Origin: a virus
IMG/VR virus record: IMGVR_UViG_3300044970_002549
Span: 27,158-91,157 of that record
Length of the DNA: 64,000 bases
Reading direction: 5' to 3' (one strand)
Both the position numbers and the translations under genes were made by a program. Shown here piece by piece: positions 1-64,000 of the stretch (positions within the stretch are counted from its first letter, which is position 1; each line of letters starts with the position of its first letter). The notes beneath the pieces are model-generated. The model had not been told where the DNA came from. It was given only the letters and a program-made list of their open reading frames with translations, and searched no databases.

Positions 1-87
1 ATTTGCGCGGAGTGCTATGCTGATGCGGCACACGCTTCGTTGGCAGAGGAGAGGATTGAGGAGATGAGAGACAATGGCAGCATTTAG
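1..87 (+). CDS. C-terminal fragment of a small Cys-containing protein (partial)
   Basis: The frame is open from the first base and stops with TAG at 85-87, so only 28 residues are visible. It contains a CAEC pair followed by an acidic helix (EERIEEMRD). The CxxC could be half of a zinc ribbon, but the rest lies outside the window. Its last 14 bases overlap the next gene, suggesting translational coupling. Function unknown. Confidence 0.55.
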   Translation: MCAECYADAAHASLAEERIEEMRDNGSI

Positions 88-301
88 TTTCTACGAGTTC
101 ACGGAGGAGGAGGTTATCGCCTTCGTTCGCGCTCTGGTGCGCGGCGGGGACTTTGCTATTGGGCTTTCGTCAGGTGAGGCCATAGAGCGCGCCATAGACA
201 TCATTGACGAGCCGCACAAGTGGTCGCGTGAGATGACGGCGTGGCGAGCTGCCGGCTCACCATACACCTACACCTACATCAAAGAGGGCTTGACGGACTA
301 G
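74..301 (+). CDS. Small orphan protein (75 aa)
   Basis: Not recognised. It is an acidic, probably helical 75-residue protein with no Cys pair and no membrane segment. The start ATG at 74 follows a GAGGAGATGAGAG purine stretch that can serve as ribosome site and overlaps the upstream partial gene by 14 bases. The -35 box of the next cassette promoter (290-295) lies inside its 3' end, so the two units are tightly packed. It is the last gene of a cassette that begins left of the window. Confidence 0.65.
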   Translation: MAAFSFYEFTEEEVIAFVRALVRGGDFAIGLSSGEAIERAIDIIDEPHKWSREMTAWRAAGSPYTYTYIKEGLTD

Positions 302-361
302 TCTGGCGGCTGTAAGGTGATGGTGTCGGGGCTTCCCGATAGACACAGAGAGGAGTAAGAG
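290..361 (+). promoter_or_regulatory. Cassette promoter and 5'-hairpin leader (first copy)
   Basis: TTGACG at 290-295, a 17-base spacer and TAAGGT at 313-318. A hairpin starts at 325, where +1 is expected: arms GTCGGG and CCCGAT around a GCTT loop (325-340). It is followed by ACACAGAGAGGAG and the ATG at 362. The arrangement repeats at nine further promoters in the array. Confidence 0.75.
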
Positions 362-604
362 ATGGACGAAGGGTTTGAGCAATCGGTCGAGATTCCGTTC
401 AGCAAGTTCTATGTTGCGGTAGCGCGCAAGGTTGAGGCCAAGTGCGGCCTGACCCCTGACGACCTTCCGGACATTGACTTCCGAGCGTTCTATTTGGAGC
501 GCGGTACGATTGAGGAGTACCGAGCAGCAATCGCGGAGTGCGTGTATGCCGTACTCGAAGGCGCAGGGTATCCCTTCGCTGATGAGGACGAGTACTACGC
601 ATGA
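362..604 (+). CDS. Small orphan protein (80 aa)
   Basis: First gene of a three-gene cassette (362-1082). The product is an acidic 80-residue soluble protein with a mixed helical pattern. I recognise no domain. Its ATG sits 12 bases after an AGAGAGGAG ribosome site directly downstream of the +1 hairpin. The stop overlaps the next start as ATGA, so downstream genes are probably translated by re-initiation. Confidence 0.7.
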   Translation: MDEGFEQSVEIPFSKFYVAVARKVEAKCGLTPDDLPDIDFRAFYLERGTIEEYRAAIAECVYAVLEGAGYPFADEDEYYA

Positions 605-822
605 CTTCGATTTCCCGCAAGAGTGGTCGCTCGTGGAGTCAGTTCTCCGCTCGTACAAAGGCCGAGTACCTTCGGGAGTCGGCAGCGTGGGAGCGTGAGC
701 AGCGGCGTAGGCTATACATCAAGGGTGCGGTAGTAGTGGTTGCGTTTGCGGCCTTCGTACTCTTGGTGCTAGGATTCGGCGGCACGAGCGATTTCGTGCC
801 TGATGTGAGAGAGGTGGAGTGA
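601..822 (+). CDS. Small single-pass membrane protein (73 aa)
   Basis: A very basic, Ser/Arg-rich N-terminal 40 residues precede one clear membrane segment at about 46-64 (core AVVVVAFAAFVLLVLGF), then a short acidic tail. By the positive-inside rule the N-terminus should be cytoplasmic. It is coupled by ATGA overlaps to genes on both sides. Small membrane proteins in phage accessory regions are often superinfection-exclusion or host-interaction factors, but nothing here shows that directly. Confidence 0.7.
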   Translation: MTSISRKSGRSWSQFSARTKAEYLRESAAWEREQRRRLYIKGAVVVVAFAAFVLLVLGFGGTSDFVPDVREVE

Positions 823-1082
823 TGAGAGCAGAGGAACTATACGAGATTGGCGACGCAGGGTATCTGCGCGTGGACTTGCGCGACGATCTTTGGGTTGCGC
901 TGATGACGCAGGACGGAGTGAACTTCGGCGGTACGCTCTGGAGGGTATCTGATGGTCAGTACTACTCCGAAGGCTGTACGGCAGGGTATCCTGTGTTTTG
1001 TTTCGCTATGACTTCGGACGAGGCAGCTCGGCAGGTTGCGCTCTATATTGCGATGGAGTCGGGAGCCGAGGCTCTGCTGTAA
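819..1082 (+). CDS. Small orphan protein (87 aa)
   Basis: Third gene of the cassette, starting at 819 (or at the adjacent ATG 822) and overlapping the preceding stop as ATGA. The product looks like a compact alpha/beta domain with strands WVALMT and FGGTLWRVSDG and a C-terminal helix. There are two isolated Cys and no membrane segment. Function unknown. No terminator lies between its stop and the next promoter at 1087, so read-through is likely. Confidence 0.7.
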   Translation: MMRAEELYEIGDAGYLRVDLRDDLWVALMTQDGVNFGGTLWRVSDGQYYSEGCTAGYPVFCFAMTSDEAARQVALYIAMESGAEALL

Positions 1083-1086
1083 GACT

Positions 1087-1158
1087 TGACGCGGCCTATC
1101 TGGTCGTTTAGAATCGAGGAGTCGGGGCTTCCCGATAAGGCACAGCAAGGAGGAGATA
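1087..1158 (+). promoter_or_regulatory. Cassette promoter and 5'-hairpin leader
   Basis: TTGACG at 1087-1092, 17-base spacer, TAGAAT at 1110-1115: a near-consensus sigma-70-type promoter. The hairpin 1122-1137 (GTCGGG, loop GCTT, CCCGAT) begins at the expected +1 and is the same as the copy at 325-340. GGCACAGCAAGGAGG then precedes the ATG at 1159. Confidence 0.8.
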
Positions 1159-1581
1159 ATGTCGGAAGCGTTTAGGGTCAATGTGAACGAGCAGGGCGAG
1201 TCATGGGTCGAGCGCATCGCATGGGGCGACAAGTCCGGCCTATCAGAGCACTACGCGGCGATTGGCTGCGAGCTCGTCCAAGTCGCAGGGTCGGGTGCGT
1301 TTGGCGGCGTTCCTGTGATTGTGTTCGTAGATGAGGAAGGCCTGTATCGTGAGCCTGTCCTGTTCAATCGTGTGGTGTGCGACTTCGTAGCCGAGGCCAC
1401 CGATTCGGCTCCTGCGTACATGATGGGCGGCGGCCTTGTGGGTCGTGCGCTTGTCTTGTTTGATAGCGGCAGCGATTCTCGCGGATTCACCAAAGAGGAA
1501 GCCGATAGAATCAGCGCGCAGCTCGAACACGGCGGCTATCCTACGCTCTCAATGTTCAGGGAGGACGAGCCGCTAGCGTAG
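1159..1581 (+). CDS. DUF3846-like small protein (140 aa)
   Basis: Single-gene cassette. The order of features resembles phage DUF3846 proteins: an early segment on how a value is maintained (HYAAIGCELVQVAG), a central 'FVDEEGLYREPVLFNRV' stretch like the conserved DEEG...NR core, and a late 'GGGLVGRALVLF' strand. Family members are widespread in phages and plasmids with no known activity. The match is by eye only. Start ATG at 1159 has a strong AAGGAGG ribosome site, and an intrinsic terminator follows at 1600. Confidence 0.6.
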   Translation: MSEAFRVNVNEQGESWVERIAWGDKSGLSEHYAAIGCELVQVAGSGAFGGVPVIVFVDEEGLYREPVLFNRVVCDFVAEATDSAPAYMMGGGLVGRALVLFDSGSDSRGFTKEEADRISAQLEHGGYPTLSMFREDEPLA

Positions 1582-1599
1582 CGCGTCCCTATTGACTAC

Positions 1600-1637
1600 G
1601 AGGCCGTCGGTGTCTGTGCCACCGGCGGCCTCACTTT
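1600..1637 (+). terminator. Rho-independent terminator
   Basis: Arms GAGGCCG and CGGCCTC, with an inner GGTG/CCACC pairing, followed by ACTTTAT. It lies directly after the stop at 1581. Confidence 0.7.
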
Positions 1638-1640
1638 ATC

Positions 1641-1708
1641 CGCTCATCATTATCAGGCCGCTATTATCAGACCCCCTACCATAGCCCCCCCCCCATACCC
1701 CACGCCCC
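1641..1708 (+). repeat. Intergenic repeat block: TCATCATTA plus C-tracts
   Basis: Contains CGCTCATCATTATCAGG, CTATTATCAG, then GACCCCCTACC and a run of ten C with two further CCCC tracts. The opposite strand has four G-tracts suitable for a G-quadruplex. The block lies between terminator and promoter, as elsewhere in the array. Confidence 0.6.
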
Positions 1709-1749
1709 ATCGCTACCGGTAGGCCGTGCCTCTGGTCGAAACTGGGGGC

Positions 1750-1825
1750 TTGACGAACGGCACAGGAGGCTCTACCTTGTATGAGTTGGCACTTGCTAAC
1801 AGCACAGGCACAGGAGGAGGAACAG
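1750..1825 (+). promoter_or_regulatory. Cassette promoter and 5'-hairpin leader
   Basis: TTGACG 1750-1755, 17-base spacer, TACCTT 1773-1778. The hairpin 1785-1800 has a different sequence from the others but the same 6-4-6 geometry (GTTGGC, ACTT, GCTAAC). It is followed by AGCACAGGCACAGGAGG. The ATG at 1781 lies upstream of this +1 and cannot be used from this promoter, which sets the gene start at 1826. Confidence 0.75.
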
Positions 1826-2257
1826 ATGAAAGACCTGACGACACCAGCGCAGAAGTGGCTGCGGGAGTTTCTCGGAACACAGGCCGTAGGGACTTGCCCT
1901 ACTTGCCGACAGGCTCTGCCAGAAGGCTCGTGCTTTCGGGCGTTCGTTCGCTACGGCGACGGCGATGACCTTGTGGCCTACACCAAGACTCGCGGTGAGG
2001 CTCTGGCCGTCCTGATCGGTTGGCGCGATGACGAGTGCGGCGATTCGTTCTGGGCTGATCGAGCAGACACTTGGAGCACCCTAAGCGTCGCGCAAGCGGT
2101 TGCTTTGGAGCACGCACCGGCGGCTCTGATCGTTGCTGCCGATGCTGACGAGAAGGTCTACGATGAACTCTTGGCCGCAGTCGAGTATGACTTCATCGGC
2201 ACACCGCTTGTCGGTGCTGTCTGGGTGGACGACCTTACGGCATACTCCGGCAAGTAG
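1826..2257 (+). CDS. Orphan protein with a CxxC motif (143 aa)
   Basis: A longer frame begins at 1781, but that ATG lies before the predicted transcription start. ATG 1826 follows GGAGGAGGAACAG and is preferred. Near the N-terminus is a CPTC pair followed about nine residues later by one more Cys, reminiscent of an incomplete zinc ribbon. The remainder is acidic alpha/beta sequence with no family I recognise. It forms a single-gene cassette with its own promoter and terminator. Confidence 0.7.
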   Translation: MKDLTTPAQKWLREFLGTQAVGTCPTCRQALPEGSCFRAFVRYGDGDDLVAYTKTRGEALAVLIGWRDDECGDSFWADRADTWSTLSVAQAVALEHAPAALIVAADADEKVYDELLAAVEYDFIGTPLVGAVWVDDLTAYSGK

Positions 2258-2274
2258 TCCGCTCGATTTTCTAC

Positions 2275-2315
2275 GAGGCCACTCCCCATCTGTGCGGGGG
2301 GTGGCCTCTTTCTAT
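2275..2315 (+). terminator. Rho-independent terminator
   Basis: Long stem with arms GAGGCCACTCCCC and GGGGGGTGGCCTC, followed by TTTCTATT. Confidence 0.75.
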
Positions 2316-2332
2316 TCCCTGAGCTTTACGCG

Positions 2333-2405
2333 GTCATCATTAGGCCGTCATTATGCGCTGGCTATTATGCGACCCCTTACCCCACACCCCGACACCCCAG
2401 ACCCC
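2333..2405 (+). repeat. Intergenic repeat block: TCATCATTA plus C-tracts
   Basis: GGTCATCATTAGGCCGTC, then ATTATGCG, CTATTATGCGACCCC and five CCCC tracts. The start (AGCTTTACGCGGTCATCAT, from 2322) closely matches the block starting near 7198, so it is a dispersed repeat rather than chance composition. Confidence 0.6.
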
Positions 2406-2446
2406 AGCGGTCGCGGTGCGCGCTCCGAAACTCCGCAGCGGGGGGC

Positions 2447-2524
2447 TTGACGCTAGGCCTCGGTGGGTGTACCTTCGATGTGTTGGGTGGCTATGCTCCC
2501 CCGACTAGCACAGAGGAGAACCAG
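2447..2524 (+). promoter_or_regulatory. Cassette promoter and 5'-hairpin leader
   Basis: TTGACG 2447-2452, 17-base spacer, TACCTT 2470-2475. The hairpin 2482-2505 has arms GTTGGGTGG and CCCCCGAC with one bulge around CTATGCT. TAGCACAGAGGAG precedes ATG 2525. The in-frame TTG at 2447 is part of the -35 box, not a start. Confidence 0.75.
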
Positions 2525-2986
2525 ATGAAGGGGATGACCTACGAGCAAGCGCGCGAGGTGTGCGCCAAGTTGGGCGGGATGTTCTCCGTCCTGACCGCGT
2601 GGTCTGCGCCGACCACCCCGAAGGAGTTCGACCGCCGCAAGGAGAGCGCGGCGAGCCGTGAGGCCGAGCATCGTCCTATCGGGCGCGTCCAGACGACGGG
2701 CGAGCAAGTGGTAGACGACAAGGGGCGCGTTTCCTTTATGTATCGAGTATCGGGTCAAGTGAATCGGGACGAGCACCCAGAGGGCGTATACCTGACCAAG
2801 AAGGGAGAGCCTTGCGTTGATGTCGTCATCTCCGCTCCAACGGAGTACGGCTACACGACTGCTTGCAAGTACGCGGGAGTCGTCGGCTCGGCGTGTGAGC
2901 GTCGTCGCCCGTTCCACTCCCACCGCACTATCAACCTGACGCGGCTCGTGTCGTGGATGGTGTCGGGAGAGGAGCAGGTGCGCTAG
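2525..2986 (+). CDS. Orphan protein, paralogue A (153 aa)
   Basis: Not a family I recognise. It is clearly homologous to the product of 7392-7844. Both share GGMF(S/V)VLT.WSAPTT near the N-terminus, RVSGQVNRD / RVAGQVNRD, PEGVYL.KKGEPCV, APTEYGYTTAC and HRTINLTRLV. Conserved Cys residues sit in GEPCV, TTAC and SAC(E). The conservation of surface-like charged loops suggests a folded enzyme or binding domain. ATG 2525 is chosen because it follows the hairpin leader and AGAGGAG. Confidence 0.7.
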   Translation: MKGMTYEQAREVCAKLGGMFSVLTAWSAPTTPKEFDRRKESAASREAEHRPIGRVQTTGEQVVDDKGRVSFMYRVSGQVNRDEHPEGVYLTKKGEPCVDVVISAPTEYGYTTACKYAGVVGSACERRRPFHSHRTINLTRLVSWMVSGEEQVR

Positions 2987-3006
2987 GCCTCGCTTCGATT
3001 CGACCA

Positions 3007-3047
3007 GAGCACCCCGTCGGGCTTCGGCTTGGCGGGGTGTTCTATTG
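3007..3047 (+). terminator. Rho-independent terminator
   Basis: Arms GAGCACCCCG and CGGGGTGTTC around a CTTCGG-containing loop, followed by TATTGT. The T-run is short, so it may be weak. Confidence 0.6.
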
Positions 3048-3054
3048 TCCGGTG

Positions 3055-3106
3055 TTTATCATCACGCCGTCATTACTCGACCCCCTACCCCGTCCCCCCA
3101 CCCCCC
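3055..3106 (+). repeat. Intergenic repeat block with strong G-quadruplex motif
   Basis: TTTATCATCACGCCGTCATT leads into four C-tracts at 3081-3106 of 5, 4, 6 and 6 bases with spacers of 2, 2 and 1 base. The - strand therefore reads as a near-ideal four-tract G-quadruplex sequence, the tightest in the array. Confidence 0.65.
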
Positions 3107-3153
3107 GCTCCCTCATCTCACTCTGTCGTGTCGTTTGATTCTGTCGAGCTGCT

Positions 3154-3221
3154 AGTCATCAGGTCATCATCACAGGGCTATTAGGCGACCCCCCATACGA
3201 CCCCCGCACCCCCCTTACCCC
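3154..3221 (+). repeat. Second intergenic repeat block: TCATCA plus C-tracts
   Basis: AGTCATCAGGTCATCATCAC, then GGCTATTAGGCGACCCCCC and three further C-tracts. The 2987-3343 gap contains two such blocks, suggesting loss of a cassette gene or duplication of the spacer. Confidence 0.55.
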
Positions 3222-3266
3222 ATTGCTGGATCGGTCGAGTGCTACCGCTCTGGCTCGTCTTGGCTC

Positions 3267-3343
3267 TTGACGGATTGACCGCTGCCGGCAATACTCGAAG
3301 TGTCGGGCGGCTCTGATCTGCTCGACTAGCACAGGAGGAACCT
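3267..3343 (+). promoter_or_regulatory. Cassette promoter and 5'-hairpin leader
   Basis: TTGACG 3267-3272, 17-base spacer, AATACT 3290-3295. The hairpin 3302-3326 has nine-base arms GTCGGGCGG and CTGCTCGAC, all paired if G-U is allowed, with a seven-base loop. TAGCACAGGAGG precedes ATG 3344. Confidence 0.75.
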
Positions 3344-3733
3344 ATGTATAGGTTCATCGTATTCGTAAGGCGCGTGGTTGATGGCGTCGAGGATGCCGTA
3401 GGCGACACGCTGACCGCTGCCGGCCCTGACTGGGCGTACGACAAGACAGAGGCTGTCGCTACCGACGGCGGCTATCCTGAACCGATGGCTCACTCGGTCG
3501 CTCGCGGGATGACCCAGGCTGCGTATGCGCTGCTCGGTGGTCTGGACTTCTTTGTCCAAGAGTACGACGCTGAGGATGTCGCGGCAGGGTCGCTGACCCC
3601 AGAGGATAAGGAGATGGCGGCGGCTATCTCACTCGGCCTCCTCCCATCTGACGGATCGGTAGCCTTCGTCTCTGGTCTGGTCAATCGAGCAGACGCCAAG
3701 CCCTTCTGGTTCGTGGTCGCGGTTCACGACTAG
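3344..3733 (+). CDS. Small orphan protein (129 aa)
   Basis: An N-terminal strand (MYRFIVFVRRVV) is followed by an acidic body and a C-terminal strand (FWFVVAV). No Cys or membrane segment is convincing. The early hydrophobic strand with flanking Arg could suggest a ferredoxin-like fold, but this is only an impression. It is a single-gene cassette between a hairpin leader and a UUCG-looped terminator. Function unknown. Confidence 0.7.
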   Translation: MYRFIVFVRRVVDGVEDAVGDTLTAAGPDWAYDKTEAVATDGGYPEPMAHSVARGMTQAAYALLGGLDFFVQEYDAEDVAAGSLTPEDKEMAAAISLGLLPSDGSVAFVSGLVNRADAKPFWFVVAVHD

Positions 3734-3753
3734 CCGTACCGGTTGCGGTCATC

Positions 3754-3792
3754 GAATCCGTCTCACCCTTCGGGGTGGGGCGGATTCTTTTA
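3754..3792 (+). terminator. Rho-independent terminator with UUCG loop
   Basis: Arms GAATCCG and CGGATTC with inner CACCC/GGGTG around TTCG, followed by TTTTAT. Confidence 0.8.
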
Positions 3793-3793
3793 T

Positions 3794-3859
3794 GCCGTCA
3801 TTATCAGCGCGCTATTATGCGACCCCTAGCACCCCTGACCCCGCTCCCCCTTACCCCTT
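3794..3859 (+). repeat. Intergenic repeat block: TCATTATCAG plus C-tracts
   Basis: GCCGTCATTATCAGCGCG, CTATTATGCGACCCC and four further C-tracts. It is followed by the shared TCTGGCGCGCAGCT segment near 3880. Confidence 0.55.
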
Positions 3860-3905
3860 ACGCTCTGGCGTGTCGCATGTCTGGCGCGCAGCTCGGCTGC
3901 TGCTA

Positions 3906-3986
3906 TTGACTTGACCGCGCCCGGCCGTATAGACTCATGGAAGTCGAGGGAGTAGGCACAGACCCCTCTCGGCACAGGAGGTCAAG
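3906..3986 (+). promoter_or_regulatory. Cassette promoter and long-loop hairpin leader
   Basis: TTGACT 3906-3911, 18-base spacer, TAGACT 3930-3935. The hairpin 3943-3973 pairs GTCGAG with CTCGGC. Its loop carries AGGCACAGACCCC, shared with the leaders at 4631 and 7350. The 3' arm abuts ACAGGAGG, then ATG 3987. Confidence 0.65.
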
Positions 3987-4328
3987 ATGACCGAGCAAAA
4001 GAAGGCGACCCTCTGGGTTGTCGAGGTGGTATGGAACGGCGAGCCTCATCGTTCGTTCTATGAGGATCGGGAGGAGGCAATCGCTGGGCTGGTGAGCCTA
4101 GCGGACTTTCTGGCTGACTTCACCAGAACCAACAAGACAGGCAGGGCAACCAATCGGGACTTGGAGACCGCTACGGAGTTTCTGCTAGATGATGACCGCT
4201 CGTCATGGGTTGATTGTTTGGAGATTACCGAGTCTGGCATTTGCCCAAGGTGCGAGGCGATGGTCGGCTGGTCTGGCGGCTACTGCGAGCCGTGCGGCTA
4301 CGAGTTCGGGAATCAACTGAACGACTAA
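3987..4328 (+). CDS. Small protein with C-terminal zinc ribbon (113 aa)
   Basis: The C-terminus has CPRC then, eleven residues on, CEPC (residues about 89-106), a typical rubredoxin-like four-Cys zinc ribbon. The N-terminal 80 residues form an alpha/beta region beginning LWVVEVVWNG, with a 'W.G..H.SFYEDREEA' look common to small phage proteins that read like substrate-adaptor domains. No catalytic motif is evident. Single-gene cassette. The ribbon suggests nucleic-acid or protein binding. Confidence 0.7.
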   Translation: MTEQKKATLWVVEVVWNGEPHRSFYEDREEAIAGLVSLADFLADFTRTNKTGRATNRDLETATEFLLDDDRSSWVDCLEITESGICPRCEAMVGWSGGYCEPCGYEFGNQLND

Positions 4329-4352
4329 CGCGGCCGGGCGAAGGCAACAGGA

Positions 4353-4382
4353 AGCCGTCCCCTTCGGGGGGCGGTTTTTTGT
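4353..4382 (+). terminator. Rho-independent terminator with UUCG loop
   Basis: Arms GCCGTCCCC and GGGGGGCGG around TTCG, followed by six T and GTTAG. Confidence 0.85.
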
Positions 4383-4383
4383 T

Positions 4384-4434
4384 AGTCCTATTAGGTCATC
4401 ACATCACCCCCTACCCCAGCCCCCCCTTACCCCT
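4384..4434 (+). repeat. Intergenic repeat block: GGTCATCA plus C-tracts
   Basis: AGTCCTATTAGGTCATCAC, then CACCCCCTACCCC, CCCCCCC and ACCCC. It is the first of two blocks in the 4329-4672 gap, which has no gene. Confidence 0.55.
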
Positions 4435-4480
4435 AGAATCTCACGGCTTCCGATACGGCCGGTCGGAGTCAATAGTCGCA

Positions 4481-4554
4481 GCTCATCATTAGTCATCATC
4501 ATCACGCTATTACTTGACCCCCCATACCCCAGCGAGTCCGTTTCCCCTTGCCCC
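4481..4554 (+). repeat. Second intergenic repeat block
   Basis: GCTCATCATTAGTCATCATC, then ACGCTATTACTTGACCCCCC and CCCCTTGCCCC. It ends next to GTTGCGTCTGGTGCG at 4563-4577, a segment repeated at 5733-5747. Confidence 0.55.
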
Positions 4555-4595
4555 ATCTGGTCGTTGCGTCTGGTGCGCCATCTGCTAGGTGGGGC

Positions 4596-4672
4596 TTGAC
4601 GTTGCCCGCACTTCGAACTAGTCTGGTGAGGTCGCAGGCTGGCACAGACCCGAAGCGACACAGGAGGTCTAG
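4596..4672 (+). promoter_or_regulatory. Cassette promoter and long-loop hairpin leader
   Basis: TTGACG 4596-4601, 17-base spacer, TAGTCT 4619-4624. The hairpin 4631-4659 pairs GTCGC with GCGAC around a loop containing GGCACAGACCC. ACAGGAGG follows directly, then ATG 4673. Confidence 0.75.
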
Positions 4673-5167
4673 ATGTTCACGGAAACGAACGCAGATCGGC
4701 TCGTCGAGGTACGGGCAGCAATCAAGACAGCGATGGACTCCCTCACCGAGAAGGAGTTCGCCGCAGCAGCAGAGAGCAACACGGAAGCCGGTGGTGCTAG
4801 CCACCTCGTCGTCGTCCCTGCTGCTTTCTGGAATGACCACACCAGCCGCGACCTTGACTCGGTTTCGGTCGAGGTGCGGTCATCAAGCGCGGAGTGGGGA
4901 CTCTATGATGACGGCTCCTATGTCGTCCTGATGATGACTGACGACTCGCTCGCCGAGTTGGTGTCTGACTCAGCGTACTACTCCACTTCGTTTGATGAGG
5001 AGGACTACGGCTCACTCATGGAGTCGGCACGCCGTACCTTTCTCGCCTTGATGATCCAGTCGTCGGCTGCGCGTAGCCTGTTGGACTCGCGCACTTCCTA
5101 CGACAACCTGCGCTGGGCGTTGGGCTTGGAGCGAACCGATGCCGCAATCATCACTGGTGCGGCATGA
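4673..5167 (+). CDS. Orphan protein (164 aa)
   Basis: Not recognised. It is an acidic protein (many Asp/Glu, few Lys) with an N-terminal helix, a central beta-rich stretch around residues 42-80 and a C-terminal helical region. It has no Cys, no membrane segment and no obvious catalytic motif. It shares a transcript with the Cys-rich gene that follows, overlapping it as ATGA. Acidic small proteins are common among phage DNA mimics, but no evidence here supports that role. Confidence 0.7.
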   Translation: MFTETNADRLVEVRAAIKTAMDSLTEKEFAAAAESNTEAGGASHLVVVPAAFWNDHTSRDLDSVSVEVRSSSAEWGLYDDGSYVVLMMTDDSLAELVSDSAYYSTSFDEEDYGSLMESARRTFLALMIQSSAARSLLDSRTSYDNLRWALGLERTDAAIITGAA

Positions 5168-5394
5168 CTGCCGATGACCGCACTTCGACCTGCTCCGATT
5201 GCGAGCAGGTGCTAGGAGACTCGGCATGGTACGCCGACAACAACGGCGGACTCGGGCTGCTGATGTATTGCGACGGCTGCGAGGAGCGAAGGTCTGAACG
5301 CTATGGTTGCGCTCTCATCATCGCGGAGGGTTGCGGCTGCGTTCCGAGTGGTGCCGATTGCGCCTGTGGTTGCGGGGGTTCTGGGCAACTCTGA
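5164..5394 (+). CDS. Cys-rich zinc-binding-like protein (76 aa)
   Basis: Ten Cys residues in 76: two CxxC pairs (CSDC at about 10-13 and CDGC at about 36-39) form a plausible zinc ribbon. They are followed by an unusual CGCVPSGADCACGCGG tail with six more. The tail could bind a second metal. It is translated after the 4673 gene by an ATGA overlap, so the two products may act together. No family assigned. Confidence 0.7.
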   Translation: MTADDRTSTCSDCEQVLGDSAWYADNNGGLGLLMYCDGCEERRSERYGCALIIAEGCGCVPSGADCACGCGGSGQL

Positions 5395-5422
5395 ACCGCT
5401 GACCGCACTTCGACCTAGACTC

Positions 5423-5457
5423 GCCCTCACTCTTTCGGGAGTGGGGGCGGTTCTTTT
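5423..5457 (+). terminator. Rho-independent terminator
   Basis: Arms GCCCTCACTC and GAGTGGGGGC around TTTCGG, followed by GGTTCTTTT. Confidence 0.75.
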
Positions 5458-5474
5458 CCCCGGGGTTTAGATAG

Positions 5475-5728
5475 GGCCATCATCAGGCAACGCCTACCCC
5501 GACCCCCCACCCCATTCGTCAGGCTTGTTTATCAGGTCGTTCATCGGGGGTGTGCTGATACCCCCTAGCCCCAGTTCGTCGCTCTCCGTCGTTCCTACGG
5601 GGTCGTTTTTCTGGCGCGCAGCTGCGACCACGCTCACTCACCTCATTATCGAGCCACAGTCATCAGGTCATCATTGATCCCCTATACCCCACCAGCCATA
5701 CACCGCCCCCCTTCCCCCCTTGCCCCTT
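5475..5728 (+). repeat. Long gene-free spacer with two or three repeat blocks
   Basis: The 437-base gap 5395-5831 has no gene. It holds GGCCATCATCAGGC with CTACCCCGACCCCCCACCCC (5475-5514), a second C-tract near 5570, TCTGGCGCGCAGCT near 5610, then AGTCATCAGGTCATCATTG and further C-tracts to 5728, followed by GTTGCGTCTGGTGCG. A CCTACGGGGTCGTTTTT stretch near 5594 may be a remnant terminator. It reads like a cassette that lost its gene. Confidence 0.5.
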
Positions 5729-5753
5729 TGGCGTTGCGTCTGGTGCGACCCCC

Positions 5754-5831
5754 TTGTATTGCGGCCGTGCCTGTTGTACCTTTCAGATGTCGGGAGGCAA
5801 ATGACCTGCCGACTAGCACAGGAGGTCAGAG
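5754..5831 (+). promoter_or_regulatory. Cassette promoter and 5'-hairpin leader
   Basis: TTGTAT 5754-5759, 17-base spacer, TACCTT 5777-5782. The hairpin 5789-5813 has arms GTCGGGAGG and CCTGCCGAC with one internal mismatch and a seven-base loop. TAGCACAGGAGG precedes ATG 5832. Confidence 0.7.
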
Positions 5832-6185
5832 ATGACCAAGGAAGAACTGATCCAGCTACTTCGGGAGAAGCCCGACGCAATGCGAGCCCTGAACGGCGAC
5901 GGCCATGGGCTCTACGCGCCAGAGTGGTACACCGAGGTCGGCTGGCCTTCGGAGATGATCAGCCGGCTCAATGTCGTCCATACCAGCGACGGCACGACGA
6001 AGGGCTCCATGTGGGATCACGAAGGCAACATCATCGCGGAACAGCGAGCTGTGTATTCGCTGGACTTCCATGAGGCCGTTGCCAGCATCGTCGGCACCAC
6101 CGCGCATCACAGCATGTTCGGTCGGGGTTCGGCCGCACGCGCCATCGCCATCGAGGTCAGGGCAATCGTGGAGGTTGGAGCATGA
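5832..6185 (+). CDS. Small orphan protein (117 aa)
   Basis: The N-terminus (MTKEELIQLLREKPDAMRAL) is a typical short helix. The body contains a 'GLYAPEWYTEVGWPSEM' stretch and several His residues (HH near 95). It does not match a family I know. It is coupled by ATGA to a 28-residue membrane peptide, an arrangement seen in toxin/antitoxin or effector-anchor pairs, but that is only a speculation from layout. Confidence 0.65.
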   Translation: MTKEELIQLLREKPDAMRALNGDGHGLYAPEWYTEVGWPSEMISRLNVVHTSDGTTKGSMWDHEGNIIAEQRAVYSLDFHEAVASIVGTTAHHSMFGRGSAARAIAIEVRAIVEVGA

Positions 6186-6268
6186 TGGAACTCATCGGTG
6201 AGGCAATCAGCGTTGCGACCTTCCTAGTGGCCGTGATTCTGTTCTTGGGTTGGAACTCAATGGTCTAG
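6182..6268 (+). CDS. 28-residue single-span membrane peptide
   Basis: ATG 6182 overlaps the preceding stop as ATGA. Twenty-eight codons end at TAG 6266-6268. Residues about 9-24 (SVATFLVAVILFLGW) form one membrane segment with little else. Its position between a coupled start and a strong terminator at 6291 supports it as a real gene. It could be a membrane anchor or a small toxin-like peptide; function unknown. Confidence 0.6.
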   Translation: MMELIGEAISVATFLVAVILFLGWNSMV

Positions 6269-6290
6269 CCCAGTCCAGCTCGGAGAATCC

Positions 6291-6330
6291 GATGACCCCT
6301 CTGCCTTCGGGTAGGGGGGTCATCATTTAT
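6291..6330 (+). terminator. Rho-independent terminator with UUCG loop
   Basis: Arms GATGACCCC and GGGGTCATC with inner CTGCC/GGTAG around TTCG, followed by ATTTAT. Confidence 0.75.
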
Positions 6331-6407
6331 GGCTATTCATCAGGTCATCATTATCAGGTCATAGTGCGACCCCTTACCCCATAGTCCGTGCCGTTCCCCT
6401 TGCCCCT
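6331..6407 (+). repeat. Intergenic repeat block: TCATCATTATCAGG plus C-tracts
   Basis: GGCTATTCATCAGGTCATC, ATTATCAGGTCATAG, then TGCGACCCCTTACCCC and CCCCTTGCCCC. It is followed near 6440 by TTGCGCCTGGTGCG, a variant of the shared upstream element. Confidence 0.55.
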
Positions 6408-6460
6408 GTCTGCTACTGGTTCTTGGGCAGCTGCGATCTGTTGCGCCTGGTGCGTAGTGC

Positions 6461-6534
6461 TTGCGCTTTTTGGTTGATGTGTTTAGACTCTAACTATCGG
6501 CGGCAATGCTTCGCTGATAGCACAGGAGGAAACT
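6461..6534 (+). promoter_or_regulatory. Cassette promoter and 5'-hairpin leader
   Basis: TTGCGC 6461-6466, 17-base spacer, TAGACT 6484-6489. The hairpin 6495-6519 has arms TATCGGCGG and TCGCTGATA. They differ from the GTCGG class yet all nine positions pair, and a tenth C-G pair flanks it. TAGCACAGGAGG precedes ATG 6535. Confidence 0.75.
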
Positions 6535-7047
6535 ATGAACGGCAAGGGCAAAACCGGCGCACAGGCAGCAGTCGCACGAGCCGAGGCGTTGGCTCGGTAT
6601 CCAGAGAATCCAACGGCGGTGATGATCCGACCGATTGAGAGCCTCTATGGTCAAGTGTTCGCGGAGCCGACGAGCGCGATGCTCTCGGTCTTTCTTGCGC
6701 CTCGCGTTGAGATCGCATTGGAGCAGGGCGACCTCTGGCGGCAGCCTGTGAGGGTTGTACGCAAGGTGAACGAGTCAGAGATGACCTTCACCGCCGTCCT
6801 CATCGGTAGGGCAGCGCCAGAGAACGAGGCGATCCTCTGGCAGGGTGGCAACGCCCCAATGATGGGGTGGCTCCCTCTGGACGTCGCAGACTTCGCTGAT
6901 GATCACGATGTGGCGTGGTGGATCGCGTCCTGCTACGACGCTTCTAGCGGGGACGCTTATGCGCTCCATCGTCAGGCAGTCCGCAACATCACCACGAAGG
7001 CACGCGCCGCCTACGAAGCGCAGAACGGAGAGTCCGCTCCCTTCTGA
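6535..7047 (+). CDS. Orphan protein (170 aa)
   Basis: The N-terminus is basic and Ala-rich (MNGKGKTGAQAAVARAEALA), followed by a beta-rich core (QPVRVVRKV, FTAVLIGRAA) and a WW-containing region. No motif is diagnostic. A single Cys lies near residue 132. Strong ribosome site CACAGGAGG. Single-gene cassette with its own terminator. Function unknown. Confidence 0.7.
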   Translation: MNGKGKTGAQAAVARAEALARYPENPTAVMIRPIESLYGQVFAEPTSAMLSVFLAPRVEIALEQGDLWRQPVRVVRKVNESEMTFTAVLIGRAAPENEAILWQGGNAPMMGWLPLDVADFADDHDVAWWIASCYDASSGDAYALHRQAVRNITTKARAAYEAQNGESAPF

Positions 7048-7070
7048 TCAAGTCCGGCGACAGGGCAACG

Positions 7071-7106
7071 GAGCCGATCCCTTCGGGGGTCGGCTCTTTT
7101 GTTAGT
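7071..7106 (+). terminator. Rho-independent terminator with UUCG loop
   Basis: Arms GAGCCGA and TCGGCTC with inner CCC/GGG around TTCG, followed by TTTTGTTAG. Confidence 0.85.
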
Positions 7107-7269
7107 TCATCATCAGTTCATCATCAGAGGCCAGTCGCACCCCTTACCCCTAGCCCCGAGTCTTGGCTCGGTCTGATCGAAGCGTGGGCAATCGTCGCAG
7201 CTTACGCGGTTATCATTAGGTCAGTCATTACTCATGAGCCAGTAGGCGACCCCTCTACCCCTTACCCCT
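7104..7269 (+). repeat. Gene-free spacer with two repeat blocks
   Basis: Block one (7104-7157): TTCATCATCAGTTCATCATC, then GTCGCACCCCTTACCCC. Block two (7198-7269): CAGCTTACGCGGTTATCATT, TCAGTCATTACTCATG, then GTAGGCGACCCCTCTACCCC. The 7048-7391 gap has no gene. The AGCTTACGCGG portion repeats at 2322. Confidence 0.55.
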
Positions 7270-7316
7270 CTGGATAGGGCGAGTCCGGCGCAAGGGCAAC
7301 CCGCACCGCCTACCCC

Positions 7317-7391
7317 TTGCGCTGCCCTGTTCTGTGGTAGGCTTTGGTTGTCGGGGGAAGGCACAGACCCGAACCGACAAAGGAGGAAACG
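7317..7391 (+). promoter_or_regulatory. Cassette promoter and long-loop hairpin leader
   Basis: The -10 is TAGGCT at 7338-7343. The -35 is weak (TTGCGC 7317-7322 with a 15-base spacer). The hairpin 7350-7378 pairs GTCGG with CCGAC (inner GGG/CCC) around GAAGGCACAGA. AAAGGAGG follows, then ATG 7392. The longer in-frame start at 7344 lies before +1 and is rejected. Confidence 0.65.
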
Positions 7392-7844
7392 ATGAAGGCA
7401 GGTATGACCTTCGCAGCCGCAAGGGCGGCAGCAGCAAAGAGCGGCGGTATGTTCGTCGTTCTTACTGGGTGGAGCGCGCCGACCACGGACAAATGCCGGG
7501 AGAAGCGACGCGAAGCGGCAGCAGGGCGAGCCGCCGAACACCGCGCCATCGGGCGCGTGAAGGTGGAAGCCACAGCCGAGAACGGCGTGGTGCTGTTCCG
7601 CGTTGCGGGTCAGGTGAACCGCGACCAGTACCCAGAAGGCGTGTACCTCAACAAGAAAGGCGAGCCTTGCGTTGGCATCGTCATCGGAGCCCCGACCGAG
7701 TACGGCTACACGACCGCGTGTCCGTATGCAGGGAAGGCAGGAAGCGCATGCGAGAACCGCAGACCCTTCCACGCGCACCGCACCATCAACCTCACGCGCC
7801 TAGTGGCGTGGGAGATTGCAGGAGAGCAGCAGCCCCTCGGCTGA
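7392..7844 (+). CDS. Orphan protein, paralogue B (150 aa)
   Basis: Clear paralogue of the 2525-2986 product, sharing about half its residues by eye. Conserved blocks are WSAPTT, GQVNRD, YPEGVYLNKKGEPCVGIVI / HPEGVYLTKKGEPCVDVVI, APTEYGYTTAC, GSACE and HRTINLTRLV. The third base of codons differs widely, so this is an old duplication or two independent acquisitions, not a recent copy. Last gene of the + strand array. Function unknown. Confidence 0.7.
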   Translation: MKAGMTFAAARAAAAKSGGMFVVLTGWSAPTTDKCREKRREAAAGRAAEHRAIGRVKVEATAENGVVLFRVAGQVNRDQYPEGVYLNKKGEPCVGIVIGAPTEYGYTTACPYAGKAGSACENRRPFHAHRTINLTRLVAWEIAGEQQPLG

Positions 7845-7863
7845 CCGCCCGCCAGATTTTGTA

Positions 7864-7907
7864 GAGAGCGCACCCTCCGCCCTTCGGGGTGGGGGGTGTT
7901 CTCTTTG
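7864..7907 (+). terminator. Rho-independent terminator with UUCG loop
   Basis: Arms GAGAGCGCACCC and GGGTGTTCTC with inner CGCCC/GGGTG around TTCG, followed by TTTGT. Confidence 0.7.
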
Positions 7908-7930
7908 TCTGGCCAGCAGTACGGCGTGCC

Positions 7931-7988
7931 ATTACCCGCTCATCGATTTACCCCAACCCCTCGCATAGAACAGATGACCCCCCCTACC
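7931..7988 (+). repeat. Degenerate last repeat block of the array
   Basis: CGCTCATCGATTTACCCC, AACCCC and GACCCCCCCTACCC. No promoter or gene follows on the + strand. 7908-8110 otherwise holds only the convergent terminator. Confidence 0.45.
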
Positions 7989-8060
7989 CATGCGCGCGCT
8001 ACGTGCAAATCAACATTTGACCAATCTGTGGCGATTACCCCTCAACCCCTCTTCCTGCAA

Positions 8061-8102
8061 TAAAAAAGCCCAGGCACATGGCCTAGGCGCTAATTTTTTT
8101 TT
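8061..8102. terminator. Bidirectional terminator between convergent operons
   Basis: GCCCAGGC and GCCTAGGC arms (one mismatch, five-base loop) are flanked by AAAAAA on the left and nine T on the right. It can end both the + strand cassette array and the - strand replication operon. Confidence 0.75.
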
Positions 8103-8110
8103 ACAGAAAA

Positions 8111-8599
8111 TTATCTACGAGCGAGCGAGATACGGCGACAGGCTCTGCACTCTCTCCGGCCCCGTGGAGACCGGTAGGTGTTCTCGTCGGTCCATTCATG
8201 TCCCTTGCTGCAATGCGTGATACGCCCAGCAGCTGCAAGACCGCGGAGTATGTTTATTCTGCACGTCACAGGCTCAAGGTGTTTTGTATTGACACACTTT
8301 CGCACCCTACATAGGTGGTCAAGGTGTAATCCCCTGGCAATAGGCCCAACCTCATAGAGATACGCCCATCGGTGTGCAAGGACCTTCTTCCCTTGGTGTT
8401 TGAATCCACCGTATCCCCTTGAGTCAATCGTACCGGTCCATTCATGGCACCCTGTGGTCTCATTCACATACACAAAAGTTCGGAAACGTACCGCGACTTT
8501 TTCTTCCACTACGGGCTGACAGATGCGACCATCGGTGTGGGGGGCCGCCGCGCGCCCGTAGGCACCCCTAGGAGCGACGGAGAGGCGTGATTCTGGCAC
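8111..8599 (-). CDS. HNH homing-type endonuclease
   Basis: Carries the common phage HNH layout: GCHEWTG near residue 50, RWAYLYEVGPI, then LHLDHLCRVRKCVNTKHLEP with the HNH metal centre (His/Asp-His, paired Cys, Asn, His). A C-terminal CSKGHEWT....CRAC zinc motif follows. Such enzymes cut DNA at specific sites and often invade phage genomes. The GTG at 8599 lies eight bases after the thioredoxin stop but lacks a good ribosome site. A GTG near residue 30 is a possible alternative start, since the first 30 residues look unlike the family. Confidence 0.85.
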   Translation of the reverse strand: MPESRLSVAPRGAYGRAAAPHTDGRICQPVVEEKVAVRFRTFVYVNETTGCHEWTGTIDSRGYGGFKHQGKKVLAHRWAYLYEVGPIARGLHLDHLCRVRKCVNTKHLEPVTCRINILRGLAAAGRITHCSKGHEWTDENTYRSPRGRRECRACRRISLARR

Positions 8600-8606
8600 C
8601 TTGGGG

Positions 8607-9005
8607 TCAGAGGGCCTTAGAGGCCTTTGCCATAGCTGTTACGGGGTCTGGGTTGATGGAACGGAGGAACTGTCGCTCAGAAACAGCTTCTGGGTCAAGC
8701 ATCATCCTACGGAGAAGGTCTTCTGCCGTCAGGAAGCCTGCAAATGCCTTTGGTGAACCGTTGGCAATAGAGGTGTAGAGAACGTAGGGAACGCTCTTGA
8801 TGCCGTACTCCTGCACGATAGCAGGGTTCTCATCCACATTTACCTTGATAACGGTAACGTCTTTTCGGAATGACGCGATTTTCTCGAGCTCTGCACTGAT
8901 CGCAACACATGGCTTGCACCATGGAGCCCAAAAATCAACGATAGTTGGCCCTTTCGACAGTGCAGTTGTGATCTCTTGTGATGTGACGGGGGTTGACTGG
9001 GCCAT
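8607..9005 (-). CDS. Thioredoxin
   Basis: A 132-residue thioredoxin fold with the active site WAPWCKPC around residue 32 and the cis-proline segment SVPYVLY near 77. It is a cytosolic disulphide reductase that could serve nucleotide reduction or act as a polymerase processivity factor as in T7; the choice is not resolvable here. A longer frame runs to 9101, but ATG 9005 has AAGGAGT seven bases upstream and starts at the usual family position. It has its own promoter and leader hairpin. Confidence 0.9.
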   Translation of the reverse strand: MAQSTPVTSQEITTALSKGPTIVDFWAPWCKPCVAISAELEKIASFRKDVTVIKVNVDENPAIVQEYGIKSVPYVLYTSIANGSPKAFAGFLTAEDLLRRMMLDPEAVSERQFLRSINPDPVTAMAKASKAL

Positions 9006-9028
9006 AACAAACTCCTTATGGGTGACAA

Positions 9029-9056
9029 GAGGGGGCTGGATTTCTCCAACCCCCTC
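9029..9056 (-). promoter_or_regulatory. 5' leader hairpin of the thioredoxin gene
   Basis: Read on the - strand: arms GAGGGGG and CCCCCTC with inner TGG/CCA around a short loop, ending 18 bases before the AAGGAG ribosome site. It could be a weak terminator from upstream or an mRNA-stabilising leader comparable to the array hairpins. Confidence 0.5.
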
Positions 9057-9072
9057 AGGAATGAGGTCGCTT

Positions 9073-9101
9073 ATCCTATCAGTTGACGTCGCGTGACGCA
9101 A
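9073..9101 (-). promoter_or_regulatory. Promoter for thioredoxin
   Basis: On the - strand TTGCGT (9101-9096), a 17-base spacer and TAGGAT (9078-9073). It overlaps the end of the 9079-9303 gene and would transcribe thioredoxin and the HNH gene. Confidence 0.55.
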
Positions 9102-9303
9102 TGATTCGGGGTGCCTTCATCGATGGTATATCTTCCACCGGCTCTCCAATTTTTTCCGCAATTTTCGCCATTGTGTTGACGAGTTCGGAAAGCACCGGTA
9201 ACACTTTACGCAGCATCGTTTCTCGCTCTGCGCTTTGTTCCATTTCTTGTACTGCTTTTAAATCGTCAGCAATCTGCTGCAAATCGTAGTTCTTCATCAA
9301 CAT
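9079..9303 (-). CDS. Small helical protein (74 aa)
   Basis: Predicted all-helical and possibly coiled-coil, with heptad-like Leu/Val spacing in residues 5-55. No Cys or catalytic motif. Its start overlaps the SSB stop as TAATG; a second ATG at 9297 is also possible. Being coupled to ssb suggests a replication or recombination accessory role, but it is not a family I recognise. Confidence 0.7.
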   Translation of the reverse strand: MLMKNYDLQQIADDLKAVQEMEQSAERETMLRKVLPVLSELVNTMAKIAEKIGEPVEDIPSMKAPRIIASRDVN

Positions 9304-9686
9304 TAGAACGGAAGCTCTTCAAGCGACTGCTGCATCTCTGCGCGTGAGGAGGTTTCACCCTCACCCTGCTTCTTTGAGCGGCTAAGCACCTGAATGTACT
9401 TTGCGGTGATGGAGATTTCCGTGTGCTCCACATCGTTCTTGTCCGTCCACGAGCTGATTTCCGGCGTTCCCTCGATCCAAATAAGGTCGCCCTTCTGGAC
9501 AATCTTATCGGCAAGCTCTGCACGACCATCCCAACAAGTAATCGGATACCACGTCGACTTCTCTTCACCATTCGCATCCTTTGTGCCATGGACGGCGACG
9601 TTGAAATTCGCCACTGGACGGCCCTTTGCCGTAGAGCGGACGACGGGACGAGCACCAACATAACCAATCAACTGTACCTTAATCAT
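9303..9686 (-). CDS. ssb: Single-stranded DNA-binding protein
   Basis: Begins with an OB-fold strand (IKVQLIGYVGARPVVRST), contains the FNVAVHG and TWYPITCW strands and the DLIWIEGTPE loop expected of bacterial-type SSB. It ends in the acidic-hydrophobic tip EELPF, the form used to recruit partner proteins. At 127 residues it has a short linker. It would coat single-stranded DNA during replication and annealing. It is flanked by recombination genes and overlaps the RusA-like gene by 8 bases. Confidence 0.92.
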   Translation of the reverse strand: MIKVQLIGYVGARPVVRSTAKGRPVANFNVAVHGTKDANGEEKSTWYPITCWDGRAELADKIVQKGDLIWIEGTPEISSWTDKNDVEHTEISITAKYIQVLSRSKKQGEGETSSRAEMQQSLEELPF

Positions 9687-10053
9687 CTTCTTCTACCTCA
9701 CTAATCCTAAGTACGATCTTTTCTTCATCGCACTTTTTCTTCAGGGTCCATACACGGGGCATGAACCTTGCATCATTCACTCCGATACCCAGCGCAATCG
9801 CGTCAAGTGTCAGTTTTAATATGTTGTCTGCGTCGATTGAACGCTTCACGTAAATCCACACATCAACCACGAGCATTGTATCACTGTCGCATGCCCATTG
9901 CTGTTCCGCCTTTGCGGCTCCGGCCATGACCGAGACGATCTTCTTCCACTGTTTTGCCTCCCTTGTCATGTAGATGTACGATTTTCGCGCCCGATACGCG
10001 GCATTCCAGCTTGGCGGACGGCCGTTGATCGTTAATTCGAGCGCGGACGACAC
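9679..10053 (-). CDS. RusA-like Holliday junction resolvase
   Basis: A 124-residue protein with the family signature 'RSIDADNILKLTLDAI' followed by 'GIGVNDARF', which carries the clustered Asp residues that bind metal in RusA. RusA enzymes are dimeric endonucleases resolving four-way junctions made in recombination or replication. Start is GTG at 10053 directly after the upstream stop. Its neighbours (SSB, helicase loader, exonuclease-like and annealing proteins) fit a recombination-dependent replication module. Confidence 0.88.
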   Translation of the reverse strand: MSSALELTINGRPPSWNAAYRARKSYIYMTREAKQWKKIVSVMAGAAKAEQQWACDSDTMLVVDVWIYVKRSIDADNILKLTLDAIALGIGVNDARFMPRVWTLKKKCDEEKIVLRISEVEEDD

Positions 10054-10749
10054 CTACTTGGCCGACTTCCGTAGACCTGGACGCAAATCTTTGCCAGAAG
10101 ACTCGACAACAGCGCATGTTTCAAGCAATCGGGAGACGGTCGCACCGTATCCAAGGTCGTACAGCTCATTAATTGAGCGGTTCGACGTCACAATTGTCGG
10201 CAACATTGCTGAATATCGGCTTTCGACAAGCACATAGAGGCGTTCTGTCGCCCAATCGGTCGCTTTTTCTTTGCCGAAGTCGTCTAGAACCACCAACGGA
10301 GCTCGTTTGCAGCTGTATTGGAAGTCTTCTTGCGCCTCGGCATCGTCAAATTTGAACGATGTGCGAATTGCATCAAGGAAAATCGGCACGTTAAAGAACT
10401 TTGGCCCGACAAGGCCTTCCATAATGCGAGAATTCATCGCCGCGGCAGCCAGATACGTCTTCCCGGTGCCAGGCGCACCCAAGAGAAAGAACCCTTGGTC
10501 AGCAAGCGGCTTTGACGCCCAGTCCAGCGCGGTCTTTGCTGCTTTTGTCTCCTTGATTTCTGGCAGCAGTGACGAAAGCGACGCACCTTGGTAGCGAATC
10601 GGCATTCCAGACTGGTTAATCCGCTTATATGCAACCTCAGGCGTTGGCACTGTCGAAGACCCCTTGACCTGTCCGTTTGACATGATCGTTACGAAGTCCA
10701 AATCTGGGACAATTTCACTAATTTTCTTTGGCTCATTCTCTTTCGACAT
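10054..10749 (-). CDS. DnaC/IstB-like helicase-loader ATPase
   Basis: AAA+ ATPase of 231 residues: Walker A GAPGTGKT at 91-98, Walker B VVLDDFG at about 153-159, sensor-like TSNRS near 190 and the C-terminal arginine-finger region SRLLE. It belongs to the DnaC/DnaI/IstB class that loads replicative helicase at an origin. No helicase or polymerase gene is inside the window, so those would lie elsewhere. The N-terminal 60 residues are variable, as usual. Overlaps the upstream gene by 17 bases. Confidence 0.88.
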   Translation of the reverse strand: MSKENEPKKISEIVPDLDFVTIMSNGQVKGSSTVPTPEVAYKRINQSGMPIRYQGASLSSLLPEIKETKAAKTALDWASKPLADQGFFLLGAPGTGKTYLAAAAMNSRIMEGLVGPKFFNVPIFLDAIRTSFKFDDAEAQEDFQYSCKRAPLVVLDDFGKEKATDWATERLYVLVESRYSAMLPTIVTSNRSINELYDLGYGATVSRLLETCAVVESSGKDLRPGLRKSAK

Positions 10750-11038
10750 ACTGATCGTAGTCCTCCTTGCGGCTACTTACTTCGTCAGACCACTTTCTGG
10801 TCATTGAGAGCTTCTTTACATACGCAAACGGGTCACCGCTCACATCACGGATTGCCGCTTCGCAGATTGCAGACATCAGGGCCGGGATTCCGCCAGGAAA
10901 TGCAGCCATGAGCTGCGCAATTCGCCCATAATCGGTGCGTTTCATTGGTTTTCCGGTTACCGCAGTGAAGAAGTCTCCGATTCTGCCCTGTCGGTTGCCC
11001 GACTGCTCAACATCGACGCGCCACTGCGCCAGCGTCAT
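10733..11038 (-). CDS. Possible replication accessory protein (101 aa)
   Basis: The frame extends to 11143, but ATG 11038 overlaps the nuclease stop as ATGA and is preferred. The product is helical with AQWRVDVEQSG at the start and a 'GDFFTAVTGKPMKRTDYGRI..LM' segment. This resembles small C-terminal replication-initiator or loader-partner domains placed before DnaC-like genes, but no diagnostic motif is visible. Its coupling to the loader gene supports a role in origin or primosome assembly. Confidence 0.6.
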   Translation of the reverse strand: MTLAQWRVDVEQSGNRQGRIGDFFTAVTGKPMKRTDYGRIAQLMAAFPGGIPALMSAICEAAIRDVSGDPFAYVKKLSMTRKWSDEVSSRKEDYDQYVERE

Positions 11039-11916
11039 CGTACTAGCTTGTCCAACGTGCTGTTCCTGATTCCCGGCAGAACTTCTAACATCTTTTTCTT
11101 TGTTTCTGGTAGCTTTTGTGGGTGCGACTCCCATTGGTTGCACAGCCTCCTATACTCACACGACGAGTGCACAAATGCCGTAGGATTTGGATAGATCGCG
11201 CCCTTTTCGCGCGCGTCCAAGATTGCCCTAACGGTAATGTACAGCTGGTCGATATCATCCTGCGTTCGCGTTGTTACGCGACGCTCCACATTCGGCCCCT
11301 TTGAGTGCTTAGAGATGATGTTGAACGTCACCTTCGGGTCGTGACCGTGATTCTGTCGAATCGCATTCACATAAGCGGTGGCCTGTGCATCTCCATGCTC
11401 TCGGCCAGCCTCCCACTTTCGGTCCGCCGTCTTGTGCTCGACTACATCGTTCTCTTTTGTCACCATGTCCAGCACCGACTTGAGCTTGATCGGCAGTTTG
11501 CCGAGCCTGCTGTGTTCGATGTCGGCCATGAAGGTCCGCTCAACCGCGCTTGCCGTCCAGTCATCACCTTCCAGCAGTGCGGCCTTCAACATATCCTCGC
11601 CCAACGCGCTTTCGCTAATCGGATTCTTGTCCTTTTCCTGCGTCCAGTCGATTGTGGCCGACTCCTTGGCGTAGGTGGACTTAAATGCGTCGATTGCTGG
11701 GGTAAGGTCGCCAATTTGCTTGCCGCCGCCAAAGGGCTCGTACCAGCTGGCAAGTCCAGCATGGACTGACGTACCGAGAGCAAAAAAGCTCGTCTGCTTG
11801 TCGGTCCAGAGGCCCATGCCATACCGGTACCACCAGCGCAGCGGACACGCCATAAACTCGCGGATCTCGCTGACGCTGATGTGCTTCTTTTCGAGCGTGC
11901 TATCTGGTATCTGCAT
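11035..11916 (-). CDS. PD-(D/E)XK nuclease (Cas4/RecB-like)
   Basis: A 293-residue RecB-type nuclease. N-terminal 'SEIREFMACPLRWWYRY' and 'FALGTSVHAGLASWYE' match the family entry motifs. The catalytic core has VLDMV then VVEHKTA (the D...ExK signature), and a QATAYV helix follows. Cys residues near residue 20 and in CEYRRLC near the C-terminus recall the iron-sulfur form, though only three are obvious. It probably resects DNA ends for the annealing protein encoded just upstream. This is a common phage pairing. Confidence 0.85.
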   Translation of the reverse strand: MQIPDSTLEKKHISVSEIREFMACPLRWWYRYGMGLWTDKQTSFFALGTSVHAGLASWYEPFGGGKQIGDLTPAIDAFKSTYAKESATIDWTQEKDKNPISESALGEDMLKAALLEGDDWTASAVERTFMADIEHSRLGKLPIKLKSVLDMVTKENDVVEHKTADRKWEAGREHGDAQATAYVNAIRQNHGHDPKVTFNIISKHSKGPNVERRVTTRTQDDIDQLYITVRAILDAREKGAIYPNPTAFVHSSCEYRRLCNQWESHPQKLPETKKKMLEVLPGIRNSTLDKLVR

Positions 11917-12524
11917 TAGGAGAAGTCAGCTTTTCGGGTGTTATAGAACACCGCAAGCCACTTCTTTGCATCAGCCCCAAGCTTCGATGACGCAATCTGT
12001 TGCGCAACCGTATTGAGGTCGGTGATCGATGCGGCACCGTTGATGGCCTCTCGCCAATCGACAAGCTCGTCTGTTGGCTCAAAGACTTCCGCTGCTGCGC
12101 GGAGCACCTCTTCGTCTGCAATCTTCTGCGATTCGCGCTTTGCAACAACGTCTCCGCCCTTTGAGCGAATCTCATCGTTTGACGCAACCTTCTTTGATGG
12201 AAGGCCTGCCATTACGAGCGCGCGGCCCACAGCCGACGTCTCGCAGTTCTCGATTTCAGAACCCCGCGTGTATGGCGTAGCGCCCGGAATCTGCATGGCG
12301 CTGTGGCCAATGCCTGCTGGACGATCGTCCACAAAGCCAAGCCTTTCGTCAAGCCCGTTGTCTTCCTTGACGCCGCGATAGGCTCGCGCCTCAATGACCA
12401 CGCGCTTCTCCGTGTGCTCAAGAAGCCGCGTTTCGATTCTGCCGTTTGGGTACGCTTCGTACCATGCCCGGATGCGCTCTGCGACATCAACGTAATCCTT
12501 AAGTGCGCTCTTGTCGAATGCCAT
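11916..12524 (-). CDS. ERF/Rad52-like single-strand annealing protein
   Basis: A 202-residue protein whose N-terminal 110 residues follow the pattern of phage ERF-type annealing proteins: YVDVAERIRAWYEAYPNGRI, a beta strand KRVVIEARAYR, and the diagnostic 'SEIENCETSAVGRALVMAG'. These proteins anneal complementary single strands and work with a partner exonuclease. The neighbouring nuclease overlaps by one base (TAATG). The C-terminal half is helical and less conserved. The assignment is by motif recall; distant families could look similar. Confidence 0.7.
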   Translation of the reverse strand: MAFDKSALKDYVDVAERIRAWYEAYPNGRIETRLLEHTEKRVVIEARAYRGVKEDNGLDERLGFVDDRPAGIGHSAMQIPGATPYTRGSEIENCETSAVGRALVMAGLPSKKVASNDEIRSKGGDVVAKRESQKIADEEVLRAAAEVFEPTDELVDWREAINGAASITDLNTVAQQIASSKLGADAKKWLAVFYNTRKADFS

Positions 12525-12539
12525 TACTAACTCCTTCTC

Positions 12540-12785
12540 TTACTTCTGTCCGAAAAGCTCGGACTCGCTCAATCCAAGATACTCAGCCAACCGCTTCCGC
12601 ATCTCTGCGGTCATCGGTGCATGGCCATACTGTACCTGGTTCAGATACCCATAGGATACACCAAGGTGCATGGCAACCCATCGTCGCTTCACCCCGGAGT
12701 CCTTGATAAGACGCCACACCTTGGCGTTCTGTTCTCGCTGCTGCTCGCGCAGCCCTTTATTTACTGCACCGCTCTGCTTACTCAT
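12540..12785 (-). CDS. HTH (XRE/Cro-like) DNA-binding protein
   Basis: An 81-residue protein with a clear helix-turn-helix: RWVAMHLGVSYGYLNQVQYG at about residues 33-52, followed by MRKRLAEYLGL as in XRE-family repressors. ATG 12785 has GGGAAGG upstream and overlaps the previous gene by 8 bases; the longer frame to 12833 adds an unlikely Cys-containing tail. It may regulate the divergent promoters near 17.7 kb, where repeated ATGTCC motifs lie, but that link is an inference. Confidence 0.8.
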   Translation of the reverse strand: MSKQSGAVNKGLREQQREQNAKVWRLIKDSGVKRRWVAMHLGVSYGYLNQVQYGHAPMTAEMRKRLAEYLGLSESELFGQK

Positions 12786-13053
12786 TTCGGCCTTCCCATG
12801 TTGGCAAAGCGCCGGTCTTGACCCATTCGTCAATCGCGTACGTCACGCCCTCGCATATCAGCCACCATGTTTCTGGATCGGTGCTTGCGTATTCGCCATT
12901 TCGCATCTCGTCTCGAATGTGCGCCCACAGCTCTGGGGCCATGGCTTCGCGCATCTCGAAATCTGATACATCCTCAACCAACGAGGAGATGATCGACGAC
13001 GCAGCTACTGCGCCCTGCTTGACGCTCTGAAAATCCAAATGTCCGTCACTCAT
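12778..13053 (-). CDS. Small orphan protein (91 aa)
   Basis: Acidic, probably helical, with WAHIRDEMRNGEY and WWLICEGVTYAIDEWV. It contains several Trp and a single Cys. No family is recognised. It overlaps both neighbours by 8 bases, so it belongs to the same transcript as the HTH protein, annealing protein and nucleases. Confidence 0.7.
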   Translation of the reverse strand: MSDGHLDFQSVKQGAVAASSIISSLVEDVSDFEMREAMAPELWAHIRDEMRNGEYASTDPETWWLICEGVTYAIDEWVKTGALPTWEGRNE

Positions 13054-13297
13054 TGTCGTTCTCCTTGGATACTATTCTTGTAGTATCCGATGTTTCAACC
13101 ATATCGTCAAGTACCCCGCCATTGTGGCGAAGAATATGATTCATGCACTCCACATGAATCCCTGTTCCGGCAGAGAACATTCTAATTTCTCCGAGTGGAA
13201 GAAAGTTCCCCCTCTTGACGCGCGTTGTTGATCGATTTGGGCAGTTTTGGTAGGAGCAACCGCCGTCGCCCGGATAATGAAGTGCTGGATTACCCAT
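13046..13297 (-). CDS. Small Cys/His-containing protein (83 aa)
   Basis: Residues about 14-19 (CSYQNC) and a later HVECMNHILRH stretch could together bind one zinc ion: CxxxxC plus Cys/His. A 'PNRSTTRVKRG' basic loop between them may contact nucleic acid. Family not recognised. Overlaps the HNH gene by 8 bases. Confidence 0.65.
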   Translation of the reverse strand: MGNPALHYPGDGGCSYQNCPNRSTTRVKRGNFLPLGEIRMFSAGTGIHVECMNHILRHNGGVLDDMVETSDTTRIVSKENDNE

Positions 13298-13583
13298 GCA
13301 TACCCTCCAAATACTTCCTAAGCAGAGGCTTCCACTTTTTGGATGACTCTGTTTTTACTCTGTGGTGGAACCCGCAAAGGACCACTAAATTACCAATCGT
13401 ACTAGGTCCACGTTTGCCGAATCCGGCATTGTCAACATGGTCAAGCTCCAACGAGATCGTTGTCCCTGAGCCAAATTGGCTGCCGCACTGACTGGGCATT
13501 CCGATTCGCGGGCCAACACAGGTCTTGTCGCGCTTCATGACCGTAAGCCTAAGCTCTGGCGTTACCGGGTCCTTATGTGACAT
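13290..13583 (-). CDS. Compact HNH endonuclease
   Basis: A 97-residue HNH protein: an early Cys (RDKTCV), then ISLELDHVDN carrying the catalytic Asp-His, NLVVLCGFHHRVK with the Asn, Cys and His of the fold, and a basic C-terminal helix. Such small HNH proteins in phages can nick DNA at packaging sites next to terminase or serve as restriction or homing nucleases. No terminase gene is next to it here, so the role is open. Confidence 0.8.
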   Translation of the reverse strand: MSHKDPVTPELRLTVMKRDKTCVGPRIGMPSQCGSQFGSGTTISLELDHVDNAGFGKRGPSTIGNLVVLCGFHHRVKTESSKKWKPLLRKYLEGMHG

Positions 13584-13600
13584 GACAGGATTCTATCACA

Positions 13601-14734
13601 TCAGATTTCCCCGTGCAACCTCATGTTTTCTACGATTCTGAGGCCAATCCACTCAGCAACCAGGCTGGCCACCCCGTTTCCGCAAGCATCTGCTCGTACT
13701 GTTTCATTGGTTCTGTCAAGAAGTGGGTGCTCCATGCACGCGCCTCCCTGGATTAGGTGCTGACCAAAGACGCCAGACGAAGAGAACGCAGTTAGCGTGC
13801 TGTACGCACCGTCCTCTGTCCAGCGTTCGAAGAATCCGTTGTTCTGGCTGCGCTCAATCTTCCTGAACATCCTGAGCTCTGGTCCGTTGGAGTTTGGAAG
13901 CTCTATGATTTGGTGCGTTTGACGTGTAGACGTCGGAATCCTTTGACGAGTGTGTGCCCGTCCGGCCACCCCATTAGGCGCTCCATCTCCAGTGTAGTCA
14001 GTCTTCGCAAAATCAAGCGCTGCTGGTCGATGGTCTCGAGAATCTTCTGGTGGAGGTCCGGCGTAAAGCCGATCTTCGGACCATTGGGTGTACTCACGAC
14101 CGAGCGCCCAAGGTAGTTCTGGGCCTCCTCTCGCGTCAAGAAGAACCTCGCCGGCGCGAGCGGTTCCAAGATGTCCAAGAAGGAAGACTCGACGGCGCGG
14201 CTGCGGCACTGGCCGCCGTCCCCCATGCAGTTCACAGCTTCCGGCGCTCGACGCATCAATAGTTCGCCACGAAACGCCATACCCGAGTTCGTCCATTTCC
14301 TGGAGGAGTCGCCCCATGTCTCTTCCTTGATTTGATGTGAGGAGTCCCGGGACGTTTTCGAGAAGAATCCATTCTGGTGCAAAGGACTCAACGAGGTTGA
14401 GGAACGAGAACGCGAGGACCGAACGCTCACCTGTAAACCCCTTTCTCTTCCCTGCCGAACTTAGGTCTTGGCACGGGAAGCCAGCTGACCAAAGAGTAGC
14501 ACCTTGCCAGGCTTCTCCAGTTTTTTGGGTGCTGACTGTTGTAATGTCGCCAAGGTTTTTTAGGTGTGGCCAGCGCGCAGCAAGCACCGCAGATTGATAT
14601 GCAGAATTTTCGCACATGGCAACGGTAGTCCATCCAGCAGCCTCGAGGCCTAGGTCTATTCCGCCGACACCGCTAAATGTGGAGAAGTGGCTAAGACTTT
14701 TTACCGCGCTTTTTCTTTGGCTTTTTCTCATCAA
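13601..14734 (-). pseudogene. DNA cytosine-5 methyltransferase with disrupted frame
   Basis: In the main 377-codon frame lie motif I (FSGVGGIDLGLE, about 20-31), motif IV with the catalytic PCQ (about 87-89), motif VI (ENVPGLL, about 126) and motif VIII-like PQPRRRVFLLG, then at the far end the motif X-like GNGVASLVAEWIG. Motif IX (RRLTTLEMERLMGWPDG) is instead encoded in another frame, open over 13903-14430. Intact protein would need one frame change at about 14050-14130 and a second near 13910-13960. This is either two sequencing or assembly indels or a recently inactivated gene. An intact enzyme would methylate cytosines, likely to evade restriction. Confidence 0.75.
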
Positions 14735-14834
14735 GTTCTATTGTATCATCTGAAATCGGCATCGGTCCTGATGCCCGCAAAACTTTGCATGGCATGCAGA
14801 AACACGGCTGCCTGTGATAGAGCTTGTCGGCCAT
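14691..14834 (-). CDS. Tiny Cys-containing protein (47 aa)
   Basis: ATG 14834 overlaps the portal stop as TAATG; 47 codons end at TAG 14693-14691. The N-terminal part holds CFCMPC, a compact Cys cluster, and the C-terminal part is Lys-rich (KKPKKKRGKK). A metal-binding, DNA-contacting peptide is plausible. It overlaps the methyltransferase start by 44 bases, so translation is coupled to the portal. Confidence 0.55.
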   Translation of the reverse strand: MADKLYHRQPCFCMPCKVLRASGPMPISDDTIELDEKKPKKKRGKKS

Positions 14835-16993
14835 TAGCTTTTTTCGCGGGCCTCAACCTGGCGCATGATCTTTCCAGACCACGACTGACCTGGGTTTCCG
14901 CCCCAAAGCGCCCATGCAATTCTTCCGGCTGATGGGTACCCGGTTTCGCCTTGTGACCATCCCTCGCCCTGTTTGTCGACTTCGTGTCGGGCAAGATAGG
15001 CTCGCATCTTGCGCACCCTCGCAATAGTCATCTTGTTTCCCGTAAGCATTCTGGCAGTAACTTGGCCAGGGCCAATCCCTCCGCGGCCAAACTCTTCTCG
15101 CCAATCAAGTCCTCTGCGCGCTTCGGCCTGAACCGACGATGGCACGTTAAGGTTGATTCCGGAATAGTCAGCGGCCTTATGGGCTTGCTTTATGTCTTCC
15201 GGAGAATGAACGTTTCTCACCCCAACAGAGCGGTATGCATCTCTTGCGGCGGCATCATTCTCAACCGCCTCGACAACATTTCCAAGCTCTTTCATAACTT
15301 TTGACATCTTGTACTTCTTGAACTGAAGACCAGCACCGGCAGGGAAGTCACTCATGTACAGCTCGTCGTGAGGAACATCATTTGCATCAAGCCAGTCCCT
15401 TGTTTCTTCAAGGCGCTTGGTGGATCTGGCACTGATGATAACGATGCGGTGGGTCTCAGACTTTCTTTGAAGATAATCGACCACCGACTCGTTTGGCTCA
15501 TCCGAACCGTCGCTGATTGTTAGGGTTCCGTCAATGTCGCTGACAATAATCGGGTCTCCGGCATCCTTGGAGCTCTGTGACTGGGCTGCCTCCTCTGGCG
15601 TGTTGTCTTCAACCATTCCTTCGCCCTGGTCGGGAGAAGGAACTCCTTGCGGCTGGTTTGCGCTAGGTGGATTGCCTCCATCTGGGTCGTCTTCAGGGCC
15701 CTCTACGATGTTCTCCAAATACTCAAGATAAAGACTCATCGGCATGTAGCCTTGCGGTGTTGGAAGCCAGATCTGCTCGCCCATTTCGCCAACCCCGTCT
15801 TGCCCACGCTCTCGAAGCGCGTCGTTCAGTCGGAGCCACGGTAGCCCGGCAAGTGCCTGCTTGTAGTAAGAAGACATTTCTGTCTGCGTCTGCCGGCCCA
15901 TGTCGGTATAGGCAAAGCGAAGGTTTTCGTCATAGCGCCATACGATTTCCCTTGTGATGTACTCGGCAATCAAATCAAGAAGCGGCGCAATGCCGACGTC
16001 CTGCGTGAATGCAGCCCCAACGTCTGCGGTGCTGCGGTTCACATCAAATCCAATACCGATGTCCTGCGGCTGAACGCCGAATACCGCGCAGATCTTTCGG
16101 GCAAGGTAGACCTGCCACTCCATGAACTGCATGTCGCGGTTAGAAGACGCAAGCGGCATCCACTGCATGCCCTTGCCGCCACCGGTAATTGCTATTTGGC
16201 TTCGTCCTGCAATTTCTGCGTCCCAATATGCGCGGAATGAATCTACTTGGTCCGCACGAACGCCCTCGCCAAGATGCAAAACGCCTGGTGGAGCTGCTGC
16301 CATGACTGCTTTTGCATTGTATGCCGCTGCCGCCAAGTCTGCCTCAATCGTTTCGGAGAGAACTTCTAGGGGCGAGAGGCCAAGCGGTGAGTAGGTGACA
16401 GGGTTGGAAATAATTACAATGAGTTCTTTATTAAGGAATCGTGCAACCTCTCTTCCATCGTCATCAAACTCGAAATACCTAGGGGCTTCGGGGTCGCTTC
16501 CGTCCCACCCTGAATCGAATACGATTCTTGCGGCGTCCTTGCTGTGAATGGCTGCAATCGGCTTGTTGCTTGTTCCGATTCTTCCGCCGTTGGTGGTCTC
16601 TACCTCAATCGCACCCTGGTCAAGCACCAGAATGTCCTCGATAACAGGCTCAATTAGGGAGCGCCACGACTCCATCTTTTGATTTGGCTTTCTGAGCAAA
16701 TCCTTGACTAGTGCAACCTTGCGTGCATTTACTGGGCTGTCTGAGTCCATTGCAACAATGTCCCATTTCGCTCGGCTGACCTGAGTCCTCCGCAGGTTGA
16801 TGGCGGCTCTAATCCATGGGTTGTTTCGGGACCACCTGCGAAGCTGCTGGGTGCTTCGCTTCGCATGATGCGTTACGCCAGCCACACCCCTGGCATATGG
16901 CGCGGAGTCGTATTCCGGAACAGTTGTGATTGCATTGGCGACTATATCGCCGCCACCAAAGAGTCGGCTGAGAAATGAGCGGCGCTCTGCCAT
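14834..16993 (-). CDS. Portal protein fused to a HAD phosphatase domain
   Basis: 719 residues. The first 450 resemble HK97-type portal proteins: the N-terminal 'RSTQQLRRWSRNNPWIRAAIN' and 'SPLGLSPLEVL', 'ICAVFGVQPQDIG' and the wing/stem pattern. The portal forms the dodecameric DNA channel of the capsid. A Pro/Gly linker leads to a HAD domain at about 478-625: DIDGTL (motif I), ISAR (motif II), KKYK (motif III) and ENDAAARDAY (motif IV). This resembles phage polynucleotide kinase 3'-phosphatases. The last 90 residues hold ARHEVDKQGEGW and PSAGRIAWALWGG, a domain seen at the end of other phage head proteins. Transcribed away from the capsid genes, which is unusual. Confidence 0.85.
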   Translation of the reverse strand: MAERRSFLSRLFGGGDIVANAITTVPEYDSAPYARGVAGVTHHAKRSTQQLRRWSRNNPWIRAAINLRRTQVSRAKWDIVAMDSDSPVNARKVALVKDLLRKPNQKMESWRSLIEPVIEDILVLDQGAIEVETTNGGRIGTSNKPIAAIHSKDAARIVFDSGWDGSDPEAPRYFEFDDDGREVARFLNKELIVIISNPVTYSPLGLSPLEVLSETIEADLAAAAYNAKAVMAAAPPGVLHLGEGVRADQVDSFRAYWDAEIAGRSQIAITGGGKGMQWMPLASSNRDMQFMEWQVYLARKICAVFGVQPQDIGIGFDVNRSTADVGAAFTQDVGIAPLLDLIAEYITREIVWRYDENLRFAYTDMGRQTQTEMSSYYKQALAGLPWLRLNDALRERGQDGVGEMGEQIWLPTPQGYMPMSLYLEYLENIVEGPEDDPDGGNPPSANQPQGVPSPDQGEGMVEDNTPEEAAQSQSSKDAGDPIIVSDIDGTLTISDGSDEPNESVVDYLQRKSETHRIVIISARSTKRLEETRDWLDANDVPHDELYMSDFPAGAGLQFKKYKMSKVMKELGNVVEAVENDAAARDAYRSVGVRNVHSPEDIKQAHKAADYSGINLNVPSSVQAEARRGLDWREEFGRGGIGPGQVTARMLTGNKMTIARVRKMRAYLARHEVDKQGEGWSQGETGYPSAGRIAWALWGGNPGQSWSGKIMRQVEAREKS

Positions 16994-16996
16994 GTC

Positions 16997-17218
16997 TTAC
17001 CTTCCTGACTTGCTGCGCTTCACGGCTGACCAGAAGATGTCGTCTGTCATGCGTCGGTTAATAATGTCCTGCATTTGTGCTTTTGTGCAAGAGACGACCC
17101 GTCTACCACCGCGATATCCTACCGTATATTGTATCAGGTACTTACCCCACCATGACGCCACGACGGTAGTTCCGTCCTCAAAGTCAACTTCTATTGTCCC
17201 ATCAACACCGGGAATCAC
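16997..17218 (-). CDS. Small orphan protein (73 aa)
   Basis: Residues 1-45 form beta strands (TIEVDFEDGTTVVASW, YLIQYTVGYRGG), possibly an SH3-like barrel, followed by a helix KAQMQDIINRRM. It lies just before the portal gene, four bases from its start, and overlaps the zinc protein upstream as ATGA. It may be a portal or head accessory protein. No family recognised. Confidence 0.65.
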   Translation of the reverse strand: MIPGVDGTIEVDFEDGTTVVASWWGKYLIQYTVGYRGGRRVVSCTKAQMQDIINRRMTDDIFWSAVKRSKSGR

Positions 17219-17640
17219 TCCAGAATGTCCTCTTCAATTCCCTCTATGGCGTCTTGATCCTTAAACATCTGCTCTATGTCAAGCTGATGCTTGCGCTGTT
17301 GGGGGACAGATCTTCGTGCCTTGTGGAGATCTTGATAGCACCACTTACAAACATTATATCTTTTCTGGCCCTTTGCACGCGGAACCATTGGCTCCGGGGT
17401 AAGCTCGGTAATAAGATGCTGGTCTTCTGGTCCGGCCATAATTCCGCACGATGCGCACTGTGGGTGAGAGCGCTTCAGTTTCTGATATGACTCTAGGACC
17501 GGGGTGATTGTTTTGTGCAGGCGTATAAGGGCAGACGCAAGCTCCCGCACCTCCTTGCCGCGTTCACGGATTTCTGAGCAAAGAGTACATTTAAGCGCGT
17601 CGTCGTCAAGTCCATGGTGCTGGTGTCCTAAATCGCTCAT
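17215..17640 (-). CDS. Zinc-binding protein (141 aa), possible HNH-like
   Basis: First gene of the leftward operon. It contains CTLC near residue 18, CASC near 63 and CKWC near 99, with His residues (QHLI, DLHKARR) between. The CASC...H...CKWC spacing recalls McrA/HNH-type zinc frames seen beside packaging genes, but the catalytic HNH triad is not clear. ATG 17640 is chosen over 17670 because the longer form lies at the transcription start of the predicted promoter. Confidence 0.6.
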   Translation of the reverse strand: MSDLGHQHHGLDDDALKCTLCSEIRERGKEVRELASALIRLHKTITPVLESYQKLKRSHPQCASCGIMAGPEDQHLITELTPEPMVPRAKGQKRYNVCKWCYQDLHKARRSVPQQRKHQLDIEQMFKDQDAIEGIEEDILE

Positions 17641-17670
17641 ACTTACATGGTAGCAGTAAACACCAAACAC

Positions 17671-17699
17671 AAGATAAAAGATTTATTGTAGAATGTCCA
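17671..17699 (-). promoter_or_regulatory. Promoter of the leftward replication/portal operon
   Basis: On the - strand TGGACA (17699-17694), 17-base spacer, TATCTT (17676-17671). The +1 would fall near 17664, leaving a short leader to ATG 17640. The -35 overlaps an ATGTCC motif shared with the divergent promoter. Confidence 0.55.
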
Positions 17700-17804
17700 C
17701 ATATTGTCCGCGTGATGCTTTGTTTGGTAAAGAATCCTAAACATTCATCATTGTATTCGATGTGTCTCTATGTCCATCTTGTGATATTAGAGATTATTAT
17801 TGTA

Positions 17805-17857
17805 TTGACGCGGCCGTCATCGGACATCAATATGTCCGGGTACCTAGGGAGGTCATT
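17805..17857 (+). promoter_or_regulatory. Promoter and operator-like palindrome of the structural operon
   Basis: TTGACG 17805-17810, 17-base spacer, CAATAT 17828-17833. A perfect inverted repeat, CGGACAT / ATGTCCG with a CAAT centre (17821-17838), covers the -10 and would let a dimeric repressor block the promoter. The ribosome site AGGGAGG precedes the GTG at 17858. Confidence 0.6.
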
Positions 17858-19594
17858 GTGGATTTTAAAGTCTTTACAAACGCCCTTAAGGCGTATGAGG
17901 GGCCAAATGGCGACCTCTTTGTTACCGGCACAACCTCATCGACAATCAGGGATCTGCACGGCGATGAGATGACTCTAAATGCCATTCGCACGATGGCCGA
18001 TACCGCAAAGCAGAATATGACGATCTTCTTGAACCATAACTATATGGTTCCCGAAGATCTTTTCGGCTCGGTTACTGATGCACGAGTTGTAAAGCGCTGG
18101 GACAGCGAAGCCGGTTTCGAGGTGTACGACCTTGACATTGACGTACTTGTCTGCAAGGAAGACGAAAACCCAGAGGCCATGCGGGCATACAAGGCCATTA
18201 AGCGCGGGGTAAAGCTTGGGCTTTCTATTGGCGCGCGTGTGGATAGGGTCTCAAAGAAGAAAGACGCAAGCACTGGTGAGGACACGTATGTAATCGACTC
18301 CGTAAAGCTTATGGAGGCCTCAGTAGTCGGAATTCCGGCTAACCAGCGCTCATACCTACAGAATGCCGTCAAGAGCCTCAAGGCCGCCGAGAAGTCGGGG
18401 GATTTTGAGATCTCTGAGAAAGCTGCCCCTGATTCGGTGCGTGAAGGCGACTTTGTTTCATGGGGCTCAAGCGGCGGGACTGCTCGTGGTCGCGTTGAAC
18501 ATGTTATGCGCGAGGGCACTCTGGGAGTTCCTGATTCTGACTTCAAAATTGAAGCCACACCGGAAGATCCAGCTGCTCTTATCCGAATCTGGAGGCCAGA
18601 AGGAGACAGCTGGCAGGAGACCGACAAGCTTGTCGGGCACAAGGTTTCTACGTTGAACAAAATTGAATCTTTGAAGTCTATCGTTGAATCCGTCTTGGCA
18701 GGTGACCAGGAACTGGAAACACAGCGGTCATCGCAGCCTTTTGCTTCTTTGGCCCAGGAAAGGTCTGAGTCGGAGTCGACTGAGACGTCAAAGGCCCAAG
18801 AAGCGGGCGATACTGAAGGAGAAAATATCGTGGGAGACACTGAGAAGGCTACCCGGGTGACCGTCACTGTCACGCAAAGCGACGACAAGGAGACGAAGAA
18901 GCCGGAAGTTAATGAAAACACCCAGGATGAAGCTGTTGCAGCCGAGTCCGATGTCGCCAAGTCTGAGCAGGAAGCCCCTGCCGAGGAGACGCCAGCAGTC
19001 GATGCCACCCCAGAGGTGGAGCCGGTTGCCCCAGAGGCTGAACCTGCGGTAGAGGCACCTGTCGAGACTCCCGTTGAGGAGTCGGCTGCGCCAGTCGCGG
19101 AAGAGGTCAATGCAGCGCACGAGGCCCTTCAGGCCCTTGGCGCCGTACTTGTCCACGCAAGCGCCGACGAGCGCGCGCAGATCTTGTCAAAGGTTGCAGC
19201 GTTCGCAGATGGCGAACCAGCAGCTGAAACCGAGGCCGAAGTAGCCGAGGTTGTTGTCACCGAGGGTGAAGCAGATGCCGTTGAGGCGCCTGAGGTCACT
19301 CTGGAAATTGTTGAGGCCAAGGGCCTTGACGAAGTAACTGCCATCGCCAAGTCTGCGCTGGATGCAGCCTTTGCGGCACAGCAGGAGGTCAGCGCGATCA
19401 AGTCGCAGCTCACCGAACTGGTTGCCCAGAAGGCCAAGGTCGAGTCTGATCTTGCGAAGGCGCTTGATGTCGTCGGTCGATTGATGGATCTTCCATCGGG
19501 TCGAAAGGCATATTCGAGTGCATCCGTAAATTCTGGGACGAAGGCCCCATGGCTTTCGCCCGTAATCCAGCGCATGCTGGACAGCCAGGAGTAA
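17858..19594 (+). CDS. HK97-type prohead protease with scaffold-like extension
   Basis: 578 residues from GTG 17858, chosen because AGGGAGG precedes it and the longer frame (17762) starts before the predicted +1. The N-terminal 170 residues are a Herpesvirus-type serine protease: catalytic His60 in FLNHNY and Ser123 in LGLSIGAR. A Tudor-like module at about 195-265 (REGDFVSWGS, GRVEHVM, LVGHKVSTL) follows. Residues 300-560 are Glu/Ala/Val-rich and then coiled-coil, like a scaffold. The protein probably assembles as an internal core, matures the capsid and digests itself. Directly followed by the capsid gene. Confidence 0.85.
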   Translation: MDFKVFTNALKAYEGPNGDLFVTGTTSSTIRDLHGDEMTLNAIRTMADTAKQNMTIFLNHNYMVPEDLFGSVTDARVVKRWDSEAGFEVYDLDIDVLVCKEDENPEAMRAYKAIKRGVKLGLSIGARVDRVSKKKDASTGEDTYVIDSVKLMEASVVGIPANQRSYLQNAVKSLKAAEKSGDFEISEKAAPDSVREGDFVSWGSSGGTARGRVEHVMREGTLGVPDSDFKIEATPEDPAALIRIWRPEGDSWQETDKLVGHKVSTLNKIESLKSIVESVLAGDQELETQRSSQPFASLAQERSESESTETSKAQEAGDTEGENIVGDTEKATRVTVTVTQSDDKETKKPEVNENTQDEAVAAESDVAKSEQEAPAEETPAVDATPEVEPVAPEAEPAVEAPVETPVEESAAPVAEEVNAAHEALQALGAVLVHASADERAQILSKVAAFADGEPAAETEAEVAEVVVTEGEADAVEAPEVTLEIVEAKGLDEVTAIAKSALDAAFAAQQEVSAIKSQLTELVAQKAKVESDLAKALDVVGRLMDLPSGRKAYSSASVNSGTKAPWLSPVIQRMLDSQE

Positions 19595-19598
19595 AAAA

Positions 19599-20831
19599 AT
19601 GAGCGAACTTAACGAAAAGTTGCAGGAAGTGCAGAAGGGTCTGGATGACCTCGGCACTGCCCCGCACCTTGTTGGCCGTGTTGCCGACGAGAACCTCGAT
19701 GTTGCCGAGGCCTATGCGACCCAGCGCGAACTTCGCAAGAAGTTCTCAAAGATGAGCCGCACTGAGCTTGGCGAGATCCTTGACATCCAGGCAGCCCGCG
19801 AAGGCGGGAAGCAGGCTTCTTCGGACGTTCTTAACCGCCTTGCGGTTGCGAACCCGAACATTGCCAAGCTTCTTGACTCGACGGGTGGCACGGCTCTTAT
19901 CCGTCAGGACCTTGAGCCAATTCTTTACGCTTTGTTCGTGAAGAAGTTCCCATTCTTTGAGCGCCTCCGCAAGGAGCCTGCAAACGGCCTCGTGCATGCG
20001 TTCAATCAGCAGACCGCCTATGGCGATGCGGTGTTCCAGACTGAGACCGGAACGGTCACGGACGACACGAACACCTATAGCCGAGCAACGACCAACGTGG
20101 CCGTTCTCGCAACCCGCCGTGGCATTACGCTCAAGAGCCAGTTTGCGATCACGCAGGGCGGCGCTCCAGGGCAGCAGGGTCTTTCGACCGAGCTTGAGGG
20201 TGGCGTTGTTGCCATTGCCGCAAAGCTCCAGAAGACGCTCTTCCAGGGTAACGCTGACACTACGACGAACGCAGGTACGGCAACTGAGCTTGGCGCTTAC
20301 GACGCTAACGGTTTCACCGGTCTCCGCAAGCTCCTCGGAGCAGGGACTGGAACGGCCCAGATCGTCAACAAGGGCACGGCTGCCTATCTCGCAACGATCA
20401 ACAACAATGTTGCCAGCATTTTGAATGCCGGTGGCAACCCGTCAGCGATCCTTTGCTCGCCAACGGACTATGCTGGCCTGGTGAATGAGCTGACGAACCT
20501 CGTCCGCTATAACGCACCTGCCCAGACGGCCCAGAACGCCGGCGCGACCTTCGGGTCAGTCGTCACGGCTGCTGGTGAGCTCCCGATCCTTGCCGTCCCT
20601 GGTGACAGCATTGGGTCGTACACCCTTAGCTCGGTGGACTACCGCGATATGTACGTGGTAGACGAGTCAGTTTGGTCGATGCCTTACCTCGGTTCGGACT
20701 CGATCACTACGCTCGAAATTCCGGTTGGAACGAACGGTTCCCTTTCACGCCTTTACATCATGTACTGCATGTATGGTCTGGCGAGCAAGGCCAACAAGTT
20801 CAACGGGAAGATCCGCGTCACGGTCGCGTAA
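19599..20831 (+). CDS. Major capsid protein (HK97 fold)
   Basis: 410 residues, directly downstream of the protease with ribosome site CAGGAG. The N-terminal 100 residues are helical and charged, like the delta domain removed during maturation. The body has the HK97-type pattern: GTALIRQDLEPILY before the N-arm, QTAYGDAVFQTETG in the E-loop region, spine-helix segment TELEGGVVAIAAKLQ, and C-terminal P-domain/A-domain strands. The family is assigned from length, context and pattern. A cleavage site near residue 95-105 is likely but cannot be placed exactly. Confidence 0.88.
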   Translation: MSELNEKLQEVQKGLDDLGTAPHLVGRVADENLDVAEAYATQRELRKKFSKMSRTELGEILDIQAAREGGKQASSDVLNRLAVANPNIAKLLDSTGGTALIRQDLEPILYALFVKKFPFFERLRKEPANGLVHAFNQQTAYGDAVFQTETGTVTDDTNTYSRATTNVAVLATRRGITLKSQFAITQGGAPGQQGLSTELEGGVVAIAAKLQKTLFQGNADTTTNAGTATELGAYDANGFTGLRKLLGAGTGTAQIVNKGTAAYLATINNNVASILNAGGNPSAILCSPTDYAGLVNELTNLVRYNAPAQTAQNAGATFGSVVTAAGELPILAVPGDSIGSYTLSSVDYRDMYVVDESVWSMPYLGSDSITTLEIPVGTNGSLSRLYIMYCMYGLASKANKFNGKIRVTVA

Positions 20832-20853
20832 GCGATTCGTTCGTAGGTTTTGT

Positions 20854-20892
20854 GAAGGGGGGCGGGGGAAACCTCGCTCCCCTTTGCTTTTG
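20854..20892 (+). terminator. Attenuating terminator after the capsid gene
   Basis: AAGGGG and CCCCTT arms with inner GCG/CGC, followed by TGCTTTTGG. A partial terminator here would raise capsid expression relative to downstream genes. Confidence 0.5.
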
Positions 20893-20900
20893 GTGAATAT

Positions 20901-21131
20901 ATGGCCAAGCGAAGAAAAAACAGGAAAATACCACACCACGAAGTAATGGCAAAGAAAGCAATTGCCTATGCTATTGCGCAAAACCCTGAATATTTGGTAG
21001 AAATTCACTGGGAATACGGCAAGGCAATCATGCTTTCCGACGGAGCATCCATTCAATTTGAGGATGGGAGAGCCAGAATTCCACTCCGCCTCCTTTCGGA
21101 GGTTGAGCAGTACGGGTGCAAGCGCATCTAG
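20901..21131 (+). CDS. Small basic protein after capsid (76 aa)
   Basis: The N-terminus is Lys/Arg-rich (MAKRRKNRKIPHH), followed by an alpha/beta body with EIHWEYGKAIMLSDG and RIPLRLLSEV. It has no family I recognise. Position between capsid and connectors suggests a head decoration, minor head or head-completion role. The start has only a weak GGTG ribosome site after the attenuator. Confidence 0.65.
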   Translation: MAKRRKNRKIPHHEVMAKKAIAYAIAQNPEYLVEIHWEYGKAIMLSDGASIQFEDGRARIPLRLLSEVEQYGCKRI

Positions 21132-21145
21132 CAAGGAGAATCATT

Positions 21146-21469
21146 ATGTCAGATTTCAAGGATCTCTTTAACGGGCTGGACGAAGAGCAAGAGTCCGTAG
21201 AGGTTGCTGCTCCTGTTGTTGAGGCAGCGCCAACCCCTGTCGCAGCGCCAGCACCAGCTCCTGCCCCAGTGGCACCAGCAGTACCGGTTGTTGCGGCAAG
21301 CGCAGACGAGTGGGAAGTAGCCCCGGGAGTCTGGCAGATCGTAACGCCAGTAACCGGAGCATTCACCCTCCCAGACGGCACCTGGGTTCGACCAACCGAA
21401 GCTAACGGCGTTTCGCGCGCAGCAGTGCCGGCAAAGTGGGTCGAATACGTCCGTGCCCTTAAGGGATAA
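21146..21469 (+). CDS. Ala/Pro/Val-rich head-region protein (107 aa)
   Basis: ATG 21146 follows AAGGAG; the longer frame from 21116 overlaps the previous gene. A short acidic start (FKDLFNGLDEEQESV) is followed by an Ala-Pro-Val repeat stretch at about 22-55 resembling a flexible linker, then a small domain with WEVAPGVWQIVTP and LPDGTWVRP. The domain looks like a compact beta fold that could decorate the capsid. Function not known. Confidence 0.6.
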   Translation: MSDFKDLFNGLDEEQESVEVAAPVVEAAPTPVAAPAPAPAPVAPAVPVVAASADEWEVAPGVWQIVTPVTGAFTLPDGTWVRPTEANGVSRAAVPAKWVEYVRALKG

Positions 21470-21523
21470 TTCGTAGGCAGTCCGATCCTGGACCGCTGAG
21501 CAGAGAAAGGGGATAATCAGCAC

Positions 21524-22447
21524 ATGGCAACTCTTTTGAAGCTCAGCGTTCCGGGTATCGTGACTGATATCGCAACCTATAACCGCCTTGAGATTGGGCG
21601 TGCTACAAGCGAATCAGACGCAACAACGCGCACCGGAACATGGTCCATTATCGGCTATCAGTCACTTGTTAGCAATGTTTCTACTTATGAGTACACAGAC
21701 CCTGACGGCACGTCCGTAAATTGGTACTCACATCGCCTCAATCATTCCGGGACAAACGCAAGCGGTTCCTGGGGAGCTCCAATCACCGGTAGGGTCTATG
21801 GATATCTGAGCGTCGGTGAATTTAAGGAATATGAGATTGGCGATCTATTTAATCCTGACGGCACGGAAGTTTCTGATGCAAAGATCCGTCAGCTAGTTAA
21901 AATTGCCAGCTCAATGATTGACTCATTTGTTGGCTATTCATTTGATCACCGTCGATCCACCGAAAAGCATCGATGGAGCCAGCAAACTCGTCGAATCTAT
22001 CCAATTCATAAGGGGATCGTATCTGTTGAGGCAGTAAGAATTTATGTAAGCGCACAGCAGTCCGCCGCATTCACTGTCAATGATATATTTATTAATGACG
22101 ACAGGGGCTACGTTGAGATCACCTCACTTGCCAATGTCACGTATTCTCTTTTCCCTGCAATTGTCGCCCTCGGCATGATTGAGCCGGTTGCAGAGATTAC
22201 ATACACCCACGGGAACACTGTAACGCCACAGGACATAAAGGACGCAACTGCATTGATCGTTGTTGACCTTCTCGCCAAGGACTCTCTGGCAAAGCAGGGT
22301 CTCCAGGGCGTATCCCGTCTTCGTGTGGGAGAAATGGAAATCTATGCTGATCCAGCATCGGTTGGGCCAGCTCGTGTTCCACTTGCCGCCATTCCTCAGG
22401 CCGCAATCCTGCTCCTAGATCCATACGTAAGGACCGCAATCCGATGA
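21524..22447 (+). CDS. Head-tail adaptor protein with N-terminal Ig-like domain
   Basis: 307 residues. The first 90 look like a fibronectin/Ig-like beta domain (YNRLEIGRA, YTDPDGTSVNWYSHRL), which may be exposed on the virion. The remainder fits connector proteins that bind beneath the portal: helical SDAKIRQLVKIASSMIDSFVGY, beta region, then TPQDIKDATALIVVDLLAKDS and a C-terminal helix. Gene order (capsid, adaptor, closure, tail completion) supports the call. It overlaps the next gene as ATGA. Confidence 0.7.
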   Translation: MATLLKLSVPGIVTDIATYNRLEIGRATSESDATTRTGTWSIIGYQSLVSNVSTYEYTDPDGTSVNWYSHRLNHSGTNASGSWGAPITGRVYGYLSVGEFKEYEIGDLFNPDGTEVSDAKIRQLVKIASSMIDSFVGYSFDHRRSTEKHRWSQQTRRIYPIHKGIVSVEAVRIYVSAQQSAAFTVNDIFINDDRGYVEITSLANVTYSLFPAIVALGMIEPVAEITYTHGNTVTPQDIKDATALIVVDLLAKDSLAKQGLQGVSRLRVGEMEIYADPASVGPARVPLAAIPQAAILLLDPYVRTAIR

Positions 22448-22767
22448 TCCCCGGTCTATTTACCATCGTATCACTCACACGACCAGGACTCACCGGACAA
22501 GATGCAATTGGAAGTCCAGTGATCACTAATGCCAGCGTGTGGACAAAGCGTGGGCACTATCAGCAGAGCTACCATCAGGAGGGCATCGGGCCGACTGGCC
22601 GAGCGACCAAGGACGTATACAAGTTTTGGCTTCCATTTGCCACTGGTGATTACCGGCCACAGGTTGGAGACCTTCTTACTGCCGACGGAAGGACATATAC
22701 CGTCGTGGAGGCGGCCCAGGAGAGCCTGCGTCACCACCTTCTTGTGGTAGCCAGGATCACAGAATAG
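22444..22767 (+). CDS. Head-closure (stopper) protein
   Basis: A 107-residue beta-rich protein with features of the SPP1 gp16 / phage head-tail joining family: N-terminal strand MIPGLFTIVSLTRPG, loop with the genome-sealing region DAIGSPVITN, and GDLLTADGRTYTVVEA as the characteristic final hairpin. It would close the capsid after packaging. It is placed between the adaptor and the tail-completion protein. Family call is by pattern and context. Confidence 0.7.
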   Translation: MIPGLFTIVSLTRPGLTGQDAIGSPVITNASVWTKRGHYQQSYHQEGIGPTGRATKDVYKFWLPFATGDYRPQVGDLLTADGRTYTVVEAAQESLRHHLLVVARITE

Positions 22768-22769
22768 CC

Positions 22770-23465
22770 GTGGCAAAGAATGAAGTAACTTTCAATATTA
22801 AGGCCGCAGAGAACAACTTGCGTTCTGTCCGGAAGACCCTGCAGGAGTCAGTTGATCACCTGAACCCAACCTTCCAGGCAGTAGCCGTACAAATCGTCCA
22901 GAATGCCGTCTACGGCGGCCCAGGAAGCCTTGCTGGGATGGCATCCGATCTGGCCCCAGTTGACACTGGAGCGCTTCGTGCTGGGCTTGCATCACCCAAT
23001 TCCAACGAAGAATTTGACAAGGGCCGACAGTCGCAGAGCGTATTCTCCGTATCGCCAGTCGGCAAGGGTGGCGTGCAGTATGTCGGCGTCACCTACGGCA
23101 CCGACCCAACAAGAGACGACGGTGAGGGCTATGCGCAATACGTGCAGACTGATTACCTGTCTGCACCTGCCGCAAAATTCCGAAGTACCATGGGGGCTAT
23201 TGGTACGGAAATATCTCGAGCCATTGCCTCGGTTATCGCAGCAAACATTCGAGTTGCAGCGTCAACCTCTGGGGCCTACGTAACAGCAAAAACCCGCTTG
23301 AGTCCAACAAGTGTGCTCCGACTTATTAGGAAGTTCGGTTCTGCACCTATTGAGACTACAAGCGGGAGAGGCTATGGGTACCGCAAGCTCGCTGCTATGC
23401 CGCGGTCCCAGTACCTCAAGATTATGCGTCAACGACGCTATCTTGCCAGAAAGAGATCTAGCTAA
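22770..23465 (+). CDS. HK97 gp10-like tail-completion protein
   Basis: A 231-residue protein with the typical gp10 organisation: helical N-terminus with 'VRKTLQESVDHLNPTFQAVAVQIVQNA', the conserved 'APVDTGALRAGL' segment, a beta region (FSVSPVGKGGVQYVGVTYGT) and a helical, basic C-terminus. The start is GTG at 22770. Such proteins join the tail to the head. It overlaps the stop of the convergent phosphoesterase gene by 8 bases. Confidence 0.75.
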   Translation: MAKNEVTFNIKAAENNLRSVRKTLQESVDHLNPTFQAVAVQIVQNAVYGGPGSLAGMASDLAPVDTGALRAGLASPNSNEEFDKGRQSQSVFSVSPVGKGGVQYVGVTYGTDPTRDDGEGYAQYVQTDYLSAPAAKFRSTMGAIGTEISRAIASVIAANIRVAASTSGAYVTAKTRLSPTSVLRLIRKFGSAPIETTSGRGYGYRKLAAMPRSQYLKIMRQRRYLARKRSS

Positions 23466-24726
23466 GTCGAATCAGATACTCAGCAGTTACCCCTTCTGTG
23501 TGCTGGAACAACAGCCATTGGCATGGCTCGCCTGCTGATGCAAGCTGCTCCTGAGCGTAGGTGTTCGAGCTTTCGGTCGATCCTCCACTCCAGTGGGTGA
23601 TTCCATTAAGATACATACGGGTTGGCGTATGGAAGTGCCCGGCCGCGCTGTAGTCAAACCGCGCAACAGTCATATTCCAGCCCTGAAGCTTCTTGCCAAA
23701 CCCATACCAAGGGAAGCCAGCAAAACCGCCGCCAACCTGGTCCCCATGGAATAGGAACCAAGTCTTTCCCTTAACCTCGTCGGCTGCAAACCATGCTCGC
23801 TCGCCCTCTGCCAGGGTTTCCACCCATTCGACATTTGTCTGCTCTTTAAGGAGCATTGAGGCGATTCGATACATCATTGCGTCCGCATTGCTTTCTGGGT
23901 GGAATGTTCCTTTTCGGCCAAGTCGACCGTGGTTTCCAATAACACCAACAACCTTGATCTTCTCAAACTCGCCGGAAAGCTTCCTGACTAAATTTGCAAG
24001 AATCTCACCGCCGTGGAAAATCTGGTTATACAGCGACGCATCAACAAGATGAGCCTGGCCTGGGAAGATGTCCTCACCCTCAATAAGGTCGCCAAGAAGA
24101 TAAATTCTTAGCTCTCTTACTGGATGCGCCTTGCGCTGAATGTCGACAAGCTTTTGCACCTTATCGGACAGCTGCCTGATTCGATCCGCGCAGACCTCGG
24201 AGCTATAGGTTGGAGTGATCTTACCGAGCTGCCAGTCAGAAAGCAGCAAGATTGCAGTTTCGTCATCGGCTTTTCGGTTGTCGTGCTTTGGTGGCTTCAC
24301 GGGCTCAATGTGGATCGCCGCAGCCGCCTCTCTGGCCGCTTGATACACGGCCTCGATTAGTTCCTGCTGCTCACGATCCTTGTCGTCGAGCTTTCGCAAA
24401 GCTTTTCGATGTGCTGCCTTTAGGCGCTCAATTTCAGATGTGGCCTCGTAGGCGGCGTTCTCGCGCTCCGCGATTGCGCTAACGATATCTGGGGTCATCC
24501 CCGAGCTGATCTTGTCTCGCAAGGACCCAGGAACTGTGAAGGGCTTCTTTCCATTGTTGATGCGCTTATCAACAAATGATGTTTTCCCTCGAAGCAAGTT
24601 GTTTCTCATGATTCGCCATGAGTCTTTGCTTCGGTCTGGGTATGATGCGTAAAACGCTTCATACTCCATATTGACTGCATCCTGTTTTTCCTGCGCGGTC
24701 CATGACCGCACGGAGAACTGTGGCAT
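23458..24726 (-). CDS. Calcineurin-like phosphoesterase (SbcD/Mre11-like)
   Basis: 422 residues on the strand opposite its neighbours. Metal-binding motifs are in order: LLSDWQLG (variant DxH), LLGDLIEGED (GD motif), VIGNHGR (GNH), FLFHGDQV and AAGHFHTP (GHxH), all in the C-terminal 260 residues. The fold is shared by Mre11 nucleases and metallophosphatases. The N-terminal 150 residues have a helical region and a coiled coil (about 85-130), perhaps an assembly or DNA-contact arm. It may be a nuclease or an RNA/DNA phosphatase; it is not a structural protein. Confidence 0.8.
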   Translation of the reverse strand: MPQFSVRSWTAQEKQDAVNMEYEAFYASYPDRSKDSWRIMRNNLLRGKTSFVDKRINNGKKPFTVPGSLRDKISSGMTPDIVSAIAERENAAYEATSEIERLKAAHRKALRKLDDKDREQQELIEAVYQAAREAAAAIHIEPVKPPKHDNRKADDETAILLLSDWQLGKITPTYSSEVCADRIRQLSDKVQKLVDIQRKAHPVRELRIYLLGDLIEGEDIFPGQAHLVDASLYNQIFHGGEILANLVRKLSGEFEKIKVVGVIGNHGRLGRKGTFHPESNADAMMYRIASMLLKEQTNVEWVETLAEGERAWFAADEVKGKTWFLFHGDQVGGGFAGFPWYGFGKKLQGWNMTVARFDYSAAGHFHTPTRMYLNGITHWSGGSTESSNTYAQEQLASAGEPCQWLLFQHTEGVTAEYLIRLS

Positions 24727-24751
24727 GAAAAACTCCTTTGCCGGGGAAGGG

Positions 24752-24934
24752 CTACTTCTTCTTCCCTGATGGCTTCTTCTTGGCCGTCTTAGCTACAGAC
24801 TTGACCTTGGGCTTTGGCGCCCGCTCAACAAGCTGTTCGGGCATGTCCCAAAGCTGTCGCTTGATAGTTCGGAATGCCTTCTTCAAGGCCTTCTCAAAAA
24901 TCTTTTGTACCTTCTTGAATACTTTATTCATCAC
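24752..24934 (-). CDS. Small highly basic protein (60 aa)
   Basis: About one third of residues are Lys/Arg, with an amphipathic helix (VFKKVQKIFEKALKKAF) and a Lys/Pro-rich tail ending KKKPSGKKK. It could bind DNA or RNA. It starts 25 bases before the phosphoesterase and shares its transcript. Ribosome site AGAAGGG is partly within a hairpin arm. An unusual product between two tail-region genes. Confidence 0.65.
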   Translation of the reverse strand: MMNKVFKKVQKIFEKALKKAFRTIKRQLWDMPEQLVERAPKPKVKSVAKTAKKKPSGKKK

Positions 24935-24941
24935 TGTTTCC

Positions 24942-24966
24942 CTTCTGCCCTCTTACTGGGCAGAAG
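24942..24966 (-). repeat. Perfect 9-7-9 inverted repeat in leader of the antisense island
   Basis: CTTCTGCCC and GGGCAGAAG around a seven-base spacer. On the - strand the 3' arm overlaps the ribosome site of the basic-protein gene. A candidate -10 (TATGCT) lies just upstream. It has the same arm and loop length as three array hairpins, though its relation to +1 differs. Confidence 0.6.
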
Positions 24967-25063
24967 CTAGCATACCACATCTATCTCAGCCGTTCGATAT
25001 GTGCTATGCAATGTAGAAGGAAGATCCATAGATTATCGGCGCTTACAAATATACCATTGCGGC

Positions 25064-25462
25064 ATGACCGGAGTATACGAGGCGTTTTTCAGTGCTTTGA
25101 GCGGGGATGCCACGCTGCAGACCCTGCTTGGCGGCACGTCCACCGATAAGAAGGTTTACCCGGTCAATTTTACGGGCAAAAGCGGCCCCCCAGCCATTCG
25201 TGTAGCCGTTCTCGGTGGCGGCAGTGACGTAGGGCTCGGAATTGACCGTCCAATTGTGGATATTGTAATAGTTAGTAAAGTCAGCGCCGCAGAGATAAAT
25301 ACTATTGGCAACAGGGTAGATATAGTGCTTAATAGGAAGCGTCTTGCGGGGCCAGATGGGGCTGTGCTGCACTTGTCACACAAGATAACGCAAAGGGACT
25401 TTTTCGATGACCCGAGCTTGGAATACCGGCGTGTGATCCGGTACAGCGTCATCAAAACATAA
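25064..25462 (+). CDS. Tail terminator-like protein (DUF3168-like)
   Basis: 132 residues from ATG 25064. The frame is open from GTG 25001, but those extra residues look non-native. The sequence GDATLQTLLGGTSTDKKVYP followed by GPPAIRVAVLGG and a central DIVIVSKVSA strand fits the DUF3168/tail-terminator family, which caps the tail tube. The C-terminal part is beta-rich. A good ribosome site directly before 25064 is missing, so the start remains uncertain. Followed by the tube proteins. Confidence 0.65.
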   Translation: MTGVYEAFFSALSGDATLQTLLGGTSTDKKVYPVNFTGKSGPPAIRVAVLGGGSDVGLGIDRPIVDIVIVSKVSAAEINTIGNRVDIVLNRKRLAGPDGAVLHLSHKITQRDFFDDPSLEYRRVIRYSVIKT

Positions 25463-25474
25463 GGGAGAAAAGCA

Positions 25475-26137
25475 ATGCTTACACTTGGATCTGGTGTAGT
25501 CAAGGTGGCGTTCTGGAAGTCTGGAGCCGTCATCGGGCAAACCTCAAACTATTTTGCTAGCACCTCAGGCTACGGCAACACGGGCCAGCTCGTGACCGTT
25601 GGCGAGGTTGGTGGCGACGTCGAGTTCGACATTAACTTCCAGGAGCGAGAGTTCTACGGCCAGTCGAACTTCCCAATCGCTAAGGCGTTCTTCGGCGGTC
25701 GCGCCGACATCCGCGCCCGCGGTGTGGAAATCAACTGGGACAACGTTAAGAACCTGTTCCACGTATCGCTCGGTGAGGGCACCACGCTTGATTCGACGGC
25801 GTATGCCTATGCACACGACGACTTTACTGGCGGATCGTACTCCGTAAACTTCGACCCAGATGGCGGTCGCCCAAACACCGGCATCAGCAACGTCACGGCT
25901 CTCATGGGCCTTCCACGACCGCTGTATGTCAAGTTTGAGCACATCCGCTCGGACGACCCGTCGAAGTCGGTCATTATCCATTTGCCAAAGGCGTACAGCA
26001 TGCAGCTCATGATGCCATTCACCCGTGAAGACATTGCCCGACAGGACATTGACTTCTCGGCTGTTGTGGACCGCGACTGCAAGGTCACGTCAGGCTCTTC
26101 GAGCGCGACCCCATCGGTCGTTCTCATCGAGGCGTAA
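25475..26137 (+). CDS. Tail tube protein 1 (220 aa)
   Basis: Starts MLTLGSGVVKVAFWKSG and carries the stretch GEVGGDVEFDINFQEREFYG, NFPIAKAFFGGRADIRARG and RSDDPSKSV shared with the following gene. The sizes, gene position and beta-rich pattern fit a tail tube protein. The product lacks the additional Ig-like domain of its neighbour. Two related tube genes in tandem suggest that they form a two-component tube or that one is a terminal or specialised ring. Confidence 0.7.
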   Translation: MLTLGSGVVKVAFWKSGAVIGQTSNYFASTSGYGNTGQLVTVGEVGGDVEFDINFQEREFYGQSNFPIAKAFFGGRADIRARGVEINWDNVKNLFHVSLGEGTTLDSTAYAYAHDDFTGGSYSVNFDPDGGRPNTGISNVTALMGLPRPLYVKFEHIRSDDPSKSVIIHLPKAYSMQLMMPFTREDIARQDIDFSAVVDRDCKVTSGSSSATPSVVLIEA

Positions 26138-26158
26138 TAGAAAGAGGGGGTCACAAAC

Positions 26159-27022
26159 ATGTTTACACTAGGTAGCGGTCGACTTCAAGTCGGCACCTGG
26201 ATTTCTGGCGGTCTTTATACTCAGGTCACGGGCGTGTCTGTGACCCCCTCAACTGCCTCGGGCACCCTCCTGGCCGGCACGTACTATGTACGTGTCGCCG
26301 GGAAGAACTCTGCTGGCGTTGCCACGCCATCTGAAACGTACATTACTGTACTATCAGCAACCGGCAAACTCACAGTCAACTGGAGCGCTCTTACCGGCGC
26401 GACCGATGGCTACGATATTTACGTTGGAACTGTAAATGGCTACGACTGGAAGCAGGGCGCTGTCGCTTCTGGGACCACCACTTTCGAAGTGACGTCCCTT
26501 ACCGACCCTGCCGGAGCGGATCTTGCCCAATACAAGGGTATGCAGGATATTGGCGAAATTGGCGGCGATGTCGAGTTTGACATCAGCTATCAGGAGCGCG
26601 AATTCTATGGCCAGTACAACTTCCCAATTGCAAAGGCCCACTTCGGCGGCACGTCGAATATCCGCGTCCGAGGTCTCGAGCTTGATCCAATGCGCTTCTC
26701 CAGGCTCTTTAGCACTACTGTGACGAATAATGCAAGCACCTCAATCTATCCTGGAACCCTCCAGTTCCGCGAGAGCCTCAACTTCGGAACTGCGGCTGTA
26801 AACCCGCTTGACCTGTCGATGCTTCGCAACCGACCGGTGCGATGCACCTTTGCGCACACGCGATCTGACGACCCTTCAAAGTCTGTCAATATCGTTGCGC
26901 ATAAGGCCTGCATTTACCAGCACAATATTCCGTTTACACGTGAGGACATCATCAAGGTTGATATGGAGTTCAACCTGCAGTATGATTCCAGCACGGCGCA
27001 GATCGTGACAATCACGGCCTAA
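26159..27022 (+). CDS. Tail tube protein 2 with inserted Ig-like domain (287 aa)
   Basis: Homologous to the preceding product: MFTLGSGRLQVGTWISGG versus MLTLGSGVVKVAFWKSG, GEIGGDVEFDISYQEREFYG, NFPIAKAHFGGTSNIRVRG and RSDDPSKSV. Between the first and second blocks it has an extra module at about 22-110 (VSVTPSTASGTLLAGTYYVR, KLTVNWSALTGATDGYDIYV), fibronectin-III-like. Ig-like insertions on tube proteins project from the tail surface and may aid cell-surface adhesion. The order tube 1, tube 2, chaperones is conserved. Confidence 0.7.
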   Translation: MFTLGSGRLQVGTWISGGLYTQVTGVSVTPSTASGTLLAGTYYVRVAGKNSAGVATPSETYITVLSATGKLTVNWSALTGATDGYDIYVGTVNGYDWKQGAVASGTTTFEVTSLTDPAGADLAQYKGMQDIGEIGGDVEFDISYQEREFYGQYNFPIAKAHFGGTSNIRVRGLELDPMRFSRLFSTTVTNNASTSIYPGTLQFRESLNFGTAAVNPLDLSMLRNRPVRCTFAHTRSDDPSKSVNIVAHKACIYQHNIPFTREDIIKVDMEFNLQYDSSTAQIVTITA

Positions 27023-27064
27023 TCGCCTAGCTGTAGCGGCCTTTAGTGGCCAGGAGTAGTTCAC

Positions 27065-27358
27065 ATGGCTAGCCTTAATGAAGTGCGCCCAACGCGCGTG
27101 CTTACCCTTAATGACCTCGCTGACATCGAGGATAAGTTCGGAGGTCTTGACAAAGTTGACCTTACGAAGTTCACTGTACTTCGCTACATCTTGTGGCTCG
27201 TTCTTAAGAAGGACGACGTGAAGCTTGATGAGCGAACTGTTGGTGACCAGTTTTCGCTGGACACCATGCGGGAAGAGATCGACAAGGTACTTCGCTCTAG
27301 CGGTTTGATCGGGGCTGCCGATGAAGAAGGCGCTTCGGGAAAAGCAGCGGGGGCGTAA
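27065..27358 (+). CDS. Tail assembly chaperone (zero-frame product)
   Basis: A 97-residue acidic helical protein placed between tube and tape measure genes, the position of lambda-like G. It contains LTLNDLADIEDKFGGL and a helix FTVLRYILWLVLKKDD. Near its 3' end is the slippery heptamer at 27337-27343, so a fraction of ribosomes shifts into the next frame. Tail chaperones hold the tape measure during tail assembly and are not in the mature virion. Confidence 0.75.
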   Translation: MASLNEVRPTRVLTLNDLADIEDKFGGLDKVDLTKFTVLRYILWLVLKKDDVKLDERTVGDQFSLDTMREEIDKVLRSSGLIGAADEEGASGKAAGA

Positions 27359-27621
27359 GCTGGGGAGAGATTGATTGGGGTTCAATCATGGCATCGTATG
27401 CAGATGCCTTTGGTTACACTCCAACGGAGTTCATGCAACTGACGCTCCCACAGCTTAACGCATACGCAAAGTACGTTGAGAAGCGAGACGAGCAAATGAA
27501 GAGCGAATCAAAGTCAACCCCCGCAAAGAACAAGGCAAAGTTTGCTGAAGGCAAGTCAGGGATGAAAACAATTCAGTCCCTTGATCACCTGGCCCAAGTG
27601 TTTGGAAAACCAGGAGCATAA
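27065..27621 (+). CDS. Frameshifted tail assembly chaperone (GT-like, 185 aa)
   Basis: A -1 shift at G GGA AAA (27337-27343) keeps translation open: codon 93 (AAA) is followed by AGC AGC and on to 27621. The joined part reads SSGGVSWGEIDWGSI before the methionine at 27388, a pattern resembling T parts of other tail chaperones. The zero frame stops at 27358 if no shift occurs. The separate 77-residue frame 27388-27621 (FGYTPTEFMQLTLPQLNAYAK) therefore is the T-domain rather than an independent gene. Its low abundance would set the chaperone ratio. Confidence 0.8.
27337..27343 (+). promoter_or_regulatory. -1 ribosomal frameshift site (GGGAAAA)
   Basis: X_XXY_YYZ phase matches the zero frame of 27065-27358 exactly, as in known tail chaperone sites. 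GCAGCGGGGGCG follows. No stop lies in the -1 frame up to 27621. Confidence 0.8.
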
Positions 27622-27636
27622 GTAGGGGGAACGCAA

Positions 27637-30600
27637 GTGGCGGAAGAAAATGTCGCAAGAGTTGGCATAGCTCTTGATTCTGCCGCATTCCAGGACGGGG
27701 TATCCCGCGCCCTTCGTGACATCGATCGACTCCTCAGCGGACTCAAGACACTACAGAACGCCAACAGGCAACTCTCCCTTGCTTCTGGAGGCGGACTCTT
27801 CGGCACCGGTTCTAGGTCCCCCGTTGCCAACTTTGCCCGAGACATAAATCGGACAGCGATACCGGCCCTGCGCGATATGGAACGCAATGCGCTCCGTGTT
27901 GGCGGGGCCGTTCGCCGTTCCATGACAGAAATGTCCAGAATGGCATCTGTAGCAGAGCAGGCGCAAGTTCGGCAAGAGCGAGCGATCCTTGCCGGGGAGC
28001 GTCGAGCAATGAGTTCCCGCCGAGGTCGCGGCGGCAGATATCGGGACGAAGGGCTTTTTGGTGCAGTCCCTGCAGATCCTCGAGTTGGATCATTCGAAGA
28101 CCCGCGCAGCCCGTCAGGAAAGATTGCCGCAAGATACGTCCTGCGCACCCTAGAAGAACTCATTACATCAGAGGCAGAAAGCTACCCGCGCATCATGCAA
28201 CCTCGCCCCAGGGGTGGAGCTGGTCGGCAGGCAAGCGTTGGCTCAGAGCAAACTGTTTCTAGCGTCGCAAGCAAGTTTGCCCCGGGTCGAATCTTTAACA
28301 CGTCAACAAACCTAGAAGAGGGACTCCCAGTTACCATCGTTGGTCCTGGCGGGGAAAAGTTTGTTTTGTCAGGGAATGGTCGCGTCATGGGCATGCGTCG
28401 CCTCTCTCAACAGCAGCAAGGACGAGTTCCAATTGTTTCTGCAGTAGAGACATTTGTTGCTGGAAACCCGTCCCTGTTCGGCGGCGCTGAGGGCGTAGAG
28501 GAAACGCTTCGACAGGTTGCAAAAATTGCCAAAGCCAAGCAAACGCCGATACTTACTCGTGAGCTCACACAAACCATCGAGCAGATTGGCGCGCGAGAAG
28601 CCGGGAAACTTGGGCTTGGGCTAAACACTCGCACAGCGATGTCAGAAGCCGAGATGGCAATGGCCGTATCAAAGCTTTTGCAGCGCCCACCGACTGGCCT
28701 TGCAAAGGGAACGCCAGGAAAAGTGCTGTCAGGTGGTGGAGAACCTGTTCGTGAGTTTATTAGCCAAGTACTGGAAGTTCTTCCACCGCAGGTAGTTAGG
28801 TCACGATATCAAACTAGTTCTGGTGAATCAAATAAGCAGTTCCAACAGCTCCTAGAGGGCGTTGCAATGTCGTCTGCGTACGGAAGCAACCCTGCGACAG
28901 AGGCAATGATCACTCGCCTTCTTGAAGGAGGTAAGACTGGCTTGCCTCCGGCTCTTTCTGGAGCGCTTCGGAAAAATCTCGGACCGCAACTAACTCTGCG
29001 TGGTCGAATCGCTTCCGGCGAAATCCCTGCAGAGATGGACCCAATTTACAACAACCTCCCCCAGGCAATCGAGCTATTGACCCAGGCTCAAAAGTCATAC
29101 GGTCCGCGGTTTATGGCCGAACAGATTGGAACGCAGCAAGGCATGGAGCCCGCATCACCACAGGCTCTTAAGCTTGCTCAGGCCATGCGCAAGGCTGGAA
29201 CAGCCGGCCTTCCAGCATTCTTTGAGTCTATTGCCCAGTATGGAAAGAGGGCAGTGTCTGCTACTGCGCCAACGCTAGGACTTGATCCCGGAGCATTTGT
29301 TGCTGACCCAGAGGCGGCAATTCGCATTGCATCCGAAGCGGCCTCCAAATTTGCATCACACAAGGGACCAAAGACAGAGGGCATCCTCTCGTCAATTGTC
29401 GAGGCTGCCATTCGAGAGTTTGCAACACCAGAAGTAATTCAGCCGGTTGCCAAAAAGGCGGCAAAAGGAGCAGCTGCACGAACCGTTGAAAAGGCAGTCG
29501 AAACAAAGGTTGAGCAGGTTGCCGAGGCAGTCGCTGAGGCGGTTACTGACCCAAGAGCCACTAGCATGCGACGACCAGAGTCTGAGCGCTTCTTCAAGGT
29601 AAATCCCCGAGCCATCGGCACAGCCGCAGGATCAGAAAGGGCCCGTTCAGGAGGATACGTCCCATACGGCGAGGCTTCCGAAGCACAGCGTGGCAAGTAC
29701 AACATGACGCTTCTTGGAGGGTATGCAGAGCTAGAAAAGCAATACGAAGAGGCGCAAAAAGAAGCTGAATACATGAAGGAAAACTTTGCCACTAGGCCAG
29801 GGGCCACTCCACACGCTTCAGTCCAGAAAGCAGAAGCACTGCGAGCAAAGCTTACCGAGCTAAGAGGTGTCATGATTGAGCGCGGCCTTCATAAGCCAAC
29901 TATGGCAGAGCAAATTGCAGAGCTATTCACCGGCCCTTCCTCATCATCGTCTGGCCTGACCCCAACCAGAACCTCCGGAGGCGGGGGTGGCGGTGGAGGC
30001 GGGGGACGTCGACGAGGGCCTTCTGGCGGTGGCGGAGGCGGGGAGGAAGAGGAGAAGACCCCTAAGTGGATTCAGAGTTTCCAGGGGGCTCTAGCTGCAT
30101 CCGGGCTTGACCCTCAAACTTTAAAGTACATGACCTCTGGGTTCAAGTTTGGCGCCACCCAGGCTGCCATTGAACCGGGTCTTTTTTCGCAGTCACGCGC
30201 ATCTCTTGAGGCACTTCAGCAATTCGCTGCAGTCCGCCAGCTCAGCATGGTTCAGATGTCTCGTGGGCTTGTTGGTAGCGGAGCAAATGGTTTCTGGCAG
30301 CCACAAGAGGCTGGTGAACGTGGTGGCATTGCTCTTGGTGGATTTGGTGCGAGGACTGCCGCCCCACTCCTAAGGACAATGATTCACGAAATAGCACACG
30401 GCACATTCGAGTCCCTGGTTGCCGGCGGGTACAAGCCTCAGACGAAAGTAGAGATGTATGGGCCAAAGGGAGAAGCGCTTGGCCCGGTAAATGCGCGTCA
30501 AATGCTTGCGCCATTCAAAGAAACAACGGCCAGCGGACACGTCGATCCAGCATTCTATCGATCTCAGGCAATGATCAGCAAGGCTGGCGGCGCGTTACTT

Positions 30601-33600
30601 CCGCAGCTTGCATTTCACAGGATGGTCGAAGAGGTCATGCCGCAGGGACATCTTACCGAGGGAATTGGGTTGGGCAAATTCTCGCAGCTGCTCACCCCGC
30701 ACCTTAAAGAGTTTGCATCTCCCGAGCAGTCAACAGCAGCAGAAGAGTTTGTCAAGTTCTCCGCACGCATCATGGAAGCGACAAACAACTTTACTCAGGG
30801 CGGTATCGGAAAGGGTGGCGCGCTTAGCGTTCTCTCGGAAGGCCTGCAGCAGCTTGGCGCATCAAGCAAGGCGTTCCCTTCAACATTCTTCCTTGAGGCT
30901 GCATCTGTTGTAGGAAATACCCTAAAGAACCTCGAGGCCGGAGACCCGGATAACCTGACCAAGGTTGCAAAGTCGCTCATGAATGCTGCAGCCCTTACCA
31001 TTGGCGAGGGGGAATTCAGGCCTGGCGTAGCAGTTGCGTCAAATGCAGCAAAAGAAGTCGCAAACTACCTTGCTTCAGCAAGCATTGAAGAGAAGGCGGC
31101 AATTGCGCTTGGGGCAAACCCGAAACTTCTTGGAGACACTTCATTTAACCCTGGCAACGAAGGGCATGTCCAGAAGGTTAACGAGGCAATTGCAAACATT
31201 TCTCGTGTCGCATCTGAAACATCACGCGGCGTTGCCGTAGCCCGATTCGTTGGCGGACAGAGAGTCGAGACCCCATACGCTGCGGCCGCAGGACTTCTCG
31301 GTCCGGCTGCGCCTGGAACGCTTGCCGCACAAACGTCTCCACTCCAGTTCCCAGGAGGAAGCCTTGCGCAAAGAATGGCTTACTACGGGTCTCAATCAAC
31401 AGGCCAGCGCGGCATGGAAAGTGCAATCCCTGGAGCGTATCTGCGTGCCAAGGAAGGACAATTTATTGGAATGGGGCCAGCCTACCAGCAGGCATATGCT
31501 TCCGCCCGAAATCGCCAAGAGCTAGAAGCGGGCATCAAATCATCTGCTAAAAGCGAATACGTTCAATCTGCCAACGCGGCCATGCGGTATGCCGAGGTGC
31601 AAAGCCGACTAAACCTGATTGTCCAAAATGGCAATGTCAACTTCTCGCAGCTTTCCAGAGTCCTAACAGACGCAGGCACTGGATTCACCGTCTCCGCAGC
31701 AAATGCGCTCAAGTTTGCTGCCGCCATTGCTGTTGGCCAGCAAATTACCGGCTCGATTGTTGGCGTATTTGAACATCTTAAGGGTGGCATCCTTGGATTC
31801 AACGCAATGCTTGAGTCTGCGAGCGTCGGCTTTACAACGTTGTTCAAGAATGCGGGACGGTCCGTACGAGACGCTGAGTCAGAAACAGCGAAAACAATCA
31901 CCACGCTTCGAGAATTTGCCAACGTTACCAACTTCCGATTCGGAGACCTGGAGACTGCCGCCCTGCGAATGCAAGCGTTCGGATTTGAGGTCGACACCGC
32001 AAGGGCGGCGCTTAAAAAGCAAATGCCAGTTCTCTATGAGGTAAATAACGTTCTCGAGAGAAACGCAACTGGCCTCAAGACCTTCCGTGGGGCACTTGTA
32101 AACATCGGAGATGCGGTAGCGGCACTTGGCGGAGAAGACGACAAGCTTCGAAGAATTACGTACGCACTCGGGCAAATGAACTCTGCTGGTCGCGTATACC
32201 AGAACGACATGATGCAGCTGGCAAACGCCGGTATCGCTGGATACGACATTCTCGCCAAGGCTCTTTTGCAAGAGATTTCCGCAAGCCCAGAACTAAAGAA
32301 GGCCAACGCCGCAATCTACAACAAGCTGATGAATCCAGAGACTGCGGTTGAAGAGGTCCGAAGACTCGCCAAGAGCGGACGACTGTTTGGACCAGGAGCT
32401 GTTCAAGCAATCCTGAAGGGCCTCGAGGAGAGGTACGGCGGGGGAATGAAAGCGTTCTCAAGAACATTCCAGGGAGCGATGACGACAGTTGCCGACACCT
32501 CCCAGTCGCTTGTAGCAACTGCCTTCAACCCACTGTTCTCCGTTGTCCGCGACCTTACGATTCAGCTTGCTGACTTCCTGCAGCAGCCAGAAGCTGAGGC
32601 CGGGGCAAAGAATCTTGCAAAGGCAGTTCTTAGCGTTTCTAATGCAATTAGGACAGGGCTCCCATCTGCACTCTCGACCGCAGATAAGATTCTATCGTCT
32701 ATTACTGGGACATTTGGCAGTCTTGCAGGAAGCGCTGCTGAGGGGACAAGCAGCCTTGGCGGGTTTGTTAGAAACACCATTAAGGGTCTTTCAACTTTCG
32801 GTGATGTTCTAGAAAACTCAGTCATTCGCAAATTTGGATCAGCTCTTGTTGTGGCCAAGCTTTTGTTTGGATTTATTGCCGCAAACCCCCTTCTTGCAAC
32901 GCTGACAGCCGGGACTGCCGGAATCGGGTTCCTTGCCACAGCAATCCAAGAAAATCAGTTTGGGCTTGGAACTGCATTCCAAAAGATAGCTGTCCCGCTT
33001 GAGCAGACCCTTGAAAACCTTGGCAACAATATTATGCCAAGCCTTTCTAATACGCTTACAGCTGCCGCAGGAGTAATTGGCGCAACCATCGCATCCATCA
33101 TGACGGCAATCTCCCCGTTGCTAGAAATTATTTTGAATGTATTGAATATTGTAACTTCTGCCGTAAAGCCATTCTCTTCGGTCCTTGGAGTTGCTCTTGC
33201 GCTATTTATTGGAAAGAAAGTACTAATAGACGGAGTGGCGTCAGCAATGGCCAGATTTGCAATGTTCACCGAGAAAGCTGCTGGATCCGTCGACAACATG
33301 AAAATGAAGTGGTTTGCCGGTCGGGAACTTCAGGCATTTGAGCGATTCGGAAACACGACAATGGGCGCTCAGATGGTTGCCCCTCAATACAACAAGCAGG
33401 GTGAGCTGACCCAGGCTGGAAAGGTCCAATTCGGTCAATTTGGTGGGGCCGGAATGGGATACAGCAGTCCACTTCTTTACAAGATTTTCATGGCCCAGAT
33501 GAAGGAAATGGCTGGCGCGCAAGGATTTGAGTTCCAAAATCTTGCCGGCGATCCAACTGGCGCAGAGAAGTTGACGCTGGAGACCACGCCGATTGCCAAG

Positions 33601-36600
33601 GAGCAGGCTCTTTCGGCGCTTTCATGGCTTAAGGGGCTAAAAACCAGCGATCCAGAAAAGTATAAAGAAACACTTGCAGCCGCTACGCCTTCAGAGCGAC
33701 TTCAGCTTGAGGAGGCAATGAATGCCGGGCTTAGAACTGTTGTTTCTGGGCTTCGTGCGTTTAAGGCAGAGCTGGACAAACTTCCAACGGTTATGCAGAA
33801 GCTTGGCTATATTGGCCAAATTGCTTTTGACAAGATCGGCACACTTGCGGGAGCGGCTACTGGTCTTGGCCTGACGCTATCGACTCTTGGCGGTCTGATG
33901 AATAATGAGGCCCTTGTGGGCTTTGGATCAACTCTCGCCACGGTGGGAATTGCAACATCTGGTCTTGTGATGACATTTACTCAGCTTAAGCAGGCCCTTG
34001 GGCCGTATGGCTTCGCCGGTGCAATTGGCGGCGCCATTTCGGCCCTCGGTCTCCTTGCAGCCGCTGCATACGAAGATCATAAAACCAAGCAGGACGATGC
34101 AAAGTCAGCCCTAAGCGATCTCGGGTCGCTCCAGTCAATCATTGGGCCAGATGCACTGCAGGCCGAATACGGAAATTTGATTGAAGGGCTATCCCGCTCA
34201 TATGAGCTTGGGTTCGACCTGACGGACGAGCAAAAGGCATCTCTTGCCGCCGCGAGGGAAAGACTTGAGGTCCTTAGGGCCCAGATCCGCGAAGACAGAA
34301 TGGAAAACTACACTGGCAAGGGGTCTGCCAGGTACACAATGGAGAAAAATAAAGAGACAATCAGGAACTACGCAATCCGAGGATACACGCCGGAGCAGAT
34401 CGCTGAATTTACCGGATTGAATCTTGACTATGTAAAAAACCTGTTCGAGAACATGGTTCAGGACGGCAGCGAAGCTGGGCAGGAATACATCAAGATTCTT
34501 ACGCAGCAACTTGACGCAACGGGGGAGGCGCTGCAGAAAGCCAAGGACATTCTTGAAAAGGCCACAGAGGCATTCGAGCGTCCGCTCAACCGCCTTATGT
34601 CCAGGGTGCAGACGCTTATTTCTGAGCTATTTGCCGACGAGAAGGAAAAGCTTCAGGAGGAGAGCAGAACTGCGCTTGGAAATATTGAGGTTCTTTACAA
34701 CGGGGAAATGATTCGGCTTGGGGTTCTTGAGGAGCAGCACAGGATTCTCACTGAGCAGCGCCAAGAGATGGAGGAGATGCAGCGACTGGAGGACCTTAGA
34801 ACCAAGGCATCTGAGGCCGCCCTTGAGATGTTCGATGCTGGCACTGACCCGCTTGAACGCGCCAGGGCAGCCAGGGACGCAGCAAGAGACCTGTTTTCTG
34901 AGTCCGAACAGATTCGCCTTGACCAGATGGGCAAAACTATTGAAGAGGCAAAAACTAGCGTGCCGTATATGGCCACATCTGAGGACTATGACCTTCGCAT
35001 CAAGGCGCTTGAGGTTGATCAGCAGGAGCGACAGCGCGTTTTGACCGAGACAATCGACGACCTAATGCGCAAAGTTAAGAACGGAAAGCTTAGCGCCGAA
35101 GAGGCCAAGAAGATGCTGCAAGATGCGTTTGCGGACACCGGCCTTGACCTTGCAGTTGCTTCCGCGCAAGGATACGACTTCATGGAGCACTTCTCATCTG
35201 GGTTCATGGATGCGCTTCAGAAGAACATTGATTTGACATTTAAGCGCCTCCCTGCGCTTATCTCAGCCGCCGTCAGGGCACTCCGTGAGGATGCTGCATA
35301 TAAGAAGGCCCAGGCCGAGCTTTCTGAAATCCTTAACCCAACACCTCTCGACAAAAATATTTCAGGTGCCGAGATGGCTGCGGAGCAAAAAAGATTAATC
35401 GAGCGAGCAAAGAGAACGCTTCAGGCGTTGCAGCTTGCTGAAAACGTCCCAGGACAAACCGCAGAACAAAAAAAGGCACTCACTGGACAGATGTCATCAA
35501 TTGCAATGTATATCAGAAAATTGGAGAAAAATCCATTTGCGGCAAACCTTAATTACTCGGAATCTGAAAAAACACTGCTCACCGAAAACTTTGGAAATCA
35601 GACCAACGCCGCGCTAGGCAAGCTTTTTGCCCTGTTTGGATACGACACAGTTCTGCAGTGGGTGTTTGGTGGGGTCCCAATGGCATCTCGCCCCGGGAAC
35701 ATTAACCCCAGGGCATCTGGGGGCCCAGTTGGTGCCGGAACCTACATGGTCGGAGAGCGCGGACCAGAGATGCTTCAGATGTTCCCGAATGGCGGCGGCT
35801 ATGTTGTGCCTAACCACAAGCTCCCCTCACACATGCGATCTTCTGCTGCTGCCCTTGGCGGTGGAGTTATGGGCCGTGCGTGGGGTGGCGGCGTAGGCAT
35901 CACCAACCCAGAAGTCCCAGTCGGCCGAAGCACCCTGCAAACACCTCTAACTGACATCGCCAACATCGTTGGCGGAAATGTGCAAAGAATCCGCCCTGCA
36001 GCATTCACAAGAACAGTCACCTATGATTTCCCATGGGGCAAAATTGTCATTGACCGATCTATTCATGATGATGTAGTTAGCCGGTTTCCGATCTCAAAGA
36101 TGCAGGAATATGCTGAATTTGCAATGTCCTCTGGGCGACCAGGGACTTTCAGCGAAAAGAATCCTTTTGAGCTTCACCTTACCCCAAGAGTTACTGACAG
36201 GGAGGCTGTTGCATTTGCCCAGTCTGATCTTGTTGGCGTTGAGTGGCACGGGAAAACCGGGCTCAATTTCCCTGACGACGAATCGTTTAGGCAATTGCTT
36301 ACTCACGAAATCGGGCACTCGGTCATGGAGCGCAGCGCTCCGCGTGGCCTTCATCCAATTTTCAGGCCGATGCAAGGCATTGTCCCGCCAATGTACAAGA
36401 AGATTTTTGGCCTTATGGCCGGTCGAACACAAGGAAATATTGCTCGCGGCATGGGCCTCAGCGGATGGGACGATAACGCGATAAGTTCAAGCGGATATGG
36501 TCAGGAAAGCTGGGCAGAGAGCTACGCAGAGCACTATACAAATTATGTCAAGGCAGGTGGAGACACCGCGGCAATAAAATACGGCGAGCTAAACACGTCT

Positions 36601-38286
36601 CCACGCGAGGCTCGCCCAATGCTTGGGACATATATCCAGCGCCTTGCTAATGCTGAAGGATGGCGTCCGCCAACGGCTGCCCCATACCGTGGCCTGCCTG
36701 AGGTTGGACCATCAATATTGCGAAACGGCAAGGCTCAGGCTGGAGTTGGATCGCTTATCGACTTTGCCCAAATGGCCGCAAGCGGAACGCTCAACGCAGC
36801 TAACGCGGCTGCATCAGTTGGCCTTAACGCCCTATCACTTGTTCCTCGCGGCGGAGGAACGCTCTCCGCAGTAGCTGGCCTTGGATTAACCGCTGCTACC
36901 GGCGGAGACATGGGCCGCGCAATATTCTCTACCATCGGATCGGTCCTTGGAGGCATTGCTGGAGGCGCTCTTGGCTCATTCATTGCCCCCGGAGCAGGGA
37001 CCGTTGTGGGCGGCATGGGCGGATCGATGGCTGGTGGCGCATTTGCCGACTGGTTGTACTCATCAATCTTTGGCCCAACAACTGGGCCGTCTACTGTCGG
37101 GGCATTCAGGAAAGGTTCCTTTGCCATTCCAAACCGAGCTTGGGGCGGGGCGGTAGGCCCGTCCGGCCCTGAAGGGGATAACTTTACAAACTTTGGCGAC
37201 AAGGGCAGGACTACTGGGAAAATGCCAGCTGCATTCCTTAATCGGTTCATGAAGTACGGGATAAGTGGCCTTCTAGACAGTCCTTGGCAAAAATATGTTG
37301 GCGGTAGCTACATGCCAGTCTACGGCAATGCCGTAAATGCTTGGTGGGACAGAATCACCGTGGCCTCCTCAGTTCCATTTAGCTCACTTCCTAAGTACCA
37401 GCAGCTAGACGAGATTATGCGCGGAAACTATCTTCCGCCAGAGTTTTACACTGGAAACAAGGACAACCTTTCATATGCAGAGCTGATGGCGTCTCGTGGG
37501 GCCAAGTTCCCCGGCGTGGTACAGGGGTGGCTGACAGCGTTTGGCGAAAAGTCACCCGTCACCTATTGGGACCGAGAGGCTAGGGAGAACAACCCGGAAC
37601 ACGCAGAACACCTTAAATACAATAAGCTTTACAACTGGTGGCGGAAAGTCGGACAGTTCGGAAACTATAAGGGGTATGACGACCCGTACTACCGCTGGAC
37701 CAAAACTATTGATCCAAAAACAGGCATCCTTACCGACACATGGCCAGAAAATGCCCAAACCCGGAAATCTAAAAGGGTTCAGGATCTCATCCCTGAAATT
37801 TCCACATGGATGCTTACTCATGCGGGCCCAATGACGCAAGACTGGTTTGGCAAGGGGTGGACCCTGGACCAGTATGAGTCTTCCCCGTGGGGTAAGAAAA
37901 TGCTTGGGCCATGGAAGAGCATCATGTTTGGCGAGGGCGGGTTTGTAAAAGACATAGAGAAATACTCGCAGAGAGTACAGCAGGGGTGGATGGGTGAGCG
38001 CTATGCGGCAGGGGGAAACTATCGACAAAATCGAGCATTCCTTGTTGGCGAAAATGGCCCAGAGATCATGGTTCCGGGCGGGCTAGGAGGATCGATCATC
38101 CCTAACCACAAGCTGCGCGGACCAGGAAACATCGGGTCAATGGCCAGCGGCCAGAGCGTCAACGCCTCTGTCATTATCAACAATCCAACCGTTTCAAACA
38201 GCGCAGATATTGATAAACTAGCTGCAAAGGTAAGCGAGGCTCAAACACGAGCCCTGCGTGCAGCTGGATATGTAAGGCCGTCATAA
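27637..38286 (+). CDS. Giant tape measure protein with ParB-like and metallopeptidase-like domains
   Basis: 3549 residues from GTG 27637. Layout: helical N-terminus; ddrB-type ParB-like domain at about 180-350 (YPRIMQPR, then SGNGRVMGMRRL at 244-255); Gly-rich linker near 785-805; zincin-like motif HEIAHG at 917-922; the tape measure core from about 1365, with ALGQMNSAGRVYQNDMM near 1510; hydrophobic segments around 1730-1790, 1850 and 2070-2130; coiled coils near 2290-2530; VGERGPE at 2705-2711; second zincin HEIGHS at 2890-2895 with ESWAESYAEHY near 2957; glycine-zipper region near 3090-3155; VGENGPE at 3470-3476. The core sets tail length and reaches the host membrane. The added domains may act on host or capsid targets on ejection. 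Confidence 0.9.
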   Translation: MAEENVARVGIALDSAAFQDGVSRALRDIDRLLSGLKTLQNANRQLSLASGGGLFGTGSRSPVANFARDINRTAIPALRDMERNALRVGGAVRRSMTEMSRMASVAEQAQVRQERAILAGERRAMSSRRGRGGRYRDEGLFGAVPADPRVGSFEDPRSPSGKIAARYVLRTLEELITSEAESYPRIMQPRPRGGAGRQASVGSEQTVSSVASKFAPGRIFNTSTNLEEGLPVTIVGPGGEKFVLSGNGRVMGMRRLSQQQQGRVPIVSAVETFVAGNPSLFGGAEGVEETLRQVAKIAKAKQTPILTRELTQTIEQIGAREAGKLGLGLNTRTAMSEAEMAMAVSKLLQRPPTGLAKGTPGKVLSGGGEPVREFISQVLEVLPPQVVRSRYQTSSGESNKQFQQLLEGVAMSSAYGSNPATEAMITRLLEGGKTGLPPALSGALRKNLGPQLTLRGRIASGEIPAEMDPIYNNLPQAIELLTQAQKSYGPRFMAEQIGTQQGMEPASPQALKLAQAMRKAGTAGLPAFFESIAQYGKRAVSATAPTLGLDPGAFVADPEAAIRIASEAASKFASHKGPKTEGILSSIVEAAIREFATPEVIQPVAKKAAKGAAARTVEKAVETKVEQVAEAVAEAVTDPRATSMRRPESERFFKVNPRAIGTAAGSERARSGGYVPYGEASEAQRGKYNMTLLGGYAELEKQYEEAQKEAEYMKENFATRPGATPHASVQKAEALRAKLTELRGVMIERGLHKPTMAEQIAELFTGPSSSSSGLTPTRTSGGGGGGGGGGRRRGPSGGGGGGEEEEKTPKWIQSFQGALAASGLDPQTLKYMTSGFKFGATQAAIEPGLFSQSRASLEALQQFAAVRQLSMVQMSRGLVGSGANGFWQPQEAGERGGIALGGFGARTAAPLLRTMIHEIAHGTFESLVAGGYKPQTKVEMYGPKGEALGPVNARQMLAPFKETTASGHVDPAFYRSQAMISKAGGALLPQLAFHRMVEEVMPQGHLTEGIGLGKFSQLLTPHLKEFASPEQSTAAEEFVKFSARIMEATNNFTQGGIGKGGALSVLSEGLQQLGASSKAFPSTFFLEAASVVGNTLKNLEAGDPDNLTKVAKSLMNAAALTIGEGEFRPGVAVASNAAKEVANYLASASIEEKAAIALGANPKLLGDTSFNPGNEGHVQKVNEAIANISRVASETSRGVAVARFVGGQRVETPYAAAAGLLGPAAPGTLAAQTSPLQFPGGSLAQRMAYYGSQSTGQRGMESAIPGAYLRAKEGQFIGMGPAYQQAYASARNRQELEAGIKSSAKSEYVQSANAAMRYAEVQSRLNLIVQNGNVNFSQLSRVLTDAGTGFTVSAANALKFAAAIAVGQQITGSIVGVFEHLKGGILGFNAMLESASVGFTTLFKNAGRSVRDAESETAKTITTLREFANVTNFRFGDLETAALRMQAFGFEVDTARAALKKQMPVLYEVNNVLERNATGLKTFRGALVNIGDAVAALGGEDDKLRRITYALGQMNSAGRVYQNDMMQLANAGIAGYDILAKALLQEISASPELKKANAAIYNKLMNPETAVEEVRRLAKSGRLFGPGAVQAILKGLEERYGGGMKAFSRTFQGAMTTVADTSQSLVATAFNPLFSVVRDLTIQLADFLQQPEAEAGAKNLAKAVLSVSNAIRTGLPSALSTADKILSSITGTFGSLAGSAAEGTSSLGGFVRNTIKGLSTFGDVLENSVIRKFGSALVVAKLLFGFIAANPLLATLTAGTAGIGFLATAIQENQFGLGTAFQKIAVPLEQTLENLGNNIMPSLSNTLTAAAGVIGATIASIMTAISPLLEIILNVLNIVTSAVKPFSSVLGVALALFIGKKVLIDGVASAMARFAMFTEKAAGSVDNMKMKWFAGRELQAFERFGNTTMGAQMVAPQYNKQGELTQAGKVQFGQFGGAGMGYSSPLLYKIFMAQMKEMAGAQGFEFQNLAGDPTGAEKLTLETTPIAKEQALSALSWLKGLKTSDPEKYKETLAAATPSERLQLEEAMNAGLRTVVSGLRAFKAELDKLPTVMQKLGYIGQIAFDKIGTLAGAATGLGLTLSTLGGLMNNEALVGFGSTLATVGIATSGLVMTFTQLKQALGPYGFAGAIGGAISALGLLAAAAYEDHKTKQDDAKSALSDLGSLQSIIGPDALQAEYGNLIEGLSRSYELGFDLTDEQKASLAAARERLEVLRAQIREDRMENYTGKGSARYTMEKNKETIRNYAIRGYTPEQIAEFTGLNLDYVKNLFENMVQDGSEAGQEYIKILTQQLDATGEALQKAKDILEKATEAFERPLNRLMSRVQTLISELFADEKEKLQEESRTALGNIEVLYNGEMIRLGVLEEQHRILTEQRQEMEEMQRLEDLRTKASEAALEMFDAGTDPLERARAARDAARDLFSESEQIRLDQMGKTIEEAKTSVPYMATSEDYDLRIKALEVDQQERQRVLTETIDDLMRKVKNGKLSAEEAKKMLQDAFADTGLDLAVASAQGYDFMEHFSSGFMDALQKNIDLTFKRLPALISAAVRALREDAAYKKAQAELSEILNPTPLDKNISGAEMAAEQKRLIERAKRTLQALQLAENVPGQTAEQKKALTGQMSSIAMYIRKLEKNPFAANLNYSESEKTLLTENFGNQTNAALGKLFALFGYDTVLQWVFGGVPMASRPGNINPRASGGPVGAGTYMVGERGPEMLQMFPNGGGYVVPNHKLPSHMRSSAAALGGGVMGRAWGGGVGITNPEVPVGRSTLQTPLTDIANIVGGNVQRIRPAAFTRTVTYDFPWGKIVIDRSIHDDVVSRFPISKMQEYAEFAMSSGRPGTFSEKNPFELHLTPRVTDREAVAFAQSDLVGVEWHGKTGLNFPDDESFRQLLTHEIGHSVMERSAPRGLHPIFRPMQGIVPPMYKKIFGLMAGRTQGNIARGMGLSGWDDNAISSSGYGQESWAESYAEHYTNYVKAGGDTAAIKYGELNTSPREARPMLGTYIQRLANAEGWRPPTAAPYRGLPEVGPSILRNGKAQAGVGSLIDFAQMAASGTLNAANAAASVGLNALSLVPRGGGTLSAVAGLGLTAATGGDMGRAIFSTIGSVLGGIAGGALGSFIAPGAGTVVGGMGGSMAGGAFADWLYSSIFGPTTGPSTVGAFRKGSFAIPNRAWGGAVGPSGPEGDNFTNFGDKGRTTGKMPAAFLNRFMKYGISGLLDSPWQKYVGGSYMPVYGNAVNAWWDRITVASSVPFSSLPKYQQLDEIMRGNYLPPEFYTGNKDNLSYAELMASRGAKFPGVVQGWLTAFGEKSPVTYWDREARENNPEHAEHLKYNKLYNWWRKVGQFGNYKGYDDPYYRWTKTIDPKTGILTDTWPENAQTRKSKRVQDLIPEISTWMLTHAGPMTQDWFGKGWTLDQYESSPWGKKMLGPWKSIMFGEGGFVKDIEKYSQRVQQGWMGERYAAGGNYRQNRAFLVGENGPEIMVPGGLGGSIIPNHKLRGPGNIGSMASGQSVNASVIINNPTVSNSADIDKLAAKVSEAQTRALRAAGYVRPS

Positions 38287-38287
38287 T

Positions 38288-41200
38288 ATGCCAACCTCTA
38301 ACGTAACCGGGTCTATCTCCGTACGGCTGCAGCCAAAGCTGCTCAACCATACTCCTATTGGCGACGGGTTCTTTGATGTCACGAAGCGCGTCATGTTCTC
38401 GGAGTCCGGGAACGACCAGACCTTTGAGTTTACCCAGAGCTCCGATGGCAACCAGTCAACGGCTAAGTTCTCCCTGTTTACAATGTTTCCGATTTCTATT
38501 ACTCGTTGGTCAGGATACGCTGGCGCAAACGTTGACGAAAAGGTTGCAAACGCAGTAATCGACCCCACATTTGATTTTGACATTCCTTCAAGGACAGAGG
38601 TAAATATCTATGAGGGCGAGGATCTAATCTTCGGCGGCGTTGTGACGGAGGTTTCGCGCATTCGCCAGGGTGGAATGATCATTATGGAGGTAACGTGCGC
38701 TGACTACACTGCCCTCCTTGATGAGCTTGTAATCGACCGATACAAAGTTCCATACCTTGCAAAAGACTACGAAATCATCAAGGGTGGATTTAGCACTGAC
38801 GAAACAGAGAATTCAGTCAAGATCACTAAGCTTAACGACGGCGGATCTGGCTCCGTAAGAGAAATCGTCGTGTCCCTAGACGACTCGCACGATTTGACGG
38901 TTGGACAGCAAGTCGTTATTGACAAGACGACAAACTACAACGGGACATGGACGGTATCTGAGATTCTTTCCCTGTTTGCCTACAAGGCTACAAAAAGCGG
39001 AACTTCTCCGTATAGTGCCACAAGCGAAACCAGCGGTCGTCACATCCCGAAGACAATCTCGTTCTTTGATGACATTCGCACGACTGACCCATACTCTGGG
39101 GCAAGCTTTAGCCCAGGGATCACGTTTGACTCTTCAAGCGTGCAGGAAGAACTCAGTCAGGTTCGATTTAGCCCGGTGACGTATCTCCCAGACCCGAAGT
39201 TCCCTGAGCAGCTTGAGGGTAAGATTTGGGTGCCGTTTGGGGAAGCAAAGTCTAGCTCTGGCCGGCTGACGCTTGACCCAAAGAGCGGCGACACCACCAC
39301 GGACCTTCGCCTTGCCAGGATTGAAAGCTCTATCGTTGAGCGATATGCCGTAAAGTCAATCTCAACCACTGCGCAAGGCACATCTCCTGACCTCTACTAT
39401 CGAGTAACAATTATGGGTAACCACTACATTACCGACGGGACTCGCGTTGGCATCCAGAATGCTTTCTTCGGAGACCCAAACAACGTGACTCAAATGTTCC
39501 GCGTTAACAACGTGGCCAGCTCAACAACTATGGATATCTATACGGAGCAGGGCGTAAGCATTCGCCCCATCACGGCATCTATTACTGGGGCAACAAGCTC
39601 TAACGGAAAAACTACCTACACTTCGGTTAACACGTTTAAGGTCGGAGATTTTGTTGGTATTTCTGATGTCTCCCAGTCAGGCTCCACCGGAACGTTCAAT
39701 GTACCATTTGCGACGATCACGGCCTGCACCCCCACCTCTTTTACAATTAACAACACCACCACCAACACCTACACATCTGGGGGAACCGCAAGCGTGACGT
39801 TTGTGGTTGTGTCAGACCCAGCCAGCCTGCAGGCCGCTGAGAAGCGATTCCGCGTGGTTGCTGGTTGCCGACCAAATCTTGACGATGAGTCTGGGACTGG
39901 CCAGATATGGTTTGACGGCAAGCTTGGCATCGGCGGAACGCCCACCGGAAAGTGGTTCAACCCTAATGAGATCGCGTTTGTCTCAAAGTCCAATCAATTT
40001 GACGGACGCATTCGGGTCGAGGAGAACGATGACGACGCAGACGCCAACCTTGGCGGCAAATACTATGTTGCCCGATGGAGACGTCGCAAGAACATTGTTA
40101 CCCTTCAGGTCGCAAAAACGGCATCTGATGGCAAGATTAAATTTACCCGCAGGCACCCGTTTGAGAAGGGCTCAGTGATCACTATTGCCGGGGTCCCAGG
40201 CCCTGCTGGCGGAAGCACGAATAGCCCCAACGCAACGAACGTCACAATTACAAATATTGTTGATGGCATGATTCAGTATGAAGACGCTGGAAAGCCTCGC
40301 CTAAAGCTCCTCAACCTAACTCAGGCACAGCGGGCATCAACCAGCGTGACTATTGCTTCTGGTGTGCTTACAAAGCCATATGTGATCTACCAGGACAGAC
40401 GAGAAGGCACCGGGAACACGTATGGCCAGACCCCAGAGAGGATCGGGTATAACGCCGTGCTCTCTCACTTCCAGTGGGATTGGGCCGCCGTATCTGGTGG
40501 AGATCGCGCTGCCGCAAGTCCTAGTGCCTCCTTCACCACCATGCCTTACGACGATGCTGAGTACATCGCAGGACGACAGGGTGTGAAATTTGTTGCAAGC
40601 AAATACACTGCAATTTCCTCTACGATGCGCTCTGAGATACTGAGCGTGAAGCGCTCTGGAACGCTTGTCACCGTTCAAACGCATGCGCCAGTTTGGTTCC
40701 CAGAAGGCGGAGTTGTAAGGGTTGATAGCGGTGTTTCGTCAGTAAACGGAACCTTCACGATTGTTGATGTATCTACCGAGGACACAACTCCTGGCTTTAC
40801 GTACAACACTGCAACATCAGGAACAATCTCCGAAACAACCACGACTGGCTACGCCTATAACGAGCACAATGGCTTCTGGGCACTTGGAAAGTCATTCTCT
40901 GCGATCTGCATGGTTCGGGTAAACGACAGCCTGCCATCCTCCGCTCAGTACTACACAATCTGGCACCACGGATCAATCACGACGGGACAGCGACGAGAGC
41001 TGAAGATCGACAGCGCCGGACAGATTGTCTTTAGCACAACAAACTCAGTCAACAATGCAACTGGCCTATACCTTCTTGCCGACGAAGAGGCAATGATCTA
41101 TGTGTCCCTAGATAGCGCAACTGGCAATTTGCGCGTTCGAAAGAACGATGAGACGCCGTACACAGTGCAGCTAGGAAGCAACTTTAGCGGCACAACTGAT

Positions 41201-43480
41201 CCGCGATCTAACGGGGACGTTGCCTCCAACCTAACCTTTGGTCATGGGTATAGCTCTTCATCGGTCCCAAATAATTTCCTTAACGCAACTGTTGGAGATT
41301 TTATCGTTTCCTCCAAGACCCTGAACGCCACCGAGGAGCTTCAATTTATTTCCTGGTACGCACACTGGTACACAATGCAAGATAAGCTCCAAGATGACAA
41401 CGATTACAGGGACATCATCAATCTCCCTGGAAAGACACGGACTAATAGGGCCAAAGAGCCGTTTAACGGTATGACGCTCCGACAGGCAATGGACTATATC
41501 TGTAAAAAGACTGGTTGCCAATATTGGGTTGATCAGAATAAGACCCTGCATTACGTACGCAGGGATATAAAGAATCTTGTAAAGAACCCAACCTTTGAGG
41601 ATACGTTTGGTGGGTCGAGTGCCGCAAACTGGACGCTAGGCTCAGGTTTCTCTGTAACTGCTAGAACTGGAGGTCCGTACGGGTATGGATATGCACTCCA
41701 GTGCACCGGAACCTCATCGACGCATACATATTCAAACCTATTCGCAGTAACTGGCGGTCAAATTGTTTGGGCCTCAGCAATGGTAAAGTCTTCCGACGCC
41801 TCAAAGTCGCGTCTTAAGATTCGTTGGTTTAATTCTTCTGGTACTCAGGTTAATACCGACCACACAATTGGCTCTGCGGTCGATCAGAATGACACGTGGC
41901 AGAAGATGTGGGGCATTGTGCAGGTGCCGGATGGCGCAACGATTACCCAGGCAGCCGTGGTGTTCGACCACAGCAGTCACAGTAGCTCATATACCGACTA
42001 TTGGGCCGACCCAGTTTCTGTCATCCTTAATGGGGAATTTGGGTTTGCCGACTATGGTCGAGCGCCTGGATCGAACTATGAGCTTTTGTTTGATCCACAG
42101 TTTAATGACCCAACGACTGGCATCTACCCGCTCAAGACATTTGAGACGCCAGAGAACATCAGCCAGTACGGCAGCCAGGCCAACCGGCTGTATGTATACG
42201 CTAAGGCGACGTCAATTGACCGCACCGGAGATGTCATTATGGACAACGTAGTTGCCGGTCAGGTCATTAAGTACACGTTTGACTTTGTTCAGGGTGTGTG
42301 GCAGTCGCACGGTAAGCTAATTGAAGCATCTACAACTAACTCTGACGTAGAAACCCTGGCGGATGCCAGTAAGGCCGCGTCGACGTTCTTCTCTGAGAAC
42401 GGCCAGGCCCTTCAGTCCTATGAGTTCGATCACTCGACCAATGCGTCTGCTGGTCGTTTGTCGGTCGGTTCGGTTGTCCCATACCTTTGGACTGAGGTTG
42501 GAGTTACCGAGCCGTTCGTGGTAAAGTCGCAGACAACCCGGCTAATAGGCGGTGAGTTTTACTACAATGTTCAGCTTTCCGGGGAACCTGCGTTCCAGGA
42601 CAATGCCATCATCCTCGTGAAGAAAGACAAGTTAACTGTCAGCCTTGGCAGTGGTCAGCTTGCCTATACGAAGCCAACTGCCGTCACGAGCGTGCTTGCG
42701 ACGGCCCAGGACGAGGATGGCTTGATCAGCGCCAATGATTTGCGTGTTGTGCTGCAGTGGAGCTTTGACGACAACGACCCGAGAAACACCCTAGTTCGAG
42801 GGTTTGAAGTGCAACGGCGAGCGCAGAAGCTGGCGAAGAAGGCTGTCGGGCCTGGCGGTCTTACCAATAGGGCAGCGATCAGCAACGTGTCTATACGACG
42901 GACCGAGGCACTGGCAGGCAAATACTCCACGGTGAAACTTGCCCTTGCAAACGCCAGCGCGATTCGTGTTGGCGACCTTATTACTATCGACAACTGGAAG
43001 AATGGCAAGAAGTTTACAAAGGGTAATCCAAGCATCAATGGAACTTGGTCTGTGACTTCTGTCCAAAACTCAGGCAAGATCGTGTCCTTCAGGATGCTTG
43101 CCCATGCCGATACTGCTATTGCGGAATCTGCGCAAACCAAGGCCCAGGTCGAGGCACAGTGTCCAAGCCTTGTAATTAAGTGGCGAGAGCAGGGGGCCGC
43201 TGAGCCAGAGACTGAATGGCTAGGCTTTAATAACCTCGTAACCACGAAGAGCTTCTCCGACGATGGAGAATTTGTCGGAGCCGGAAAGAGCAGCATCAAC
43301 TACCGTTACCAGTATAGAGTCCGGGCTGTTGCAATAACTAATGACGATGCTAAACTGTATGGAGACTGGACGTACGTTCCAGAGACTTCGGTCAGCTCGC
43401 TTGTTGACAGCAGCTGGATCTATGTGACACGCGACCTAAGGGTCTCTGCCGCCGCCCCTGTGGAAGAGGATTTAACATGA
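38288..43480 (+). CDS. Large tail-tip / baseplate protein (1730 aa)
   Basis: The N-terminal 150 residues are a distal-tail/hub domain (LIFGGVVTEVSRIRQGG, then EVTCADYTALLDELVIDRY). A middle part is beta-rich with a concanavalin/LamG-like region at about 860-1030, a tail-hub-like piece (NGMTLRQAMDYICKKTGCQY) and a carbohydrate-binding-like module starting with NLVKNPTFEDTFGG near 1097. C-terminal FN3-like sequence follows (VVLQWSFDDNDPRNTLVRGF). Starts one base after the tape measure. Such proteins form the tail tip and contact host glycans. Exact domain borders need profile searches. Confidence 0.78.
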   Translation: MPTSNVTGSISVRLQPKLLNHTPIGDGFFDVTKRVMFSESGNDQTFEFTQSSDGNQSTAKFSLFTMFPISITRWSGYAGANVDEKVANAVIDPTFDFDIPSRTEVNIYEGEDLIFGGVVTEVSRIRQGGMIIMEVTCADYTALLDELVIDRYKVPYLAKDYEIIKGGFSTDETENSVKITKLNDGGSGSVREIVVSLDDSHDLTVGQQVVIDKTTNYNGTWTVSEILSLFAYKATKSGTSPYSATSETSGRHIPKTISFFDDIRTTDPYSGASFSPGITFDSSSVQEELSQVRFSPVTYLPDPKFPEQLEGKIWVPFGEAKSSSGRLTLDPKSGDTTTDLRLARIESSIVERYAVKSISTTAQGTSPDLYYRVTIMGNHYITDGTRVGIQNAFFGDPNNVTQMFRVNNVASSTTMDIYTEQGVSIRPITASITGATSSNGKTTYTSVNTFKVGDFVGISDVSQSGSTGTFNVPFATITACTPTSFTINNTTTNTYTSGGTASVTFVVVSDPASLQAAEKRFRVVAGCRPNLDDESGTGQIWFDGKLGIGGTPTGKWFNPNEIAFVSKSNQFDGRIRVEENDDDADANLGGKYYVARWRRRKNIVTLQVAKTASDGKIKFTRRHPFEKGSVITIAGVPGPAGGSTNSPNATNVTITNIVDGMIQYEDAGKPRLKLLNLTQAQRASTSVTIASGVLTKPYVIYQDRREGTGNTYGQTPERIGYNAVLSHFQWDWAAVSGGDRAAASPSASFTTMPYDDAEYIAGRQGVKFVASKYTAISSTMRSEILSVKRSGTLVTVQTHAPVWFPEGGVVRVDSGVSSVNGTFTIVDVSTEDTTPGFTYNTATSGTISETTTTGYAYNEHNGFWALGKSFSAICMVRVNDSLPSSAQYYTIWHHGSITTGQRRELKIDSAGQIVFSTTNSVNNATGLYLLADEEAMIYVSLDSATGNLRVRKNDETPYTVQLGSNFSGTTDPRSNGDVASNLTFGHGYSSSSVPNNFLNATVGDFIVSSKTLNATEELQFISWYAHWYTMQDKLQDDNDYRDIINLPGKTRTNRAKEPFNGMTLRQAMDYICKKTGCQYWVDQNKTLHYVRRDIKNLVKNPTFEDTFGGSSAANWTLGSGFSVTARTGGPYGYGYALQCTGTSSTHTYSNLFAVTGGQIVWASAMVKSSDASKSRLKIRWFNSSGTQVNTDHTIGSAVDQNDTWQKMWGIVQVPDGATITQAAVVFDHSSHSSSYTDYWADPVSVILNGEFGFADYGRAPGSNYELLFDPQFNDPTTGIYPLKTFETPENISQYGSQANRLYVYAKATSIDRTGDVIMDNVVAGQVIKYTFDFVQGVWQSHGKLIEASTTNSDVETLADASKAASTFFSENGQALQSYEFDHSTNASAGRLSVGSVVPYLWTEVGVTEPFVVKSQTTRLIGGEFYYNVQLSGEPAFQDNAIILVKKDKLTVSLGSGQLAYTKPTAVTSVLATAQDEDGLISANDLRVVLQWSFDDNDPRNTLVRGFEVQRRAQKLAKKAVGPGGLTNRAAISNVSIRRTEALAGKYSTVKLALANASAIRVGDLITIDNWKNGKKFTKGNPSINGTWSVTSVQNSGKIVSFRMLAHADTAIAESAQTKAQVEAQCPSLVIKWREQGAAEPETEWLGFNNLVTTKSFSDDGEFVGAGKSSINYRYQYRVRAVAITNDDAKLYGDWTYVPETSVSSLVDSSWIYVTRDLRVSAAAPVEEDLT

Positions 43481-46400
43481 GCGAAAAGCTATCATCAGCC
43501 CTGCTGCAGTCACCTAACGGTGGCCTGTTTTCTACGCTCTCTGTTGACGGCTCTGGAATTGTTATTAAGAACGCCTCTGACGACCAGCGGTCAGACGGCA
43601 CTTTTGTTCCGGCCGGCTCAGACACCCTTGTCCTTTCGGCGGTAGGCGAGAGTAGCTTCCTCAACGCCAGCTACATGAAGGTTGGCGTTCTTGATGCCAG
43701 CCTGCTTCGAACTGGCCTGCTGCAGACTGTTGCCTCTTGGAATTCTAAATGGTACGGAAGTGCCGAAGACTCCATGGATGTCCAGCAGGGTTTTTCTGGC
43801 GGAAAGTTTGCAGTTACATCGGTAAGCACTGGCGCCAACTCGGTGACTCTTTCCGGCGTAGAAAGCGCTACCGGCACAAATCACAACATTACCTCCGGGG
43901 ACTTTGTTCGCGTGAGCGGTCTTGTCTTTGACGATAACACCTACGGAAATGTCGGGATAGATTCTCCTGGCGTTGGCGCTGCTGCATATGCTGAGGCTAC
44001 CGCAACCACCTCGACCACTATTACATATGAACTGACTGGGGTTGGGGCGGGAAAGACCACTCTTGACCTGGCCCTGCCGTTTGTCTCCAAGGTTGTTCCA
44101 ATTGTTTCCGCATCTCGCGTATACGACGACGAGTTGACTAACGACAACCCAGGAGAGCTAAGCAAGGTTACGGTGGTTACTGCATCCTCCCACGGTCTAT
44201 CTACAGGAAATTACGTTGAACTTGCTGGGGTTGAGGATAGCCTGAACGGTGTATGGAGGGTATCGGGGGCCCCAAACAGCACAACGTTTGAGTTCTGGCA
44301 GCGATTTGTTGAGGACCTCGACTGGGAAAATGACGATTCAATTACACTACCGGAATATGGCACCCCAGTTGCGATAGAGGTTGCCAAGTCTTATCGTGTG
44401 ACATCTGACGGAACCCTCATGGCATATGGCTCTGTATTTAATCCTGCTGGCACCAGGCGCTCCGCCATTCTGCTTCGCGGTGGCGGTACCCAGGGAGATA
44501 TTGCCGTACCAGCTGACGAAACGCTACAGATAGGGTATCGAAACGGCGCAGGTGGTCTTGGCGGAACATTCACTTCAATTATGACCATTAATACACCCGC
44601 AAGCGGCAATCAAGGGGCGACTGTGATCAATGGGTCGCTGACCGTAGATACGCTCACCGCAACAACAATCAATGGAGGCACGGGCTCTGTTCCAGACGAC
44701 ATTACAGCCCACACGATAACAACAACCCAGGGGAATATTCGAATTCGACCCTATGAAAATGATGGCGGCACTGCCGATAAGCGTGGAGAGCTGGAGTTCT
44801 ATACGCAGATTGCAAGTACTGGGTACTATACCAGCCGTGTAATGGCTTTTTCCGACAAAGACCATGGCAATGCCCTGGTAATAGACCCAGACCTTAAGGT
44901 GCTTGGCGATGCCCAGGTTGTAGGGGATTTGACGGTTTCTGGAGCGCTTACAGCTGGATCATTCAGCATTGGGACCCTAAATGCAACAACCGTCAATGCA
45001 AGCAGCGGATACTACAACTATCTAGACGTGGGAAACGTGGCCACAAAGCATGCCGTTATCCAGCCGAATGGACAGCTAACTGTTAACGACGACACTAACT
45101 CAACCTCTGCAAACACCGGCGCCGTTGTGATTAAGGGTGGCGCGTATGTCGCACAAGACCTTCGTGTTGCCGGATCTATTTACGTCAGCGTATTCAGTCC
45201 AGACTCCATCACCATGGGTGTCGGGAACAATATCATTAGCCAGGGGTATGTCTCCGCAAGCGCTGGATATTACGGATCTATGATTGTCGGAACTGGCGTC
45301 AGCTCCAAAATGGAGGTTGATGTAAGCGGACAACTTACCCTGAATAACTCCACTGCTGCTACCTCCGTTGCCGGTGCGCTGTATATCCCTACCGGCGGCA
45401 TTCGGGCCCTGACGGGAAACATTGGAACGCTTACTGTTACCTCAACATTCTCCCCCGCCTCGCTTTCTATTAGTGGCGGTGGTGGAATTTCTGTTACCGG
45501 CGGTGGCGACATTGCTACCACATCAAGCGCAACGGCCAATACCATGTCGGCAACTAACGGATACTACTTAAACTTTGCCGCAGGATCGAGCACCAAAGCG
45601 CTGATCGGCCTAACTGGCAAGCTGACTGTTCAAAATACCGACACCTCGACAAGCAAGTCTGGTCTTGGCGCAACGGGGTCGGTTGTTGTTGCTGGGGATA
45701 TCTCTGTTGCCAAAAAGATATGGGCAGAAGATCTGGATATTACTGGATCACTTACTGGAGGATTTACCCTTGGGGCGATTGCCCCTAGCTCTGTTGTTTC
45801 TTCCTATGGTTACTACACCAGCCTTAACGGGACAACGCTTTCTATTGGATCATCAACTGCGGCAACCATTGGTGCGGCCGGCAAAGTCACTATTAATAAC
45901 ACCACCTCAGCCGTCAGCACTACCACCGGTGCCCTAGAAGTAGCTGGTGGAGTTGGGATTGCCGGCAACCTGCACGTAGGCGGAAGCATCAATGGAACTA
46001 TTACGCTTCCTTCCACTATTTCCGCAAGTAGCGGATACTATCAAACGCTTGGCTCCACCACGCTGGATGTTGGTTCCGTCGCAACTGGCACCAGGGTGGC
46101 AATCACCTCTGCTGGTGTTGTAAGCATTACAAATGCAAATAATGCCACTAGCAGAACAACTGGTGCGCTAAAGGTTACTGGTGGAGTAGGAATTTCTGGC
46201 GATCTTTATGCCACAAACATTACTGCCACGGGAACGTTTAGTCCAACCAGCATTTCAACAGGAACAATTAGCTCCACCGGAACAATATCTGGCAGCACAG
46301 GATATTACGACACCATTGGCGTTGCTAACCTCACTGTAGGAGGAACTACCACCAATTTTGTCGTGACCAGTTCTGGGGCCGTAGATATGGATGGGTCAAT

Positions 46401-46821
46401 AGATATTGGTGGCGTCATAAGAAATGCTCCTACGCAACATACCGTTACTACTGGATATTATAGCGCAGTATGGTACACGTCTGCTAGCGGAGGAACGCAA
46501 CCATACGCATTGAGATTCTACACGTCTTCATCAAGGTATAAAACAGGAATTACCATCGCTGACGATGACATATTATCTAAATTTGATGAAATTGATGCTA
46601 AGCATTTTTATCGAAATGATGAAAATGGAAATCCGGGAACATGCCTGGAACTTGGATTTATTGCAGAAGATTTTAACGATGCTGGACTATCATGTGCTGT
46701 AACCTATACTCCAGACGGTGCTGCAGACTCTCTCATGGAATTTCCGATTATTGCAGTTCTTTGGCACAAAGTTAAGCAGCTAGATAAAAGGATTGCAGAA
46801 TTAGAAGGCAATGCCATCTAG
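43477..46821 (+). CDS. Tail fibre with S74 self-cleaving chaperone domain (1114 aa)
   Basis: The N-terminal 300 residues attach and fold as beta modules. Then five or more repeats of about 80-90 residues, each containing a (S/N)GYY or (S/A)GYY element and TGAL(x)V(x)GGVGI(x)GNL-like strands, suggest a trimeric beta-helical shaft. The end carries a peptidase S74 intramolecular chaperone: YTSSSRYK, in which Ser1017 and Lys1022 have the spacing of the catalytic pair in endosialidase tails, then FIAEDF and VLWHKVKQLDKRI. Cleavage before Ser1017 would release the last 98 residues after trimerisation. Overlaps the previous gene as ATGA. Confidence 0.85.
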   Translation: MSEKLSSALLQSPNGGLFSTLSVDGSGIVIKNASDDQRSDGTFVPAGSDTLVLSAVGESSFLNASYMKVGVLDASLLRTGLLQTVASWNSKWYGSAEDSMDVQQGFSGGKFAVTSVSTGANSVTLSGVESATGTNHNITSGDFVRVSGLVFDDNTYGNVGIDSPGVGAAAYAEATATTSTTITYELTGVGAGKTTLDLALPFVSKVVPIVSASRVYDDELTNDNPGELSKVTVVTASSHGLSTGNYVELAGVEDSLNGVWRVSGAPNSTTFEFWQRFVEDLDWENDDSITLPEYGTPVAIEVAKSYRVTSDGTLMAYGSVFNPAGTRRSAILLRGGGTQGDIAVPADETLQIGYRNGAGGLGGTFTSIMTINTPASGNQGATVINGSLTVDTLTATTINGGTGSVPDDITAHTITTTQGNIRIRPYENDGGTADKRGELEFYTQIASTGYYTSRVMAFSDKDHGNALVIDPDLKVLGDAQVVGDLTVSGALTAGSFSIGTLNATTVNASSGYYNYLDVGNVATKHAVIQPNGQLTVNDDTNSTSANTGAVVIKGGAYVAQDLRVAGSIYVSVFSPDSITMGVGNNIISQGYVSASAGYYGSMIVGTGVSSKMEVDVSGQLTLNNSTAATSVAGALYIPTGGIRALTGNIGTLTVTSTFSPASLSISGGGGISVTGGGDIATTSSATANTMSATNGYYLNFAAGSSTKALIGLTGKLTVQNTDTSTSKSGLGATGSVVVAGDISVAKKIWAEDLDITGSLTGGFTLGAIAPSSVVSSYGYYTSLNGTTLSIGSSTAATIGAAGKVTINNTTSAVSTTTGALEVAGGVGIAGNLHVGGSINGTITLPSTISASSGYYQTLGSTTLDVGSVATGTRVAITSAGVVSITNANNATSRTTGALKVTGGVGISGDLYATNITATGTFSPTSISTGTISSTGTISGSTGYYDTIGVANLTVGGTTTNFVVTSSGAVDMDGSIDIGGVIRNAPTQHTVTTGYYSAVWYTSASGGTQPYALRFYTSSSRYKTGITIADDDILSKFDEIDAKHFYRNDENGNPGTCLELGFIAEDFNDAGLSCAVTYTPDGAADSLMEFPIIAVLWHKVKQLDKRIAELEGNAI

Positions 46822-46873
46822 CTTTCTTGGGCTTATCATTATTTAGCCTAAGGGCATATATATGGAGGTTTCT

Positions 46874-47476
46874 ATGCAGCTTCGCATTAAGTCCCAGCTC
46901 CCATACGTGGAGAAGGGTGGAATTCTTGACGATTGCGGTCCGTGCAGTGCATCTGCGGCCGTCTCCTGGGTTCTCGGGTATGCTCAGGACTTTACCGGCC
47001 TTGACGGGATCAAGGCAAAAGAAAAGGCAACAGGCTATGTTGACAAGCAGGGCGTGTCCGACAACGGATCTAACCTTTCCCAGCTGGCCAAAACCGCAAA
47101 GGTCCTTGGTGGCGCGGGCCGATATGCAAAGAACTGGGAAGATGTTCTTTCTGCCGGCAAGAAGGGCGCTGCAATCATCATTAACGTACAGGCGCCAAAG
47201 GGCTACCCGGTTCAGGCGCTTTCTTCTTGGAACAAGAAGTGGGCTGATTACTGGGGCAAGAAGGACCCGAAGGTAGTCAAGGCGGGCTATGGACACATGG
47301 TGTGCGCGGCCTGGGACAAGGAGCTTGGTTGGCAGTTTGCCGATCCAACCTTCAGCGGCAAGGGTAAAGAGCAGTTTGCCGCCCTCATTAGCGATGCCGA
47401 CCTCAAGGCGATTGCCTCAGGTAAGGGCGACAAGGCAGGGCCGCACGTGCGCTGCCTGATTGTAACGAAGAAGTAG
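46874..47476 (+). CDS. C39-like cysteine peptidase, probable endolysin
   Basis: 200 residues from ATG 46874, preferred over 46862 because GGAGG precedes it at the right distance. Catalytic Cys21 is in DDCGPCSASAA, His141 in GYGHMVCAAWD and Asp about 159 in FADPTF. This Cys-His-Asp set fits C39-like peptidases used as lysins in actinobacteriophages. No cell-wall-binding domain or signal peptide is seen, so export needs a holin. It is followed by a membrane protein gene and precedes the end of the + strand operon. Confidence 0.75.
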   Translation: MQLRIKSQLPYVEKGGILDDCGPCSASAAVSWVLGYAQDFTGLDGIKAKEKATGYVDKQGVSDNGSNLSQLAKTAKVLGGAGRYAKNWEDVLSAGKKGAAIIINVQAPKGYPVQALSSWNKKWADYWGKKDPKVVKAGYGHMVCAAWDKELGWQFADPTFSGKGKEQFAALISDADLKAIASGKGDKAGPHVRCLIVTKK

Positions 47477-47485
47477 GAGCATACT

Positions 47486-47917
47486 GTGGCATCTTTCAAG
47501 AACGGAGTTTTTTGGATCATTAACAATACTGGAATCGACGAGATGCTTCTAGAAGCTGCTCGTGCGTTTATTGCCACATCTATCGCGGTGGCACTCGGTC
47601 TTGGTATCCCGCTGCTAGACATCAGCGACGGGGACTTCCGAACGGTAATCTCTGCTGGACTTGCGGCGTGCCTTCAGGTCATCGTTAGGGCCCTCAACCC
47701 TGAGGATGGAAAGTTTGGCGTTGGCAAGGCAAAGGCTACCCGGGCCGAAGAGGCTGCGGCATCAGGAAATCGCGGTGGCGGGAGTGGTGGATACTATTAC
47801 TCGGCAGAGGTAGACGCTAGCGACCCCGAGCATCCAGACAATCACCCGCTTGAGTCAACGGTAGTTGAGGGCGGAGATCTTTTTGCCCAGGAAGTAATTT
47901 CAGAAAAGCAGGACTGA
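47486..47917 (+). CDS. Holin-like membrane protein (143 aa)
   Basis: Starts with GTG. Two hydrophobic segments are visible: about 23-46 (FIATSIAVALGLGIPLL) and about 51-69 (VISAGLAACLQVIVRAL). A long hydrophilic C-terminal tail is Gly/Ser/Glu-rich. The size, two spans and position immediately after the lysin support a holin, but the tail is longer than usual. A terminator follows at 47931. Confidence 0.6.
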   Translation: MASFKNGVFWIINNTGIDEMLLEAARAFIATSIAVALGLGIPLLDISDGDFRTVISAGLAACLQVIVRALNPEDGKFGVGKAKATRAEEAAASGNRGGGSGGYYYSAEVDASDPEHPDNHPLESTVVEGGDLFAQEVISEKQD

Positions 47918-47930
47918 CCAAGGCATAAAT

Positions 47931-47963
47931 AAAAGGGCCGGCTTTTGCCGGCTCTTTTATTTT
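47931..47963. terminator. Bidirectional terminator between convergent operons
   Basis: GCCGGC and GCCGGC arms around TTTT, flanked by AAAAG on the left and CTTTTATTTT on the right. It ends the + strand late operon and can act on the - strand operon, whose last gene overlaps it. Confidence 0.85.
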
Positions 47964-48205
47964 GCCTTAAATGCCTTACGTTGAGCTGTCAGTTGCTGTC
48001 GTCTTCCCTTTGCGGTGGTTGCCCATCGTAGCTTGTCTCGCTCTTGGCGACGCTTGATGTACTCAGCGCTTCTATTGCGCTTGCCATCTCCTGGTCGACC
48101 AGCCTCTCGCTCGCAAGCAATGCACCATGGAGTTTGACTTGATCGGAAAAACTCTGTGTCTGGAGGCCATGCATCATTGCATCTTGCGCATACCTTTGTC
48201 TTCAT
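47957..48205 (-). CDS. Small zinc-finger protein (82 aa)
   Basis: CARC near residue 6 and CIAC near residue 28 form a four-Cys zinc ribbon, with a 'FFRSSQTPWC' link. The C-terminal half is basic and helical (RRQERDKLRW, GRRQQLTAQRKAF), fitting nucleic-acid binding. Similar short ribbon proteins accompany HNH genes in phages. Last gene of the leftward operon, starting right after the glycosyltransferase stop. Confidence 0.7.
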   Translation of the reverse strand: MKTKVCARCNDAWPPDTEFFRSSQTPWCIACEREAGRPGDGKRNRSAEYIKRRQERDKLRWATTAKGRRQQLTAQRKAFKAK

Positions 48206-48988
48206 CTATTCAATGGTCCATCCATCGTTGAGCATTTTGATGGACAAGTCGCCATCCCAAATCATTGGGAAGTGCGTGGAGTGTGCAGTTCTGGCATCGA
48301 GCTTGAGCCAAATTTTACCGCCGAGCTCGCGCCAATCCTTACAGAATGTCCAGTCTTCCCCAACAAAATACTGATCCTTGTCTCTGGAGTACCTGAAATA
48401 TTCAAACACGTCTTCATCCGGCCCACCGTAGTGCTCCTTATACCGTCTGTCTGGGTGCCCCTTCTGAAACTCAAGAAATACTTTTCTATTAATAATCATA
48501 GCCCCGGTAGCGGTGCTGTCGGCTTGCGCAAATCCTAGTTCTCGTATTTCTTTTGGTGTTGATTCTTGGTTTTCTGACAGCACAAATGCCCCTGGTGACA
48601 TGCCTGCATGAAATGCCATTTGTCCACGATCAACATATTTTGCAATGTTTTGTGCCGACTTTTCTGTGGAAAATGTTCTTTTGCAATATGGGAGGGCCGT
48701 AAACTTTAACCCTGACTTCACGCAATCAATAACGTCCTTGGGTGACAGTCCAACGTCTGCGTCAAGAAGAAGGGCATGCGAAAAGCCAGATTGCATAAAG
48801 TTATGAATGCATCTGTTTCTTGCTACCGTTAAAATAGAGTTACCAGCTAATGGTTGCCAGTGGACTCGTATGCCCTCCTGGGCCGCAGCGTTAATAACAG
48901 AAACAACCGTCGTAACGTACTCTACGCTGAACGATCCATGAATGCTTGGCGTAGTGATGTATATTGATGGTTTTATTTGCTCTGCCAT
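48206..48988 (-). CDS. Glycosyltransferase (GT-A-like)
   Basis: A 260-residue protein with a Rossmann-type N-terminus (YVTTVVSVINAAAQEGI), NSILTVARNRCI, and LLLDADVGLSP supplying the DxD-like metal motif, then ATGAMIINRKVF and GEDWTFCKDW near the acceptor site. It would transfer a sugar from a nucleotide donor in the cytoplasm. The acceptor may be virion proteins or host glycans. Related enzymes occur in many aquatic phages. Confidence 0.75.
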   Translation of the reverse strand: MAEQIKPSIYITTPSIHGSFSVEYVTTVVSVINAAAQEGIRVHWQPLAGNSILTVARNRCIHNFMQSGFSHALLLDADVGLSPKDVIDCVKSGLKFTALPYCKRTFSTEKSAQNIAKYVDRGQMAFHAGMSPGAFVLSENQESTPKEIRELGFAQADSTATGAMIINRKVFLEFQKGHPDRRYKEHYGGPDEDVFEYFRYSRDKDQYFVGEDWTFCKDWRELGGKIWLKLDARTAHSTHFPMIWDGDLSIKMLNDGWTIE

Positions 48989-49032
48989 GACACCTCCTGC
49001 AGGGCACTTGGCCCCGCAGGAATGGTATCACA

Positions 49033-49209
49033 TCAGTCTTCGTTGCGCCAACGGAGTGGTCCGGTTACCAGCCACGCCGTAGACAGGGCAAGCAAAATCG
49101 AGCCAACAACGTCCCTAGTTTCGCCTTCGGGCAAAACTGCCCAAGCAATAGCCAACCCAAAGATTGTCCATCCGCCAGCAATAATGTCGTTTACCGCGTT
49201 TTTAATCAT
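49033..49209 (-). CDS. 58-residue membrane protein (possible holin)
   Basis: ATG 49209 overlaps the upstream stop as ATGA; 58 codons end at TGA 49035-49033. It has two hydrophobic segments: about 13-26 ([14 protein letters not shown]) and about 34-51 ([17 protein letters not shown]), joined by PEGETRD. It is compact like a class II holin. Neighbouring genes encode an exported Pro-rich protein and a coiled-coil membrane protein, so the three may work together at the envelope. Confidence 0.6.
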
Positions 49210-50453
49210 TTTCCGTTTCTCCTTCCACTGCTACCAGATGACCCAGTTGGTCCAGACGACCCCCTGGATGCCGCCGCACTTGCCGCAGCAGCCGCGGCCT
49301 GAGCAACTTGCGTGACAACAACAGAGGCTACGACGATAGGCTGGGCCTGCTCGCGCTCCTCTGGAGATAGGTCTTGACCAAGATTCGTCACTGCAGACAC
49401 TGCTTCTCCTACGGCTTCAGCTGCCGCAGCAGCGGCCTCTCCAACAGCCTCCACCGCGGCGGCAGCAACTTCACCAACTGCCTCCACGGCAGCGCCCACA
49501 GCTGCTGCTGCCTCTCCTAGAACTGGCACAGAGGGCTCTGGCGGCTCAGGAGTAGGAACAGGGCTGGGATCAGGAGAAGGGGCAGGAGACGGCGAAACAC
49601 TTGGCTCCACGGTTCCTCCGGGCGTCGGCTCGGGTGAGGTAGACGGGTTCGGTGTTGGTCCATTTGTGGCCTCCGGGCTAGGCGTCGGGGTCGGCACGAT
49701 TGACGGCTCCGGCGTTGGTGTCGCTATCGGGTACGGTGGCTCATCAGTTGGCTCAGGGCTTGGGGTAGGGCTTGGCGTAAGCGTCGGGGAGGGCTCTACA
49801 GAAGGCTCTGGCGTGGGGGTAGGAGCCACGCTAGGGCTAGGTGTAGGCGGTTCTGGCGTCTGAGTAGGGGTCGGCTCGGGGGTCGGCTCTGGCGTGGGCG
49901 TAGGCGTTGGTTCTGGGGTTGGCTCTGGCGTGGGCTCAGGAGTTGGCTCAGGGGTGGGCTCAGGTCCTGGGGGCGCAACAACCCACGAGGTGTTGTAGAT
50001 CGTCAACGTTCCAACGCCACAGCACGAATCAACTGAAAGCACGCGGAAACCAAATGCCCCGCCAGCGGTCACGTAGACCTCAAGCGTGCCACCTGCTGAT
50101 TGGGTGTTGTTAGCGAGATCGGTCCATAGGCTTTCCATCAAAACCTGTGGCCGGTCAAAGTATGCGTTGTCGGTCGTGATAAACGACCAAGAGAATGTGA
50201 CGAGCTCGCCTATCGAAGAGTTCGTTGTGAGTCCGGTGATAGTGTTCTGCCATGGCTGTCCTGGCAACACGTTGTTGCTTCCATCAATGACAATGGTGCC
50301 TTCGGTAATCGTGATGACTCCGTTGGCATCCACCTGCTGATCCCATTGGTCGGTCTCATCCAGGCCGTAGACAGGAGAAGTAACGTATCCAAAAAACAGC
50401 GTGCTGACGATAAGCCAAATGGTGGCGGCAGAAATAAATCTCTTAGTGCTCAT
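49206..50453 (-). CDS. Exported Pro-Thr-Glu-repeat protein (415 aa)
   Basis: ATG 50453 gives [20 protein letters not shown], a signal peptide or membrane anchor; longer frame rejected since TAATG couples it to the upstream gene. Residues about 35-165 look like a small beta domain with a CC pair. About 170-330 is a Pro-Thr-Glu-Ser repeat tract (PEPTPEP type), as in wall-spanning linkers. The C-terminal part is Ala-rich and helical ([14 protein letters not shown]), then Gly/Ser-rich. It may span a cell wall, for example as a phage-encoded surface or lysis protein. Function uncertain. Confidence 0.6.
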
Positions 50454-50638
50454 TACTTGCCCTGTGCTGCAAGCCATGCCGCCAGGGAGCTAATCCCCGT
50501 CAGGCCAAGAAGTCCTACTATGAATTTCCCCAGGCGGAATGCCCCGCGGGTTTCCGCCATCTCAATGCGCATGGAGGAAATATCTTCGTCAAGCTTGTCG
50601 AGCCGATCAATAATTTGCTGGATATTGTTTGCGGTCAT
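50453..50638 (-). CDS. XhlA-like coiled-coil membrane protein (61 aa)
   Basis: Residues 3-35 are a coiled coil ([18 protein letters not shown]) and residues 37-56 a membrane span ([19 protein letters not shown]). This matches the layout of XhlA-type proteins, which assist holins in lysis of several phages. It has its own promoter at 50677-50705 and a GGAGG ribosome site. Confidence 0.65.
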
Positions 50639-50676
50639 GCGGCCTCCATGTGTTGTGCAAAGAGATTGATGTGCAC

Positions 50677-50705
50677 ACTATATAGAAAGCTTTACATGAC
50701 CGCAA
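50677..50705 (-). promoter_or_regulatory. Promoter for the XhlA-like/exported/holin-like genes
   Basis: On the - strand TTGCGG (50705-50700), 17-base spacer, TATAGT (50682-50677). It is well placed to drive genes 50638 to 47957 separately from the upstream genes. Confidence 0.65.
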
Positions 50706-50711
50706 TAAAAG

Positions 50712-50897
50712 CTACTTCTGCTTTTTCTGCTCCGGATCGACTGCCTTAATATCATCAACAATAATTTCATCTGCCTGCAGGCGGGTAATTTCCGCCTGCA
50801 ATACCCTGATGTTTTCAGCTGCTACATCAAGTTGGATTGACATAAACCCAATCTTTTTGAGCATATCTTCAATTGATACTTTTCCATCTTCCGACAT
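50712..50897 (-). CDS. Small coiled-coil protein (61 aa)
   Basis: A helical, heptad-rich protein (IQLDVAAENIRVLQAEITRL) with a charged C-terminus. It starts MSEDGKVSIEDMLKK, a segment similar to the beginning of the next upstream short frame (MSDNIQITVEDLL). Probably a small adaptor or oligomerising protein; not recognised. Confidence 0.65.
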   Translation of the reverse strand: MSEDGKVSIEDMLKKIGFMSIQLDVAAENIRVLQAEITRLQADEIIVDDIKAVDPEQKKQK

Positions 50898-50994
50898 ATT
50901 TTTCTCCTATACTCTGACCCACCGCACTTGCGGTTCGTGTCAAATCATACCACATTAGAAGGTCTTCTACTGTGATCTGAATGTTATCCGACAT
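50869..50994 (-). CDS. Possible 41-residue peptide gene
   Basis: ATG 50994 follows GGAGGACAAA, an excellent ribosome site, and reads MSDNIQITVEDLLMWYDLTR before stopping within the next gene. The first 13 residues resemble those of the downstream 61-residue protein, so it could be a partial duplication whose frame has been lost. It overlaps the downstream start by 29 bases. Confidence 0.35.
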   Translation of the reverse strand: MSDNIQITVEDLLMWYDLTRTASAVGQSIGEKYVGRWKSIN

Positions 50995-51745
50995 TTTGTC
51001 CTCCAAAATTTTGACCAGTGAGGCGACATGCCTCCCGTATTACCGAGTTTACATTACAGTCCAACCCTTCGTCAACATAGGTCAGCTTGATAATGTTTGG
51101 GTGTCTTTTGACAATCTCTGCCACCACCTCTGGGTTTTGATCTGTTTCAATTCTAGCAAGTGCAGCTGGCCCGCCTGGCTCTAGGGCATCAGAATGCAGA
51201 ACACTTAACCACAGATTAGAAAACTCCGCATTAACTTCTAGGAGTTCAATAAACGTTTTGTCTATAAGGAAATAGTCATCATCACCATGAGCGCCCAGAT
51301 AGGACTGCATTGCGCTAATCCAAATCAGTGGAATTCTTGAACCTTTCGTTGAGGCCATAAACCACCCGCACGCGCCCGGAACCCCGACCGGCTCGTGCGC
51401 CTCCCATCCCTTCCCTGCATTAATCCACTTCTGTCCTTGATACATCCAAAAATCCTCCCGCAAGGGGAGCCACTCATCTAATGGTCGCAGGCACATAACG
51501 CTAGCATCAGTCCACACGCCCCCATACGCATGCATAAGGTATAGGCGAATTAGGTCCGAGCGCTTTTGTGGTGAAAGATATTTAGGGGCAATAGCCTCTG
51601 GCACATAGTCTGTGATGTTTTTTTCTGTCAGGCGAATTATTTCCCAATCTGGGTTTAATTTGATCCATGAATCTAGGCAAATCCTTGCGACACGTGGGGC
51701 CCGATCCCATCCCTGAAACCATAAGATCCAAATTCTTTTAATCAA
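50984..51745 (-). CDS. Capsular-polysaccharide-type glycosyltransferase
   Basis: 253 residues. Carries the Caps_synth/DXD-sugar-transferase core: RSDLIRLYLMHAYGGVWTDA near residue 62, followed by GVWTDASVMC, and W-rich acceptor region. The D-A-S form instead of DxD is usual for the capsular subgroup. It begins MIKRIWILWFQGW, the typical first strand. Likely adds a sugar to a glycan or a virion protein. Part of a run of glycosyltransferases. Confidence 0.75.
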   Translation of the reverse strand: MIKRIWILWFQGWDRAPRVARICLDSWIKLNPDWEIIRLTEKNITDYVPEAIAPKYLSPQKRSDLIRLYLMHAYGGVWTDASVMCLRPLDEWLPLREDFWMYQGQKWINAGKGWEAHEPVGVPGACGWFMASTKGSRIPLIWISAMQSYLGAHGDDDYFLIDKTFIELLEVNAEFSNLWLSVLHSDALEPGGPAALARIETDQNPEVVAEIVKRHPNIIKLTYVDEGLDCNVNSVIREACRLTGQNFGGQNVG

Positions 51746-52826
51746 TTGGATAAGCCCCTACATTTGCATATTCGTATTGATTCCTTCTGACAAGGTTGTT
51801 AAACTTAAAGTACATTTTTCTGTTGGCGTCTCCAAGATATACCCCAGCATACGCCTCATATGCCTTAATTTTGTTTTTGTTATCTGGATTTGTAAAATAT
51901 TTCTGCATATTTTTATTAATTTCCTCAAAGATGTCCCCTGCTAATCCGACGCCCACAGCAAGGTCCTTAATGTTTGCCCTATCTCCATACTCTTCAGTTT
52001 TCTCCTCGCAATACATATGGAGAATTGGGCAGGTAACATACGGGTAAACTAGACTAAATCCATTGTCAATCAACTCAATTGACTGAACAATCTCCTCTTC
52101 CCAAAACAAAAATTCAGGGTGGAGCCCAACATACTGCACAAGAATCCTTGTTGAGAACATAAATGCACCAGTGACCTTTATGGCTGGTGCAAACCCCGTT
52201 TCGGTCACAAGCTTTTCTAGGTTCATTGTCACATGGCTCGGGCTTTTGTGTCTCCACCTTGGGATCGCGTCCTTTACCCACCACCAACCCGTCATCCAAT
52301 ACGGATAACCGACAACATCACTTTCACTGTAGTCAAGTTCGTAGTTTTTTTGCAATGGATACCAATAGGGCTCGGGAACTCCGGTAATAACTGTTCTCTC
52401 ATTGTTTGTTATTTTTAAAGCCCGGCTATGCGTTTCAATCAGTTTGCTGTCCCAGTCTTTTACGAAATAAGAGTGCGCGTCAACCTGTAGAACGTAGTCT
52501 TCGTCCCCGTACATGGAATACGCTGCATTTCTTCCTTTGCCAATCCCATAATTTTCTGCAAGTGAAAAATGCTTAATTATTACATTTGGTATAGAGAATA
52601 TGTCTGGAGATTCTTGCTGCTGGCTAGCGAATGACTCTTCCGTAGATATGTAAGCAACACCTATGGAGACGTCGTTATTTCCTGATCTGTTTTGCAGGCA
52701 CGACAATATAGTGACTGGGAGCTCGGAATCACGCTCCAATACGGATACCGCCACATAAATACTTTTTCTTACGGCGTTGCTGGGCATGTGTGTACGGATT
52801 GAGTTTTTACTATAGATGAATGCCAT
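51738..52826 (-). CDS. GlcNAc-type glycosyltransferase (PF11397-like)
   Basis: A 362-residue protein with SIYVAVSVLERDSELPVTIL, GIGKGRNAAYSMYGDEDYVL and LQVDAHSYF, matching the GlcNAc-transferase family where the DxD-like element is in 'LQVDAH'. Later KVTGAFMFSTRI and EEEIVQS fit the acceptor half. ATG 52826 lacks a clear ribosome site; ATG 52787 is an alternative. It overlaps the GT25 gene by 58 or 19 bases. Its base composition is visibly more AT-rich than the left half of the window. Confidence 0.72.
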   Translation of the reverse strand: MAFIYSKNSIRTHMPSNAVRKSIYVAVSVLERDSELPVTILSCLQNRSGNNDVSIGVAYISTEESFASQQQESPDIFSIPNVIIKHFSLAENYGIGKGRNAAYSMYGDEDYVLQVDAHSYFVKDWDSKLIETHSRALKITNNERTVITGVPEPYWYPLQKNYELDYSESDVVGYPYWMTGWWWVKDAIPRWRHKSPSHVTMNLEKLVTETGFAPAIKVTGAFMFSTRILVQYVGLHPEFLFWEEEIVQSIELIDNGFSLVYPYVTCPILHMYCEEKTEEYGDRANIKDLAVGVGLAGDIFEEINKNMQKYFTNPDNKNKIKAYEAYAGVYLGDANRKMYFKFNNLVRRNQYEYANVGAYPID

Positions 52827-53518
52827 GGTGGATTTACGCCAAGACTGTTGTTAAGGGATATCCCTGGCCGCGCAACAGCGCCAGCCTGAACAAAATCTGG
52901 GACCTTAAGGGCAGCCGCACTTATCTTTTCATATTTCCCCATTGATTGAACCCTGTCCCCGTGGCACCTTAGTCTCAATGGGTTGTCAGAATGATCATAT
53001 CCAATCATAAGGGGGACAAATTCATCCGCTGGTATAATGGCTTTTGGCGTATTCGCCCTGATGAGCGCCTCCGCTCCTTTTGGGGTAATAATGTACGAAG
53101 AAAGCCAGTAGGGATATCTTGGCTTAATCAGATCGTCGTCAATGCGAATAATTTTAGATGGAATATTTTCCGAATATCCAAGGTATAGGATGTCATATTC
53201 CTTTATGGCCCTTTCATAAAGTTCAAACCGCGGCTGAATTAGGGGTATCGCGTCGTCTTCTAGTATTAGAAGCGGCTCGTTTATTCGCTGGCAAACCCCC
53301 CAGGACTGAAGGTGGCTAACAAAACACGCAACCTCTTCGTCGGTTGTAATTTTACCCGTATGCGAATCTCTCCATTCGCGGTCTGCGCTCCATCCCTCAG
53401 CCCTAGCATCAGCAGCATTTATGGACGGCATTAAGTCAAATGGAATCCCGCGCATTGCCCAAGAAAAAGACTCAAGCCTGTCCGGTCTTGACTTAAGATT
53501 TATGACGCCTATCTTCAT
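52769..53518 (-). CDS. Family 25-type glycosyltransferase
   Basis: 249 residues. Starts with GVINLKSRPDRLESF, has 'VSHLQSWGVC' and LLILEDDAIPL, and DILYLGYSEN: the usual GT25 (LPS/collagen-type) arrangement with an EDD metal site. Galactosyl or glucosyl transfer to a lipid or protein glycan is the common activity. It overlaps its upstream neighbour as ATGA and is translated with it. Confidence 0.8.
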   Translation of the reverse strand: MKIGVINLKSRPDRLESFSWAMRGIPFDLMPSINAADARAEGWSADREWRDSHTGKITTDEEVACFVSHLQSWGVCQRINEPLLILEDDAIPLIQPRFELYERAIKEYDILYLGYSENIPSKIIRIDDDLIKPRYPYWLSSYIITPKGAEALIRANTPKAIIPADEFVPLMIGYDHSDNPLRLRCHGDRVQSMGKYEKISAAALKVPDFVQAGAVARPGISLNNSLGVNPPWHSSIVKTQSVHTCPATP

Positions 53519-54333
53519 TTAAATTCTTTCTTTGCCCAAAAGAATTTCTTGTATGGGGCCCTAAATACGCTATTGAGCCGTGCAAAGATTTTTAAACCGC
53601 CGCGCTCCAGTTCTGCTGCGTCTTCTTCTGAGTCAGAAATATATGACGACCAGGACTCCCTTTTGAAGGGAATCACCTGGGCTAAAGGTGTTCCCGCTGG
53701 AACAATCCCATCAAAATGAGGATCTTTGAACACCATCATAAAGTTGATTTGTGGCGCAAATTGGTCAGAATCAATTACCCCAGGGACTATTTCCCAATAC
53801 TTGCTCGGGTTGTTTAGCGGCTCAGTAATAATTACAGAATATCCCGGAGGTGTAATAATTCTCCATGGGGTAAAAACTTTTCTTAAGCGCTGGCCAGAAT
53901 TCTGGCATAGCGGGTGGGTCATGGCCTGTCCGTAGTCATGATGGCTTATTTCTAGGGACGGGATTCTTTCTAGCCGTCTTGGGTGCGTTGCCTCAATCAC
54001 CACCTCTTCTTGGGGGCAATCTGGAACGTTAGTGTTTAAGTCGCCAGTGTATGGCTTTACATACATTTCGGCAGTGGTAACAAGACCATATCCAAGCGTA
54101 AGCGAGTCAAGGATTGGAATGCACCGCTTGATAGTGGGCATTTCGTTTCCGTTCAATATGTTAATGCTGTCGTCGTTGTCGGCTAAGCCGTTAAATCCGC
54201 CGTGGGACGGCATATCCTTCCACCAGTCAGCCAGCATCTTTGACATTGGCCGGGGGAGCGACTCTGGGTTCACGTCAACATTGCCCCAGTGACCGTAGTT
54301 TGGAAATATGGCTATGCGCTTATCTTTGGTCAT
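53515..54333 (-). CDS. DUF6065-like protein A (272 aa)
   Basis: ATG 54333 overlaps the oxygenase stop as ATGA and is preferred over 54342. Shared with the copies at 56053 and 56910: WWKDMP near the start, CIPILDS, a TPPGYSVIITEPLNNP stretch, PGVIDSD, IPAGTPLAQVIPFKRESW and FFWAKKEF at the end. The central beta-rich core reads like a double-stranded beta-helix fold, but metal ligands are not obvious. DUF6065 members have no known activity. Located with oxygenase and glycosyltransferase genes. Confidence 0.6.
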   Translation of the reverse strand: MTKDKRIAIFPNYGHWGNVDVNPESLPRPMSKMLADWWKDMPSHGGFNGLADNDDSINILNGNEMPTIKRCIPILDSLTLGYGLVTTAEMYVKPYTGDLNTNVPDCPQEEVVIEATHPRRLERIPSLEISHHDYGQAMTHPLCQNSGQRLRKVFTPWRIITPPGYSVIITEPLNNPSKYWEIVPGVIDSDQFAPQINFMMVFKDPHFDGIVPAGTPLAQVIPFKRESWSSYISDSEEDAAELERGGLKIFARLNSVFRAPYKKFFWAKKEFK

Positions 54334-54953
54334 ATGACGCACACTGAATCATGGGCAATAACAGCTGCAATTCTTTGATTTCCCCATAAATCGGACAGGA
54401 AATTATTCCCCTTGTTGGCGTAGATCTGGCTTAATCCTCGCATTTTTTCCCCAGTGTGCCACATTGGCATTGTGTACCTGAGACCGCTGGTCACGGGCTC
54501 CACTTCATGTAGGTACTCCCAGCCGCCGCTTGGGAAAATAACGGCGGATAGCGGCTCAGGGGAATACCGCACATTATGATTTGGGAACACTATGTCCCCA
54601 CCAGTAAATTCTCCACCGAGATAAATCACGCTGCTGAAAATAATGTGTTCAGAACCAGTGTGGGAGTCAGTATGCCCCCCCGCCTCTGCCCCAGCACCCC
54701 AAAGGGAGGCGTGACATTGGGTTGTATAGAGCGGCGGAACCCATCCAAATTCTTGTCGGTGGACATCTAATATTTTGTCAGAATACTTTTTAAGAATCAT
54801 CTGCGATTCAGAATTATTTTCAGAAAGCACAGAAATGTTTGGGTTATGGTTGTCAATAAAAGGTATGCGCGGACCAGAGTCAATAAGGGAAATCATTCTT
54901 GCGGCGTCTTCTGGCTCTACAAAATTCTTAATTATTTTAATCCTGTGGCTCAT
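54330..54953 (-). CDS. 2OG-Fe(II) dioxygenase (prolyl-hydroxylase-like)
   Basis: 207 residues. Iron ligands are His94 and Asp96 in GGHTDSH, His149 in WEYLHEV, and Arg159 in SGLRYTM binds 2-oxoglutarate. FTGGDIVFP sits on the central strand. This fold hydroxylates Pro or Lys in proteins, or other substrates. Beside glycosyltransferases and fibre genes, hydroxylation of a virion protein before glycosylation is a reasonable hypothesis. Confidence 0.85.
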   Translation of the reverse strand: MSHRIKIIKNFVEPEDAARMISLIDSGPRIPFIDNHNPNISVLSENNSESQMILKKYSDKILDVHRQEFGWVPPLYTTQCHASLWGAGAEAGGHTDSHTGSEHIIFSSVIYLGGEFTGGDIVFPNHNVRYSPEPLSAVIFPSGGWEYLHEVEPVTSGLRYTMPMWHTGEKMRGLSQIYANKGNNFLSDLWGNQRIAAVIAHDSVCVI

Positions 54954-54954
54954 T

Positions 54955-55854
54955 TTATTCCTCCAGACTGCAGGTTAAATGACGAGTCTTTGTGTTTCTT
55001 TCGCATTTTATGATTGTCAGGACAAGGCTTCGGTAAAGATCCACTTCTAGCTCTTCCTCGCGATAATCCATGTGCTTCCATGTCGTTATCATATCCGAGA
55101 ATACCACATTTGCCCCAGACTCTATAGCCAGCCTCCTGAGAAGGCTAGATGGGGTTGGGGAATGAAAAAGGTTTCCGGCAAGCATATCCTGAAGGTACTG
55201 CGACTCAGTTTTTGCAAAACCCCAGTCTATGATTGCTAGGTAGGTTGTTCCCACCCTTGATAGTATGTTCCTAATGTAGTTTGATTTGGCGGGAGAATAG
55301 GCAAAAACTCCGCTTGCTGGGTCAACATCGCCGCAGGAGTTATCGTCAAGTTGACAGTTCGGAATATTCTCATAATACGGCACTCCGTTATGCCCAACTG
55401 CTAGCTCTTGCACCGCCCCCGAGGGGTAGAGCCTTCTCATCACCGTAAACGGGAGCGCGTCAAGGAACTGATTTGCAATGACCACTGCCGTCCCGCCGTC
55501 CCTTTCGGGAATTAACCCATCATCAATTATTGAGTCACAATGCCCCTTGCGCCGAAGAATCGCCTGAAGCTTTGGGCTAAATTCCGAGCAGACCACCCTT
55601 GGGCTTGATTCCCAGCTCATCAAGCTTAGCACTCCAGAGGATAGCGCCCCAGCCCCGTCCCCGTCAAAACGAAGAGTATCTATTTCCCCGATAGAGGATA
55701 TCCACCGCCCCAGTGCGCGCTGAAATACTGGACCGTTTGAGTTGGAGTAAAGCCCTTCAACGACCCAGTTTATATCTCCCTTATATTGACCAGATTCCCC
55801 AGTTAATCCATTCTGGGCAATAAACCTATATCTATGGGGTAGGTTTGGTGTCAT
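54955..55854 (-). CDS. MidA-like protein (SAM methyltransferase superfamily)
   Basis: 299 residues from ATG 55854; a TTG at 55875 is the alternative. Motifs like MidA/NDUFAF7 methyltransferases: LRFDGDGAGALSSGVL (cofactor-loop-like), IANQFLDALPF, LAIIDWGFAKTESQYL and the C-terminal helix. In MidA enzymes the target is an Arg in a partner protein. The first glycine-rich motif is shorter than usual. It could modify the neighbouring proteins; a substrate cannot be assigned. Confidence 0.65.
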   Translation of the reverse strand: MTPNLPHRYRFIAQNGLTGESGQYKGDINWVVEGLYSNSNGPVFQRALGRWISSIGEIDTLRFDGDGAGALSSGVLSLMSWESSPRVVCSEFSPKLQAILRRKGHCDSIIDDGLIPERDGGTAVVIANQFLDALPFTVMRRLYPSGAVQELAVGHNGVPYYENIPNCQLDDNSCGDVDPASGVFAYSPAKSNYIRNILSRVGTTYLAIIDWGFAKTESQYLQDMLAGNLFHSPTPSSLLRRLAIESGANVVFSDMITTWKHMDYREEELEVDLYRSLVLTIIKCERNTKTRHLTCSLEE

Positions 55855-56056
55855 TGCTTTGACCCCACTTTCCAATTGGACATTCGGAATGCGGAAGTTG
55901 AGCCTTTAGCTTCATAAAGCATAGGCACTTCTTGCACTGACCAGAAAGACGGATAAAGTGATCGCAAGACCTGCAAGCGCTGAGGCGCTCTTCAAGCACC
56001 CCGTCTTTCACTCTTCCAATGTTTGGGTTAAGCATGTCCCACGGCTTTGAACTCAT
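55832..56056 (-). CDS. Zinc ribbon protein, DUF6171-like (74 aa)
   Basis: ATG 56056 overlaps the upstream stop as ATGA. CRSCDHF, then CKKCLCFMK and a final SECPIGKW give five Cys positions in the pattern of DUF6171 small ribbons. It starts MSSKPWDML. Such ribbons occur next to glycan-related genes. Role unknown; could be a metal-binding partner of the MidA-like protein, whose start it overlaps by 23 bases. Confidence 0.65.
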   Translation of the reverse strand: MSSKPWDMLNPNIGRVKDGVLEERLSACRSCDHFIRLSGQCKKCLCFMKLKAQLPHSECPIGKWGQSNDTKPTP

Positions 56057-56910
56057 TTTGAACCGCCAACTTCTTTCACTGACTCTCCGTGCATAACCGG
56101 GCACCTTCCCTCCGCGGGGATGCCGCTGGCTGGCTGGTGTTCAGTAATATCGTTATATGTCTTTTTCTTCCAGAATAGTTTTCGGTATGCACCGCCAAAC
56201 ACATTTCTAGTCAGTTGCACATATTTGGCTCGGTGGGATGGCTCAAACGGAAGCCTCTTGGCGCTCCACTCTTCCCTCTTTATTGGGATTATTTGGAATA
56301 TTGGCGTTCCCTTTTCAATGACCCCAGTAAATTTCTTGTCTAAATAAAATGTTATTTCTGATCGGAGTGGAAAATCATCAGAGTCTACAATTGCAGACAT
56401 TGTTCTAAATGGAAGATCATTTCGGTTTAGTGGATGAGTTATAAGAACCGACCACCCTTTAGGAACGCCAAACTCAAACGGCTGAATCCAGAGATATGGG
56501 TTTGGCTCGTACCCTTCTGGGGCCGGGAATCCAGACATAGAATTGGGGTTCCTCGGGCTCCTTACTGGCTCCCAGAGAAATTGCTGGGGCCATGCGATCC
56601 TCGTTTCCCCACGCTCATTCTTTGTTATCTGAAGGTCTGTTGAAAGCTCCTGGATGAATCCAGCGGTAAACGCATCAATAAGGGGCACGCACGCCTTAAC
56701 GGTGTGGTTGTACTCACTATTTTGCTGGTTAAATTTTTGCATTCCAGGAACGTATTGGGGAATGTTTTTATACCATTGGGGGATGTAGTCTTTTGCTGGC
56801 ATTGGATGAACAAAGCCGGTGCCCTCAAGCTGCAGCTCTTCTGGCCTCCATGTAACCGTCTTTCCTGTAGACCGATTAAAGAAAGACAAGATTGAATTTT
56901 TTATATTCAT
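56053..56910 (-). CDS. DUF6065-like protein B (285 aa)
   Basis: The most divergent of the three related copies: PQWYKNIPQYV, CVPLIDAF, GVPKGWSVLITHPLNRND, SAIVDSDDF and IEKGTPIFQIIPIKREEW correspond to the shared blocks. It has an additional C-terminal tail with RCPVMHG that is absent in A and C. It overlaps copy C by one base (TAATG) and the zinc ribbon by ATGA. Activity unknown. Confidence 0.6.
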   Translation of the reverse strand: MNIKNSILSFFNRSTGKTVTWRPEELQLEGTGFVHPMPAKDYIPQWYKNIPQYVPGMQKFNQQNSEYNHTVKACVPLIDAFTAGFIQELSTDLQITKNERGETRIAWPQQFLWEPVRSPRNPNSMSGFPAPEGYEPNPYLWIQPFEFGVPKGWSVLITHPLNRNDLPFRTMSAIVDSDDFPLRSEITFYLDKKFTGVIEKGTPIFQIIPIKREEWSAKRLPFEPSHRAKYVQLTRNVFGGAYRKLFWKKKTYNDITEHQPASGIPAEGRCPVMHGESVKEVGGSK

Positions 56911-57677
56911 TACTTAAATTCCTTTTTTTGCCAGAAAAACCTTTTATATACCGAAGAAATATATGTGCTGAACACTCTTTGCTGATGATTGATTTTATCT
57001 AGATCCTCTGGGGTAGCCTCTGTTTCCAGTTGCCATGACTCTCTTTTAAACGGGAAAACCTGGACGACTGGTGTTCCGGCTGGGATAATTCCCTCCCAGT
57101 CCTCTTTCTCAACAACAAATGGAAAATTAACAACATTTGTATAGGTATCAGTATCTACAACCCCTGGCAGGGCGGTAAAGAAACCATTCGGATTATTCAT
57201 TGGTGGAATAAATAGTGTTGAATAACCAGGGGGCGTTACGATATGCCATGGGCTGATATATTTAAAAACGTCGCGGTTCTGGTATTTCTTTGCTATTGGA
57301 TGTTCTTTTGCCTGACCGAACGAGTGCCCCTCCAGTTGCTTTCCCCCACTGATTCCTGGTCTCCAGGCTGTCCTGAATTGCGTTCCGGTATTTTCATTAG
57401 CCTCATTTTTAATAGAATTTATTTCTACATAGATGTCCTGATCGGTAACCAAGACATATCCAAGGCTCATGCTATCCAGTATCGGTACACACCTTTTTAT
57501 GGTGGAGTTGTAATCGCCATCATTGCTCACTGACTTCTCGTCTGGCTTGGCTCCACCATACCCGCCATATGCAGGCATGTCTTTCCACCACTGAGGAATG
57601 TTTTTTCCAATCGGGGTCGGCCAGAACTCCTTGAGCACTGGTCTTTCAGCAATGAACTTAATGGTTTTATCGCTCAT
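56910..57677 (-). CDS. DUF6065-like protein C (255 aa)
   Basis: Closest to copy A: PQWWKDMPAYGG, CVPILDSMSLGYVLVTDQD, TPPGYSTLFIPPMNNP, LPGVVDTDTY, IPAGTPVVQVFPFKRESW and FFWQKKEFK. The three copies differ in spacing but keep the same block order. The start ATG 57677 directly follows the thioredoxin-like stop. Three tandem-like copies in one operon suggest different substrates or a hetero-oligomer. Confidence 0.6.
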   Translation of the reverse strand: MSDKTIKFIAERPVLKEFWPTPIGKNIPQWWKDMPAYGGYGGAKPDEKSVSNDGDYNSTIKRCVPILDSMSLGYVLVTDQDIYVEINSIKNEANENTGTQFRTAWRPGISGGKQLEGHSFGQAKEHPIAKKYQNRDVFKYISPWHIVTPPGYSTLFIPPMNNPNGFFTALPGVVDTDTYTNVVNFPFVVEKEDWEGIIPAGTPVVQVFPFKRESWQLETEATPEDLDKINHQQRVFSTYISSVYKRFFWQKKEFK

Positions 57678-58238
57678 TTAGCGATCTACCTTTTGGTTGA
57701 GGATTGCTTTTATTTTTTCAATTTCACTTCTTAGCTGCTCAATTTCATTAGAGATATTTACGGCAAGTTCAGCTACGGCTGGATTTTCTTCCTTGCCGCA
57801 GCCTTCGCATGCCTGCTTTTCTCCAGCCGCTGCTGATGCAGTGCTGGGTCGGTCGCCGCGAAGACCGGGCGACTTGCCGTATAGATCAGTCAAGCCCAGA
57901 TTTGACTCAATTTCCGTATCCATATCATTAGCCCACCCGACTACTCGATTAATCGGGCTGCCGTCCTGCGTCATGATAAGGACTGGAACACCAGTTACAC
58001 CAGCAGAACCAGCAATTGACGGACTTCGGTTTATATCAACAGCAAGGATGCTAAGGCCAACGTCCTTGTATTTTTCTTGGATTGCATCAATAAATGGGTT
58101 TGCGTCATTGCAGAATTTACAGGACTCAGAAGAGAAATAGTACAAAACAGAACCTAGGCTCCTGTTCTCGGACAGCAGCTTTGTCCATGGTGTTTCTTGA
58201 ATTTGTGAGACCTCTGGCCTGTCAATGTACTGCGGCAT
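57678..58238 (-). CDS. Thioredoxin-like protein with coiled-coil tail (186 aa)
   Basis: ATG 58238 follows GGGAGGG. The first 110 residues are a thioredoxin fold with CKFC instead of the usual CGPC and cis-Pro in GVPVLIM. A linker with GCGKEEN and one more Cys (CEGC) follows, then a coiled coil (AELAVNISNEIEQLRSEIEK). The tail could tether it to a fibre or to a partner. It is the second thioredoxin of the window; the Cys-rich fibre-like protein encoded just upstream is a possible client. Confidence 0.75.
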   Translation of the reverse strand: MPQYIDRPEVSQIQETPWTKLLSENRSLGSVLYYFSSESCKFCNDANPFIDAIQEKYKDVGLSILAVDINRSPSIAGSAGVTGVPVLIMTQDGSPINRVVGWANDMDTEIESNLGLTDLYGKSPGLRGDRPSTASAAAGEKQACEGCGKEENPAVAELAVNISNEIEQLRSEIEKIKAILNQKVDR

Positions 58239-58259
58239 TTTCCCTCCCATTAGGCTTAC

Positions 58260-59759
58260 TTATCCGACTATAATACCTACGCTATCGCCGGATGAAACAT
58301 AGGTAGCATACCATAAGTCTATCTGGTTTGTCTCTCCTGGGTTTTGGCTCCCAAGCGGGGCAACCCCCATCCCGTGACCAACCGAGAAGAGGTGGTCTGT
58401 CTGGCCGGAGGCCTGGGACCCAGACGTTGCGGCGGATGTCGTCCACGCGGCATCGGTATATACCGTAGCGGTGTATGATCCACCAGCCGTCACCACCTTG
58501 ATGGAGCCCCAGGTTTCAGTTGAAGATGTGCTGTCATAGAGGGCGGCTGAGGTGTAGTGATTTGTCCTAGACCCAGAGGAAATCCTGTCCACCTTCAGGT
58601 AATACCTGTACTGATAGGCTGGAGCTGTTGACAAGCATGCATCATAGCAGTCAACGCCGCTCGTTGGGACGCATGTGCTGCAAGCATTTGTATTCCCTCC
58701 AGACGCCGTGCAGGTGCAGGTAATGGTTGACTCAACTCCGGTTGTTCCACATGATGTGCAGACCGTGTTAGCAGATCCACAAGTAGTGTTTCCGCAGGAG
58801 TAGGAACCCCCGGAAACTGGGGTACAAGCGTCGGTTGCGCATGTGCCAACATATGAATTGCTAGATCCGCAGCTATATACGGTCTTTAAATTTCCGCCAC
58901 TTGCATAATTTCCGCCAGTGATAGCGTTGTAACTGATTGCGTTGTAGTTTGTTTTATATGTGCTGCACCCGCCCGGGCTAGTAATTGGGTTTCCAGCGTT
59001 TGTTCCTGCGGGAGAAAAAACTGAAGCTCCGCTTTTACTTGTTCCATTTTTAGTGTACCTCGGGTTGCCAGCGTTTTTTCCATTTGTTGTTGGTGAACTA
59101 TATGTAGAGCACGGGGTGTTAGCGACATTGCCACCTTTTTGATTCCCTCCGCTAATAGGATTATAGTTTGTAGCGTTTTCAACAACATTGGATTCACATG
59201 TTTGTGCATTATTTCCTGATGGCTGAGCGCAGTTTGCCGTGCCGCATACCCTCTGAGTTTCCGTAACCGTTCCAGATGCCCTAGAGGGAACTCCGCTTTC
59301 ACTACAGGAGCATGCTCCGTGGGTTGTGTCTGTACATCCACATGCCACATTTGACACGAAAGAATTGCTCTGACCAGTTGTATACACCGTAGGGTTTATG
59401 TTTCCGCCGCCGCACCCAGTGCACGACGTACATGAGTAGTATCCGCCAACGCAAGTTGTCCCGCTTTGGTATCTCTCACCATAAACGTAAGAAATCCAGT
59501 AGTTGCTTGAATCTGCGACCCAGAACGCTGCCCCGACGCCGTTTCCTAGCGTCGCGCCAACTCCAGTCTCAATTCCAACCTCTGCATCTGAGTTTGGGAT
59601 AACACACCATGAAACATCTGATGACTGGGTATTGTTTGCGGCATTTGTGGAAATATTCCACTGGGTGGCATTTTGCCACGCAAGATTACCAGTGTCAGTT
59701 GACCCAAGAGTTCCTTGGCTTGTATCTGCCCTGTTAAATGTATCGGATACCGTTGCCAT
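58260..59759 (-). CDS. Cys/Asn-rich tail-fibre-like protein (499 aa)
   Basis: N-terminal segment (SDTFNRADTSQGTLGS, YWISYVYGERYQS) looks like a concanavalin/laminin-type adhesion domain, and the C-terminal 110 residues repeat this look (YYLKVDRISSGSRTNHYTSA). Between residues about 105 and 395 is a region exceptionally rich in Cys, Asn, Gly, Thr and Ser, with many CxC and CxxC. Such density is odd for a phage protein made in the cytosol. It may bind metals, or form disulphides after release. It starts by TAATG coupling to the next fibre gene. Confidence 0.6.
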   Translation of the reverse strand: MATVSDTFNRADTSQGTLGSTDTGNLAWQNATQWNISTNAANNTQSSDVSWCVIPNSDAEVGIETGVGATLGNGVGAAFWVADSSNYWISYVYGERYQSGTTCVGGYYSCTSCTGCGGGNINPTVYTTGQSNSFVSNVACGCTDTTHGACSCSESGVPSRASGTVTETQRVCGTANCAQPSGNNAQTCESNVVENATNYNPISGGNQKGGNVANTPCSTYSSPTTNGKNAGNPRYTKNGTSKSGASVFSPAGTNAGNPITSPGGCSTYKTNYNAISYNAITGGNYASGGNLKTVYSCGSSNSYVGTCATDACTPVSGGSYSCGNTTCGSANTVCTSCGTTGVESTITCTCTASGGNTNACSTCVPTSGVDCYDACLSTAPAYQYRYYLKVDRISSGSRTNHYTSAALYDSTSSTETWGSIKVVTAGGSYTATVYTDAAWTTSAATSGSQASGQTDHLFSVGHGMGVAPLGSQNPGETNQIDLWYATYVSSGDSVGIIVG

Positions 59760-61156
59760 TAGAAGGTGGCCTCCACGGTGACTGAAAGATCTGCACCTGA
59801 AGTACCGGCATCTACAATCTCAACCTGCAATACGTCGCCAATCGCAAGCGACGTTACGGTGCTTAGGGAGGTGGTCACAACGGCCCCGCCAACCGAAGCG
59901 CTTGTATTGCCGTTGGTGGAACCGTTCTTCACGAGGCGATAGGTCACGCCAGAGCCGCCGCCAGCATAGGCTCGAGCGTTGACAAGCGTGCAGGCGATGG
60001 GGGAGATAAACCTTGGCTGCTTTACTCCAGCTGCCAAGGTTCCAGCGATGTGGAATGAAATTGGCATGTAAAGCGTTTCAAGCTTTGTGTAATGAGCAGA
60101 GCTCATGGAGCCAGCGTTTGAGCCGCTTGCTGCGTCAATGGATAGTGTATTGCCAGACTTCTGGAGCGGGGCGGTGGCTGTGATTTGAGAGGCGCCAGTG
60201 AACTGAGTGTAGGTAATGTTGTCGGTGCCGATTTTAATAGCGCCAACTGGGTTGGTAGATGTTCCCGTGGACGTCATGACAAAGCCCATGTTGGCATTCA
60301 CTGTCCCGTTCAGGACAAAAACAAAGTCACCTTGGTTGAGCTCTCCGGCTGGGCTGTTGTCCGCGTCGTTAGCCCGAGTGAGAACCCACGGCGTACCCGC
60401 ATCGCCAACAGTCGTGACCTTGTATACGCCATTTTGTGTATGTGTTGACTGGTTCTTTACAAGAATTCGGTCATTTTGAATTGCAGAATAGGAATCAAGC
60501 ACAAGGGCGCCATTAGAAGATGACGTAAGGGTTGCCCCGATCCCGAGACCGCCAGAGGCGTCTGCAGTGCCTGCCGTGTAAGTAGAGGCAAGGTTTGCGG
60601 TCGTTGCCGCATCAACCGCCTCATGCGCATGGATACCAGCCGAGATGTTGTCGGCGTATTGCTTGGTTACCGCCTGCATTGCGCTCGTTGGGTCGGCCCC
60701 AAGGGTAATCTGGTTGATGGCAGTGTTTGCGCTTCCGTCCCTAAGGACAATTGTGCTGTTGTTAGCTGACGCAGTTGCGGTGGTCTGAGCGTTGAGTACG
60801 GTCAGCGTATTGCTGTTGCCGTCAATTGTCTTATTGGTCAGTGTCTGGGTGTCGCTTGTCCCGACAATGGCCCCAGACACGCCGTGGGTTGCAGTCAGAC
60901 CAGCATGGGTGCTGACCTTGGTTGTCGCATCTGAAGCCGCAGATGAGATGGCGTCTGACTCTGCGGTATCGGCTTTTGCCTGAGCCCCGTCTGGGGTTTC
61001 GGTTGAGAAGGGTAGGGACGTCCACGCAGTACTGCCAGTTCCAATCTTGAACTGCTTGTTAGTGGTGTCGTAGCCAATCTCGCCAGCCGCAAGGGTTGGG
61101 TTGACCGAGGCCCAGTTGGCCGCAGTGTCCCTTCTTGGCTTAATGATGTTTGGCAT
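59759..61156 (-). CDS. Tail fibre protein with shared beta module (465 aa)
   Basis: Begins with the fibre N-terminal motif RRDTAANWASVNPTLAAGEI...TGSTAWTSLPF, common in receptor-binding fibres. The middle has a module also found in the next gene: AGTADASGGLGIGATL, RILVKNQS, NGVYKVT, WVLTRANDADN, GDFVFV. The C-terminal part is a beta-rich tip domain. Likely trimeric and host-contacting. Coupled by TAATG to the genes on both sides. Confidence 0.75.
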   Translation of the reverse strand: MPNIIKPRRDTAANWASVNPTLAAGEIGYDTTNKQFKIGTGSTAWTSLPFSTETPDGAQAKADTAESDAISSAASDATTKVSTHAGLTATHGVSGAIVGTSDTQTLTNKTIDGNSNTLTVLNAQTTATASANNSTIVLRDGSANTAINQITLGADPTSAMQAVTKQYADNISAGIHAHEAVDAATTANLASTYTAGTADASGGLGIGATLTSSSNGALVLDSYSAIQNDRILVKNQSTHTQNGVYKVTTVGDAGTPWVLTRANDADNSPAGELNQGDFVFVLNGTVNANMGFVMTSTGTSTNPVGAIKIGTDNITYTQFTGASQITATAPLQKSGNTLSIDAASGSNAGSMSSAHYTKLETLYMPISFHIAGTLAAGVKQPRFISPIACTLVNARAYAGGGSGVTYRLVKNGSTNGNTSASVGGAVVTTSLSTVTSLAIGDVLQVEIVDAGTSGADLSVTVEATF

Positions 61157-62979
61157 TACGCGCCCCCGCCGTCAATTGTCTCGTTGGCTATGCTCAAAGT
61201 ATACCAGGAGACATTTGTTCCGTCTGTTGTCAAAAGTTTTCCGCTGTTGCTTGCCTGAGAGGGCAGCAGGGCATTGACTGCCTCGGTTGCGGTGGTCTGA
61301 CCCGTGCCGCCGTAAGCAATGCCCACCGCTGATCCCTGCCATGTGCCAGTCCCAATCGTTCCAACGCTTGTTAGAGAAGAGGAAATCACGTTTGACCCGA
61401 GGGTGGTTGAGGACAAAACCGATGTTCCGTTTATCTTGAATGAAGAGCCGGTTGGAATGTTTACCGCCGTATCGCTTACAGTCAAGCCAACGGCAAGAGA
61501 GGCTCCCGCGTTTGGGACAACAAGGATTTGTATGTTTCCACCATTTACTAGATCGGTAAAATTCTCTGTAGCAACGGCACGAATTGCACCAGTAGTAGAT
61601 GTGGCAAAGCCCGTAGCGCCGTACCCATGGAACGCAATCTCTCCGATAATGTCGCCGCTCTGGGTTGCGGTTGGGGATGCCGCAGTCCCCCTTGTCGCCC
61701 TAGCAACGAAGTGCGGATAGAATCCAGTCCCGTGAGCGTCAAGGACAATGTTTGTGTCTGCCCCATCAACTGAAACCCCTTGAATGACTGTAGTTGAGTT
61801 GTATGTTCCAAGCGCGGCAGGCGATCCTGCGTTGTTATCAACAACAATTTTCCCCGTAACAACTGGATTAGCCGAGGTTGCGTAGGGTGAAGTAATCCAC
61901 TGTAAACCAGCTCCTTCTGCGGAGTTTGCAATAAGAATTTGATTGTCGCTACCAACAGAAAGCCCAGTTGGAGTTGCGGATGCGCTGGCGGTAAGAATGG
62001 AGCCCTTGCCAACAAGAACGCTTTTTGCAACTGCGGCGTCGGCGGTGGTGTTGGCAGAAAACGCTAGGTCGTATGCCTGCTTTACTGCTGATGCCGTGGC
62101 TGCCTTTGTTGTTGATGTGCTGCTGATCGTGGAGTCAAGATCAACTGCAACAGCATCGTTCACATCAATCTTAAGCCCGTCGCCATAATCTACATTTATT
62201 GTGTTTACTGATTTAGATAAGCCGCTCCCAGTTGTAATTCCAGAAAGACCAGTGAACTGACTCCATACAACATTATCAGTCCCGATTATATGGGCAGACC
62301 AGTAGGTTGTGGATGTTCCAAACGATGAAAGTATAAAGCCCTGCGACTTATTGATACTTCCAGCTTCTGGATAAACATAAACGGCATCGCCACTGGCAAG
62401 CTGACCTGGGACACTGTTATTTGCATCTGGAGCCCGAGTCAAGAGCCATGTGGTCGCACCTGACCCTTGGCTTGTTACAATATAAATACCGTTTTGTTTA
62501 GCATCAGATTGGTTTTTGACAAGCATCCTATCGCCAGTTGTCGCAAGGGTTCCGTCAACTTCAAGCCTTCCGTTGGTGGTTCCAGATAGTGTTGCGCCAA
62601 TCCCGTATCCATCTGATGCATCGGCTGTTCCGGCAGTATAGGTTGGGCTATTTGGAAGCACTGCAGCCGTTGCGGAGTGCACGCCAGCGTGCCAGTTTAG
62701 CCCAGCGGCTATTTCGTCAACATATGCCCTCGTGGCAATGGTGGTGGTGTCAACGTCAAGAGTTGCAGATCCAGAAGATGCCCCACCAGTTAGGCCGGAC
62801 CCGGCTACAACTGCAGTGATGTCACCAGAGCCGCCGCCACCCCCAACCTCAACCCAATCCGAGCCCGTATACACGTAGATCTTGTCGTCTGACGTGTTGT
62901 AGTACATGTCCCCCTGGGTAGGGGAGCCTGGGGCGGCCGCGTACTGCGGCAGATTGATCTTGCTTAGAATCTTAGGCAC
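61156..62979 (-). CDS. Tail fibre protein (607 aa)
   Basis: Starts GTG at 62979 with a perfect GGAGGTGA ribosome site. The N-terminal YAAAPGSPTQGDMYYNTSDD...VYTGSDWVEV is the frequent fibre-attachment motif. It carries the same module as its neighbour: AGTADASDGYGIGATLSG, RMLVKNQSDAKQNGIYIVT, WLLTRAPDANN and GDAVYVYP. The C-terminal half has the SIGTGTWQGS and GGTGQTT motifs of long trimeric fibres. Probably a side or central fibre acting with the others for adsorption. Confidence 0.78.
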   Translation of the reverse strand: MPKILSKINLPQYAAAPGSPTQGDMYYNTSDDKIYVYTGSDWVEVGGGGGSGDITAVVAGSGLTGGASSGSATLDVDTTTIATRAYVDEIAAGLNWHAGVHSATAAVLPNSPTYTAGTADASDGYGIGATLSGTTNGRLEVDGTLATTGDRMLVKNQSDAKQNGIYIVTSQGSGATTWLLTRAPDANNSVPGQLASGDAVYVYPEAGSINKSQGFILSSFGTSTTYWSAHIIGTDNVVWSQFTGLSGITTGSGLSKSVNTINVDYGDGLKIDVNDAVAVDLDSTISSTSTTKAATASAVKQAYDLAFSANTTADAAVAKSVLVGKGSILTASASATPTGLSVGSDNQILIANSAEGAGLQWITSPYATSANPVVTGKIVVDNNAGSPAALGTYNSTTVIQGVSVDGADTNIVLDAHGTGFYPHFVARATRGTAASPTATQSGDIIGEIAFHGYGATGFATSTTGAIRAVATENFTDLVNGGNIQILVVPNAGASLAVGLTVSDTAVNIPTGSSFKINGTSVLSSTTLGSNVISSSLTSVGTIGTGTWQGSAVGIAYGGTGQTTATEAVNALLPSQASNSGKLLTTDGTNVSWYTLSIANETIDGGGA

Positions 62980-62999
62980 GGGTCACCTCCAGGGGGAGT

Positions 63000-64000
63000 T
63001 TACCCGATTATAACAACCCTGTATTGGTTGGTTGTAGGCGCCGCAGAGAACACAAAGTCAGTCGTGTCCACGGTCGCATGAACGATGTCAGGATAAACCT
63101 TCTGGTACGGGCTGGCAACCTCATAGACTTCAACGGCCACATCTAACGTATTAAAGTTGTGAGTAACCGTAATGGTTGTCGCGGAGTTATCCCCGATAGT
63201 TGCCGCGTGCTTTCGCGTGCCGCCAAGGGCCGCAAGTGCTGCTGCTGCCGTCGTCTGGCCAGTACCACCGTTTGCGAGTGCAAGGGTACCGGTGACAGCG
63301 GATGCAGAGCTGACGTCAACTGCGCCGAACGCAGGTGCGCCACCGCCGCTTGGGATACGCAGAACCTGATTCGCAGTTCCCGCAGTCGTCGCGGCAAGTG
63401 CGCTGGTTCCTGCGCCAATGATGACGCCGTTGCTTGTGAGTGTCGTGGCGCCAGTACCGCCGTTGGCGACTGGGAGCGTGCCGCTTACTTCAGTTGTAAG
63501 CGAGACGGTGCTTCCCGTTGTCAGCGCATCGGTTCCGCCAGTTGACTTAACGATACCAGCGGTAAACGTTGCTGCACCAGTACCGCCACGCGCAACACCG
63601 AGGGTGCCGCTTGTGAGCTTATCGGTGCTGTGGCTTGGGATGTCCGAAGCGACAAGCGCTCGGAACGAAGGAGCGGAAGGACCGCCAGTTGCTGGACCCG
63701 CGAATACTGTGTTGTCAGACGCAGTTGTTGCTCCAGTACCACCCTTAGCGACTGGAAGTGTTCCAGTTACTGTTGAGGTTGAGACATCAACAGCGCTGGT
63801 TGCAAGCTTTGCTGCAGTAATCCCGGCGTCCTTGACGCGAAGGGTGTCAGAGGCAATCTCAATGGTTGAGTCATCAACGTTGACCGCAAGGTCAGTTCCA
63901 GTGAGGGTAAGTCCAGCGCCGCCAGTAACTGCGCCAGACCCAGAGAACTGCGTAAATACAAGCGCGGTTGTTCCAAGTGTAATTGTTCCATCGGTGGTAA
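63000..64000 (-). CDS. Tail fibre, C-terminal part (partial at right edge)
   Basis: The frame with stop at 63002-63000 is open to the edge of the window, 333 codons without a start. It contains four GGTG-type repeats (GTLPVAKGGTGATT, GTLGVARGGTGAAT, GTLPVANGGTGATT, GTLALANGGTGQTT), the usual turns of beta-helical fibre shafts, and a C-terminal beta domain ending NQYRVVIIG. The N-terminal attachment part must lie to the right. It is the first gene seen of the leftward operon. Confidence 0.75.
   Translation of the reverse strand, partial: TTDGTITLGTTALVFTQFSGSGAVTGGAGLTLTGTDLAVNVDDSTIEIASDTLRVKDAGITAAKLATSAVDVSTSTVTGTLPVAKGGTGATTASDNTVFAGPATGGPSAPSFRALVASDIPSHSTDKLTSGTLGVARGGTGAATFTAGIVKSTGGTDALTTGSTVSLTTEVSGTLPVANGGTGATTLTSNGVIIGAGTSALAATTAGTANQVLRIPSGGGAPAFGAVDVSSASAVTGTLALANGGTGQTTAAAALAALGGTRKHAATIGDNSATTITVTHNFNTLDVAVEVYEVASPYQKVYPDIVHATVDTTDFVFSAAPTTNQYRVVIIG

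What the first reader, a model, noticed from the sequence alone, without database searches (positions are those of the whole stretch)
14834..16993. Portal protein fused to a HAD phosphatase domain
The portal continues into a complete HAD domain (DIDGTL, ISAR, KKYK, ENDAAARDAY) and then a small C-terminal domain. Portals are near-invariant in function, so an enzymatic domain here is unusual. Twelve copies would place phosphatase sites at the packaging vertex. It resembles polynucleotide 3'-phosphatases, so end repair of packaged DNA or action during ejection is conceivable.
Basis: partly seen in the sequence, partly recalled or inferred. Interest (0 to 1): 0.75.

Follow-up and report, generated by a model that had tools for sequence, protein, structure and literature searches.

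The report
Phage portal carrying a phosphatase-fold domain
In a large family of uncultured phages the DNA-gate (portal) protein carries an extra phosphatase-like domain inside its tail; the fold is always kept, but its catalytic residues have been lost at least four times, so the domain probably binds or spaces rather than repairing DNA ends as first proposed.

Summary
The fusion is real: one intact 719-aa ORF, on the MINUS strand, made of an HK97/SPO1-type portal (1-430), linker, capless HAD domain (477-605) and a small C-terminal domain (612-719). At least 139 IMG/VR stretches encode relatives; 64 distinct full-length sequences all keep all three parts, so it is not an assembly error. The HAD model matches the T4 Pnkp phosphatase domain (Z 17.0, 2.2 A, ~120 residues). 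The end-repair idea is weakened: the PNKP-specific arginine loop and two key acids are absent (motif IV is E-N-D, not DD), and motif-I aspartates were lost at least four times independently, each on several contigs, while fold, reading frame and purifying selection persist. HAD is the fastest-evolving part and is swapped as a cassette between near-identical portals; the small C-terminal domain is the most conserved part and also occurs, without HAD, on other portals and on prohead protease-capsid proteins. A PNKP-like HAD is separately fused to a prohead protease. Best reading: an internal head-assembly tail whose HAD module binds or spaces, possibly still catalytic in this lineage. New variant of a known kind; a 66%-identical full-length protein is already in UniProt, named only "HAD_like".

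The parts
14834..16993 (-). 719-aa portal-HAD-C-terminal-domain fusion gene (ATG to TAA)
15704..16993 (-). portal domain, residues 1-430 (PF04860; nearest solved structure phage 812 portal, Z 19)
15566..15703 (-). low-complexity P/E/D/Q-rich linker, residues 431-476, predicted disordered
15179..15565 (-). capless HAD domain, residues 477-605, T4 Pnkp phosphatase-like fold
15524..15538 (-). HAD motif I, D486-I-D488-G-T490
15425..15433 (-). HAD motif II, S521-A-R523
15317..15319 (-). HAD motif III lysine K559 (aligns with T4 K258)
15254..15262 (-). HAD motif IV, E578-N579-D580, non-canonical (T4: D277-D278)
14837..15160 (-). C-terminal small domain, residues 612-719, most conserved part of the protein; phrog_2859 N-part, shared with other portals and with S78 protease-capsid proteins
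17762..19594 (+). divergently transcribed prohead S78 protease with a Hva1-type TUDOR domain and acidic scaffold-like tail
   Evidence: gene order kept in 14 sampled relatives
19599..20831 (+). SU10-like major capsid protein

Best explanation
The gene encodes the phage's portal with an internal C-terminal tail. Shown: portal + linker + PNKP/LNS2-type capless HAD + a small, highly conserved end domain that recurs on portals and prohead proteases. Inferred: as in other portals the C-terminus points into the head, so about 12 HADs and end domains hang from the crown into the prohead; the end domain is a head-assembly module coupling the portal to the protease/scaffold/capsid precursor. The HAD is an exchangeable module inserted before it. 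In this phage's lineage it keeps the nucleophile, the acid/base and the motif II-III phosphate-binding residues and may still hydrolyse or bind a phosphate compound, but the role common to the whole family is non-catalytic: binding (perhaps a phosphate group of DNA or a nucleotide) or spacing the end domain from the portal ring.
For: 64 distinct full-length sequences keep all three parts. Domain conservation among 27 representatives: C-terminal domain 0.84, portal 0.76, HAD 0.61. At least four independent motif-I losses on a portal-only tree, with the GIEALY clade nested beside the window's clade; each loss is on several contigs. The dead HAD of the EPESIL-type clade, folded from its own 8 sequences only, still matches T4 Pnkp phosphatase best (Z 13.3, 2.4 A, 115 residues; next unrelated fold Z 8.2); hhalign of intact vs dead HAD: probability 97.7, E 1.6e-12, and 97.0, E 1.1e-10. 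HAD pN/pS 0.139 in intact and 0.187 in motif-I-lost pairs, both far below 1. K559 (K/R) is kept even where motif I is lost. The end domain occurs alone on portals of two families and on S78 protease-MCP fusions. Precedent: LNS2 of Nir1 lost the catalytic Asp and binds phosphatidic acid (PMC12419160). P22 portal C-termini point into the head (PMC4992974).
Against: In the lineages with intact motif I, catalytic residues are kept better than the domain average (R523 40/40, K559 K in 38/40 and R in 2, E/D578 40/40), which argues that catalysis still matters there. No structure of the end domain (low confidence in both models) and no direct evidence for its assembly role or for the tail's location.
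Confidence: 0.5

Rival explanations
1. Active polynucleotide 3'-phosphatase at the packaging vertex that repairs DNA ends during packaging or ejection.
For: Fold best matches T4 Pnkp phosphatase; motif I-III residues intact in the window protein.
Against: T4 R176 loop, D254 and D278 equivalents absent; motif I lost at least 4 times in relatives; a similar HAD also sits on a prohead protease rather than on a portal. Terminase-cut ends normally carry 3'-OH (own knowledge).
Confidence: 0.1
2. Active phosphatase acting on another substrate: a nucleotide or signal, or a host target after ejection, perhaps against a host defence, with cassette swapping reflecting host adaptation.
For: Catalytic residues strongly kept in most lineages; the HAD cassette is exchanged between near-identical portals (L239/L240 portal 1.00, HAD 0.73; L260/L264 0.99 vs 0.63); HAD fused to another head protein.
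Against: At least 4 lineages keep the fold without the aspartates; motif IV is non-canonical; no evidence of release or ejection.
Confidence: 0.2
3. Decaying passenger: an acquired HAD under relaxed constraint that is tolerated because it sits in a flexible tail.
For: Highest rate of the three domains; repeated motif loss; motif I partly deleted in one clade.
Against: Never deleted or frameshifted in 64 distinct sequences (though these were selected for full-length matches); pN/pS 0.14-0.19; fold kept after motif loss.
Confidence: 0.15

Closest known systems
Portal of Herelleviridae phage 812 (8qem, 8q7d) and other PF04860 portals
   Same: Portal fold over residues 17-364, Z 19
   Different: The matched portal chains show no HAD or end domain; 719 vs 563 aa
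T4 polynucleotide kinase/phosphatase, phosphatase domain (5uj0, 1rrc), and phage PNKs (EGole gp200, DatBoi gp111)
   Same: Capless HAD fold Z 17.0; DIDGTL, S-x-R, motif III Lys
   Different: No kinase domain; lacks the RSPYD loop (R176) and the D254 equivalent; motif IV EN instead of DD
LNS2 domain of Nir1/Nir2 (9jzp, 9jtz)
   Same: HAD fold Z 16.5; a HAD that lost its catalytic Asp and became a ligand-binding module (PMC12419160)
   Different: Eukaryotic, membrane lipid binding, extra Ig-like part
End domain of S-CBS1 and Roseobacter CRP protease-MCP proteins (phrog_2859)
   Same: About 50-56% identity in the small domain
   Different: There N-terminal of (TUDOR)-S78-MCP; here C-terminal of the portal after a HAD
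UniProt A0A6J5R7M5 'HAD_like domain containing protein' [uncultured Caudovirales phage]
   Same: 722 aa, 66% identity over the full length
   Different: Named only for its HAD; no description as a portal in the name
Portals fused to MuF (Brevundimonas phage Strzyga; L315, L323)
   Same: Portal with an extra C-terminal head domain
   Different: MuF instead of HAD

Membership tests
HK97/SPO1-type portal (PF04860) | Profile match above the gathering score and portal fold | tested here: met
   120.1 bits vs cut-off 39.1; Z 19 to phage 812 portal
HAD superfamily | Rossmannoid alpha/beta core with DxDx(T/V) at the end of strand 1 | tested here: met
   D486-I-D-G-T490
HAD superfamily | Motif II S/T and motif III K | tested here: met
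   S521 and K559
HAD superfamily | Canonical motif IV acidic pair (DD or GDxxxD) | tested here: not met
   E578-N579-D580; phage PNKs have DDR
PNKP 3'-phosphatase | Fold of the T4 Pnkp phosphatase domain | tested here: met
   Z 17.0, 2.2 A, 119-121 residues
PNKP 3'-phosphatase | Substrate residues equivalent to T4 R176, D254, D278 (list from own knowledge) | tested here: not met
   R176 loop absent, D254 equivalent is G555, D278 equivalent is N579
PNKP 3'-phosphatase | Linked or separate polynucleotide kinase | tested here: inconclusive
   No kinase domain in this protein; only a phrog_415 search was made in the 91-kb record, which may be incomplete, and it found no other match
PNKP 3'-phosphatase | 3'-phosphatase activity | not testable with these tools
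   Needs an assay
phrog_2859-type head end domain | Profile match and conserved RHEVDK / PSxGRIAWALWGG core | tested here: met
   E 6.7e-20; alignment

The most novel reading that the evidence does not exclude
PNKP-fold HADs with an E/D-N motif IV form a recurrent, swappable class of head-resident modules, mounted on portals or on prohead proteases together with one shared end domain, that sense or process a phosphate ligand (DNA end, nucleotide or host signal) during assembly or infection, with repeated conversion from enzyme to binding domain.
Probability: 0.2. Interest if true: 0.8.

Novelty: new variant of a known kind. Interest (0 to 1): 0.58.

Why it matters
Portals are among the most constrained phage proteins. 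A family-wide HAD appendage that keeps its fold but repeatedly loses catalysis is a clear natural series from enzyme to pseudoenzyme inside a virus capsid, and the end domain shared by portals and protease-capsid proteins is a candidate for the poorly understood step that couples the portal to prohead assembly.

Tried and rejected
Assembly error: rejected. Plus-strand reading: closed by stops. Fusion in cultured phages: INPHARED gives portal-only matches (at most about 25% identity among the listed rows) and no full-length match; the one fetched, Brevundimonas phage Strzyga, carries MuF instead of HAD. Relatives in GTDB genomes: none by pattern plus tblastn. A second HAD in the own record: none found with phrog_415. 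Sequencing error as the cause of motif loss: rejected, the same changes recur on 3-10 contigs. Papers on a portal-HAD fusion: none found in the open-access library, which does not exclude one elsewhere. Two weakly aligned UniProt entries (A0A6J5R419 'Prohead protease', A0A6J5PW45) may carry the HAD plus end domain, but their sequences could not be read here. No reliable fold was obtained for the end domain (pLDDT mostly 40-70 in both models), so its fold stays open.

Full report
Observation. The stretch 14834-16993 holds one open frame of 719 codons on the minus strand; the plus strand is closed by stops. Residues 60-394 match PF04860 Phage_portal (E 1.5e-34). Residues 481-607 match phrog_415 polynucleotide kinase (E 6e-11) and 582-717 match phrog_2859, unknown function (E 6.7e-20). 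Gene neighbours: a divergent S78 prohead protease with a TUDOR domain, then an SU10-like capsid protein. This order is kept in 14 sampled relatives.

Relatives. In IMG/VR 139 stretches encode a relative in the first scan; the best 80 match at 54-81% identity, nearly all over the full length. Further scans brought the set to 64 distinct full-length sequences, all with portal, HAD region and end domain; these were picked for full-length matches, so a rare loss of the HAD could have been missed. The fusion is a stable family trait. Cultured phages in INPHARED give portal-only matches with no full-length hit; one of them, Strzyga, has a portal-MuF fusion instead. A UniProt entry from metagenomic phage, A0A6J5R7M5, is 66% identical over its whole length and is named only HAD_like domain containing protein.

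Structure. The AlphaFold model of the window protein (29 sequences) is poor overall (mean pLDDT 58), but the HAD part is confident (about 85): five strands alternating with helices, no cap. VIA-align gives the T4 Pnkp phosphatase domain as its best match (Z 17.0, rmsd 2.2, 119-121 residues), then Nir2 LNS2 (Z 16.5) and lipin (Z 14); the portal part matches the phage 812 portal (Z 19).

Against PNKP function. In the profile alignment to T4 (numbering) and in an alignment with phage PNKs, D165, D167, S211, R213 and K258 have counterparts (D486, D488, S521, R523, K559). The R176 loop (RSPYD in phage PNKs) is missing, D254 aligns with G555, and the D277-D278 pair is E578-N579. That these T4 residues matter is my own knowledge. 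The domain has the same scaffold but fails the tested substrate features of the family.

Loss of catalysis with retention of fold. Among 27 representatives below 90% identity the HAD is the least conserved part (mean majority fraction 0.61, portal 0.76, end domain 0.84). On a tree of the portal part only (42 representatives), the motif-I aspartate pair changed at least four times: an 8-member clade (EPESIL, ESDNVL, DAEALL, with L247 keeping DID but without GT), a 4-member clade GIEALY nested beside the window clade (91/87), L268 DIQGTL and L038 EIDGVL. Each occurs on several contigs: 10 for GIE, 3 for DIQ, 3 for EID. The 8-member clade's tail, folded from those 8 sequences alone, again matches T4 Pnkp phosphatase best (Z 13.3, rmsd 2.4, 115 residues), the next unrelated fold being Z 8.2. 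Profile comparison of intact and dead HADs gives 97.7% (E 1.6e-12) and 97.0% (E 1.1e-10). Nonsynonymous change is held down in both classes: pN/pS for HAD 0.139 (intact) and 0.187 (lost), portal 0.053 and 0.043, end domain 0.086 and 0.063 (simple counting, with synonymous sites near saturation in some pairs). K559 stays K or R throughout. Some non-catalytic role thus keeps the domain. In the intact lineages motif residues are well kept (R523 40/40, E/D578 40/40), so activity there is possible.

Cassette exchange. Near-identical portals can carry different HADs: L239/L240 portal 1.00 and HAD 0.73, with nucleotide identity dropping most across residues about 441-630; L260/L264 0.99 vs 0.63; L247/L275 0.90 vs 0.30. 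I read this as recombination of the linker-HAD segment.

The end domain. It occurs at the N-terminus of S78 protease-MCP proteins in S-CBS1 and Roseobacter phages, of the DC31 protease, and as a 110-aa protein in PaBG. Of ten ORFs from that scan tested with Pfam, nine with the domain in the C-terminal part are portals, six PF04860 and three PF05136, with no HAD match. The tenth, L370, is end domain, HAD (DIDDTL, IDNDASARAAY), ferritin-like domain and S78 protease; L372 has the same without the end domain, and L375 has end domain plus HAD in a fragment upstream of a capsid-like gene. The end domain is thus a shared portal/protease module, and HADs have joined head proteins more than once.

Mechanism. 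Portal C-termini of P22 point into the head (PMC4992974); by analogy this tail should be internal (inferred). I judge most likely that the end domain helps couple portal and protease/scaffold during prohead assembly, and that the HAD is an exchangeable binding or spacing module, possibly catalytic in the window lineage. LNS2 of Nir1, which lost its catalytic Asp and binds phosphatidic acid (PMC12419160), is a precedent for a HAD turned binder. Confidence is moderate; none of the mechanism has been tested at the bench.

Noticed in passing
L370:3255-5372 (also L371, L372): Prohead S78 protease fused to a ferritin/Dps-like domain (PF00210, E 8e-15) and a PNKP-like HAD, with or without the small end domain.
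   Followed up: partly
L239 vs L240, residues about 441-630 of the portal: Linker-HAD segment about 73% identical at DNA level between portals otherwise about 88-100% identical: apparent cassette swap.
   Followed up: partly
window 17762-19594 (+): Prohead protease carries a Hva1-type TUDOR domain, as do Roseobacter CRP-811 protease-MCP and a Limnohabitans phage DC31 head-region protein.
   Followed up: no
window 50984-56910 (-): Cluster with glycosyltransferase, 2OG-Fe(II) oxygenase and endonuclease V-like matches.
   Followed up: no
window 13601-14734 (-): C-5 cytosine DNA methyltransferase just downstream of the portal; missing or moved in many of the sampled relatives.
   Followed up: no
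L216:2579-2911 (PaBG): The end domain as a stand-alone 110-aa protein next to a gene annotated RNA 2'-phosphotransferase.
   Followed up: no

What the first reader, a model, noticed from the sequence alone, without database searches (positions are those of the whole stretch)
28180..36600. Tape measure carries polyvalent-protein domains: ParB-like plus two zincin-like sites
In the same 3549-residue frame as the tape measure core lie a ddrB-type ParB-like domain (about 180-350, QPR then SGNGRVMGMRRL), HEIAHG at 917-922, and HEIGHS at 2890-2895 with a downstream ESWAESYAEHY that provides a plausible third ligand. ParB-like and zincin domains are recurring parts of phage 'polyvalent' proteins thought to act in the recipient cell, such as P1 DarB-type factors. 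Attached to the tape measure they would be ejected with DNA, a direct delivery route for anti-host functions or wall/membrane penetration.
Basis: partly seen in the sequence, partly recalled or inferred. Interest (0 to 1): 0.88.

Follow-up and report, generated by a model that had tools for sequence, protein, structure and literature searches.

The report
Phage tape measure carrying injected-enzyme domains
The giant tail-ruler protein of an uncultured virus of bacteria also carries a DNA-handling (ParB-type) domain and two different metal-dependent protease-like domains, conserved across a family of similar viruses, so the part that measures the tail and opens the cell probably also brings enzymes into the host.

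Summary
One 3549-residue frame (window 27637-38286, +) holds a tape-measure core, an N-terminal DdrB-type ParB domain above Pfam's cut-off, and HExxH at 917 (Z1) and 2890 (Z2). Seventy-seven IMG/VR relatives test it. Of 42 distinct complete tape measures, 20 of 24 longer than 3000 aa carry HExxH and 0 of 18 shorter ones do (30 motifs seen, 0.3 expected). ParB and Z1 occur in every complete near relative. Z1 keeps H-E-H plus an [H/E]-x-D-P partner. Z2 keeps HExGH plus a downstream Glu motif at about 20% identity; its third ligand is probably E2961. AlphaFold models have zincin-like topology, but no fold match is significant. Z2 behaves as an exchangeable cassette: 26% identical between two phages whose flanks are 96% and 69-86%, and absent from some close relatives. 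Best reading: a tape measure that is also a polyvalent protein, with Z1 a likely self-processor that frees ParB and Z2 a variable host-facing protease. Activity, zinc binding, virion processing and delivery are untested. Polyvalent proteins and an enzyme-fused tape measure (P23-45) are known, so this is a new variant of a known kind.

The parts
27637..38286 (+). tape measure protein ORF, 3549 aa, GTG start
   Evidence: the relative L002 aligns from residue 1 with 94% identity in the first 50 aa
28120..28416 (+). DdrB-type ParB domain, residues 162-260 (family-conserved stretch about 152-291); QPR 28198-28206, SGNGR 28369-28383
   Evidence: Pfam PF18763 above cut-off; found in all near-clade TMPs whose N-terminus is in hand; QPR and SGN-R invariant
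28540..28923 (+). conserved unassigned segment following ParB, residues 302-429
   Evidence: profile finds it in the same 9 TMPs as ParB
29938..30054 (+). Ser/Gly-rich linker between the ParB half and Z1, residues 768-806 (poly-Gly 781-790 and 797-802)
30109..30810 (+). Z1 zincin-like domain, residues 825-1058
   Evidence: A9 alignment, 11 sequences; H, E, H invariant; AlphaFold mean pLDDT 78, pTM 0.77; found only in TMPs of this family
30385..30399 (+). HEIAH, residues 917-921
30532..30552 (+). SGHVDPA; candidate third ligand H968 (Glu in L012 and L014), invariant D970-P971
32077..32517 (+). tape-measure core, residues 1481-1627 (TMP_3)
   Evidence: 77 viral relatives found with residues 1380-1660
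32821..33252 (+). cluster of transmembrane-like hydrophobic segments, residues 1729-1872
   Evidence: hydropathy scan
35893..36726 (+). exchangeable cassette, residues 2753-3030
   Evidence: 26% aa identity to L002 at 2790-3010; flanks 96% (left) and 69% then 86% (right); absent from L011, L013, L014
36007..36687 (+). Z2 zincin-like domain, residues 2791-3017
   Evidence: A11 alignment, 10 sequences; AlphaFold mean pLDDT 66, pTM 0.68; weak matches to M1 gluzincins and lethal factor
36304..36318 (+). HEIGH, residues 2890-2894
36493..36540 (+). GYGQESWAESYAEHYT; candidate third ligand E2961 and Tyr Y2954
   Evidence: family signature Y-x(5,6)-E-x-x-A-[EDQ]-x-[FY]

Best explanation
The protein is a tape measure that doubles as a phage-type polyvalent protein. 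Its middle sets tail length and carries membrane-spanning segments (family knowledge). Its N-terminal third carries a DdrB-type ParB domain and a zincin, Z1; its C-terminal region carries an exchangeable zincin cassette, Z2. At ejection the whole chain, or processed pieces, leaves the tail ahead of or with the DNA (inferred). Z1 most likely cuts the tape-measure chain itself, during maturation or after entry, to free the ParB half, for example in the Gly-rich linker at 768-806 (inferred). The freed ParB half then acts on DNA in the cytoplasm, as proposed for P1 DdrB (inferred). Z2 more likely cuts a variable host target, envelope or cytoplasmic, because it turns over far faster than its flanks and is missing from some relatives (pattern shown, role inferred). 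Shown here: domain presence, conservation of catalytic and partner residues, purifying selection on ParB and Z1, cassette behaviour of Z2, plausible folds. Not shown: zinc binding, proteolysis, virion processing, delivery.
For: ParB above the Pfam cut-off. ParB and Z1 in every near-clade TMP complete at both ends; third codon positions near-saturated (38-42% identity) while positions 1+2 are 84-89%, so both are under purifying selection. H-E-H of Z1 are 3 of only 12 invariant columns. Z2: H, E, G, H of HExGH invariant and the third-ligand E near-invariant at about 20% identity in three or more TMP lineages. 30 HExxH in 42 distinct complete TMPs against 0.31 expected; 20/24 of long and 0/18 of short ones. 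Held-out profile tests recover Z1 at 1e-42 for the window plus L004, and Z2 at 1e-6 to 1e-39 for all groups except the window itself (0.001, correct place). Models have the order of helix, sheet, HExxH helix and (in Z2) Glu helix that Iyer et al. give for polyvalent MPTases. Nearest solved folds of Z2 are M1 gluzincins, probability up to 0.92; four of six weak sequence matches are lethal factor, to which Iyer et al. also tied the N4 virion RNA polymerase MPTase. A relative's TMP also carries a PI3/PI4-kinase-like segment. P23-45 shows that an enzyme at a TMP's N-terminus works in the host (PMC10770324).
Against: No structure match reaches E 0.001, and Z1's best (MATCAP) has probability 0.1. 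Z1 and Z2 match no Pfam metallopeptidase model. The window's own Z2 is only weakly recovered when held out. Z2 model confidence is low between the HExxH helix and the Glu helix. The assignment of self-processing to Z1 and host attack to Z2 rests on evolutionary pattern only. No virion proteomics, no host and no close cultured relative are known.
Confidence: 0.6

Rival explanations
1. Both zincins are assembly proteases: they trim the tape measure or neighbouring tail proteins during morphogenesis and have no role in the host. ParB would then be a passenger or a DNA-contact domain at the head end.
For: Tape measures of several phages are proteolytically trimmed (own knowledge of the family); Iyer et al. 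propose autoprocessing of DdrB before packaging. Z1 is as conserved as the rest of the chain.
Against: Z2 is absent from near relatives and diverges sharply between fixed flanks, unlike an enzyme acting on a conserved virion substrate. Short TMPs of the family do without any HExxH.
Confidence: 0.2
2. The zincins are envelope-penetration enzymes at the tail tip that cut surface or periplasmic proteins or peptide cross-links to let the tape measure reach the membrane.
For: Some tape measures carry wall-degrading motifs (TM4 peptidoglycan hydrolase motif, cited in PMC13277306). Z2 lies in the C-terminal part, which in studied siphophages faces the tail tip (own knowledge). Variable cassettes would fit variable host surfaces.
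Against: No match to M23, NlpC/P60, lysozyme or other wall-lytic Pfam families. Z2's weak relatives are protein-cutting gluzincins. It does not explain Z1 or ParB in the N-terminal third.
Confidence: 0.15
3. The HExxH segments are structural remnants without catalysis, kept because they shape the tape measure or fill the tail lumen.
For: No activity data; fold matches are weak.
Against: H-E-H and partner residues are among the very few invariant positions in both families, and all Z2-bearing TMP sequences in hand keep HExxH. Inactive remnants would lose them first.
Confidence: 0.05

Closest known systems
Phage-type polyvalent proteins (Iyer et al. 2017, PMC5512222), prototype P1 DdrB
   Same: DdrB-type ParB plus zincin-like domains in one very large protein encoded among virion genes
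   Different: Here the carrier is the tape measure; that paper's main text never mentions tape measures. There are two zincins here, of unproven relation to each other, and neither matches a Pfam metallopeptidase model.
Thermus phage P23-45 tape measure gp96 (PMC10770324)
   Same: Giant tape measure (5002 aa) with an enzyme in its N-terminal portion and an annotated metallopeptidase domain
   Different: P23-45 carries an RNA polymerase; no ParB domain is named in the passages read. Homology of its metallopeptidase to Z1 or Z2 was not tested.
N4-like virion RNA polymerases with MPTase domains
   Same: Injected multidomain protein with an HExxH domain tied to lethal factor by profile search (Iyer et al.)
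   Different: Not a tape measure; T7-like polymerase instead of ParB
Gluzincins of the lethal-factor (M34) and M1 type
   Same: HExGH, then a Tyr 6-7 residues before E-x-x-A-[ED]-x-[FY] in Z2 (lethal-factor spacing from own knowledge)
   Different: Sequence and fold similarity not significant; Z2 has its own conserved F-x-W-G strand upstream
Tape-measure-derived contractile injection system effectors (Sle1; PMC13277306)
   Same: Tape-measure scaffold with exchangeable functional domains
   Different: Bacterial effector, not a phage virion tape measure; no peptidase, zinc or ParB mentioned

Membership tests
Tape measure protein | TMP_3 core and very long ORF among tail genes | tested here: met
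   TMP_3 at 1481-1627, 37.8 bits, just under the cut-off of 41 for the window itself; the relative L013 exceeds it (42.3 bits); tblastn to annotated tape measures at E down to 1e-13
DdrB-type ParB domain (PF18763) | curated profile score; conserved QPR and GN-R motifs | tested here: met
   33.2 and 38.9 bits against 27.6; QPR and SGN-R invariant in 10 TMPs
DdrB-type ParB domain (PF18763) | DNase or nucleotide-hydrolysing activity | not testable with these tools
   needs purified protein
Phage polyvalent protein | two or more biochemically disparate domains in one phage protein, encoded near virion genes | tested here: met
   ParB plus two zincin-like domains in the tape measure
Phage polyvalent protein | delivered into the host | not testable with these tools
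   inferred from tape-measure biology and P23-45
Zincin metallopeptidase (Z1) | HExxH plus third metal ligand conserved in homologues | tested here: met
   H, E, H invariant; [H/E]-x-D-P downstream, D-P invariant
Zincin metallopeptidase (Z1) | zincin fold | tested here: inconclusive
   model pTM 0.77; best PDB matches include MATCAP, MMP-11 and DPP3, probability 0.12 or below, E above 1
Zincin metallopeptidase, gluzincin type (Z2) | HExxH and Glu ligand on a following helix | tested here: met
   HExGH invariant, E near-invariant across 10 sequences; model places E171 (residue 2961) in helix 169-182
Zincin metallopeptidase, gluzincin type (Z2) | zincin fold | tested here: inconclusive
   top PDB matches are M1 gluzincins (E 0.057, probability 0.92), not significant
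Curated Pfam metallopeptidase families (including those built for polyvalent proteins) | match to a curated model | tested here: not met
   no metallopeptidase match at E up to 10 for Z1 or Z2

The most novel reading that the evidence does not exclude
Tape measures of a widespread group of uncultured phages are a general delivery platform: a fixed N-terminal ParB-zincin unit that acts in the cytoplasm plus a C-terminal slot into which different proteases are swapped, so that the ruler and pore protein is also a toxin-like, exchangeable effector carrier.
Probability: 0.35. Interest if true: 0.8.

Novelty: new variant of a known kind. Interest (0 to 1): 0.62.

Why it matters
It joins two known ideas, polyvalent injected proteins and enzyme-fused tape measures, in one conserved family. 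It gives concrete residues (H917, E918, H921, H968; H2890, E2891, H2894, E2961) with which to test whether tape measures carry early anti-host enzymes into the cell. The variable Z2 slot offers a way to find phage proteases and their host targets.

Tried and rejected
Megablast and tblastn against cultured phages found no relative of Z1, Z2 or the full DNA; ParB hit only a weak 29.5% match in a Shewanella phage protein annotated as methyltransferase. Genome scans gave no clear prophage: none for Z1 and one 27% match for the core, in Rhodoblastus; the host stays unknown. A degenerate scan with Z2 found no further relatives in viral contigs. Profile comparison of Z1 with Z2 aligned only the HExxH helix, so common origin is not claimed. 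Sequence search of Z1 against solved structures gave nothing. A tree of the core was used only for the L012/L014 sister pair: its Z2 labels were incomplete (L023, which has Z2, was left unlabelled, and several near relatives dropped out). Two Pfam container scans failed for length. Pfam side hits on fragments (GLOD4_N, SHOCT-like) were below cut-off and ignored.

Full report
Observation. The ORF at 27637-38286 (+) encodes 3549 residues without interruption. By composition, 0.014 HExxH motifs are expected in this protein; two occur. Pfam gives ddrB-ParB at 162-260 above its cut-off, and TMP_3 at 1481-1627 just below its own. The window lies in a 91,157-base IMG/VR virus record.

Relatives. A search with the tape-measure core (1380-1660) returned 77 viral loci at 35-90% identity. 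Distant annotated tape measures of Arthrobacter and Bacillus phages match at about 25%. In 42 distinct tape measures complete at both ends, 20 of 24 longer than 3000 aa carry HExxH and none of 18 shorter ones do; 30 motifs are seen and 0.31 are expected by composition (rows are related, so this is not a formal test). In the nearest clade, every TMP complete at both ends has ParB and Z1, while Z2 is present in some and missing from L011, L013 and L014. L012 (with Z2) and L014 (without) are sisters at 100/100 support in the core tree (its Z2 labels for other rows were incomplete). The enzymes are thus accessory modules on a tape-measure scaffold.

ParB. QPR, EG, SGN and R are invariant in 10 family members. 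Between the window and L002 the domain is 85% identical; codon positions 1+2 are 89% and position 3 is 42% identical, so it is under purifying selection. No ddrB-ParB was found outside the near clade in 20 records tested, all of which may be fragments.

Z1 (825-1058). In 11 family members H917, E918, H921 and D970-P971 are invariant. The residue two before the Asp is His in nine and Glu in two, as expected of a metal ligand. Held-out profiles recover the window and L004 at 1e-42. The model has mean pLDDT 78 with a helix, strands and the HExxH helix; best solved matches include MATCAP, MMP-11 and DPP3, all zincins, but with E above 1. A scan of viral contigs found Z1 only in this tape-measure family.

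Z2 (2791-3017). Ten sequences from at least three TMP lineages share F-x-W-G, HExGH and Y-x(5,6)-E-x-x-A-[EDQ]-x-[FY] at about 20% identity. This sets the third ligand as E2961 and a candidate Tyr as Y2954. The same spacing occurs in lethal factor (own knowledge), which also heads the weak solved-sequence matches (E 0.053). The model places the Glu in the helix after the HExxH helix; the nearest folds are M1 gluzincins, probability up to 0.92, E 0.057. The window's own Z2 is the most divergent and is only weakly recovered when held out, but matches L012 and L004 pairwise at 8e-8 and 1e-6 (single-comparison values).

Cassette. Identity between the window and L002 falls from 96% at 2700-2752 to 26% at 2790-3010, then returns to 69% at 3030-3100 and 86% at 3100-3549. 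The window's Z2 matches that of L012 (37.0 bits) slightly better than that of L004 (33.9 bits), although L004 is by far the closer phage in the core. This fits replacement of the cassette or very fast divergence.

Mechanism. Iyer et al. (PMC5512222) propose that zincins in polyvalent proteins process the chain or attack host proteins, and that DdrB-type ParB acts on DNA after entry. P23-45 (PMC10770324) shows an enzyme at a tape measure's N-terminus that transcribes pre-early genes. By analogy, the conserved ParB-Z1 unit is most likely released and active in the cytoplasm, and the fast-changing Z2 most likely faces a host target. These roles are inferred; none was shown. A search of the held literature for tape measure protein, ParB and zincin together found no paper; tape measure with zincin found two, one of them a jumbo-phage survey whose passages do not describe such a fusion, the other not read. 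The library lacks most subscription journals, so novelty is judged within it.

Verdict. The feature is real and conserved. It is a new variant of a known kind rather than a new kind.

Noticed in passing
window 14834-16993 (-): The portal protein carries a C-terminal HAD or PNK-phosphatase-like segment (residues about 461-607; polynucleotide kinase PHROG E 6e-11), and lies on the strand opposite to the capsid genes.
   Followed up: no
window 59759-61156 (-): Protein with a major tropism determinant N-terminal domain (E 2.4e-14), although no reverse transcriptase is found in the 91-kb record.
   Followed up: partly
L022:929-17422: A 5498-aa relative tape measure with three HExxH sites and a PI3/PI4-kinase-like segment at 689-734, above the Pfam cut-off.
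   Followed up: partly
L008 and L009, C-terminal third of the tape measure: Several hundred extra residues of unknown function lie between the conserved GERGPEM segment and Z2.
   Followed up: no
window 51738-52826 (-): GlcNAc-type glycosyltransferase among minus-strand genes.
   Followed up: no
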